Part shown: positions 1 through 21,529 of the stretch, piece by piece | Position numbering within the stretch: the stretch's first letter is position 1 | How the letters are laid out: each line of letters begins with the position of its first letter | Source: a virus | Reading direction: 5' to 3' (one strand) | IMG/VR virus record: IMGVR_UViG_3300009529_001370 | Location: 1 to 21,529 of that record | Length of the DNA stretch: 21,529 nt | The notes under the pieces: model-generated | Told to the model about the DNA's origin: nothing | The model's database searches: none | Seen by the model: only the letters and a program-made list of their open reading frames with translations | Made by a program: the position numbers and the translations under genes

Positions 1-87
1 ATTCAATGCTACAATGACGCGACGAATCTCACCTGGTCGGTTATAGGTGATAATTTGCACCGCTACGTCAGGCCAAGTGATGCCCAT
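1..87 (-). CDS. Glycosyltransferase family 2-like protein, N-terminus (cut by window edge)
   Basis: Only the first 29 codons are in the window. ATG is at 87-85, with AAAAGGAG a few bases upstream. The translation begins MGITWPDVAVQIITYNRP and continues GEIRRVIVALN. The V-x-I-I-T-Y-N-R segment followed by a basic helix is the typical first beta strand and nucleotide-sugar-binding start of GT-A fold family 2 glycosyltransferases. Such enzymes in phages usually modify DNA, capsid or host surface glycans; which applies here cannot be seen. The gene follows the capsid gene on the same strand but is separated from it by a hairpin terminator, so it may be read by read-through or from its own promoter. 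The family call rests on one short motif. Confidence 0.6.
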   Translation of the reverse strand, partial: MGITWPDVAVQIITYNRPGEIRRVIVALN

Positions 88-104
88 AAGCACTCCTTTT
101 ATTT

Positions 105-136
105 AGACGAGCCAAGAAATCAATCTTGGCTCGTCT
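105..136 (-). terminator. Strong hairpin terminator after the capsid gene
   Basis: A perfect 13-bp stem (105-117 pairing with 124-136, core GACGAGCCAAGA) closes a 6-nt loop. It starts 5 nt after the capsid stop codon. The T-tract is short on both strands (TTTAA on plus, TAAAT on minus), so it may act in both directions or only partly. It separates the capsid gene from the glycosyltransferase gene. Confidence 0.75.
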
Positions 137-140
137 TTAA

Positions 141-692
141 CTATCGAGTCTCCCAACCCTTATACCAGTTAGCGTCGATAAGCGGCACTTCGTCGATGCC
201 ACCCTTCAACCTATAAGGACTGTCAGGATTCCAATCTCTCAAGTGCTGCAGAGGCTCGTAAGATACATTCTCGATTCGGCCAGACAGATGCGGCGTCCGC
301 AAGATAAGCCGAGGCTCGATCTTTGCGCGGAAGAGGAAGCAGTAAGACTGATCCTCCATGGTCCACATGTAACGCCCACCGTCCGTCACCCAATATCTGT
401 GCTTGTTCTTGAGCACTTCGAGTTCTGGAGCAGTGAGTGTATAGTCCATGTACTCAAAGTAAGACACTCGCATTCCGCGTGCGCGGAGAGGGATGTAGTA
501 AATATCAGAGGCAAACTCGCCTGGTTGCAGATTAGCATTGTTGACTACGTTAGCCTCGAAAATACCATCATCCGTCACCACAGGTACTTGGCGACCGTTG
601 ACCCAAAGGAACATTCCATTACGCATTTCGTCGCGCATTCGGACATTTCCCTCATCATTGATCACCAAAGTCGGGTTGACCTGACCAGGCAT
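141..692 (-). CDS. Major capsid protein, C-terminal part (after in-frame TAG)
   Basis: This 183-codon frame continues the upstream capsid fragment in the same reading frame; the two are separated only by a TAG at 704-702 and three codons. The product has the features of the distal half of an HK97-type major capsid protein: RDEMRNGMFLWVNGRQVPVV and VTDDGIFE, a stretch VNNANLQPGEFASDIYYIPL, and a C-terminus with EPRLILRTPHLSGRIENVSY and PLQHLRD. The ATG at 692 has no visible Shine-Dalgarno sequence, so independent initiation would need termination-reinitiation across the 9 nt from the TAG. The gene ends with a real TAG just before the terminator. The capsid assignment is from recalled family resemblance; the split is read directly from the sequence. 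Confidence 0.8.
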   Translation of the reverse strand: MPGQVNPTLVINDEGNVRMRDEMRNGMFLWVNGRQVPVVTDDGIFEANVVNNANLQPGEFASDIYYIPLRARGMRVSYFEYMDYTLTAPELEVLKNKHRYWVTDGGRYMWTMEDQSYCFLFRAKIEPRLILRTPHLSGRIENVSYEPLQHLRDWNPDSPYRLKGGIDEVPLIDANWYKGWETR

Positions 693-701
693 TACGCTAG
701 T

Positions 702-1589
702 CTAGCAACGATTGGTCAGATACCGGCATGGCCAGCAAGCTGTCAGCTCGATCCACAGTTCTGGTCGCATAGCGATAACCCAATCCACAGGAGCTAGTCC
801 AGCGCGATCTGCTACGTGGCGCAGATAGATGTCCAGGTAGGAGATGTACTGCACGATGTCCCTATCACCAGCCGCTGTTCCGCAGACATTATCGTAGTTG
901 AAGTCTTTGATGTCTGGCTCTATGGCTTGGCAGCGAACGTTAGTGAACAGGTCTACCTTTGGTTGAGAAATGAGAATATCGAATCCAGGGAATTCCATAT
1001 ACCCACCACCAGCGGTATTATTCACGGGATTTCCTTGCCAGACCATAGGATAAAACGCGGATTGCAGTTGCGTGCCAACGATGACCATCTGAGCCTTTGT
1101 GACCAAGTTCAACCAATCACGAACGCTCGTCACATCTTGTGGCATCATTGGGGCGGGTCCAAGCACGTCACCAAGTACACGAAGATCGGTGGTTTCTCCT
1201 CGATTCACCTTTCGGATCAGTTCATTGATTTCCATCTCCTGACTCTCGCGGCAGATTCTACCAAACTGAGCTGTCTGATGACATACCTCGATGATTCCAC
1301 CAGGGCAGTCTTCGCAGACACCTACTGGCTCTGCGCTTCCATCAGGATCAAAACCAGTGATGAAAGGATAAATCGGATTACGAAAAGTTGTGCCAAATGC
1401 GGGAAGTATCGAAGCAATGCCACGAGGAGTCGTTGCAGCATTTACGACGGTATCCTCCAAACCAAGAGCACTGAAAATTCCACCAGGAGCATAGATCATC
1501 TGTGCAGTTGGTGTTCCAGTGATATTCTTGGTCTCTAGCGTCTTCTCAGAGAGAAGCGCCTGCGCAAGTTTCCTATAATCAATGTCCAT
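702..1589 (-). CDS. Major capsid protein, N-terminal part (ends at in-frame TAG)
   Basis: The ATG at 1589 follows TAGGAGGTTAAA, an excellent ribosome binding site, directly after the protease/scaffold gene. The product (295 aa) contains features seen in metagenomic HK97-type capsid proteins: a region near residues 85-115 with several cysteines (GVCEDCPGG, CRESQEMEINE), SVRDWLNLVTKAQMVIVGTQ in the middle, and DWVIAMRPELWIELTACWPC near the end. The last sense codons encode YLTNRC, then TAG, then three codons and the ATG of the C-terminal fragment, all in one frame. Read through, the protein would be about 482 aa, a plausible full length. The stop therefore falls inside the domain rather than at a natural end. 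A point mutation, base-call error, read-through or stop-restart could explain it. Confidence 0.82.
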   Translation of the reverse strand: MDIDYRKLAQALLSEKTLETKNITGTPTAQMIYAPGGIFSALGLEDTVVNAATTPRGIASILPAFGTTFRNPIYPFITGFDPDGSAEPVGVCEDCPGGIIEVCHQTAQFGRICRESQEMEINELIRKVNRGETTDLRVLGDVLGPAPMMPQDVTSVRDWLNLVTKAQMVIVGTQLQSAFYPMVWQGNPVNNTAGGGYMEFPGFDILISQPKVDLFTNVRCQAIEPDIKDFNYDNVCGTAAGDRDIVQYISYLDIYLRHVADRAGLAPVDWVIAMRPELWIELTACWPCRYLTNRC

Positions 1590-1598
1590 TTTAACCTC

Positions 1599-3254
1599 CT
1601 AAATATTTCCAAGCATGGTATCGACGATTTCTTCGATAGCCTTAAGCTCCGTTGGGCCGACCAGTTTCTCAGCCTCGGCAGCAGATACAGAAGTACCTAC
1701 ATCATCAGAGGCCCTCAAGACCGTCGCCTTTGGAGCCACGTCATCCTTCAGTTTTTGCAGATCCTCTTCGAGCTTCTTGAACTTATCGGGCAAAGATTGA
1801 ATCTCCTTTAGAATTGCTACGAGATCCTCTTTGGTGATCACTTCCTCTGGCACTGGTGCTGGCGCAACTACGGGTTCGGGAGTAGGTTCCTCCTGCCCCT
1901 TCACCACAGCGTCATCTTCCAAAGCCTTTTTATTGAGTTCGTCTACGTTGCTGATCACCTGAGTAGCTAGATCAACGCCCAAAAGTTCTTGAAGAACTTT
2001 TTCCTTCTTCTTATCCACGATAGTACCTCCTTCAGTTACTATACAAGCGAATTTGTTGGCTGCATATTTCTTCGGTAATGGTCCGCGCTCTTTAATTTGA
2101 ATCGCTTCCCATATTTTCTTAACAGTTGTGCTTTTGATGAGCACATTCTTCAATGCTTCTTGCAAAGGAATGAATCCTATACTCACCTTCCAATCCTTCG
2201 GATTCTCATCGATAGCCTTTCGAATAGGATTGGCGATTTCACTATCATCCCACAGGCCAGATTCTACCAAGCAAACGCCATCGGCCATTTGGAAGTCGCA
2301 GATTCCAAGTTTGATGCCTTTGGTGTGCCAGAAACGCCATTCTCCATAGTCTTTCTCGGCTAATGGTTGATTATCGGCCAGTGTTTTAGTAGATACGATC
2401 TCTTCCTCACCATCCAAGAAAGCAGTTGAGGAAATCGTAACCCATCTGAATCTGCCATCCTCCTGTTGCTTTGTGATGAATAGCGGTAGCGGTTCTGGAG
2501 GGAATACTTTCTCCCAGAGTTGTTTCACTTTATCGACTAGGGAATCCTTTGCTTCTGGAGTTAGCTTCATAGCCTTTTCAACATATTCTACTTCGACTTT
2601 TACCCAAGAATCTTTTTCAGCGAATTCATAGCTGTCGTCACCTTCAGTATAAATGACTTTATAAAGATCATAGGTAGAATAATCCTCTGTAATCAGATAA
2701 CCCTCGAATACCTCAATTACCCAATATGGTGCACTATAATATTCAGTGCCCCCAAACTTCTTTTGGAAAGCTTTTGCGATTCGTCTCGCTTGATTACCTA
2801 AACCGACATCTTTGAGTTCGAGCCACTCTTCCTTTTCGACTAGAGTGAGTTCATCTTCTATAATAGAGTATGCTACTCTATACTGCATTCCTTCGCCATC
2901 TTCAACGACCAGATAATCTTCTGTGGCTTTCTCTACTGTGTAATTCTCAAGTTCCTTCTTTCCACCACTCGCTGCTAGAAGTTTCCGTGCTCTGGCCTGA
3001 ATCCTACTGACCAACGTTGCACTAAGTGGCTTCCCATTCTTGTCCTTTGTTTGCGGAGCGCGGGCTATAGCATTACGTAGGTGAGGTTGGTCTACTTTTC
3101 CACTGGCATCCTTATAAGGAAGATGCCGCAAACTTCGAGGCTTCGTTTTACCATCTTCTTTTTCTCCAGCCTCGACGTAGAAAAAACAGGAATCTGGAAG
3201 GTCATTTACATATGCAGTAGTCCATACTGCCTTAGTTTCCAGTTCTACTTCCAT
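1599..3254 (-). CDS. Prohead maturation protease fused to scaffold-like C-terminus
   Basis: The start is placed at ATG 3254, with GGAGGG 6 nt upstream, rather than the longer frame beginning at 3356, which lacks a site and overlaps the previous gene. The protein is 551 aa. Residues 15-75 carry the phage motif PRSLRHLPYKDASGKV plus PHLRNAIARAPQ, common in XkdF-like capsid proteins. Two similar 43-aa units follow (104-146 and 178-220). Residues 265-370 resemble a prohead serine protease core (RWVTISSTAF, FWHTKG, CLVESG, KVSIGF), giving candidate catalytic His310 and Ser358. The C-terminus is rich in E, K and L with a predicted coiled coil (about 500-535), as expected of a scaffold domain removed during maturation. 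It lies directly upstream of the capsid gene, the usual order. Confidence 0.75.
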   Translation of the reverse strand: MEVELETKAVWTTAYVNDLPDSCFFYVEAGEKEDGKTKPRSLRHLPYKDASGKVDQPHLRNAIARAPQTKDKNGKPLSATLVSRIQARARKLLAASGGKKELENYTVEKATEDYLVVEDGEGMQYRVAYSIIEDELTLVEKEEWLELKDVGLGNQARRIAKAFQKKFGGTEYYSAPYWVIEVFEGYLITEDYSTYDLYKVIYTEGDDSYEFAEKDSWVKVEVEYVEKAMKLTPEAKDSLVDKVKQLWEKVFPPEPLPLFITKQQEDGRFRWVTISSTAFLDGEEEIVSTKTLADNQPLAEKDYGEWRFWHTKGIKLGICDFQMADGVCLVESGLWDDSEIANPIRKAIDENPKDWKVSIGFIPLQEALKNVLIKSTTVKKIWEAIQIKERGPLPKKYAANKFACIVTEGGTIVDKKKEKVLQELLGVDLATQVISNVDELNKKALEDDAVVKGQEEPTPEPVVAPAPVPEEVITKEDLVAILKEIQSLPDKFKKLEEDLQKLKDDVAPKATVLRASDDVGTSVSAAEAEKLVGPTELKAIEEIVDTMLGNI

Positions 3255-3400
3255 TTCTTTCCCTCCTCGACATACAACTTGGCCATGAACTTCTTGGCCA
3301 TTTCTTCTGTCACTGAGCAACCCTTCTTTGCTCCAGTGACCTTGTTGAAAACGCACCAGGGTTTACTCTTTGGTCCAGTCTTTCTAATTTCATAAGGCAT
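3245..3400 (-). CDS. Small basic phage protein (51 aa)
   Basis: The start is ATG 3400 with GGAGG 6 nt upstream; the longer frame from 3478 runs inside the preceding gene and is not supported. The protein begins MPYEIRKTGPKSKPWCVFNK and has the pattern KPWCVFNKVTG-K--GCS-T-E-A-K----L, seen in short proteins or domains next to capsid proteases in many phages. Its role is not known to me. The stop overlaps the protease start by 10 nt, so the two are likely translationally coupled. Confidence 0.65.
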   Translation of the reverse strand: MPYEIRKTGPKSKPWCVFNKVTGAKKGCSVTEEMAKKFMAKLYVEEGKKWK

Positions 3401-3410
3401 AATAAGCCTC

Positions 3411-3977
3411 CTAACATCCATGTCCTGGCCTAAAACACGCCGATTCTGGTGGCTTCGCAGGGCGACCAGCAATTTCAAGCTGTTTCGTGAATTTATTCAA
3501 AGCTACTGTAAATATCTGTGGCGCAACTTTTTCAAGATTTGCTTGAATGGTTCCACTAAAGTTTCTGGCTGTAATCCCTGGATGAGTTACTGAAGGGACT
3601 ACAGCCCATTCTGCCCTTCGTCTTATTAGACCAGAACCTAAACTTCCAGGATAAGTCCTAGTTCCTATAAGTTTCTCAGTAGGCTGAAAATGCAACATAC
3701 CATCCTTAGATTTACGAGCGACGATTTCATGCTCTTTAGTTCCTGCATCTACCCAGTGCCAAATCACACTATCAGTCCCTATTGATATAACCCAATCCTG
3801 TCCCTTTTTACGTGGGCCATCTATCTTGAATTCAACTGGTGTCGCCCAATTCGTAGTAGTTATCTTAAAGTCCTCTAACGCTTGCTTCGCTAAAGTCTTA
3901 AGTGTCTTCTTCACTACGTTGGCAGTGAACTTGGTAGTATCAAATTGCTTAGGAACAATAGCTTTGAAACTGATCAT
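3411..3977 (-). CDS. HK97 gp10-like head-tail/minor structural protein
   Basis: The 188-aa protein has a gp10-family layout: a helical N-terminus (residues 15-40), then VDAGTKEHEIVARKSKDGML near the middle followed by a strand (LHFQPT), then HPGITARNF and a C-terminal helix. In HK97-like phages this family works at the head-tail interface or as a tail-completion protein. Position between portal and protease fits. Its ribosome binding site is weak (AGGTCG 13 nt upstream), and the gene begins 48 nt after the HNH gene ends. This suggests the homing gene entered between portal and this gene and that initiation here may depend on coupling. The C-terminal tail (ESACFRPGHGC) is unusually Cys-rich. 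Confidence 0.62.
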   Translation of the reverse strand: MISFKAIVPKQFDTTKFTANVVKKTLKTLAKQALEDFKITTTNWATPVEFKIDGPRKKGQDWVISIGTDSVIWHWVDAGTKEHEIVARKSKDGMLHFQPTEKLIGTRTYPGSLGSGLIRRRAEWAVVPSVTHPGITARNFSGTIQANLEKVAPQIFTVALNKFTKQLEIAGRPAKPPESACFRPGHGC

Positions 3978-4024
3978 CTTAAACGACCTAATATACTTTC
4001 CACTTTATCAAAGTCTATCAGAAA

Positions 4025-4558
4025 TTATTTTGCAAAATGCTCATATAAATCACAAGCCCAATTCTTGAATTGTTCAGTTGTTTTAGTACCTTTGGCTGCA
4101 TTGCAACTTCCACAACATGGCACGACATTACTAATTACATAACCCTGCTCATTATCTACTCTATCGAGGCCATTATAAAGGTATCGTCCATTACATGTCG
4201 AGAGATAGTTGCCTTGATTCGGCTTCGCACCACAATAATGGCACGGTCGCTGTGTTAAATTTTGGACTTGTTCTTTAGTAAGTTGCCAATTATATTTTCG
4301 GCGTTTAGCGGCACGTTTTATATTACCTAATACCTGATTAAAAGATGCCTCTCCCACTAATAAAGAAGGACGCCCCTGGCATGAGCAACCACAACTCTTC
4401 GTATGACCATTCCGCAAGTTTGCGCCCCTTACTATAACTTTCTTACCACATTCGCACTCACACAGCCATACTGCTTCTCCTCGTTTATTAGAACCACTTC
4501 TTTCAATGACAGTAAGCCGACTATATTTGTTGCCCACCTCGTCAATTAGTTTTCCCAT
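4025..4558 (-). CDS. HNH homing endonuclease
   Basis: The 177-aa protein has two zinc-type modules. Residues 1-60 carry GNKYSRLTVIER, then WLCECECGK and NLRNGHTKSCGC, the DNA-binding N-terminal module seen in many free-standing phage HNH enzymes. The C-terminal nuclease shows PCHYCGAKP, then NGLDRVDNEQGYVISNVVPC and CGSCNAAKG, the HNH beta-beta-alpha-metal site (the His is probably the one in PCHYCG, the Asn the one in ISNVVP). Its ATG overlaps the portal stop as TAATG, with GAGGGA upstream. Such genes spread by cutting related genomes lacking the insertion. No intron or intein is evident, so it appears free-standing. Confidence 0.9.
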   Translation of the reverse strand: MGKLIDEVGNKYSRLTVIERSGSNKRGEAVWLCECECGKKVIVRGANLRNGHTKSCGCSCQGRPSLLVGEASFNQVLGNIKRAAKRRKYNWQLTKEQVQNLTQRPCHYCGAKPNQGNYLSTCNGRYLYNGLDRVDNEQGYVISNVVPCCGSCNAAKGTKTTEQFKNWACDLYEHFAK

Positions 4559-5745
4559 TACCTTACCAGATTCCCTCTACTCGACCCCAAGTAATGCCCC
4601 AAAACACTTTCCACTCTATTATAGGAGTTTTCCAGATCTTGCAAACTCTTTACGAGCATATCCACTCGGTCTTCAGCAGCTTCTTCTCCTCCTGGCAAGA
4701 AATCTTCTGGTGCGTCCCCTTCTTGGATGGCGATACGCAATGCTTGCTCTCCAGTAATTTCACCAGACTTTACCATTTCACCGCGTCTTCGAGCACGCCA
4801 AACTCCGAGTTCCACACGTTCGCGCTCTGCCGTTGGATCTGTGCTGGCAAACTGAAACTCCACGGTGGAGGGAAGAACATACCAATTGAAACCAAATTCA
4901 AACTGTTGGAGGATGAGTCCTGGCCCCTTTCCACGAGACCGCGAAGACATCTCAGTGGTTTGTTGGGCAGAGCCAAGGTTGCCTCCAGGCATGGGGAAGA
5001 ATTCGATGTAGTCAGTGCCCATTCCAAGAGCTAAAACGCCGATATACCACTTCATTAATTCGTCATATTTGAAGCCATCTGGAAGACCTGCCAACTCGAC
5101 CAATTGTACTCGCAACGGCCTTTGTGAGTCGTGGGAAGAGATAACGATGGGAGTTATATAAAGACTTCTTCCCGAAGCTCTCGTCTCTTCTCTAGCCTTC
5201 TCTATGGCGTCGGCAATGGCGTTACTTCTCATTCCTTGAACAAAGAGCAATGCAGGTATTCTCTGTCCACTCAATTTCTGCGACTGATAAGTCTGCACAG
5301 CCCTGAGTAGTTTTGCAAACTCCAAGACACGACTTACTGCACAATAGCCTCTGCCCTTATCCTCTTCTCTCGGACTCGGCTGGTCGGTTAGGGCGAGGAC
5401 TTGATACCATCGAAGACGATGCCAAGCACTATCTTTATTTGAGAAATAAAGATAGGGGATTTCTGGATTTCCAGTGCGTTGAATCCTTTGCGAATCTAAA
5501 TGAGCGATTCCACGCACAGGGGACTGTGGACTTGCGCCTTTTGGCCGCAGAAGTTCAACGAAAGCGCCATTATCCTGAGTTAGAATGTCTTGCACCACTC
5601 GCTGAATAAAATTTACCCAACCAGCGCCAAAGTCAGCGGCTTGAAAGACGTTCGCGTATCTCGCCACAGCCTTAGTGCGACCTTTTAATCTGAAATCGAG
5701 TGCGGCTACTTTGGCGCACATAGAGTAGATTGCCCCAGCAAGCAC
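4558..5745 (-). CDS. Phage portal protein, main open part (true start probably 5919)
   Basis: The first usable start after an in-frame stop is GTG 5745, giving 395 aa. Coding clearly continues upstream in this frame: SRDKALDKFWPTESV precedes residue 1, and the frame leads back through TAA 5832-5830 to ATG 5919. The protein has portal-like segments: VNFIQRVVQDILTQDNGAFV near the N-terminus, YQVLALTDQPSPREE, GLPDGFKYDELMKWYIGVLA, DYIEFFPMPGGNLGSAQQ, and a charged C-terminus. Portals form the dodecameric DNA channel at one vertex and dock the terminase. Loss of the N-terminal 58 codons would remove the first helices. The gene ends in the TAATG overlap with the HNH gene. The portal call is confident; which start is used is not. 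Confidence 0.85.
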   Translation of the reverse strand: MLAGAIYSMCAKVAALDFRLKGRTKAVARYANVFQAADFGAGWVNFIQRVVQDILTQDNGAFVELLRPKGASPQSPVRGIAHLDSQRIQRTGNPEIPYLYFSNKDSAWHRLRWYQVLALTDQPSPREEDKGRGYCAVSRVLEFAKLLRAVQTYQSQKLSGQRIPALLFVQGMRSNAIADAIEKAREETRASGRSLYITPIVISSHDSQRPLRVQLVELAGLPDGFKYDELMKWYIGVLALGMGTDYIEFFPMPGGNLGSAQQTTEMSSRSRGKGPGLILQQFEFGFNWYVLPSTVEFQFASTDPTAERERVELGVWRARRRGEMVKSGEITGEQALRIAIQEGDAPEDFLPGGEEAAEDRVDMLVKSLQDLENSYNRVESVLGHYLGSSRGNLVR

Positions 5746-5829
5746 AGATTCAGTAGGCCAGAACTTATCTAGGGCTTTATCCCTAGAAAGTCCCCGTTTT
5801 ATTGGAATCTCGTCGGCAAGTTGGGCGAG

Positions 5830-5919
5830 TTAAAAAATAAGTGGAGACTCCTCTTCTATCTTTAAATCCGCCCTATCCTGAATCGATAGGATAGCCTGTT
5901 CCTTTGGATTATCAGTCAT
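5830..5919 (-). pseudogene. Portal 5' end, cut by in-frame TAA after 29 codons
   Basis: The ATG at 5919 overlaps the stop of the upstream 59-aa gene by 8 nt (ATGACTGA), the usual coupling in this operon, and GGTGGA lies 8 nt upstream. It encodes MTDNPKEQAILSIQ followed by DRADLKIEEESPLIF and then TAA in a run CTTATTTTTTAACTC. The same frame then reads LAQLADEIPIKRGLSRDK and joins the portal body without a shift. The simplest reading is a single substitution (for example GAA or CAA to TAA) or a base-call error next to the T6 run. It could also be a real short leader peptide ahead of a portal starting at GTG 5745. Confidence 0.6.
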
Positions 5920-6091
5920 AATCTGTCCACCAGTTTTCCATATATCTAACGCGATGTGAATTCCTTAGTGCTTCTCTCCACTTCCTTCTAGTTCTCTGGT
6001 TAATTATTCGTTTATCCGTCAATCTCAGTCGTCTTGGTTCGAGCAAATCCATATCATTTCGCCCGATCTCCAATTTTCTGTCCTTCCCCAT
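5912..6091 (-). CDS. Small basic protein of unknown function (59 aa)
   Basis: The start ATG 6091 lies one base after the TAA of the metallophosphoesterase gene; a longer frame from 6127 would run inside that gene. The product begins MGKDRKLEIGRNDMDLLEPR and is very rich in Arg and Lys (RLRLTDKRIINQRTRRKWRE), ending in aromatic residues (ENWWTDYD). The charge suggests nucleic acid or DNA-bound protein contact, but no family is recognised. It overlaps the portal start by 8 nt. Confidence 0.55.
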   Translation of the reverse strand: MGKDRKLEIGRNDMDLLEPRRLRLTDKRIINQRTRRKWREALRNSHRVRYMENWWTDYD

Positions 6092-6092
6092 C

Positions 6093-6944
6093 TTACCAAA
6101 TGCCTTCGACTCTTCCCCAAGCCGCAACGTCGCTTAACGCCCTTCCAGCGGCTTCCATATTTCGATAGTGCAACGCGATATTTTTGTTCTCTGCCAACAA
6201 CAAGTCTCGATTGGCCTCAATTGCTTTGATAGTCAGTGGCGGTTGTGCATTGATGTCATACAAATAAAGTAGGACTCCCGTGGTCTGCACGGAGAATTCC
6301 AGGGAAATTCGTTCTTGTTTATGCCACCCCCCTGACGTATCAATTTGACAATTGAGGCCAATCTCTTGGCCCAAATTAAGTTTGTGAACGTGCGCTCGGA
6401 TGAAATGATCTATGTGAATTCCATCAATCTGCGCTATTTCGATAAACTTTTTCCATGCAGCCCTGATTTCGGCATAAGAATTCGCGTAATAAGATGAATA
6501 CCCAAATCCATGCGCTATATGAAAAGCGGCTTCTTTGTCGCCAAAGTATCCAATGAATTCTCGATCTGCATATCTGGCATTGATACCTAGTAAACGTAAG
6601 AACAGAACTAACTGTCTAGCCAGGTTTTCTCTGTTAGAATGATCGTGATTACCAAGTATTATATACCATTCTGCTTTATTGTCAAGTCGTCTATCCCATT
6701 GTCTAATTTCCCACCCAGCCCAGTAGATTTGCTCTGGCCCTAACTGGACGATATTCTGCGCTTCCTGCAACCTAAAGATACCCCTTCCTGCTGCTGCATC
6801 GCCGTTGAGTGCTACTTGAGTTACATCTGGTTTGAAGTTATTGATTTCTATTATAGCCCTGTCCATACATTCCATCAGAGATTTATAAAACTGACCCGCG
6901 TCGCCAAAGTGTAGGTCGCTAAGTACGAGGGTAGCTTTTCGCAT
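6093..6944 (-). CDS. Calcineurin-like metallophosphoesterase
   Basis: The 283-aa protein carries all landmark motifs of the dimetal metallophosphoesterase fold: DLHFG (D10, H12), NGD (G48-D49), GNHDH (N99, H100), a histidine in AHGFGY near residue 145 and AHVHK near residue 187. These bind two metal ions and hydrolyse phosphate mono- or diesters; the substrate (nucleotide, DNA end or protein phosphate) cannot be told. The start ATG 6944 is one base past the stop of the preceding gene and has no clear Shine-Dalgarno site, so translation is probably coupled. Its place between terminase and portal is unusual for a phage head operon and hints at a role linked to packaging or DNA ends, which is inference. 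Confidence 0.88.
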   Translation of the reverse strand: MRKATLVLSDLHFGDAGQFYKSLMECMDRAIIEINNFKPDVTQVALNGDAAAGRGIFRLQEAQNIVQLGPEQIYWAGWEIRQWDRRLDNKAEWYIILGNHDHSNRENLARQLVLFLRLLGINARYADREFIGYFGDKEAAFHIAHGFGYSSYYANSYAEIRAAWKKFIEIAQIDGIHIDHFIRAHVHKLNLGQEIGLNCQIDTSGGWHKQERISLEFSVQTTGVLLYLYDINAQPPLTIKAIEANRDLLLAENKNIALHYRNMEAAGRALSDVAAWGRVEGIW

Positions 6945-6945
6945 A

Positions 6946-7350
6946 TTATTTTATACTCTCTATCCAATGGGTAAGAACGTTCAATTTACCATTAATACCT
7001 ACTCCTCCAGCGGCTAACCTTATAGTCATTGTTGCATTCAATGAACTCCTCTTAGGCACAGGGAAAGTAATTAATCCAGGCCCTGAATTGAGGATGTCTA
7101 TATCAAAAGTAACCCCCAAATACTCATCGACTATTTGGAGGTTTCCACCTGCAAGTTGTCCATCGTAAGACCAGGCCACGCCACTGATGGCGTGATAAGC
7201 GTAGATTCCTGGCCTTGGATAAGTTATTTCTGCTACTGTATTCGCCGCAGGCGTAGAAACATCGCCTGTTGCTCCAGCAGGCGGAACATCGTAGCCCACA
7301 ATATCAACGGCGGTAGCTGGACCCCCTTCTACTTGTCTAGTTCTGGTCAT
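6946..7350 (-). CDS. Hypothetical structural-type protein (134 aa)
   Basis: The ATG at 7350 has TGGAGGAATT directly upstream. The protein is Gly/Ala/Val/Thr-rich with alternating hydrophobic residues (GNLQIVDEYLGVTFDIDIL, NATMTIRLAAGG), which suggests a beta-sandwich such as a decoration, fibre-base or neck protein. It has no transmembrane segment, no cysteine and no recognised motif. It sits between the terminase and metallophosphoesterase genes and overlaps the 58-aa gene by 14 nt. Confidence 0.6.
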   Translation of the reverse strand: MTRTRQVEGGPATAVDIVGYDVPPAGATGDVSTPAANTVAEITYPRPGIYAYHAISGVAWSYDGQLAGGNLQIVDEYLGVTFDIDILNSGPGLITFPVPKRSSLNATMTIRLAAGGVGINGKLNVLTHWIESIK

Positions 7351-7513
7351 AATTCCTCCATAGATTCTTAAGCCAAAGTTTTGGATGCCACCAATGAATT
7401 TTGATTTCTTTTATGTAAAGACCATCGCAGCCTTTGAAGTCATATTTAGTTGGCCTGGATGAACAAACACATTCGAACCATCCACCATTTATATTTGGTA
7501 ATTCGTTGGGCAT
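7337..7513 (-). CDS. Small Cys/Trp-rich hypothetical protein (58 aa)
   Basis: The start is placed at ATG 7513 (MPNELPNINGGWFEC), since AGGG lies 9 nt upstream; ATG 7522, directly after the terminase stop, is the alternative and adds three residues. The product has CVC in its first third and an aromatic, basic C-terminal half (KIHWWHPKLWLKNLWRNYDQ). No family is recognised. It overlaps the following gene by 14 nt, consistent with operon membership. Confidence 0.5.
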   Translation of the reverse strand: MPNELPNINGGWFECVCSSRPTKYDFKGCDGLYIKEIKIHWWHPKLWLKNLWRNYDQN

Positions 7514-7524
7514 CCTAATCATCC

Positions 7525-8850
7525 CTAATAAAATTGAGTCATAGATGGTTGTACATTAAATAACTCTTTAGTCTTTCGTTCTTCTATCTGCTTTCTGTAT
7601 TTAGCCTCCTCAATGAGATCCAGGAGATTTTTGTACCAGAGGCCATAACGGACGCAGTCACAAGCGTCATCGCCAAGTTGCTGCGGTTTGTTGGAATTTA
7701 TATCTCGATTGTAAGAGGCAAGGCTCGTCGGGCTATACGAGCACCGTGGATGGAACCGCAAATGTCGCACTCCTTCACCGCTTAAAATAAAGGGAGCAGT
7801 ATGTTTAATTCCTTCCTCAATTGGATGAGTCGCCCCTACGGTATCTACGTCTTGTTCTTCGAGTCTGCCGCGAAGTTCAGCCGCAGATGAATCAATGTAA
7901 GCGACCTTCGCTTTCGGCCAGCCTTGAGCGAGTACACCTTCTATGCTGACTTCGGCTTTTTCATAAACGACTATGTATTCGCTAAAAATGTTAATGAACG
8001 GTGGGATTTCTTGCGCTAGTAGGAAAACGCGAGGGTGCATTCTAGTGTAACCATCGTCAATCCACCATTCCACAGGAACTCCTGGCACGTAATCGGCGTC
8101 TTCAGTGACGTTGAGTTCCTCAGAGAAATCCTCCCATACCAGTCCCTCTAAGCTGACGAACATACCACCGACTTCTTGTTCTCTAAATTTTCCTTGGTAG
8201 GTCGTGAGAAGACTAGCATAGTAAAGTGCATCGTTGTGGATGTTCTCCGACGTATCACAGTGAAAGCGTTCTACCAATTTTCCACCGTAGATGTCTGCTT
8301 GCTTTTGGAACTCCTCCAAAAACTTCTTATCGAAATCTTGCTTGACAAAAACGTCGTAGAGCCAATGATTTACGCCAGAAGGCGTGGTGGTTACCCAACC
8401 CTGTGGTCGGAAACCCGTGCGAATACGCCCACAGAGTACGTCGAAGGCCTCCCTATTTTTGTGCATTGCACCTTCATCAAACCAGAAAAAATTACTCGTG
8501 GGGCCACGCCAAGATTTAGGTTCATCGATACCGCCGTAGAGTATTTTTACTTCTTTGCCACGAATATCCAGCAGAATTTCTTTTCTCTGTGTATAAGGAT
8601 GTTCAAGATGGGCGTTCTTTACTCGTGACCAGGGAAGCCATTTCGCGAATTCAGGCCAAGTCGAACGTACAAAGTGCGGAAAGTTCGGTGCGACGATTAT
8701 ACCACTTTCTCCCTCTGACACCTTTTGGATGGCCTTCACAGCTCCAATAGCCGTTTTTCCTGCACCCAAACCAGCGCCAAAAAGAATGAGTCTTGCTTTA
8801 CTACGCAAGAATTGCGCTTGGGTTTCGCTGGCTACGAATTCAACGGGCAT
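7525..8850 (-). CDS. terL: Terminase large subunit
   Basis: This 441-aa protein is the ATP-driven DNA packaging motor and headful/cos nuclease. Visible motifs: Walker A GAGLGAGKT (residues 25-33), Walker B FFWFDE (121-126, with catalytic Glu126), and coupling motif TTTPSG (154-159). The C-terminal RNase H-like nuclease is seen as EWWIDDGYT, YIDSSAAE and GDDACDCVRYGLWY, giving the acidic metal ligands. The protein is slightly short for the family but contains all key parts. The start overlaps the small-subunit stop as TAATG, the usual tight coupling of the two terminase genes. Confidence 0.95.
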   Translation of the reverse strand: MPVEFVASETQAQFLRSKARLILFGAGLGAGKTAIGAVKAIQKVSEGESGIIVAPNFPHFVRSTWPEFAKWLPWSRVKNAHLEHPYTQRKEILLDIRGKEVKILYGGIDEPKSWRGPTSNFFWFDEGAMHKNREAFDVLCGRIRTGFRPQGWVTTTPSGVNHWLYDVFVKQDFDKKFLEEFQKQADIYGGKLVERFHCDTSENIHNDALYYASLLTTYQGKFREQEVGGMFVSLEGLVWEDFSEELNVTEDADYVPGVPVEWWIDDGYTRMHPRVFLLAQEIPPFINIFSEYIVVYEKAEVSIEGVLAQGWPKAKVAYIDSSAAELRGRLEEQDVDTVGATHPIEEGIKHTAPFILSGEGVRHLRFHPRCSYSPTSLASYNRDINSNKPQQLGDDACDCVRYGLWYKNLLDLIEEAKYRKQIEERKTKELFNVQPSMTQFY

Positions 8851-9329
8851 TATAGTACGATCACCAATTCATCTTCCACAGGTTTAGATTCCAGCACTTT
8901 ACCCTCTATGGTTTGATTATCCCCAAGAGCGGGGGCTTCCAACAGAGGGCGAATAATTGGAGGCCCCTTTTCTGCGGGCAAAAATACGATGAGTTTATCA
9001 TCTTCGTAGTGTTTGACGCTAATGTTGAAGTCTTTATTTTCCAGATTAAGCACACTTCGGCAAAAATTCGCCGCTTGGACTGATCCGCCGATGGCTTGTT
9101 TGACCATCGCTTCGTAGATTTCTGATAGATGCTCGCCGATAAAAGTAGCAGCGATATTGGAAACTTCCTCCCACCATCCAGGCTCCAATTTCCATCCCTT
9201 GAGCGTGACGAGGGCGACTCCTAGAGTCGTGGCTATTTCAGAATCGGTGTGGCAACCCTCTGGTCGTTCTGATGGCGGAATGGTAAGCAATTCTTGAACC
9301 CTGCGCTGTCGAAAAGTCCATCGAATCAC
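8850..9329 (-). CDS. terS: Terminase small subunit
   Basis: This 159-aa protein precedes the large subunit with a TAATG overlap. Residues 27-50 form a helix-turn-helix (HTDSEIATTLGVALVTLKGW), as in small terminase subunits that recognise the packaging site; the middle is helical (FIGEHLSEIYEAMVKQAI, SVQAANFCRSVLNLE), matching the oligomerisation region. The C-terminal tail is proline-rich and acidic and would contact the large subunit. It starts at GTG 9329, overlapping the TGA of the GIY-YIG gene (GTGA), with GAGGA 8 nt upstream. Confidence 0.85.
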   Translation of the reverse strand: MIRWTFRQRRVQELLTIPPSERPEGCHTDSEIATTLGVALVTLKGWKLEPGWWEEVSNIAATFIGEHLSEIYEAMVKQAIGGSVQAANFCRSVLNLENKDFNISVKHYEDDKLIVFLPAEKGPPIIRPLLEAPALGDNQTIEGKVLESKPVEDELVIVL

Positions 9330-10150
9330 GAAAATTCCTCTTTTATGATATTCAACTTATGCTTTTTGCATCCACATATCTTCTGTGCATTACTCATTTT
9401 GAGTTTGGTTTTCTCATGGAGATGCTTTTTATAATTAGGATTTCGTTCACCAGTTTGCTTGCCAGTCTTTGCCTCACTAATCTTCTTCTTGGTTTCTTCA
9501 CTATGGTGCTTCCCATACATAGGGTTTCGTTTGCCGATCCTTGCTTTACTCATCTTCTGCTTGGTTTCTACACTGATATGTTTTCCAGTTTCAGCTTTGC
9601 TGATTTTCTGCTTGGTCTCTTCACTGAGATGTTTTCCATAATTGGGACTTTGCTCGCCAGTTCGCTTGCCAGTCTTTGCTGCACTGATTTTCTGTTTCGT
9701 TTCTTCACTGTGATGTTTGCCATACATAGGACTTCGTTTGCCAGTCCTTGCTTCACGCAGCTTCTGTTTAGCCGCCGCACTGTGATGTTTACCATACATA
9801 GGACTTCGCTTGCCAGTATTTGCAACACCTATCTTCTGTTTGGTCTCCTCGGTGCATTGAACTCCAAGTGAACTTCCTGCTGTCGGTGAGAGATTATATT
9901 CAGGCAAAAGCGCATCCAGAAAATATTGCTCACGTTCAATCAGTGTTTCAGATTTAGCCTCTTCCAGAATCTCAAAGATGAATGTAGTTTCACCATATTT
10001 GTCGAAGGCACTTTGAAGATGGAAATTGTGATGCCGTCCACGACGTAATGTGTTTAAATGTACCATCCATCTACGCCGAAGATCCACAGCACTACCAATG
10101 TAGCACTTTCCATTTAGTACATTTTGGATCTGGTAGATGCCACTAATCAT
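9326..10150 (-). CDS. GIY-YIG homing endonuclease with NUMOD3 repeats
   Basis: The start is placed at ATG 10150 (MISGIYQIQNVLNGKCYIGS), because the next upstream ATGs lie inside the promoter. The GIY-YIG nuclease occupies the first ~90 residues: GIY, CYIGS, a catalytic Arg in DLRRRW, and a Glu near IEREQYFLD. The rest is a run of seven NUMOD3-type DNA-binding units, each with a core like EETKQKI and a GKRSPMYGKHH linker. That is more than the one to three I would expect and gives the gene visible internal DNA repeats at 9400-9860. It is a mobile element gene placed immediately ahead of the terminase genes. It shares their transcript, so its promoter may now drive packaging genes. Confidence 0.92.
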   Translation of the reverse strand: MISGIYQIQNVLNGKCYIGSAVDLRRRWMVHLNTLRRGRHHNFHLQSAFDKYGETTFIFEILEEAKSETLIEREQYFLDALLPEYNLSPTAGSSLGVQCTEETKQKIGVANTGKRSPMYGKHHSAAAKQKLREARTGKRSPMYGKHHSEETKQKISAAKTGKRTGEQSPNYGKHLSEETKQKISKAETGKHISVETKQKMSKARIGKRNPMYGKHHSEETKKKISEAKTGKQTGERNPNYKKHLHEKTKLKMSNAQKICGCKKHKLNIIKEEFS

Positions 10151-10160
10151 AGTGCTTTCT

Positions 10161-10189
10161 ATTATACCATACTTGTTCATAAAATGCAA
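10161..10189 (-). promoter_or_regulatory. Strong sigma70 promoter for endonuclease/packaging operon
   Basis: On the minus strand: -35 TTGCAT (10189-10184), 17-bp spacer, -10 TATAAT (10166-10161) preceded by TGG (extended -10). Transcription should begin about 10155-10153, only a few bases before the ATG at 10150, so the endonuclease message would be nearly leaderless. It follows the terminator of the upstream operon. Confidence 0.8.
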
Positions 10190-10216
10190 ACAAAGAAACC
10201 ACCGAATGGTGGTCTC
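10188..10216 (-). terminator. Rho-independent terminator of the leftward early operon
   Basis: Minus strand GAGACCACC-ATTC-GGTGGTTTC forms a 9-bp stem (one G-T pair) with a 4-nt loop, followed by TTTGTTTG. It lies 25 nt after the 42-aa membrane protein gene and abuts the -35 box of the next promoter, so it isolates the early block from the packaging block. Confidence 0.75.
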
Positions 10217-10240
10217 AGGCGAGGAGGACAGGGGAAGTTA

Positions 10241-10369
10241 TCATTTCTCTAGGGTCTGCAACAACCACACAGTTAGAATTCTAGCCGTGTCCCATCCAAT
10301 ATAGTGCCAAAAGCCAAAGATTAATCCAGTGATCGATACGGCCAGCAGCCATTTAAAATCATCTTTCAT
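10241..10369 (-). CDS. Small membrane protein (42 aa), possible holin-like
   Basis: The start is ATG 10369, with GGGG about 9 nt upstream; longer frames overlap the previous gene. It begins MKDDFKWLLAVSITGLIFGF and continues WHYIGWDTARILTVWLLQTLEK. Residues 7-26 form one transmembrane segment, and a second amphipathic or membrane segment may lie at 29-40. It is the last gene before the terminator. A holin or other membrane role is possible from size alone; there is no lysis enzyme nearby to support it. Confidence 0.5.
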   Translation of the reverse strand: MKDDFKWLLAVSITGLIFGFWHYIGWDTARILTVWLLQTLEK

Positions 10370-10371
10370 AT

Positions 10372-10569
10372 TCAGTATCCCCGATAAATCTTTATGCACC
10401 CAAGACCGATTGAAACATACGGACCTCGCCCCTTGTGCCAAATTGGAGTCCAGAGATGCAACCAGAAATGAGTCCTGCCCCAACGAGTCGTCCAATGTCG
10501 AAAGAACTCACGCCGAAATGACATAACTCGAAGGCCACGCCATACGCTTTTCAGATTTACCATTATCAT
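10372..10569 (-). CDS. Small aromatic/basic phage protein (65 aa)
   Basis: The ATG at 10569 overlaps the preceding stop (ATGA). The product is rich in Trp, Arg and His and ends GPYVSIGLGCIKIYRGY. Short proteins with a GPYxSxGLGxxxxYRGY end recur in phage genomes as I recall them, without known function. The stop lies 2 nt before the 42-aa gene start. Confidence 0.6.
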   Translation of the reverse strand: MIMVNLKSVWRGLRVMSFRREFFRHWTTRWGRTHFWLHLWTPIWHKGRGPYVSIGLGCIKIYRGY

Positions 10570-10736
10570 TCTATACTGATCTTTTCTGAGTTGTCAGCCA
10601 AAAAATCAAGCAATCTGGAAATGCTCGGCCTGCCAACTTTTTGGCTCCGCTGTGAAAGCAAGTGCAATCTTTCCGCTAGTCTCTCTAATTTTTCTGGGGT
10701 CTCTGAATTCACGCGCAGGGTAATTGATTTTCTCAT
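10566..10736 (-). CDS. Ribbon-helix-helix-type DNA-binding protein (56 aa)
   Basis: The ATG at 10736 overlaps the previous stop as ATGA; AAGGAG lies 11 nt upstream. The protein begins MRKSITLRVNSETPEKLERL, with an N-terminal beta strand of alternating residues (SITLRV) followed by two helices (TPEKLERLAERL and GRPSISRLLDFLADN). This strand-helix-helix layout is that of small CopG/Arc-type repressors that bind palindromic operators as dimers. It is a candidate regulator of the promoter arrays in this window, which is inference from context only. Confidence 0.65.
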   Translation of the reverse strand: MRKSITLRVNSETPEKLERLAERLHLLSQRSQKVGRPSISRLLDFLADNSEKISIE

Positions 10737-11033
10737 AAATCTATGATCTCCTTTCTTGCCATCCCCCATTCCTTACGATAACCTGCTAATACAGCTCTGG
10801 AGGTTTCGTGAATATCTAACATTGGTCGTACCTTTACCCAAGGCATATCGCTGGCCCAGGCGATCAAATCTTCTGGGTGATGCAAGTAATAATTTAAGTT
10901 CAGCGTCGAAGGTTTCACTATAAGGTATTCCACAGGGGGACTTGGCAAAGAAACGGGCAATGTTCTCTGCTAAGGCAAGCACAGGAATTGTATATCTCTT
11001 GCCATCTGAGAAGGTTATGAGTAGGTGGTTCAT
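10733..11033 (-). pseudogene. Small conserved phage protein broken by a +1 frameshift
   Basis: The 5' part (ATG 11033, MNHLLITFSDGKRYTIPVLA) couples to the upstream stop as ATGA. The 3' part (NYYLHHPEDLIAWASDMPWV to the stop at 10733) lies in the next frame and couples to the downstream start, also as ATGA. The crossover is near 10885-10895 in GAACTTAAATTATTAC, where one extra A or T would explain the shift; corrected, it reads ELNYYLHHPEDLIAWA. The corrected product, about 99 aa, resembles a small phage protein type with an IxFxDGKRYxxP start and a HPEDLIxWA motif. Uncorrected, the first frame runs on to a stop at 10773 with an unrelated tail. Confidence 0.7.
10773..11033 (-). CDS. N-terminal frame of the frameshifted early gene (86 aa as read)
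   Basis: This is the open frame as written in the sequence, from ATG 11033 to the stop at 10773. Residues 1-47 look like authentic protein (DGKRYTIPVLALAENIARFF, then a Glu-rich helix). After about residue 50 the translation becomes Arg/Ser-rich and loses the family pattern because the reading frame has shifted. It is listed so the predicted product is on record; the pseudogene entry describes the intact gene. Function unknown. Confidence 0.45.
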   Translation of the reverse strand: MNHLLITFSDGKRYTIPVLALAENIARFFAKSPCGIPYSETFDAELKLLLASPRRFDRLGQRYALGKGTTNVRYSRNLQSCISRLS

Positions 11034-11326
11034 TGTAAACAACACTCCACACATAAAAAGGGTGCTGGTATAGAATCAAACAAGGACTCTGATTTTGCAT
11101 CGTTTAATTCTTGCTCAATCTGTATGCAACGGTCAATCCGCTTGTCTCCACTTGATCCATAAGCATATAAGGTTATAGATGTATAACTGGGCCATACCAT
11201 ATCTGTCCATACTAATTGCACTTCGGATTCCACGCGCTCCGTATCGGTCTCATCGAGTAAGCGTTGTTTCGCTGCTTCGATGAATTCCAACAATGGTTGT
11301 GGAAGGCGTAAGTTTTTGAGTGTCAT
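11030..11326 (-). CDS. Hypothetical protein (98 aa)
   Basis: The ATG at 11326 lies one base after the preceding stop, with GGAAGG upstream. The protein starts MTLKNLRLPQPLLEFIEAAK and is a mixed alpha/beta protein with a central segment VQLVWTDMVWPSYTSITLYA and a Cys-containing end (FLCVECCLQ). No family is recognised. Its stop overlaps the next start (ATGA). It is part of the leftward early block. Confidence 0.6.
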   Translation of the reverse strand: MTLKNLRLPQPLLEFIEAAKQRLLDETDTERVESEVQLVWTDMVWPSYTSITLYAYGSSGDKRIDRCIQIEQELNDAKSESLFDSIPAPFLCVECCLQ

Positions 11327-11327
11327 T

Positions 11328-11552
11328 TCATGACCTTCCTGTGGCTACCATATAAGATTCAATCATCCTTCGAAAATCTTTTCCGGTGTAGGTAGATAAG
11401 AGGCTTTCCCAAAAGTGCTCACAGCGGATCTCTACACAGTCTGGCGCGATGCAAGCACAGGAGAATCGCTCGTCATAAGGATTCATAGCGTGAAAGTGTG
11501 CGGCCAATAAGCGGACTAGGATTTTCTTTCTTTTTTCTTGCGCTGTTTCCAA
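11328..11552 (-). CDS. Hypothetical protein (74 aa), TTG start
   Basis: Translation appears to begin at TTG 11552, two bases after the preceding stop, with AGGTGTGG upstream. The product starts METAQEKRKKILVRLLAAHF. Its centre carries several Cys and His residues (FSCACIAPDCVEIRCEHFWE), which could bind a metal. No known family. The rare start codon and tight spacing suggest coupled, lower-level translation. Confidence 0.55.
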   Translation of the reverse strand: METAQEKRKKILVRLLAAHFHAMNPYDERFSCACIAPDCVEIRCEHFWESLLSTYTGKDFRRMIESYMVATGRS

Positions 11553-11554
11553 TG

Positions 11555-11809
11555 TTATTCACCACACCTGGATACATCGCTCCATTGACCATCCTGCCAT
11601 ATCTGGATAGTGTAGCGGCCATCACCAGCGGGCTTTGATAAATCCCTTGAAATATTGTAACCATCCTTAAGAAGGCCGTCTTCAAATTCACTGCGTCCGA
11701 GGCTATAAAACCCAAAGATGCCAAGTAGGAGAAGCGATATCAAGACGATAGCACCCAACTCTACCTCATGTTTAGATTCCCATCGTTGCCACCGAGTCTT
11801 TAATCTCAT
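11555..11809 (-). CDS. Membrane-anchored small protein, DGLLxDGY family (84 aa)
   Basis: The start ATG 11809 has a perfect AAAAGGAGGTC site 6 nt upstream and lies about 18 nt after the -10 of promoter P1. The protein has a basic N-terminus (MRLKTRWQRW), one transmembrane helix (residues 18-36, LGAIVLISLLLLGIFGF) and a soluble tail of about 45 aa with DGLLKDGY (44-51), GDGRYTIQIW and DG-W. A gene on the other arm (19317-19541) encodes the same layout and motifs, so they are paralogues. N-in/C-out topology is likely from the positive-inside rule. Function unknown. Confidence 0.75.
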   Translation of the reverse strand: MRLKTRWQRWESKHEVELGAIVLISLLLLGIFGFYSLGRSEFEDGLLKDGYNISRDLSKPAGDGRYTIQIWQDGQWSDVSRCGE

Positions 11810-11826
11810 TATTGACCTCCTTTTAG

Positions 11827-11855
11827 ATTGTACCACAAAGACGTGCTTTTGTCAA
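11827..11855 (-). promoter_or_regulatory. Promoter P1, consensus sigma70
   Basis: Minus strand: TTGACA (11855-11850), 17-bp spacer AAAGCACGTCTTTGTGG, then TACAAT (11832-11827) with TG at the extended -10 place. The upstream box GTCTAAAATAA overlaps the stop of the 81-aa gene. It drives the small membrane protein and genes beyond. Confidence 0.9.
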
Positions 11856-11863
11856 GTGTTATT

Positions 11864-12109
11864 TTAGACGCTCATATGGCTGCAGAACATCTCTTTCAGC
11901 CTTCTTAATTCTGTGCTTACCACTTTTGCTAATTGTTGAGATTCCTTTGCCAACGCTTTACAATATCGTGGATAAGCCTGTATTGCCCATGGTTCAGGAT
12001 CGTCGCAAAGGGGCATAGGAATTTCCAAATTCATATCTCCTTGTGCTTGCCACAATATCTCAGTTATTATGCGGAGACCTCTGATCTCACGCTGTAATTC
12101 TTTGATCAT
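11864..12109 (-). CDS. Hypothetical helical protein (81 aa)
   Basis: The start is ATG 12109, with GGAGG 5 nt upstream; ATG 12121 is possible but has no site. The product starts MIKELQREIRGLRIITEILW and is largely helical, with an acidic/proline middle (MPLCDDPEPWAIQAYPRY) and a second helix (ALAKESQQLAKVVSTELRRL). A helical hairpin is plausible. No family is recognised. It is the first gene of the leftward block and sits about 35 nt downstream of promoter P2. Confidence 0.6.
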   Translation of the reverse strand: MIKELQREIRGLRIITEILWQAQGDMNLEIPMPLCDDPEPWAIQAYPRYCKALAKESQQLAKVVSTELRRLKEMFCSHMSV

Positions 12110-12144
12110 TGTTTCCTCCATATTCTGAAAAGGCGACTCATACG

Positions 12145-12173
12145 ATTGTACCGCAAAGACGTGCTTTCGTCAA
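12145..12173 (-). promoter_or_regulatory. Promoter P2, sigma70 type
   Basis: Minus strand: TTGACG (12173-12168), 17-bp spacer AAAGCACGTCTTTGCGG, TACAAT (12150-12145). The spacer is nearly identical to that of P1 (one difference), so it is a repeated unit and not chance similarity. It drives the 81-aa gene. Confidence 0.85.
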
Positions 12174-12227
12174 ATACAAAGAAATCGCCGACTTCTTTGC
12201 GGCGAAAACACATTCCTGCTTGAGGAA

Positions 12228-12256
12228 TTTATAGCATAAACACTTGCTTTTGTCAA
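12228..12256 (-). promoter_or_regulatory. Promoter P3, sigma70 type
   Basis: Minus strand: TTGACA (12256-12251), 17-bp spacer AAAGCAAGTGTTTATGC, TATAAA (12233-12228) with TG one base upstream. Downstream of it, CAAAGAA/TTCTTTG and CGCCG/CGGCG form competing hairpins at about 12176-12206, so its transcript may be attenuated before reaching P2. Confidence 0.7.
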
Positions 12257-12296
12257 ATGCAAAGAATTCATCGAAAACAGCGATTTCTTTGTGGCG

Positions 12297-12362
12297 AAAG
12301 GCGTCTGACAAGCGACTTTATAGTAGCACAAAGGCGTCTGACAAGCGACTTTATAGTAGCAC
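12297..12362. repeat. Tandem 33-bp direct repeat, two exact copies
   Basis: Copies at 12297-12329 and 12330-12362 are identical; a third partial copy (AAAGGCGT) continues into the spacer of P4. Each unit contains, on the minus strand, a TTGTCA and a TACTATAAA, so it looks like a duplicated promoter segment; TTGTCA-16 bp-TATAAA across copies could itself be a weak promoter. Confidence 0.85.
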
Positions 12363-12381
12363 AAAGGCGTGCTTTTGTCAA
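12353..12381 (-). promoter_or_regulatory. Promoter P4, sigma70 type
   Basis: Minus strand: TTGACA (12381-12376), 17-bp spacer AAAGCACGCCTTTGTGC, TACTAT (12358-12353) with TGC extended -10. The spacer contains AGCAC-N6-GTGCT inverted arms, the same half-sites as the rightward promoters. Upstream box ATCCAAAACAAGAAC matches that of P5. Confidence 0.8.
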
Positions 12382-12452
12382 GTTCTTGTTTTGGATGTTT
12401 AATAAATCGTCGAATGAGGAAAACTGGCCCAAGATTCGCATCTCTATGTATA

Positions 12453-12481
12453 ATAGTAATATAAGAAGATGGTTTTGTCAA
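12453..12481 (-). promoter_or_regulatory. Promoter P5, sigma70 type
   Basis: Minus strand: TTGACA (12481-12476), 17-bp A/T-rich spacer, TACTAT (12458-12453). It is the outermost of the leftward series. Upstream box GTCCAAAATAAGAAT is shared with P4. No gene lies between P5 and P2, so it adds an approximately 330-nt leader to the first gene. Confidence 0.75.
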
Positions 12482-12610
12482 ATTCTTATTTTGGACGTGC
12501 AATGAATACTTTTTGGTTCTTGTTTTTGCGCGTGCAATAAATCATCGAGCGGTGAAGATGACGCTATTTTAGTGGTCTGGGCGAGCTTCGAGCGAAGAGG
12601 ACCCATCGAT

Positions 12611-12657
12611 GCCCCTGCCCCTGCCCCTGCCCCTGCCCCTGCCCCTGCCCCTGCCCC
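12611..12657. repeat. GCCCCT hexamer tandem repeat
   Basis: Seven exact GCCCCT units and a partial eighth (GCCCC) lie between CGAT flanks. On the minus strand this is (AGGGGC)n, with regular G4 runs that could form G-quadruplexes. Unit number is likely to vary by replication slippage. Confidence 0.95.
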
Positions 12658-12765
12658 GATGCAACGAATCCTGCACCATCATTTACATAACCACATCGAA
12701 TAGCCTCTACAATCCCGTCGCTGCTCAAATTGTCGATAAATCCTGCACGAGCCAACGATACAATG

Positions 12766-12889
12766 CTACAATATCTAATAGCCAACAGTAACCAGTAGAA
12801 TGTCATAGCCCTGCGCCTACTGTGATACAGCCTCGGCCACTTGACATAATTTGCTATCAGCGTTTGCTGTTGGCTATGATATATTGTAG
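12766..12889. repeat. Imperfect 25-bp inverted repeat with 74-bp loop
   Basis: 12766-12790 (CTACAATATCTAATAGCC...) matches the reverse complement of 12865-12889 at 22 of 25 positions. It sits in the divergent control region and may be a two-site operator or part of an origin. Confidence 0.75.
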
Positions 12890-13008
12890 TCTATCACACC
12901 GCTACATTGACATAACGAAGCATCGATACCACGTCTGCGACTATCACCGTTTGCAGTCTATTGTAGTCCTATACGTAAAGAAATCTTTAACAGTTTCTTA
13001 ACGCCATT

Positions 13009-13043
13009 TTAATTCCGGCATGGTATCATAGTTATAGTGATAC
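13009..13043 (+). promoter_or_regulatory. Candidate promoter/operator for the rightward operon
   Basis: TTAATT (13009-13014), an 18-bp spacer and TATAGT (13033-13038) make a weak sigma70-like match 30 nt ahead of the first rightward gene. The -10 area is covered by an inverted repeat GTATCA (13023-13028)/TGATAC (13038-13043), so a repressor could compete with RNA polymerase. Match quality is modest. Confidence 0.4.
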
Positions 13044-13067
13044 ACCAAGCACAGGAGGACTGACAGC

Positions 13068-13277
13068 ATGACCAGCAAAGAGCGCAAACGTAGAGACGAT
13101 GCAAAGTTCCAGATCAACTCCGCTCTAGCCGTGATCGGTATGTGGCAGACAGTACCACATGACGTACTGGAGCGAGCATTTGCTGCCCTAGAGGAGCATT
13201 CCGAGTATGTGCGATTATGCTGCAGTCATGGCATTGAGTACTACAGACAGCGGAGGCGCGAACTATGCGGATACTAG
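13068..13277 (+). CDS. Hypothetical helical protein (69 aa)
   Basis: The ATG at 13068 has CAGGAGG 10 nt upstream. The product begins MTSKERKRRDDAKFQINSAL, with a highly basic N-terminus, then two helices (VPHDVLERAFAALEEHSEYV and HGIEYYRQRRRE). The basic helices suggest nucleic-acid binding, with no recognised family. It is the first gene of the rightward arm and overlaps the next small gene by 13 nt. Confidence 0.6.
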   Translation: MTSKERKRRDDAKFQINSALAVIGMWQTVPHDVLERAFAALEEHSEYVRLCCSHGIEYYRQRRRELCGY

Positions 13278-13366
13278 CAAGGCTGCTACTGTGGCTGTGC
13301 CCTTGGCTGCGTTTACGGCCACCAGTGATTGAGTCAATCGACACAAGGAGAATGACAGAATGCTGA
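13265..13366 (+). CDS. Tiny hydrophobic protein (33 aa)
   Basis: The ATG at 13265 lies inside the end of the 69-aa gene. The product begins MRILARLLLWLCPWLRLRPP, with an Arg-flanked hydrophobic segment (residues 4-16), and the frame closes 7 nt into the next gene (ATGCTGA). The packing between two genes favours real coding, but there is only a poor ribosome binding site. It may serve mainly to couple translation of its neighbours. Confidence 0.4.
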   Translation: MRILARLLLWLCPWLRLRPPVIESIDTRRMTEC

Positions 13367-13548
13367 CATCGACGACCAGGCTACAAGAGGAACGAGCAAG
13401 GAAGGATGCGATCAAAGCTTGCTTTGACAGCTTCCGACCCTACACTTGCCCAGGCTGCGAGGACTATCCACGATGCCCGATGGCAAAGCAAGATCGGGAG
13501 GCTTTGCGGAACTTGGCAATGATTCTGGAAATGAGGAGGACAGCATGA
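13360..13548 (+). CDS. Small CxxC protein (62 aa)
   Basis: The ATG at 13360 has AAGGAG 9 nt upstream. The product begins MLTSTTRLQEERARKDAIKA with a basic helix and then has YTCPGCEDYPRCPMA, three cysteines in a possible metal site, followed by a second helix (REALRNLAMILEMRR). No family is recognised. The stop overlaps the next start as ATGA. Confidence 0.6.
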   Translation: MLTSTTRLQEERARKDAIKACFDSFRPYTCPGCEDYPRCPMAKQDREALRNLAMILEMRRTA

Positions 13549-13847
13549 ACAACCAAGATTGGGCATTCAATCTGGCCGACCTCACAACCATTATGCGAAC
13601 GGAGCCGATTCTATTCTCATGTATGATTCAGCCAGTTTTGACCGAAACCACCCAAGATTTTGACAGCAAGGCACTCGACGGAATATACGTTCTATGTTGC
13701 CCGTTGAGTGTTGAACGTCAAAATGCCATCGTCGAGGTTATTCGACGACCTCCAGGAAATCGTAAGCCTGGTATCGCCCGTTATCAGCTCCGCATCAAAC
13801 AAAGAAAGTATGATCGGAGTGAACGCGGACGCTGGGATACAGTCTAG
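13545..13847 (+). CDS. Hypothetical protein (100 aa)
   Basis: The start is ATG 13545, with GAGGAGG 6 nt upstream and an ATGA overlap with the previous stop; the longer frame from 13446 runs inside the previous gene. It begins MNNQDWAFNLADLTTIMRTE and ends with a strongly basic tail (RKPGIARYQLRIKQRKYDRS). No family is recognised. The first 24-bp iteron begins right at its stop codon. Confidence 0.6.
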   Translation: MNNQDWAFNLADLTTIMRTEPILFSCMIQPVLTETTQDFDSKALDGIYVLCCPLSVERQNAIVEVIRRPPGNRKPGIARYQLRIKQRKYDRSERGRWDTV

Positions 13848-13905
13848 TCGGTCAAGTGGCCTCGGTCATAATCGGTCAAGTGGCCGAGGCCATAATCAGT
13901 CAAGT
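13848..13905. repeat. 24-bp iteron array, three copies
   Basis: TCGGTCAAGTGGCC starts at 13848 and 13872, and the variant TCAGTCAAGT at 13896, an exact 24-bp period. Copies are joined by TCGGTCATAA or GAGGCCATAA, so each unit carries a GGCC-GAGGCC palindromic part. A 24-bp period is about 2.3 helical turns, fitting cooperative protein binding. Confidence 0.85.
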
Positions 13906-13910
13906 CGGGG

Positions 13911-13965
13911 CAGGGGCGAAACAGGGGCGAAACAGGGGCGAAACAGGGGCGAAACAGGGGCGAAA
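13911..13965. repeat. 11-bp tandem repeat CAGGGGCGAAA, five copies
   Basis: Five exact CAGGGGCGAAA units run directly into CAGGAGGGCAAG and the ATG at 13978, so the ribosome binding site looks like a variant of the repeat itself. Copy number is likely variable. Confidence 0.95.
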
Positions 13966-13977
13966 CAGGAGGGCAAG

Positions 13978-14337
13978 ATGCCAACAAGGTTAGCGAACAC
14001 CATCAAAATCAGTATCCCAGATATTCGGGCCGAGATCAAAAAGCTGCCGAATACACGAGATGCTGATCCCATGTGTCGAGATCAGTTCCTGCAGTGTTTC
14101 CGGCGCGAGTTGAGTTGGTGCGTTGCTGAAGCGTTGCGGGCAACCGAGGGCGAAGTGCTCTTCTCAGATCTGCAAGTGCCAAGTCAGGCTAACGGTCAAT
14201 ACATCATGAATTTCGAGGTGTTTGATCGGTCAAGAGCACAACGCAACGCCTACAACTTCCACGGTCAAAACACCTCGCAGTGGTTGTATGCCGGCTGCAT
14301 TCTCTATCAGGAAGGAGAAGTATCGACGCATCATTAA
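13978..14337 (+). CDS. Hypothetical protein (119 aa)
   Basis: The start is ATG 13978, with GGAGG 6 nt upstream; the longer frame from 13708 reads through the tandem repeats and the previous gene and is rejected. The product begins MPTRLANTIKISIPDIRAEI. It has a helical core (DQFLQCFRRELSWCVAEALR) and a C-terminal part with YIMNFEVFDRSRAQ and a QWLYAGCILYQEGE end. No family is recognised. Its expression may depend on the upstream 11-bp repeats. Confidence 0.65.
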   Translation: MPTRLANTIKISIPDIRAEIKKLPNTRDADPMCRDQFLQCFRRELSWCVAEALRATEGEVLFSDLQVPSQANGQYIMNFEVFDRSRAQRNAYNFHGQNTSQWLYAGCILYQEGEVSTHH

Positions 14338-14358
14338 CAGGATACCACAATAGAATAT

Positions 14359-14376
14359 CCGAGACGCCAGTCTCGG
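14359..14376 (+). other. Strong short hairpin between genes
   Basis: CCGAGAC-GCCA-GTCTCGG forms a perfect 7-bp GC-rich stem 21 nt after the stop of the 119-aa gene. There is no T-tract, so it is more likely an RNA stability or processing element than a terminator. Confidence 0.55.
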
Positions 14377-14445
14377 AGTCAGCCTAGAAAATCGTTTCTG
14401 GACTGACGCGGAGGCTGGAGAATCGACGAAAGCAGGGAGGGCAAA

Positions 14446-14664
14446 GTGAAAAGATGGTATATCGGACATCGAGAAGGAAGGAAGGAAATCTTTCAGGCGG
14501 AGAGCACACCAACTGAGGAAAGTCATGGGCATCTGTATGTAGCAGCTATCGGCCCCTTCCGCACGAAACGGGCAGCTATCTGGAGTTGTCAGTACGGTGC
14601 GCACTGGGCAACTATAGCTGAGGCTGAGAAGGCAGCCAAGAGAGACGCGGAATTGTCGGCATAG
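14446..14664 (+). CDS. Hypothetical protein (72 aa), GTG start
   Basis: The GTG at 14446 follows CAGGGAGGGCAAA, the leader also found before two other genes here. The product begins MKRWYIGHREGRKEIFQAES. The pattern of strand, GPFRTKRAAIWSC and AEAEKAAKRDAE resembles short phage proteins with an SPOR- or DUF-like fold, where 'GPF-T---A' precedes a helix; this is a guess from pattern. The preceding 108 nt carry only the hairpin. Confidence 0.6.
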   Translation: MKRWYIGHREGRKEIFQAESTPTEESHGHLYVAAIGPFRTKRAAIWSCQYGAHWATIAEAEKAAKRDAELSA

Positions 14665-14671
14665 CAGGGAA

Positions 14672-14698
14672 GGCCAGTCAGTGAGGAGCTGGCTGGCC
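14672..14698 (+). other. 10-bp stem-loop after the 72-aa gene
   Basis: GGCCAGTCAG (14672-14681) pairs with CTGGCTGGCC (14689-14698) with one G-T pair and a 7-nt loop TGAGGAG. It lacks a T-tract. The loop exposes GAGGAG, which resembles a ribosome binding site, but no start codon follows closely. Confidence 0.55.
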
Positions 14699-14710
14699 AA
14701 ACCATCATAA

Positions 14711-14793
14711 TCGGTCAAGTGGCCGAGGCCATAATCGGTAAAGTGGGGGCTGGGTCCAGGCAGGGGCAACCCAGGGGCAACCCAGGGGCCAGG
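14711..14793. repeat. Second iteron plus 11-bp repeat module
   Basis: Iterons TCGGTCAAGTGGCC (14711) and TCGGTAAAGT (14735) again have a 24-bp period. They are followed by CAGGGGCAACC at 14761 and 14772 and a decayed third unit. The order and spacing match the module at 13848-13980, and it also ends in GGCGAAACAGGGAGGGCAAA before a start codon. Confidence 0.85.
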
Positions 14794-14840
14794 GAGGGGC
14801 AACCATAGGGCGACGAAATCGGCGAAACAGGGAGGGCAAA

Positions 14841-15047
14841 GTGAACGAGGGGATGCGAAAAGCGCAGAACAAGGCGAATCAACTACTCAACAAGGCGAGG
14901 CGCGAAAGAGATCGTAAAGGCTATCGTGAGAATCTTGGCTATGACAAATGTCAAGTTCTCCAAGACTACTGCAGTGAAGTTGGCCTGTCATATTCCGAGA
15001 CCAGTCACATCCTGGCATACTTTGAAGAGGGATGCGACGCTCTGTAG
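14841..15047 (+). CDS. Hypothetical protein (68 aa), GTG start
   Basis: The GTG at 14841 follows CAGGGAGGGCAAA. The product begins MNEGMRKAQNKANQLLNKAR with a long basic helix (residues 3-28) and then VLQDYCSEVGLSYSETSHIL, whose helix-turn-helix-like pattern may bind DNA. No family is recognised. It is the gene controlled by the second repeat module. Confidence 0.6.
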   Translation: MNEGMRKAQNKANQLLNKARRERDRKGYRENLGYDKCQVLQDYCSEVGLSYSETSHILAYFEEGCDAL

Positions 15048-15067
15048 AAGCGCAAGGGGAGGGCAAA

Positions 15068-15328
15068 ATGCCAAGAAACGTCCGTAACTTTTGGATCGAG
15101 GCCGAAGTAGAGGGGCGGAAGTCAAAAATCGCCTTTGGGCCACAGGGCAAAGAGGACGGCTTTCGTTTGACTGTCTATATGCGCAACAAGGACGAAGTCG
15201 AGGCCGTTTTGGGACTCCAGGGCAAAGTAGAGGGCGAAAACGTAGAACTCTGGATCGACTCTGGTGAGGTTGGCGAGGAGGGTCAAGAGGCGAATCAGGG
15301 GATCATCATAATTTGCCGAAAACGGTAG
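15068..15328 (+). CDS. Hypothetical beta-rich protein (86 aa)
   Basis: The start is ATG 15068 after GGGGAGGGCAAA; the frame from 15032 overlaps the previous gene. It begins MPRNVRNFWIEAEVEGRKSK. The pattern FWIEAEVEG-KS-IAFGPQGKEDGF is a strand-turn-strand element with a gap and then VEAVLGLQGKVEGENVELWI, a compact beta-rich fold seen in short phage and plasmid proteins. Function unknown. Confidence 0.65.
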   Translation: MPRNVRNFWIEAEVEGRKSKIAFGPQGKEDGFRLTVYMRNKDEVEAVLGLQGKVEGENVELWIDSGEVGEEGQEANQGIIIICRKR

Positions 15329-15345
15329 AACACAGGGGGTGAAAA

Positions 15346-15606
15346 GTGGAAGACTACAAGGCTCGCGTGGTAGGTTTCATCTGGTGGCCGAACGGTATGG
15401 AGTGCAGCCAGGAGTACCGATTCCCTGCTAGGGATGACCAAGACGCGACGGAAAAGATCGAACGGATAGCAGGGGACTTTTCGGAGGTAAAAGACTTTGA
15501 ACTTTTCAGGCGCGAGAATTGCCCGCATTGTGGCCACACAGTCTGGGAATGTGTCAAGGAATTCACCGTAGAGGGGGCGTCAATTTACCTTGAGTGCATG
15601 GCATAA
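15346..15606 (+). CDS. Zinc-ribbon-like small protein (86 aa)
   Basis: The GTG at 15346 follows CAGGGGGTGAAAA. The product begins MEDYKARVVGFIWWPNGMEC, has a central RDDQDATEKIERIAGDF, and a CPHCGHTVWEC segment with three Cys and one His that could bind zinc. It is the last gene before the large repeat region. Exact function unknown. Confidence 0.65.
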   Translation: MEDYKARVVGFIWWPNGMECSQEYRFPARDDQDATEKIERIAGDFSEVKDFELFRRENCPHCGHTVWECVKEFTVEGASIYLECMA

Positions 15607-15612
15607 AGAAAC

Positions 15613-15640
15613 TTGAGTCCCACCCACTCAACTCTCTAGT
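15613..15640 (+). terminator. Weak hairpin after the rightward gene cluster
   Basis: TTGAGT (15613-15618) pairs with ACTCAA (15626-15631) around a 7-nt loop, followed by CTCTCTAG. Stem and T-tract are poor, so termination is only a possibility. Confidence 0.3.
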
Positions 15641-16803
15641 CGTATAGGGGCATAAAGACAGCGAAAAAAGCGTACTAGGGCGCAAAAAGCGGTGAAAAGC
15701 GTAGATTGTGCTACGAAACACGTAAAAAGGCGTCGAAATGTAGGCTCTAAAAGACCAATGAACAAAGAAAAAACTGGTATAGAGCGTAGAAGGTGGTGAA
15801 CGACTGCACAAGGAAGCAGGGAAAACAGGGAATCGGGGCGTCCTTGCAAAAAAGAAAACAGGGAAAGACTGATAACGAATGTAGCGACTACTGTTTATTG
15901 CTGTGCTGTACCTTAAGGCATAAAGACAGTAGATAACGATGATAGAACACAAAGAAACGATACGTTATGGTCAAGTAAAGATACATAAAATGCACTATTG
16001 CTAAAGTTGATAGGGAGGGACTCAAGGTAAGAGACCAATGAACAAAGAGAAAACTGCAAAAAACTGCGCGTGGCGTAAATGAGCGTAATTGAGTACCTTG
16101 AGGCACTAAGACAGCACAGGGTGATAATAGAACACAGAGGAATCATACGTTATGGTAAAGTAAAGATACATAAAATGCACTATTGCATCAAATATGTAAC
16201 TGTACAAGACTCTGTGACCTATATACCAAAATCCAATTTGACATAATACTAAACGCATCATACGCAAAACTGCGAGCACCAAAATTGTTCCCTTTTCGGC
16301 AAAAAATATGCAATAGTGCGTTTCTTGTATGTTTACTTTACCATAATGTATCGTTTCTTTGCTTCCTTCTGTGTTGGTCTATGGTTTGCTGAAAAAAGTG
16401 CAAGAGTGTCTGAAAATGCAAGAGTGCATTTTATGTATCTTTACTTTACCATAACGTATCATTCTTCTGCAGTGTGCTAACATTCTCTACTGTCTTTATG
16501 CCTAAAGGTGTTTACTTGACATAACGTTTTCGCCTTCCACCTTTTATAGTATTATCCTGTTTACCCTGTGTTCTTTGCTGTCTTTATTCCGAGAAAGTTG
16601 AGTCTCTGAGGCTCAAGTATTGTGAAGAGACAATTTTATGTCAAGTAAATCAAGCATCCAGCCTAGCGAAGCGTGTTTCCCTGTTTTCCCTGCTTCTGTG
16701 CATTTCGCGTATCCCTTCTCGCACAAGGTCACTACTTACCCGTTTTCTATGCCCCTGTGCAGTTTATGTATGCGAGTTTTCAGGACACCTTAACCACCCA
16801 AAT

Positions 16804-16832
16804 TTGACAATTCATAGCACTTGTGCTACGAT
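16804..16832 (+). promoter_or_regulatory. Promoter A with TAGCAC-TT-GTGCTA operator
   Basis: TTGACA (16804-16809), 17-bp spacer, TACGAT (16827-16832) with TGC extended -10. The palindrome TAGCAC-TT-GTGCTA (16815-16828) fills the spacer and touches the -10. It drives the SWIM gene, whose ribosome binding site follows 20 nt later. Same sequence as promoters B and C. Confidence 0.88.
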
Positions 16833-16860
16833 ATAATCAAAGTCCAAAGGAGTAAATGCC

Positions 16861-17148
16861 ATGACCGAAACCCGTAAGCAGAAAGCACGGCGATTGGTGG
16901 ACGAGGGACACGTGACGATTCTTCGTCATTCCTCACGCGCTACAGAGGCTTACGTCCGAGACGATTCCCTTACCTACACGACGCTCATCCATTCGAGCGG
17001 CTGGTTTTTCTGCAGCTGCGTTTGGGGCCAAATCCACTCCTACGCCAGTCATTGTTGTGTCCACGCACTCGCGGTCAAACTGGCCGTGGAAAGCGACATA
17101 CCCAAGGATACCGACCTGCCAAAGGAGGAACCGTGCAACAAGTCATAG
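16861..17148 (+). CDS. SWIM zinc-finger protein (95 aa)
   Basis: The ATG at 16861 has AAAGGAG 8 nt upstream and promoter A above that. The protein has a strand-rich N-terminal half and a SWIM signature: WFFCSCVWGQ then CCVHALAVKLA, giving C51-x-C53-x12-C66-x-H68. SWIM domains bind DNA or proteins through zinc; most known examples are embedded in larger proteins, so a 95-aa stand-alone version is minimal. It is the lead gene of this sub-operon. Its C-terminus (EPCNKS) is encoded by the sequence that also forms the next start. Confidence 0.85.
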   Translation: MTETRKQKARRLVDEGHVTILRHSSRATEAYVRDDSLTYTTLIHSSGWFFCSCVWGQIHSYASHCCVHALAVKLAVESDIPKDTDLPKEEPCNKS

Positions 17149-17363
17149 AGCGACCAGGCCCAGAAGATTATTCTCCCGATCCAGAGAAACTCCTGAAAGT
17201 CGCATTGAAGGTCTTGGTGAGAGCAAGGGATGCACTTGTCACAAAGGATATGTCCCCGCTCGGCTCTGATGCAATCTATTGGGCTTCCGAGGCAACCGAC
17301 CATACTAGGCTCGCACTCGTAGCGTTGGAGAGGAAAAAGGAGGAGACGTGCAACAAGCCATAG
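17133..17363 (+). CDS. Hypothetical helical protein (76 aa), GTG start
   Basis: The GTG at 17133 has AAAGGAGGAACC immediately upstream; the longer frame from 17022 is inside the SWIM gene. The product begins MQQVIERPGPEDYSPDPEKL and is largely helical (LLKVALKVLVRARDALVTKD). Its start region and end repeat those of the next gene, suggesting duplication. Function unknown. Confidence 0.6.
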   Translation: MQQVIERPGPEDYSPDPEKLLKVALKVLVRARDALVTKDMSPLGSDAIYWASEATDHTRLALVALERKKEETCNKP

Positions 17364-17557
17364 AGCAGCTGGACAAGGCCCAAGGGCACTCGGTGAAAGC
17401 ACTAGAAAAGCTGTATCAGGAGCCATCGTCCAGAGCGGCATATCTAGCAAGGCTAAACGTGATAGACGCTATTGACCTTCTTAGACACGCACTGGAACTG
17501 CTGAAGCAAGAGCAGGAGGCGATGAATGAAAGAACCGTGGGAGATGAGACGCGATGA
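17348..17557 (+). CDS. Hypothetical helical protein (69 aa), GTG start
   Basis: The GTG at 17348 follows AAGGAGGAGAC. The product begins MQQAIEQLDKAQGHSVKALE and continues with helices RAAYLARLNVIDAIDLLRHA and LELLKQEQEAM. It is probably a diverged paralogue of the preceding gene, from matching start, size class and helical pattern. It overlaps the next gene by 32 nt. Confidence 0.6.
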   Translation: MQQAIEQLDKAQGHSVKALEKLYQEPSSRAAYLARLNVIDAIDLLRHALELLKQEQEAMNERTVGDETR

Positions 17558-17780
17558 ATATGCAGCGACGGCTACAGGAGACGAAGCAGAGGCCGCCATC
17601 AAACGTTTGAGTATAGAGATGCCTGGTTTTGTTGGTCGGCAACGGTCTATGTGGCCTGTGGGACGCTTTTTTGGGAAAGCACACCGCTTGTTGATCTTGG
17701 AAGCCCTAACTGCTGGCAAGCCTGTGCCCCCCGAAGTCCTGGCCGACTATCCTGACTTGGCAGCGCGGTATCCTGCATAG
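17526..17780 (+). CDS. Small phage protein with GKPVPPEVLADYPDL motif (84 aa)
   Basis: The ATG at 17526 has CAGGAGG 8 nt upstream. The protein begins MKEPWEMRRDEYAATATGDE. Residues 53-78 read HRLLILEALTAGKPVPPEVL followed by ADYPDL, a short motif common in phage and plasmid proteins, sometimes as a repeated domain within larger helicase or polyvalent proteins. Here it stands alone. Molecular role not known to me. Confidence 0.7.
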   Translation: MKEPWEMRRDEYAATATGDEAEAAIKRLSIEMPGFVGRQRSMWPVGRFFGKAHRLLILEALTAGKPVPPEVLADYPDLAARYPA

Positions 17781-17799
17781 ATACAGAAAGGGATTATCA

Positions 17800-18030
17800 G
17801 TGGTGACTCAATACAGACACTATCAAGATGAGACTGGCCTGTTCGTGTGTCCGATCACGAGCAAGCGGGCAGACTATGTTTGGGGTGATCGGGATCGCGG
17901 GCGTGGTTTCACTTGTTGCGTGCATTGTACTGGCGAGCATCGTACTCCAGGCGGGGATCTCCACGCGCTACAGGCTCGCCGACAGAGGTCTGCCCCGCTA
18001 GTGAATAGTTATCAGAAGGAGAAAACATGA
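17800..18030 (+). CDS. Small Cys-containing protein (76 aa), GTG start
   Basis: The start is GTG 17800 or the adjacent GTG 17803 (MTQYRHYQDE), with AAAGGG about 8 nt upstream. A CPITSK and a later CCVHCTGEH segment could form a zinc site. The C-terminus is basic and low-complexity (ALQARRQRSAPLVNSYQKEK). The stop overlaps the next start as ATGA. No family is recognised. Confidence 0.5.
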   Translation: MVTQYRHYQDETGLFVCPITSKRADYVWGDRDRGRGFTCCVHCTGEHRTPGGDLHALQARRQRSAPLVNSYQKEKT

Positions 18031-18368
18031 GAACAAACGACTGGTACAAATGCACCGCACGAGAGGCATCGTCCCGCGACGATAAACCTCTTATGAGGGC
18101 AGCCCAAAACGCACAATTTGCGGCACAACCCTTCGAGACTTACATTGATGGCGTGATTCGCCACCTCAACGGTGCTATTGTTGAGATTGAACGCATCGTC
18201 AAAAGTGCAATTGAAGACGGCGACGATCCACGAGCGTCCGCCACCTGTGTTGCAGAGCGGATCATCCAGACCGTCACCTGGGCGGTGGCAAACGCACAGA
18301 TCGGGTACTTGGTCACTTCCGCAGCGGCACTCGATGAAGCAGCGAAGAAGTTACCCAAGGAAACATAA
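18027..18368 (+). CDS. Hypothetical helical protein (113 aa)
   Basis: The ATG at 18027 has AGAAGGAG upstream and an ATGA overlap with the previous stop. The product begins MRTNDWYKCTAREASSRDDK, then forms long helices (YIDGVIRHLNGAIVEIERIV, CVAERIIQTVTWAVANAQIG, and an Ala-rich last helix). A four-helix bundle is plausible. No family is recognised. Confidence 0.6.
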   Translation: MRTNDWYKCTAREASSRDDKPLMRAAQNAQFAAQPFETYIDGVIRHLNGAIVEIERIVKSAIEDGDDPRASATCVAERIIQTVTWAVANAQIGYLVTSAAALDEAAKKLPKET

Positions 18369-18386
18369 GCAGAAAGGAAAAATCTG

Positions 18387-18893
18387 ATGCCTAACTTGCG
18401 AGAATTGTTGCGGAATGTCGACGAGTATGACGAGACCATCAGCCAGGCAGCCTATACCTTATTAGAGGCACTGATTGAGATCCTCGAACCAACCCGTGTT
18501 TTGAATCCCAACGAGACAGTTGCGGCACAGCACCGAGAGATGCGGCATCTCCAACAGCAAACCATAGAATTGGTGGAAACAGCGGAGGGGCTACGCGGCG
18601 AGTTGGGGGAAGCCAGGAAGCACAAAGATAGCTACCGCAAGCGTTATATGCGTGTCCTAAATGAGCGAGATCAAATACGGGCGAAGTTGGAAATCAAGAA
18701 CAATGACGCCGATCTTGGGCGGATGGTGCGGAGGATGCGGAGTAATAGTCAACTCGTCAAGGGCGGCGTGTTCTATTGGGGTGCGGTCAAGAATGTGCTG
18801 AATGATGAATGGTGTCTAGCAGAGCAACCGCCTCTTAGCAGTGACCCTGACATCGCTCTGCGGTCTATTCAAAAGGAGGAAGACGATGCCTAG
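18387..18893 (+). CDS. Coiled-coil protein (168 aa)
   Basis: The ATG at 18387 has AAAGGA upstream. The protein begins MPNLRELLRNVDEYDETISQ. Residues 50-105 are a strong coiled coil (REMRHLQQQTIELVETAEGL, then RKHKDSYRKRYMRVLNERDQ), and the C-terminal part has GGVFYWGAVKNVLNDEWCLA. It overlaps the next gene by 8 nt; the next product has a similar coiled-coil part, so the two may interact. Confidence 0.65.
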   Translation: MPNLRELLRNVDEYDETISQAAYTLLEALIEILEPTRVLNPNETVAAQHREMRHLQQQTIELVETAEGLRGELGEARKHKDSYRKRYMRVLNERDQIRAKLEIKNNDADLGRMVRRMRSNSQLVKGGVFYWGAVKNVLNDEWCLAEQPPLSSDPDIALRSIQKEEDDA

Positions 18894-19266
18894 ACCTATA
18901 CCTAGCCTGCGAGAACAGCTGTTGTGTATCCACGTCGGCGGGCCAGCCATTATCAGTGGAGACCATTACGGTTTGCTTATGAGCATAATAAACAAACTGG
19001 AGATACTAGCCGAGAAAGTCGAGGCATTAGAAGAGCGACAAGAGCCTTGTGGTATCACAGACGAAACGAGCCACCGCATTAGGGCACTGGAGGCGGCGGT
19101 GAGGGGCTACGAATCCCAGCACGTCCCTGTTGCCGATGACAAGGAAGAAATCGAGAGCTTGCGCAAGGAACGCGACGAGGCTAAAGCAACCAAAGCGGAA
19201 GCCATTGAAGACACGATCATGTGGCGTAACCGTACTCGAAGCCCATATCCAGCGAAACACAAATGA
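18886..19266 (+). CDS. Coiled-coil protein (126 aa)
   Basis: The start is ATG 18886, with GGAGG 7 nt upstream, overlapping the previous stop; the longer frame from 18841 lies inside the previous gene. It begins MPRPIPSLREQLLCIHVGGP and contains two coiled-coil stretches (SIINKLEILAEKVEALEERQ and KEEIESLRKERDEAKATKAE). N-terminal PRPIPSLREQLL echoes the MPNLRELL start of its neighbour. No family is recognised. Confidence 0.65.
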   Translation: MPRPIPSLREQLLCIHVGGPAIISGDHYGLLMSIINKLEILAEKVEALEERQEPCGITDETSHRIRALEAAVRGYESQHVPVADDKEEIESLRKERDEAKATKAEAIEDTIMWRNRTRSPYPAKHK

Positions 19267-19316
19267 TGGCGGTTTCACACAGGGAGCTTGGCGAACACGC
19301 GACATCAGGAGGCAAA

Positions 19317-19541
19317 ATGAAGGAGAAGGATTGGACTAAAGTAATCGTCGTGGTTGCGATTGCGGTATCTCTGTTTCTAGTCTCACTGTATTTTGCCATT
19401 CTGGACAGGGGTAACTACAATATCCTCGACGGTCTCTTAGCAGACGGATACGATGTAGTCATTGATCGTTCGATTCGGCCTGGAGAGGGACGTTACATAG
19501 TACGGATTTGGCGCGACGGCTGGGTGGCGGTAGAAAGATGA
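19317..19541 (+). CDS. Membrane-anchored small protein, DGLLxDGY family (74 aa)
   Basis: The start is ATG 19317, with GGAGG 5 nt upstream; the frame from 19263 has no site. One transmembrane helix (residues 9-28, VIVVVAIAVSLFLVSLYFAI) is followed by a soluble tail with DGLLADGY (38-45), PGEGRYIVRIWRDGW and a basic end. This matches the 84-aa gene at 11555-11809 in layout and in the motifs DGLLxDGY and GRYxxxIWxDG. The pair sits on opposite arms. The tail probably lies outside the membrane on the periplasmic or outer side. Function unknown. Confidence 0.75.
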   Translation: MKEKDWTKVIVVVAIAVSLFLVSLYFAILDRGNYNILDGLLADGYDVVIDRSIRPGEGRYIVRIWRDGWVAVER

Positions 19542-19954
19542 ATGACCAAGCACAACTATGTTACGTGGAATTGCCCTTCGTGTGGTTCACGATGAATCTG
19601 TGTGAACAATCGGGCGACGATTGGAATGACGTACCTTTTGAATACAACGCTGAACCTCCATCTTTGAGGCGTGGGCAAGATTGGGAAATATTTCGTGTGG
19701 CCATATTTGCCAACCCCTACAACTACGAATTGTTGACGCCGGACAGCGGCTATTATGGCGGCCCGTGGTCAGTTGATGACATAAATGCGGGAGCCACACC
19801 GTGGTTGCGTTTGACTGACTTACATTGTCAGCATCTAACGATGGCGAGTCTTATGGCAGGCACTACCTACGCCGAATTCAAGGAATTCGCTGCTCGTTAT
19901 GGGTTGTTCATCTGGCTCGACGAAGGCACTTTAGCCGAATTTGACAAATCATAG
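19538..19954 (+). CDS. Hypothetical protein (138 aa)
   Basis: The ATG at 19538 overlaps the previous stop (ATGA). The product begins MNDQAQLCYVELPFVWFTMN and is aromatic-rich with NPYNYELLTPDSGYYGG and PWLRLTDLHCQHLT. No family is recognised. Its last codons (EFDKS, stop) form the -35 region of promoter B, so gene end and promoter share bases. Confidence 0.6.
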   Translation: MNDQAQLCYVELPFVWFTMNLCEQSGDDWNDVPFEYNAEPPSLRRGQDWEIFRVAIFANPYNYELLTPDSGYYGGPWSVDDINAGATPWLRLTDLHCQHLTMASLMAGTTYAEFKEFAARYGLFIWLDEGTLAEFDKS

Positions 19955-19969
19955 CACTTGTGCTATGAT
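19941..19969 (+). promoter_or_regulatory. Promoter B with CATAGCAC-TT-GTGCTATG operator
   Basis: TTGACA (19941-19946), 17-bp spacer, TATGAT (19964-19969). The palindrome CATAGCAC-TT-GTGCTATG (19950-19967) has perfect 8-bp arms, the best of the three copies. It drives the DUF551-like gene; the ribosome binding site GAAAGGAG follows. Confidence 0.9.
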
Positions 19970-19993
19970 ATGCTCATTGAAAGGAGATCAAAA

Positions 19994-20293
19994 ATGCCAA
20001 TTTGGATTTCGACTAACGATGAGCCTGTGCCACTCACCTGTGATGTCTTGATTTGTCACAGAGGTTACATTTACAAGGATGGAGATTGGGAAGAGGGTAT
20101 TTGCGTTTCTTTGGCTCGTGCTTTGGTTAGCCATACTACAAGTGGCCGAATGATACAACATGAATACTGGCAACCCAAACCCAGTTTTTTCCATTGGCCT
20201 AACCGAACATTGATTCCCTACTCTGAAATCACTCATTGGATGCCTGCTCCGAGTTTACCAGAGCCACCAAAGGAGGCGCAATGCAAACTCTAG
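19994..20293 (+). CDS. DUF551-like protein (99 aa)
   Basis: The start is ATG 19994, with GAAAGGAG 6 nt upstream. The product begins MPIWISTNDEPVPLTCDVLI and ends with EITHWMPAPSLPEPP, the W-I--N--P--L---VLI and V/I-T-HWMPLPEPP pattern of the DUF551 family, found in many phages and prophages with no firmly known function. It follows promoter B directly and overlaps the next gene by 13 nt. Confidence 0.75.
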   Translation: MPIWISTNDEPVPLTCDVLICHRGYIYKDGDWEEGICVSLARALVSHTTSGRMIQHEYWQPKPSFFHWPNRTLIPYSEITHWMPAPSLPEPPKEAQCKL

Positions 20294-20940
20294 ACTTTGG
20301 TGCTATCATAGATAAAAACGAGTCCTGGTACGAGGACTACGATCTAACTTGTCCCTACTGCCACGGGGAACTAGAACATCACTGTTCGACGTGCGAAGGG
20401 GAAGGAACGATTGAGTGCTCAGAGTGCGCGGGATTTGGTATGGTAGCTGATCGAGAATGTCAGGAGTGCAAGGGAGAAGGGGGCTTTCCTTGCAAGGACT
20501 GTGATGGTGAGGGTGAAATCTCCTGTGAGCAATGCTCCGACGGTCACTTTGAGATCATGTGGAACACAGCCTACGAGGTCAAGGTTTGGGATGATTGGCT
20601 CGACGTTGATCGCGAGAGTGCCAAGTGGCAGGAAGTCTACAAGCTGGCTTGGGATAATGGCTTCTGCCTGATCGAGCACGGAGATAAGCGGTATCTCCTT
20701 ATGGGCATGTGCGGGCAAGATTGCACTTGGCTGATCCACTACACCAGGTGGAAGCTGCAGGGCTACCTGGATGAAGAGGATTGCCAAGATTGCATTGGCT
20801 CTGGTGGCTATGTCTTCTTACGCGACCAGGAGAAAAGGCGCGAACTCTGTGAATATATCAAGGGCCGACTAACGCCACCAGAAGACTACGCCAAAAGTTA
20901 CGCCTATAACATCGCCAAGATTGACCGCATTTATGGCTAA
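20281..20940 (+). CDS. DnaJ-type zinc-finger protein without J domain (219 aa)
   Basis: The ATG at 20281 has CAAAGGAGG upstream. Residues 24-85 hold six CxxC pairs (24/27, 35/38, 46/49, 60/63, 71/74, 82/85), several in the CxxCxGxG form of the DnaJ cysteine-rich zinc domain (CSTCEGEG, CKDCDGEG); a seventh, CQDCIGSG, lies near residue 180. There is no HPD-bearing J domain and no DnaJ C-terminal domain; the rest is an acidic/aromatic region with KVWDDWLDVDRESAKWQEVY. Such domains bind unfolded protein or act as a redox/zinc scaffold. A chaperone-adaptor role for phage assembly is inference. Confidence 0.85.
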   Translation: MQTLDFGAIIDKNESWYEDYDLTCPYCHGELEHHCSTCEGEGTIECSECAGFGMVADRECQECKGEGGFPCKDCDGEGEISCEQCSDGHFEIMWNTAYEVKVWDDWLDVDRESAKWQEVYKLAWDNGFCLIEHGDKRYLLMGMCGQDCTWLIHYTRWKLQGYLDEEDCQDCIGSGGYVFLRDQEKRRELCEYIKGRLTPPEDYAKSYAYNIAKIDRIYG

Positions 20941-21190
20941 ACGTACTTGGGTTCGAGCAACCGATTCCGAAGGACGTAGCATCATCGCTGAGGACAACCA
21001 CGATGGCACGTTTACCACTTGGGGATATAGTGCTATTGGAAGAACTGGTGAGCCATTACCAGGAGTCACTATCTCACCCATAACGAAGAAAGACAAAAGC
21101 GAAATAGAACGACTGGAAAAGCTGTTGGCAAAGTCCGAGGAGCGCAGCCAAGCATGGTACGATTGCTACCAGATAGCGAAGGGACGATGA
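20933..21190 (+). CDS. Hypothetical protein with C-terminal coiled coil (85 aa)
   Basis: The ATG at 20933 overlaps the previous stop; it lacks a visible ribosome binding site, so coupling is expected. TTG 20921 is an alternative start. The product begins MAKRTWVRATDSEGRSIIAE, with a beta-rich first half (NHDGTFTTWGYSAIG) and a helical, coiled-coil end (KSEIERLEKLLAKSEERSQA). No family is recognised. The stop overlaps the next start as ATGA. Confidence 0.55.
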   Translation: MAKRTWVRATDSEGRSIIAEDNHDGTFTTWGYSAIGRTGEPLPGVTISPITKKDKSEIERLEKLLAKSEERSQAWYDCYQIAKGR

Positions 21191-21456
21191 CTGATCGACT
21201 CGACATTGGTGATGGAGACAGTATCCCGATGACCATTGCTGCCATTCAACCAGGCGATTACATCTGCAGCCAATTAGCCCCACACATCGTCGGTCGTGTA
21301 GTGCGACGTGGTGTTGTGACCCGCTATCCTGCATTCATCATCGAGAACTACAGGGGCGTTCTAGCTGTGGTTTTGGAATCTGATACGGTGATTCTTGGTT
21401 TAGGCAATATCCAGGACTTAGAACAACGCATAAGCGACGAATTTGACAATTCATAG
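21187..21456 (+). CDS. Hypothetical beta-rich protein (89 aa)
   Basis: The start is ATG 21187 (ATGA overlap). The product begins MTDRLDIGDGDSIPMTIAAI and is rich in hydrophobic strands (GRVVRRGVVTRYPAFIIENY, GVLAVVLESDTVILGLG), ending DEFDNS. A small SH3-like or KOW-like barrel is possible. Its last codons overlap promoter C. Confidence 0.55.
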   Translation: MTDRLDIGDGDSIPMTIAAIQPGDYICSQLAPHIVGRVVRRGVVTRYPAFIIENYRGVLAVVLESDTVILGLGNIQDLEQRISDEFDNS

Positions 21457-21471
21457 CACTTGTGCTACGAT
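21443..21471 (+). promoter_or_regulatory. Promoter C with TAGCAC-TT-GTGCTA operator
   Basis: TTGACA (21443-21448), 17-bp spacer, TACGAT (21466-21471) with the TAGCAC-TT-GTGCTA palindrome at 21454-21467. Like promoter B it overlaps the last codons of the upstream gene. The gene it drives lies outside the window. Confidence 0.88.
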
Positions 21472-21529
21472 ATAGTCAGGAAGACCTGGACAAGCCTGCC
21501 GATGTTTGTGCGTTGAACTTGTACTTGAC

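What the first reader, a model, noticed from the sequence alone, without database searches (positions are those of the whole stretch)
13848..14843. Repeat module (24-bp iterons + 11-bp G-rich repeats) wired into ribosome binding sites
Two loci share the same order: 24-bp-period iterons (GGTCAAGTGGCC), then 11-bp units (CAGGGGCGAAA x5 or CAGGGGCAACC x2), then CAGGAGGGCAAG or CAGGGAGGGCAAA and the start codon. The ribosome binding site itself is a variant of the repeat unit. A third gene (14446) has the terminal leader without the repeats. Copy-number change in an 11-bp unit would alter the leader length and the number of G-rich ribosome-standby sites without touching the coding frame, a possible translational tuning or phase-variation device. 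I know of no described phage element of this form.
Basis: partly seen in the sequence, partly recalled or inferred. Interest (0 to 1): 0.75.

Follow-up and report, generated by a model that had tools for sequence, protein, structure and literature searches.

The report
Repeat-bearing leader before swapped phage genes
An uncultured phage carries two copies of a non-coding leader (hairpin, short G-rich repeats, strong ribosome-binding site) that sits in front of different small genes in related phages; it resembles the 'start-associated' repeats already known in mycobacteriophages, and nothing shows that it acts as a switch.

Summary
The repeats are real. The module occurs twice in the window and once in each of two related phage lineages (80-98% alike over shared blocks), always between a stop codon and a start codon, but before four different genes.

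Corrections: (1) at locus 1 the '24-bp iterons' also form an inverted repeat with a predicted 14-bp-stem hairpin, kept in relative L006; (2) at locus 2 the array does not touch the ribosome-binding site (23 nt lie between); (3) the motif GGAGGGCAAARTG marks four starts with or without arrays, so its likeness to the repeat unit is not special to arrays.

Unit number differs between relatives, and gene 13978 has the module in the window but none in L007, so the array is variable and dispensable. L006's module looks like a locus-1/locus-2 hybrid and L006 lacks the two genes between them, as recombination at these leaders would leave. Two contigs of one relative from two samples are identical, so there is no sign of phase variation.

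Best reading: an intercistronic leader (hairpin, open purine-rich spacer, strong start signal) that doubles as a gene-exchange joint; the G-rich units probably arose by slippage. Closest known: SAS/ESAS of Cluster K mycobacteriophages. Translational tuning is untested.

The parts
13848..13905 (+). Locus 1: 24-bp direct repeat, 2.4 copies
13856..13893 (+). Locus 1 hairpin: arms 13856-13869 and 13880-13893, 10-nt loop, 8 nt after stop codon 13845-13847
   Evidence: same hairpin in L006
13911..13969 (+). Locus 1 array (CAGGGGCGAAA)5.4
13968..13980 (+). Start-associated motif GGAGGGCAAGATG with the start codon of gene 13978
13978..14337 (+). Gene behind locus 1 (119 aa, unknown); without module in L007
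14359..14407 (+). Structured leader of gene 14446: stems 14359-14365/14370-14376 and 14378-14390/14395-14407
14436..14448 (+). Start-associated motif of gene 14446, no arrays
14672..14698 (+). Hairpin after the stop codon of gene 14446 (11-bp stem), identical in L007
14705..14746 (+). Locus 2: about 1.6 iteron units, no left hairpin arm
14761..14804 (+). Locus 2 array of CAGGGGCAACC-like units
14831..14843 (+). Start-associated motif with the start codon of gene 14841
15058..15070 (+). Start-associated motif with the start codon of gene 15068, no arrays
12830..12845 (-). Iteron core GTCAAGTGGCCGAGGC in the divergent control region
12610..12657 (-). (CAGGGG)8 array; relatives have other G-rich arrays at this site

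Best explanation
It is a non-coding intercistronic leader cassette. After the stop codon of one small gene comes a hairpin or inverted repeat, then a purine-rich, little-structured spacer containing G-rich units, then a strong start-associated Shine-Dalgarno motif and the start codon of the next gene. Its likely job is punctuation: the hairpin sets off the upstream message and the open spacer lets ribosomes load independently on the next gene. Homologous copies stand before different genes and act as joints for recombination, by which small genes are gained, lost or swapped. The 11-bp units probably arose by slippage duplication of leader sequence next to the RBS, so their number drifts. Shown: homology, position, variable unit number, different downstream genes, absence in L006 of the genes that lie between loci 1 and 2. 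Inferred: the hairpin in vivo, independent initiation, slippage, and recombination between modules.
For: Locus 1, locus 2, L006 and L007 modules align (80-98% over shared blocks) but precede four different genes. The L006 module matches locus 1 in its left hairpin arm and mostly locus 2 in its G-rich part, and L006 lacks both genes between the loci. L007 lacks one 24-bp unit at locus 2, and the whole locus 1 module with its upstream gene. A hairpin follows the stop codon in all four modules, with two unrelated hairpin sequences. RBS motif enriched at starts. RBSs behind modules predicted more open. GGCGAAACAGG, repeated at locus 1, stands once next to the RBS in locus 2 and L007, and with one change in L006.
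Against: Only three phage lineages carry the module, so independent comparisons are few, and the accessibility difference rests on four homologous leaders. The locus 1 hairpin shows only one pair change (G-T to A-T) between two genomes. The hybrid pattern in L006 is mosaic, not a clean breakpoint. A DNA-binding role is not excluded: the iteron core also lies in the divergent control region.
Confidence: 0.55

Rival explanations
1. The inverted repeat/iteron is an operator: a phage DNA-binding protein binds GTCAAGTGGCCGAGGC in the module and in the divergent control region, as proposed for ESAS.
For: The exact core lies in the divergent region of window and L006 and with one change in L007; dyad symmetry at locus 1.
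Against: No sigma-70-like promoter in the modules; the dyad is lost at locus 2 and L007; no candidate regulator identified.
Confidence: 0.2
2. One reading: the array is a translational tuning or phase-variation device whose unit number sets expression.
For: Unit number differs between lineages; array abuts the RBS at locus 1; RBSs behind modules predicted open.
Against: Gene 13978 lacks the module in L007; identical in two contigs of one phage; at locus 2 the array is 23 nt from the RBS; downstream genes differ.
Confidence: 0.1
3. The arrays form G-quadruplexes in the message or the non-template strand that affect transcription or translation.
For: All G3+N1-7 quadruplex motifs of the window lie in the three arrays (0.12 expected), and the only one of G001 lies in its module; all on the coding strand.
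Against: G004/L007 has no such motif in its module.
Confidence: 0.07
4. The arrays are neutral slippage debris in spacer DNA and the leader has no function beyond an ordinary RBS.
For: Units differ between loci and relatives, and the minus-strand site holds unrelated G-rich arrays in relatives.
Against: A hairpin, spacer and RBS order is kept before four different genes.
Confidence: 0.08

Closest known systems
Start Associated Sequences and extended SAS (SAS/ESAS) of Cluster K mycobacteriophages (PMC3203893)
   Same: Well-kept motif of about 13 bp at the RBS of some non-structural genes; inverted repeats with a short spacer upstream of about half; long intergenic gaps; occurs before genes of different families.
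   Different: Unrelated sequences; no tandem array between inverted repeat and SAS reported there; 11-19 copies per genome there, about 2-5 here; there ESAS stays with a gene family, here the module does not; RNA pairing of the arms was not supported there, here it is possible.
SAS/ESAS of Microbacterium Cluster EF and start-linked inverted repeats of Cluster EG (PMC7302621)
   Same: RBS-position motif with a second motif upstream (EF); inverted repeats 14-22 bp before starts, kept although the region differs (EG).
   Different: Unrelated sequences; no variable G-rich array described in the passages read.
17-bp dyad repeats of Cluster O mycobacteriophages (PMC4351075)
   Same: Short repeats between genes; recombination between copies proposed to cause gene loss or gain.
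   Different: Over 30 palindromic copies, not tied to starts.
Variable tandem repeats in 5' leaders of bacterial surface-protein genes (from memory, not tested)
   Same: Repeat tract before the start codon that leaves the reading frame alone.
   Different: There an effect on expression was measured; here none is.

Membership tests
SAS (Cluster K type) | Conserved motif of about 13 bp with the Shine-Dalgarno, a few bases before several starts | tested here: met
   GGAGGGCAAARTG at four starts, 0-1 mismatch, 0.05 expected; more at starts in G001 and G004
SAS (Cluster K type) | Consensus GGGATAGGAGCCC | tested here: not met
   The motif here is GGAGGGCAAARTG
SAS (Cluster K type) | 11-19 copies per genome, in the non-structural part | tested here: not met
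   About 2-5 good copies at starts per genome (window, G001, G004), in the small-gene region; records may be incomplete
ESAS | Inverted repeats with a short spacer directly upstream of the SAS | tested here: inconclusive
   Present at locus 1 and L006, with arrays between it and the SAS; absent at locus 2 and L007, which have another hairpin
ESAS | Element kept with the same gene family across genomes | tested here: not met
   Gene 13978: module in window, none in G004; ArdC-N-like gene: module in G004, none in G003
Phase-variation repeat tract | Copy number varies within a population | tested here: inconclusive
   Differs between lineages, identical in two contigs of one phage; no reads available
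Phase-variation repeat tract | Copy number changes expression | not testable with these tools
   Needs reporters
Intrinsic terminator | GC-rich hairpin followed by a T run | tested here: not met
   No T run after the module hairpins
Rfam families | Match at the gathering score | tested here: not met
   No match in window, L006, L007, L008

The most novel reading that the evidence does not exclude
A portable phage leader whose variable 11-bp array sets the distance between an intercistronic hairpin and the ribosome-binding site, so that slippage and recombination tune expression of whichever small gene stands behind it.
Probability: 0.1. Interest if true: 0.6.

Novelty: new variant of a known kind. 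Interest (0 to 1): 0.33.

Why it matters
In the papers read here, start-associated repeats are described in actinobacterial phages, with function unknown. A further, unrelated phage group with a similar layout, where the element stands before different genes and its unit number varies, suggests that such leaders can be joints at which phages plug in small genes with a ready-made start signal. Natural leaders with no, two, three and five units make the translational idea directly testable.

Tried and rejected
Two tandem CAGGGGCGAAA units in IMG/VR: only one other phage lineage (L003-L005), where the site is non-coding and not at a start. CAGGGGC three times at 11-bp period: L006 plus five contigs with different G-rich repeats. 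Iteron pattern and RBS-proximal leader pattern: L006 only. No match of the module in named phages or plasmids. TerL search of species genomes found no prophage or host. Distant loci sharing neighbour gene 15068 lack the module; L046 has an 11-bp GC-rich array, but in a different sequence context. Rfam: nothing. Promoter reading of the iterons: no -35/-10 pair. Terminator reading: no T run. Replication-origin reading: considered, no support seen, not tested further. Literature searches for variable tandem repeats in phage leaders returned nothing.

Full report
What was checked. The window is a 21.5-kb virus record of a tailed phage with terminase genes on the minus strand. It has no DNA match among named phages and only distant terminase relatives there (at most about 26% identity in the rows listed). 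They are far above chance, and the two loci are homologous (96 bp at 81%).

At locus 1 the two full iteron units differ in just the way that makes them an inverted repeat: TGGCCTCGGTCA and TGGCCGAGGCCA. The strand is predicted to fold into a 14-bp stem with a 10-nt loop (z -5.5), starting 8 nt after the stop codon of the upstream gene. L006 has the same hairpin, with one G-T pair turned into A-T. Locus 2 lacks the left arm and instead has an unrelated 11-bp-stem hairpin after the stop codon of gene 14446, identical in L007. The array at locus 2 does not touch the RBS; 23 nt lie between. The iteron core also occurs on the minus strand of the divergent control region (12845-12835), and a (CAGGGG)8 array lies further along that strand.

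Relatives. TerL and iteron searches gave L006 (G001, 45.6 kb), L007/L009 (G002/G004, identical over the 21.3 kb compared) and L008 (G003, 79.7 kb). In L007 the segment between the end of gene 13360 and the RBS of gene 13978 is missing, so this gene has no module there, although its protein is 97% identical. At locus 2, L007 has one 24-bp unit fewer and two G-rich units before a gene with an ArdC N-terminal-domain match (PF08401); L008 has that gene without a module. L006 has one module with three units before yet another gene. Its left arm agrees with locus 1 and its G-rich part mostly with locus 2, and the two genes between the loci are absent. Recombination between two modules would leave this, although the pattern is not a clean breakpoint. 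Gene 14841 is also cut down in L006, apparently between two GGGATGCGA repeats (reading).

The RBS and the unit. GGAGGGCAAARTG occurs at four starts in the window with 0-1 mismatch (0.05 expected) and at further starts in G001 and G004. Two of the four have no array. Against the locus 1 unit, RBSs behind modules score 9-10; the other 34 average 6.4 but reach 10. The simplest account is that the unit came from the leader next to the RBS: GGCGAAACAGG stands there once in locus 2 and L007 and with one change in L006, and is tandemly repeated only at locus 1. This is inference.

Mechanism. The constant anatomy of the four modules is stop codon, hairpin, G-rich spacer, start-associated RBS, start codon of a gene that differs each time. 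RBSs behind modules are predicted less paired (0.67 against 0.47 unpaired; one-sided p = 0.005; four homologous leaders against 34). I therefore favour an intercistronic leader that separates the upstream message from independent initiation at the next gene and doubles as an exchange joint. The operator reading is the main rival, because the core recurs in the divergent control region. Quadruplex motifs lie in all three arrays of the window but are absent from G004. Phase variation has no positive evidence.

What is known. Cluster K mycobacteriophages carry a 13-bp start-associated sequence at RBS position, about half with 17-bp inverted repeats upstream, function unknown (PMC3203893). Microbacterium Cluster EF has a like layout and EG has start-linked inverted repeats (PMC7302621). 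Cluster O has dyad repeats with recombination between copies (PMC4351075). The present element works like these but is not a member by sequence, copy number or gene linkage. The variable array between the two parts is the new point.

A second structured leader. Upstream of gene 14446 lies a two-stem element; two pairs change on both sides across three genomes, one pair is broken in L008 and one is mismatched in the other two. The first stem excludes an alternative pairing that the window sequence is predicted to prefer. In L008 it precedes a different gene. The pattern scan found it only in these phages, with no Rfam match. It repeats the theme of leaders shared between different genes.

Limits. 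One phage group without a known host, three module-bearing lineages, no reads, no transcripts. All statements on function are inference.

Noticed in passing
window 14359-14407; L007rc 18154-18261; L008rc 11653-11755: Conserved two-stem leader with two covarying pairs and a mutually exclusive alternative pairing, before different genes in different phages; no Rfam match.
   Followed up: partly
window 12610-12657; G001 38838-38967; G004 41734-41899: The same site in the divergent region holds G-rich tandem arrays with different units (6, 16 and 9/44 bp) in three relatives.
   Followed up: partly
window 16801-16839, 19938-19976, 21440-21478: Three near-identical sigma-70-like promoter sequences with a TAGCACTTGTGCTA dyad, possibly operator-controlled.
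   Followed up: no
window 11826-11855, 12144-12173, 12352-12381, 12452-12481: Repeated leftward promoter-like sequence (TTGACA, 17 nt, TACAAT or TACTAT) upstream of minus-strand genes.
   Followed up: no
window 15908-16001, 16093-16186, 16305-16509: Direct and inverted copies of a repeat of about 94 bp, also present in L006 and L007.
   Followed up: no
window 9326-10189 and 4025-4558 (minus strand): Two ORFs that look like homing-endonuclease genes (GIY-YIG-like with repeated motifs, and HNH-like), judged by eye only.
   Followed up: no
L003 46-67, L004 13892-13913, L005 312-333: Another phage lineage keeps two tandem CAGGGGCGAAA units in a non-coding region, not at a start codon.
   Followed up: partly
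L006rc 8994-9021: Remnant of gene 14841, apparently left by a deletion between GGGATGCGA direct repeats.
   Followed up: partly

Follow-up and report, generated by a model that had tools for sequence, protein, structure and literature searches.

Promoter cassettes and gene ends

The window (the whole stretch of DNA that was analyzed) is a 21.5-kb virus record; its minus strand carries a gene set led by the terminase, and its plus strand holds numerous small open reading frames (ORFs). On the plus strand there are also three copies of a promoter cassette: A (16801..16839), with its -35 box TTGACA at 16804-16809, a dyad at 16815-16828, and the -10 box TACGAT at 16827-16832; B (19938..19976), with its -35 box at 19941, a dyad at 19952-19965, and the -10 box TATGAT; and C (21440..21478), with its -35 box at 21443, a dyad at 21454-21467, and the -10 box TACGAT. 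An earlier note on this DNA had described three identical promoters with a palindrome in the spacer at 16804, 19941, and 21443, and pattern scans located all three. "Identical" was slightly too strong: A and C do agree at all 29 bp, but B departs from them at two positions (AAATCA for AATTCA and TATGAT for TACGAT). A scan of the window for TTGACA-N15-19-TAYGAT gave 3 matches where 0.00 were expected, and TTGACA-17-TAYGAT with TAGCACTTGTGCTA occurs exactly three times, at these sites, with none expected by chance. When the whole record was scanned for the 14-bp palindrome, we found three exact matches, every one on the plus strand and within these promoters; if up to two mismatches are allowed, the chance expectation is 0.11. 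The block that is common to the copies spans about 39 bp (AAT-TTGACA-...-TAYGAT-ATNNTCA).

Exact cassettes are also present in three other viral contigs, and further relatives were gathered by using looser patterns and the terminase. The relatives are G1 (82 kb), G2 (69 kb), G3 (45.6 kb), G4 (29.6 kb), and G5 (79.7 kb). G1 to G3 and G5 match the window in patches, mostly at 75-94% identity, and G5 is circularly permuted relative to it. With G4, the window shares only a homing-endonuclease-like stretch; the region beyond it is common to G4, G1, and G3. G2 was not counted as independent because parts of it are practically identical to G1 and G3. The genes of G1 include DNA polymerase A, anaerobic ribonucleotide reductase, a helicase, methyltransferases, and homing endonucleases. 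The terminase is just 22-26% identical to those of phage records and the putative capsid protein has no match; this phage family is known from metagenomes, and a T4-like assignment was not possible from terminase or capsid comparisons. Among isolated phages, a search with the 39-bp cassette gave chance-level matches only.

A search for the full cassette found the three copies in the record and, across all of the genomes, copies of the block at up to six places in the relatives. Sites A, B, and C are shared by the window, G1, and G3; site D is found in G1, G3, and G4; and site E is found in G1, G3, G4, and G5. G1 has a second copy at site A (A'), and there is one additional copy each in G3 (G3-29663) and G5 (G5-14777). 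A dyad-like site at 16952 in G5 lacks a -35 box and was therefore not accepted as a copy. Contigs L068 and L072 were set aside as further relatives: in the stretch that they share with G3, they match it at 99.97-100% identity, and they have no copy of the cassette family (family 1). Also, bases 1-19615 of G2 (IMGVR_UViG_3300031539_012188) are 100% identical to G3, and bases 19518-68926 are 99.998% identical to G1; G2 is a chimeric assembly or else a recombinant of very recent origin.

At sites B and C, the cassette doubles as the end of a gene. The ORF that runs into cassette B (19538..19954, plus strand) encodes 138 amino acids and has no family match, and the ORF that runs into cassette C (21154..21456, plus strand) encodes 100 amino acids, with a tail that is kept in G1 and G3. 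In both cases, the last codons and the stop lie inside the cassette: GAATTTGAC is read from the -35 region, and the stop codon TAG comes from the left arm of the palindrome. The cassettes encode EFDKS-stop (B) and EFDNS-stop (C), and the two ORFs end in LAEFDKS-stop and SDEFDNS-stop, which agrees with the earlier note's claim that the -35 box at B and C encodes the end of the upstream protein. Its proposal, that one cassette comprising a gene end and the following promoter was copied, gains support from the relatives, where the cassette recurs at other places and unrelated proteins have cassette-encoded ends. In particular, proteins without detectable mutual similarity end in LAEFDKS (B), SDEFDNS or SDEFDKA (C), NLKFDKS (D), or PTKFDKS (G3), and the tail NLTNR at site E belongs to a HEAT-like protein in G3, G4, and G5 and to a methyltransferase in G1. 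Overall, six unrelated proteins have cassette-derived tails, which read FD(K/N)(S/A)-stop in one frame and NLTNR-stop in another. Inside the proteins of these phages, FD(K/N) is rare (22 occurrences in 64,259 residues). The two roles of the cassette can be separated: at site C of G3, the promoter has decayed while DEFDKA-stop was preserved via synonymous changes, and at site B of G1, the promoter is preserved and the reading frame stops earlier. Cassette A is intergenic and has no FDxS reading frame. The first ORF that it is predicted to drive (16861..17148, plus strand; 95 amino acids) has a strong Shine-Dalgarno sequence and is not at this place in G3.

The spacer palindrome

Each of the promoters in the window has the sequence TTGTGC-TAYGAT, which was overlooked in the earlier note. 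We take TTGTGC-TAYNAT to be a TRTG/extended -10 element, and therefore the right arm of the palindrome is presumably fixed by promoter function. In an alignment of 15 sequences, the invariant columns are TTGACAA, C10, T12, G14, TGT, CTA, and the last T of the -10 box, and T9, T18, and G22 are nearly invariant. The copies keep the -35 box, the reading frame as far as the stop codon, and the extended -10 element, and the triplet directly after the stop codon varies. The cassette would be a strong promoter for the host's sigma-A/70, with a TRTG/extended -10 element, that starts the next sub-operon.

The earlier note had also read the palindrome as the site of a shared repressor; of its claims, this one holds up least well. 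Such an operator would be bound next to the -10 box by a dimeric repressor of the phage or the host, and TAGCAC-TT-GTGCTA would silence or time all of the copies jointly. The dyad is perfect at all three sites in the window and at A, A', and C in G1, and at site B of the window its arms extend to 10 bp (ATCATAGCAC-TT-GTGCTATGAT). However, these 10-bp arms are complete in the window only, and the full dyad is absent, with the promoter kept, from site B in G1 and G3, from all of the D and E sites, and from G3-29663 and G5-14777. Conservation of the dyad at the promoters that would be co-regulated, as expected of an operator, is found within the window only. The left arm varies at both orthologous and paralogous sites. 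Across the copies of site B in the window, G1, and G3, 36 of 39 positions agree, and all three of the variable positions are in the inner CACT (P = 0.0004), which places them in the inner left arm and the loop. TAGCAC is replaced by TAGTGA at site D and by TTGACA at site E. Counts of pairing across the dyad equaled those in shuffled data, and covariation did not exceed that of shuffles. Operators for phage repressors overlap promoters in the OR and OL regions of lambda-type phages; the dyad resembles these in that it lies in the spacer between the -35 and -10 boxes and touches the -10 box, but unlike them it is not conserved among copies or orthologs, and no repressor was identified.

A repressor gene for the palindrome was not recognized in either the window or G1. 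Searches of the G1 proteins (71 were scanned, and the small ones were rescanned against families in addition) recognized no repressor, and among the matches listed for Pfam and PHROGs, there was no HTH repressor, CI-like repressor, or integrase in G1 or the window, although one could be missed. Two candidates have a ribbon-helix-helix-like pattern by eye: a 56-amino-acid protein (window 10566..10736, minus strand), which is conserved in G1, G2, G3, and G5 and is the sole candidate regulator inside the window, and a conserved 228-amino-acid protein in G1 (19498-20181). Pfam support for these two is weak or absent and their structure models are poor; Pfam, PHROGs, and PDB sequence searches and two structure predictions gave nothing firm.

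We best explain the dyad as the result of stacked constraints, which is a simpler account and fits most of the copies, site E especially. The sequence before the variable triplet comprises the -35 box and the last codons of the upstream gene, through its stop codon (GAC AAA TCA TAG); the sequence after it is the extended -10 element. The fixed right arm would be the extended -10 element plus the TA of the -10 box, and TAG in the left arm would be the upstream stop codon. The free triplet, CAC, between TAG and the right arm, may have completed the dyad by chance and then been copied along. At site E, the upstream genes run into the cassette in a different frame, a TGA in the spacer matches exactly that frame (AAT CGT TGA), and the dyad is lost. 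One point against this account is the noncoding site A, where the left portion of the spacer is preserved even though no gene end is encoded there; stacked constraints would explain this only as copying.

The best case for an operator comes from outside this family. The layout TTGACA-N5-TAGCAC-NN-GTGCTA occurs in 20 contigs of unrelated phages, about 10 of which are independent, as compared to 1 in each of two controls, and in some of these contigs an RHH-like or XRE gene lies no more than about 1 kb away (the RHH matches are weak). This over-representation hints that the dyad can be a true operator elsewhere, and the layout may be a recurrent operator type. With the full dyad absent from so many cassettes that retain their promoters, we consider an operator in the phages of this study to be doubtful. 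A literature search for the palindrome found none.

Unrelated viral contigs that combine this layout with a good -10 box include L008, L010, L013, L015, L016, L017, L020, and L022. RHH-like genes are nearby in L013 and L016, and in L016, another half-copy follows directly downstream and an XRE gene lies some 0.9 kb upstream.

Probable gene exchange at the cassettes

Comparisons of the flanks link the cassettes to changes in gene content. At site A, G1 has two copies that are identical at 36 of 36 positions and that flank 1.37 kb. The 80 bp upstream of site A in the window match those of the first copy (0.90) and not those of the second copy (0.42), and the 40 bp downstream match those of the second copy (0.90) and not those of the first copy (0.44), where random sequences would give about 0.45. 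Site A of the window looks like either the product of recombination between copies or the parent of an insertion, and an assembly that collapsed at the 36-bp repeats is unlikely.

At site E, the cassettes of G1, G3, G4, and G5 are alike (0.89-1.00) and their flanks are mostly unalignable. The methyltransferase of G1 ends in LANLTNR-stop at the place where the HEAT-like protein ends in G4 and G5; the HEAT-like gene of G1 ends instead in GLK-stop and overlaps the start of the methyltransferase. A homolog of this methyltransferase (58%) is elsewhere in G5. At site B, the window has one extra gene (19994..20293, plus strand; 99 amino acids) that is not there in G1 or G3 and has AAAGGAG repeats at its borders. 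The following ORF (20281..20940, plus strand; 219 amino acids), which is cysteine rich with CxxC repeats, lies directly after cassette B in G1 and G3. Some exchanges seem to use the Shine-Dalgarno repeat AAAGGAG and not the promoter.

As compared to shifted sites, homology breaks between G1 and G3 are concentrated near cassettes (7/11 versus 2.6 expected, P = 0.009; 6/8 versus 2.0 expected, P = 0.003). Between the window and G1, the corresponding numbers are 4/6 and 2.0 (P = 0.10), and for the window itself the enrichment is not significant (P = 0.10 and 0.20). The enrichment is only about 2- to 4-fold because homology breaks are dense in this region.

We propose that the three sites are probably copies of an early-promoter cassette of the phage, located at the joints of small accessory-gene modules. 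Sequence comparison shows that the same block of about 36 bp recurs, that its 5' part also provides the last codons and the stop of the gene before it, for several unrelated proteins, and that gene content changes at its edges; the repeated sequence would supply the homology by which genes are gained, lost, and exchanged. From sequence comparison, the best reading of the cassettes is as strong, host-type, extended -10 early promoters that are fused to gene ends and act as recombination joints. More tentatively, the cassette may be a universal gene joint, in which a newcomer upstream would receive a C-terminal tail and a stop and a newcomer downstream would receive a strong early promoter, so that small genes could be swapped in a single step and would still be expressed and correctly terminated. 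It is unlikely that the copies are instead plain recent duplications, promoters copied by chance with no role in exchange, and that breaks coincide with them as both are intergenic: breaks are indeed frequent at all gene borders and the statistics for the window alone are weak, but the chimeric flanks at site A and the swapped tails at site E place the joints at the cassette itself, within about 10 bp.

It is of practical interest how phages can keep swapping small accessory genes and still have them expressed, and a promoter that carries the preceding gene's stop and a tail common to unrelated proteins offers a specific joint that can be tested. The cassette described in the earlier note is confirmed, and its fusion with gene ends where modules meet makes it more interesting than first thought. 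It also serves as a warning that a neat palindrome in a promoter can come from stacked constraints and not from a repressor.

Known systems and other features

The cassette is best read as a variant of the promoter-cassette shuffling that was described in T4-type phages. The promoter early stem-loops (PeSLs) of those phages are mobile regulatory cassettes (Arbiol et al. 2010; Comeau et al. 2014; as cited in PMC4503421 and PMC3950731). PeSLs resemble the cassette in being repeated early promoters between small genes of a plastic region, with a proposed role as homology for shuffling modules among related phages. The promoters in the window, as judged from their motifs, are likewise repeated between genes in a plastic region, and the chimeric flanks at site A and the exchanged tails at site E point to modules that are exchanged by homologous recombination at the cassette. 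The cassette differs in that no terminator-like stem-loop is joined to the promoter at any of the sites in the window, the phage could not be recognized as T4-like from its terminase and putative capsid protein, and the cassette encodes the C terminus and stop of the upstream gene. A PeSL-like hairpin, formed in the RNA by the 3' end of the upstream mRNA and helping to terminate or protect it, is quite improbable: RNA folding allows a hairpin at A and B, with a 9-bp stem and a 4-nt loop at B in the window, G1, and G3 (-13.5, -14.4, and -12.4 kcal/mol; z = -3.3 to -4.4), the changes at B among these three sit in the loop or make a G-U wobble, and site D of G1 has one double change from C-G to U-A, but no U tract follows the stem, a terminator scan had no match at any cassette in the window, site E pairs poorly and cannot form the stem, and measures of covariation do not exceed those of shuffles.

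In the haloarchaeal virus HGTV-1, a promoter element with an inverted repeat motif precedes most ORFs of one genome arm, and shuffling was proposed (PMC3950731); the repeated combination is alike, but the element there is of the archaeal TATA type, whereas the cassette has bacterial -35 and extended -10 elements with the repeat inside the promoter. In Cluster K mycobacteriophages, there are start-associated sequences (SAS/ESAS), of which SAS is a 13-bp translation-start element (GGGATAGGAGCCC) and ESAS has 17-bp arms with a spacer of 4-13 bp (PMC3203893). Like the cassette, these are short and repeated, some contain inverted repeats, and they precede accessory genes that belong to various families, but their sequence and position differ from those of the cassette, which does not have GGGATAGGAGCCC at a start codon.

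A second promoter family, TTGACA-AAAGCACGYCTTTGTGS-TACWAT, was missed by the earlier note. It is on the opposite strand, at 11855, 12173, 12256, and 12381, and all four copies point leftward: 11827..11855 (minus strand; TTGACA-AAAGCACGTCTTTGTGG-TACAAT), 12145..12173 (minus strand; TTGACG), 12228..12256 (minus strand; degenerate), and 12353..12381 (minus strand; TTGACA-AAAGCACGCCTTTGTGC-TACTAT). This cluster (11827-12481, minus strand), with its conserved spacer AAAGCACGYCTTTGTGS, is repeated in G1, G3, and G5 as well, and a 33-bp tandem duplication lies within it at 12297-12362.

The intergenic region at 15908-16509 of the window contains several direct and inverted repeats of 50-94 nt (82-88% complementary). 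It is 88-94% conserved in G1 and G3, has no convincing ORF and no match in Rfam, and is possibly an origin or an RNA. The G1 contig, L035, encodes a 560-amino-acid phage protein (1815-3497, minus strand), to which the TROVE and Ro60 vWA domains found by Pfam in the G1 protein set probably belong (assigned by eye). Among the structural genes of the window are homing endonuclease genes of the GIY-YIG/NUMOD3 type and the HNH type (9326-10180 and 4025-4558), and related stretches are found at other places in G1, G2, G3, and G4. Finally, short tandem repeats with TGCCCC and GCGAAACAGGG units lie between small ORFs at 12610-12657 and 13866-13970 of the window.
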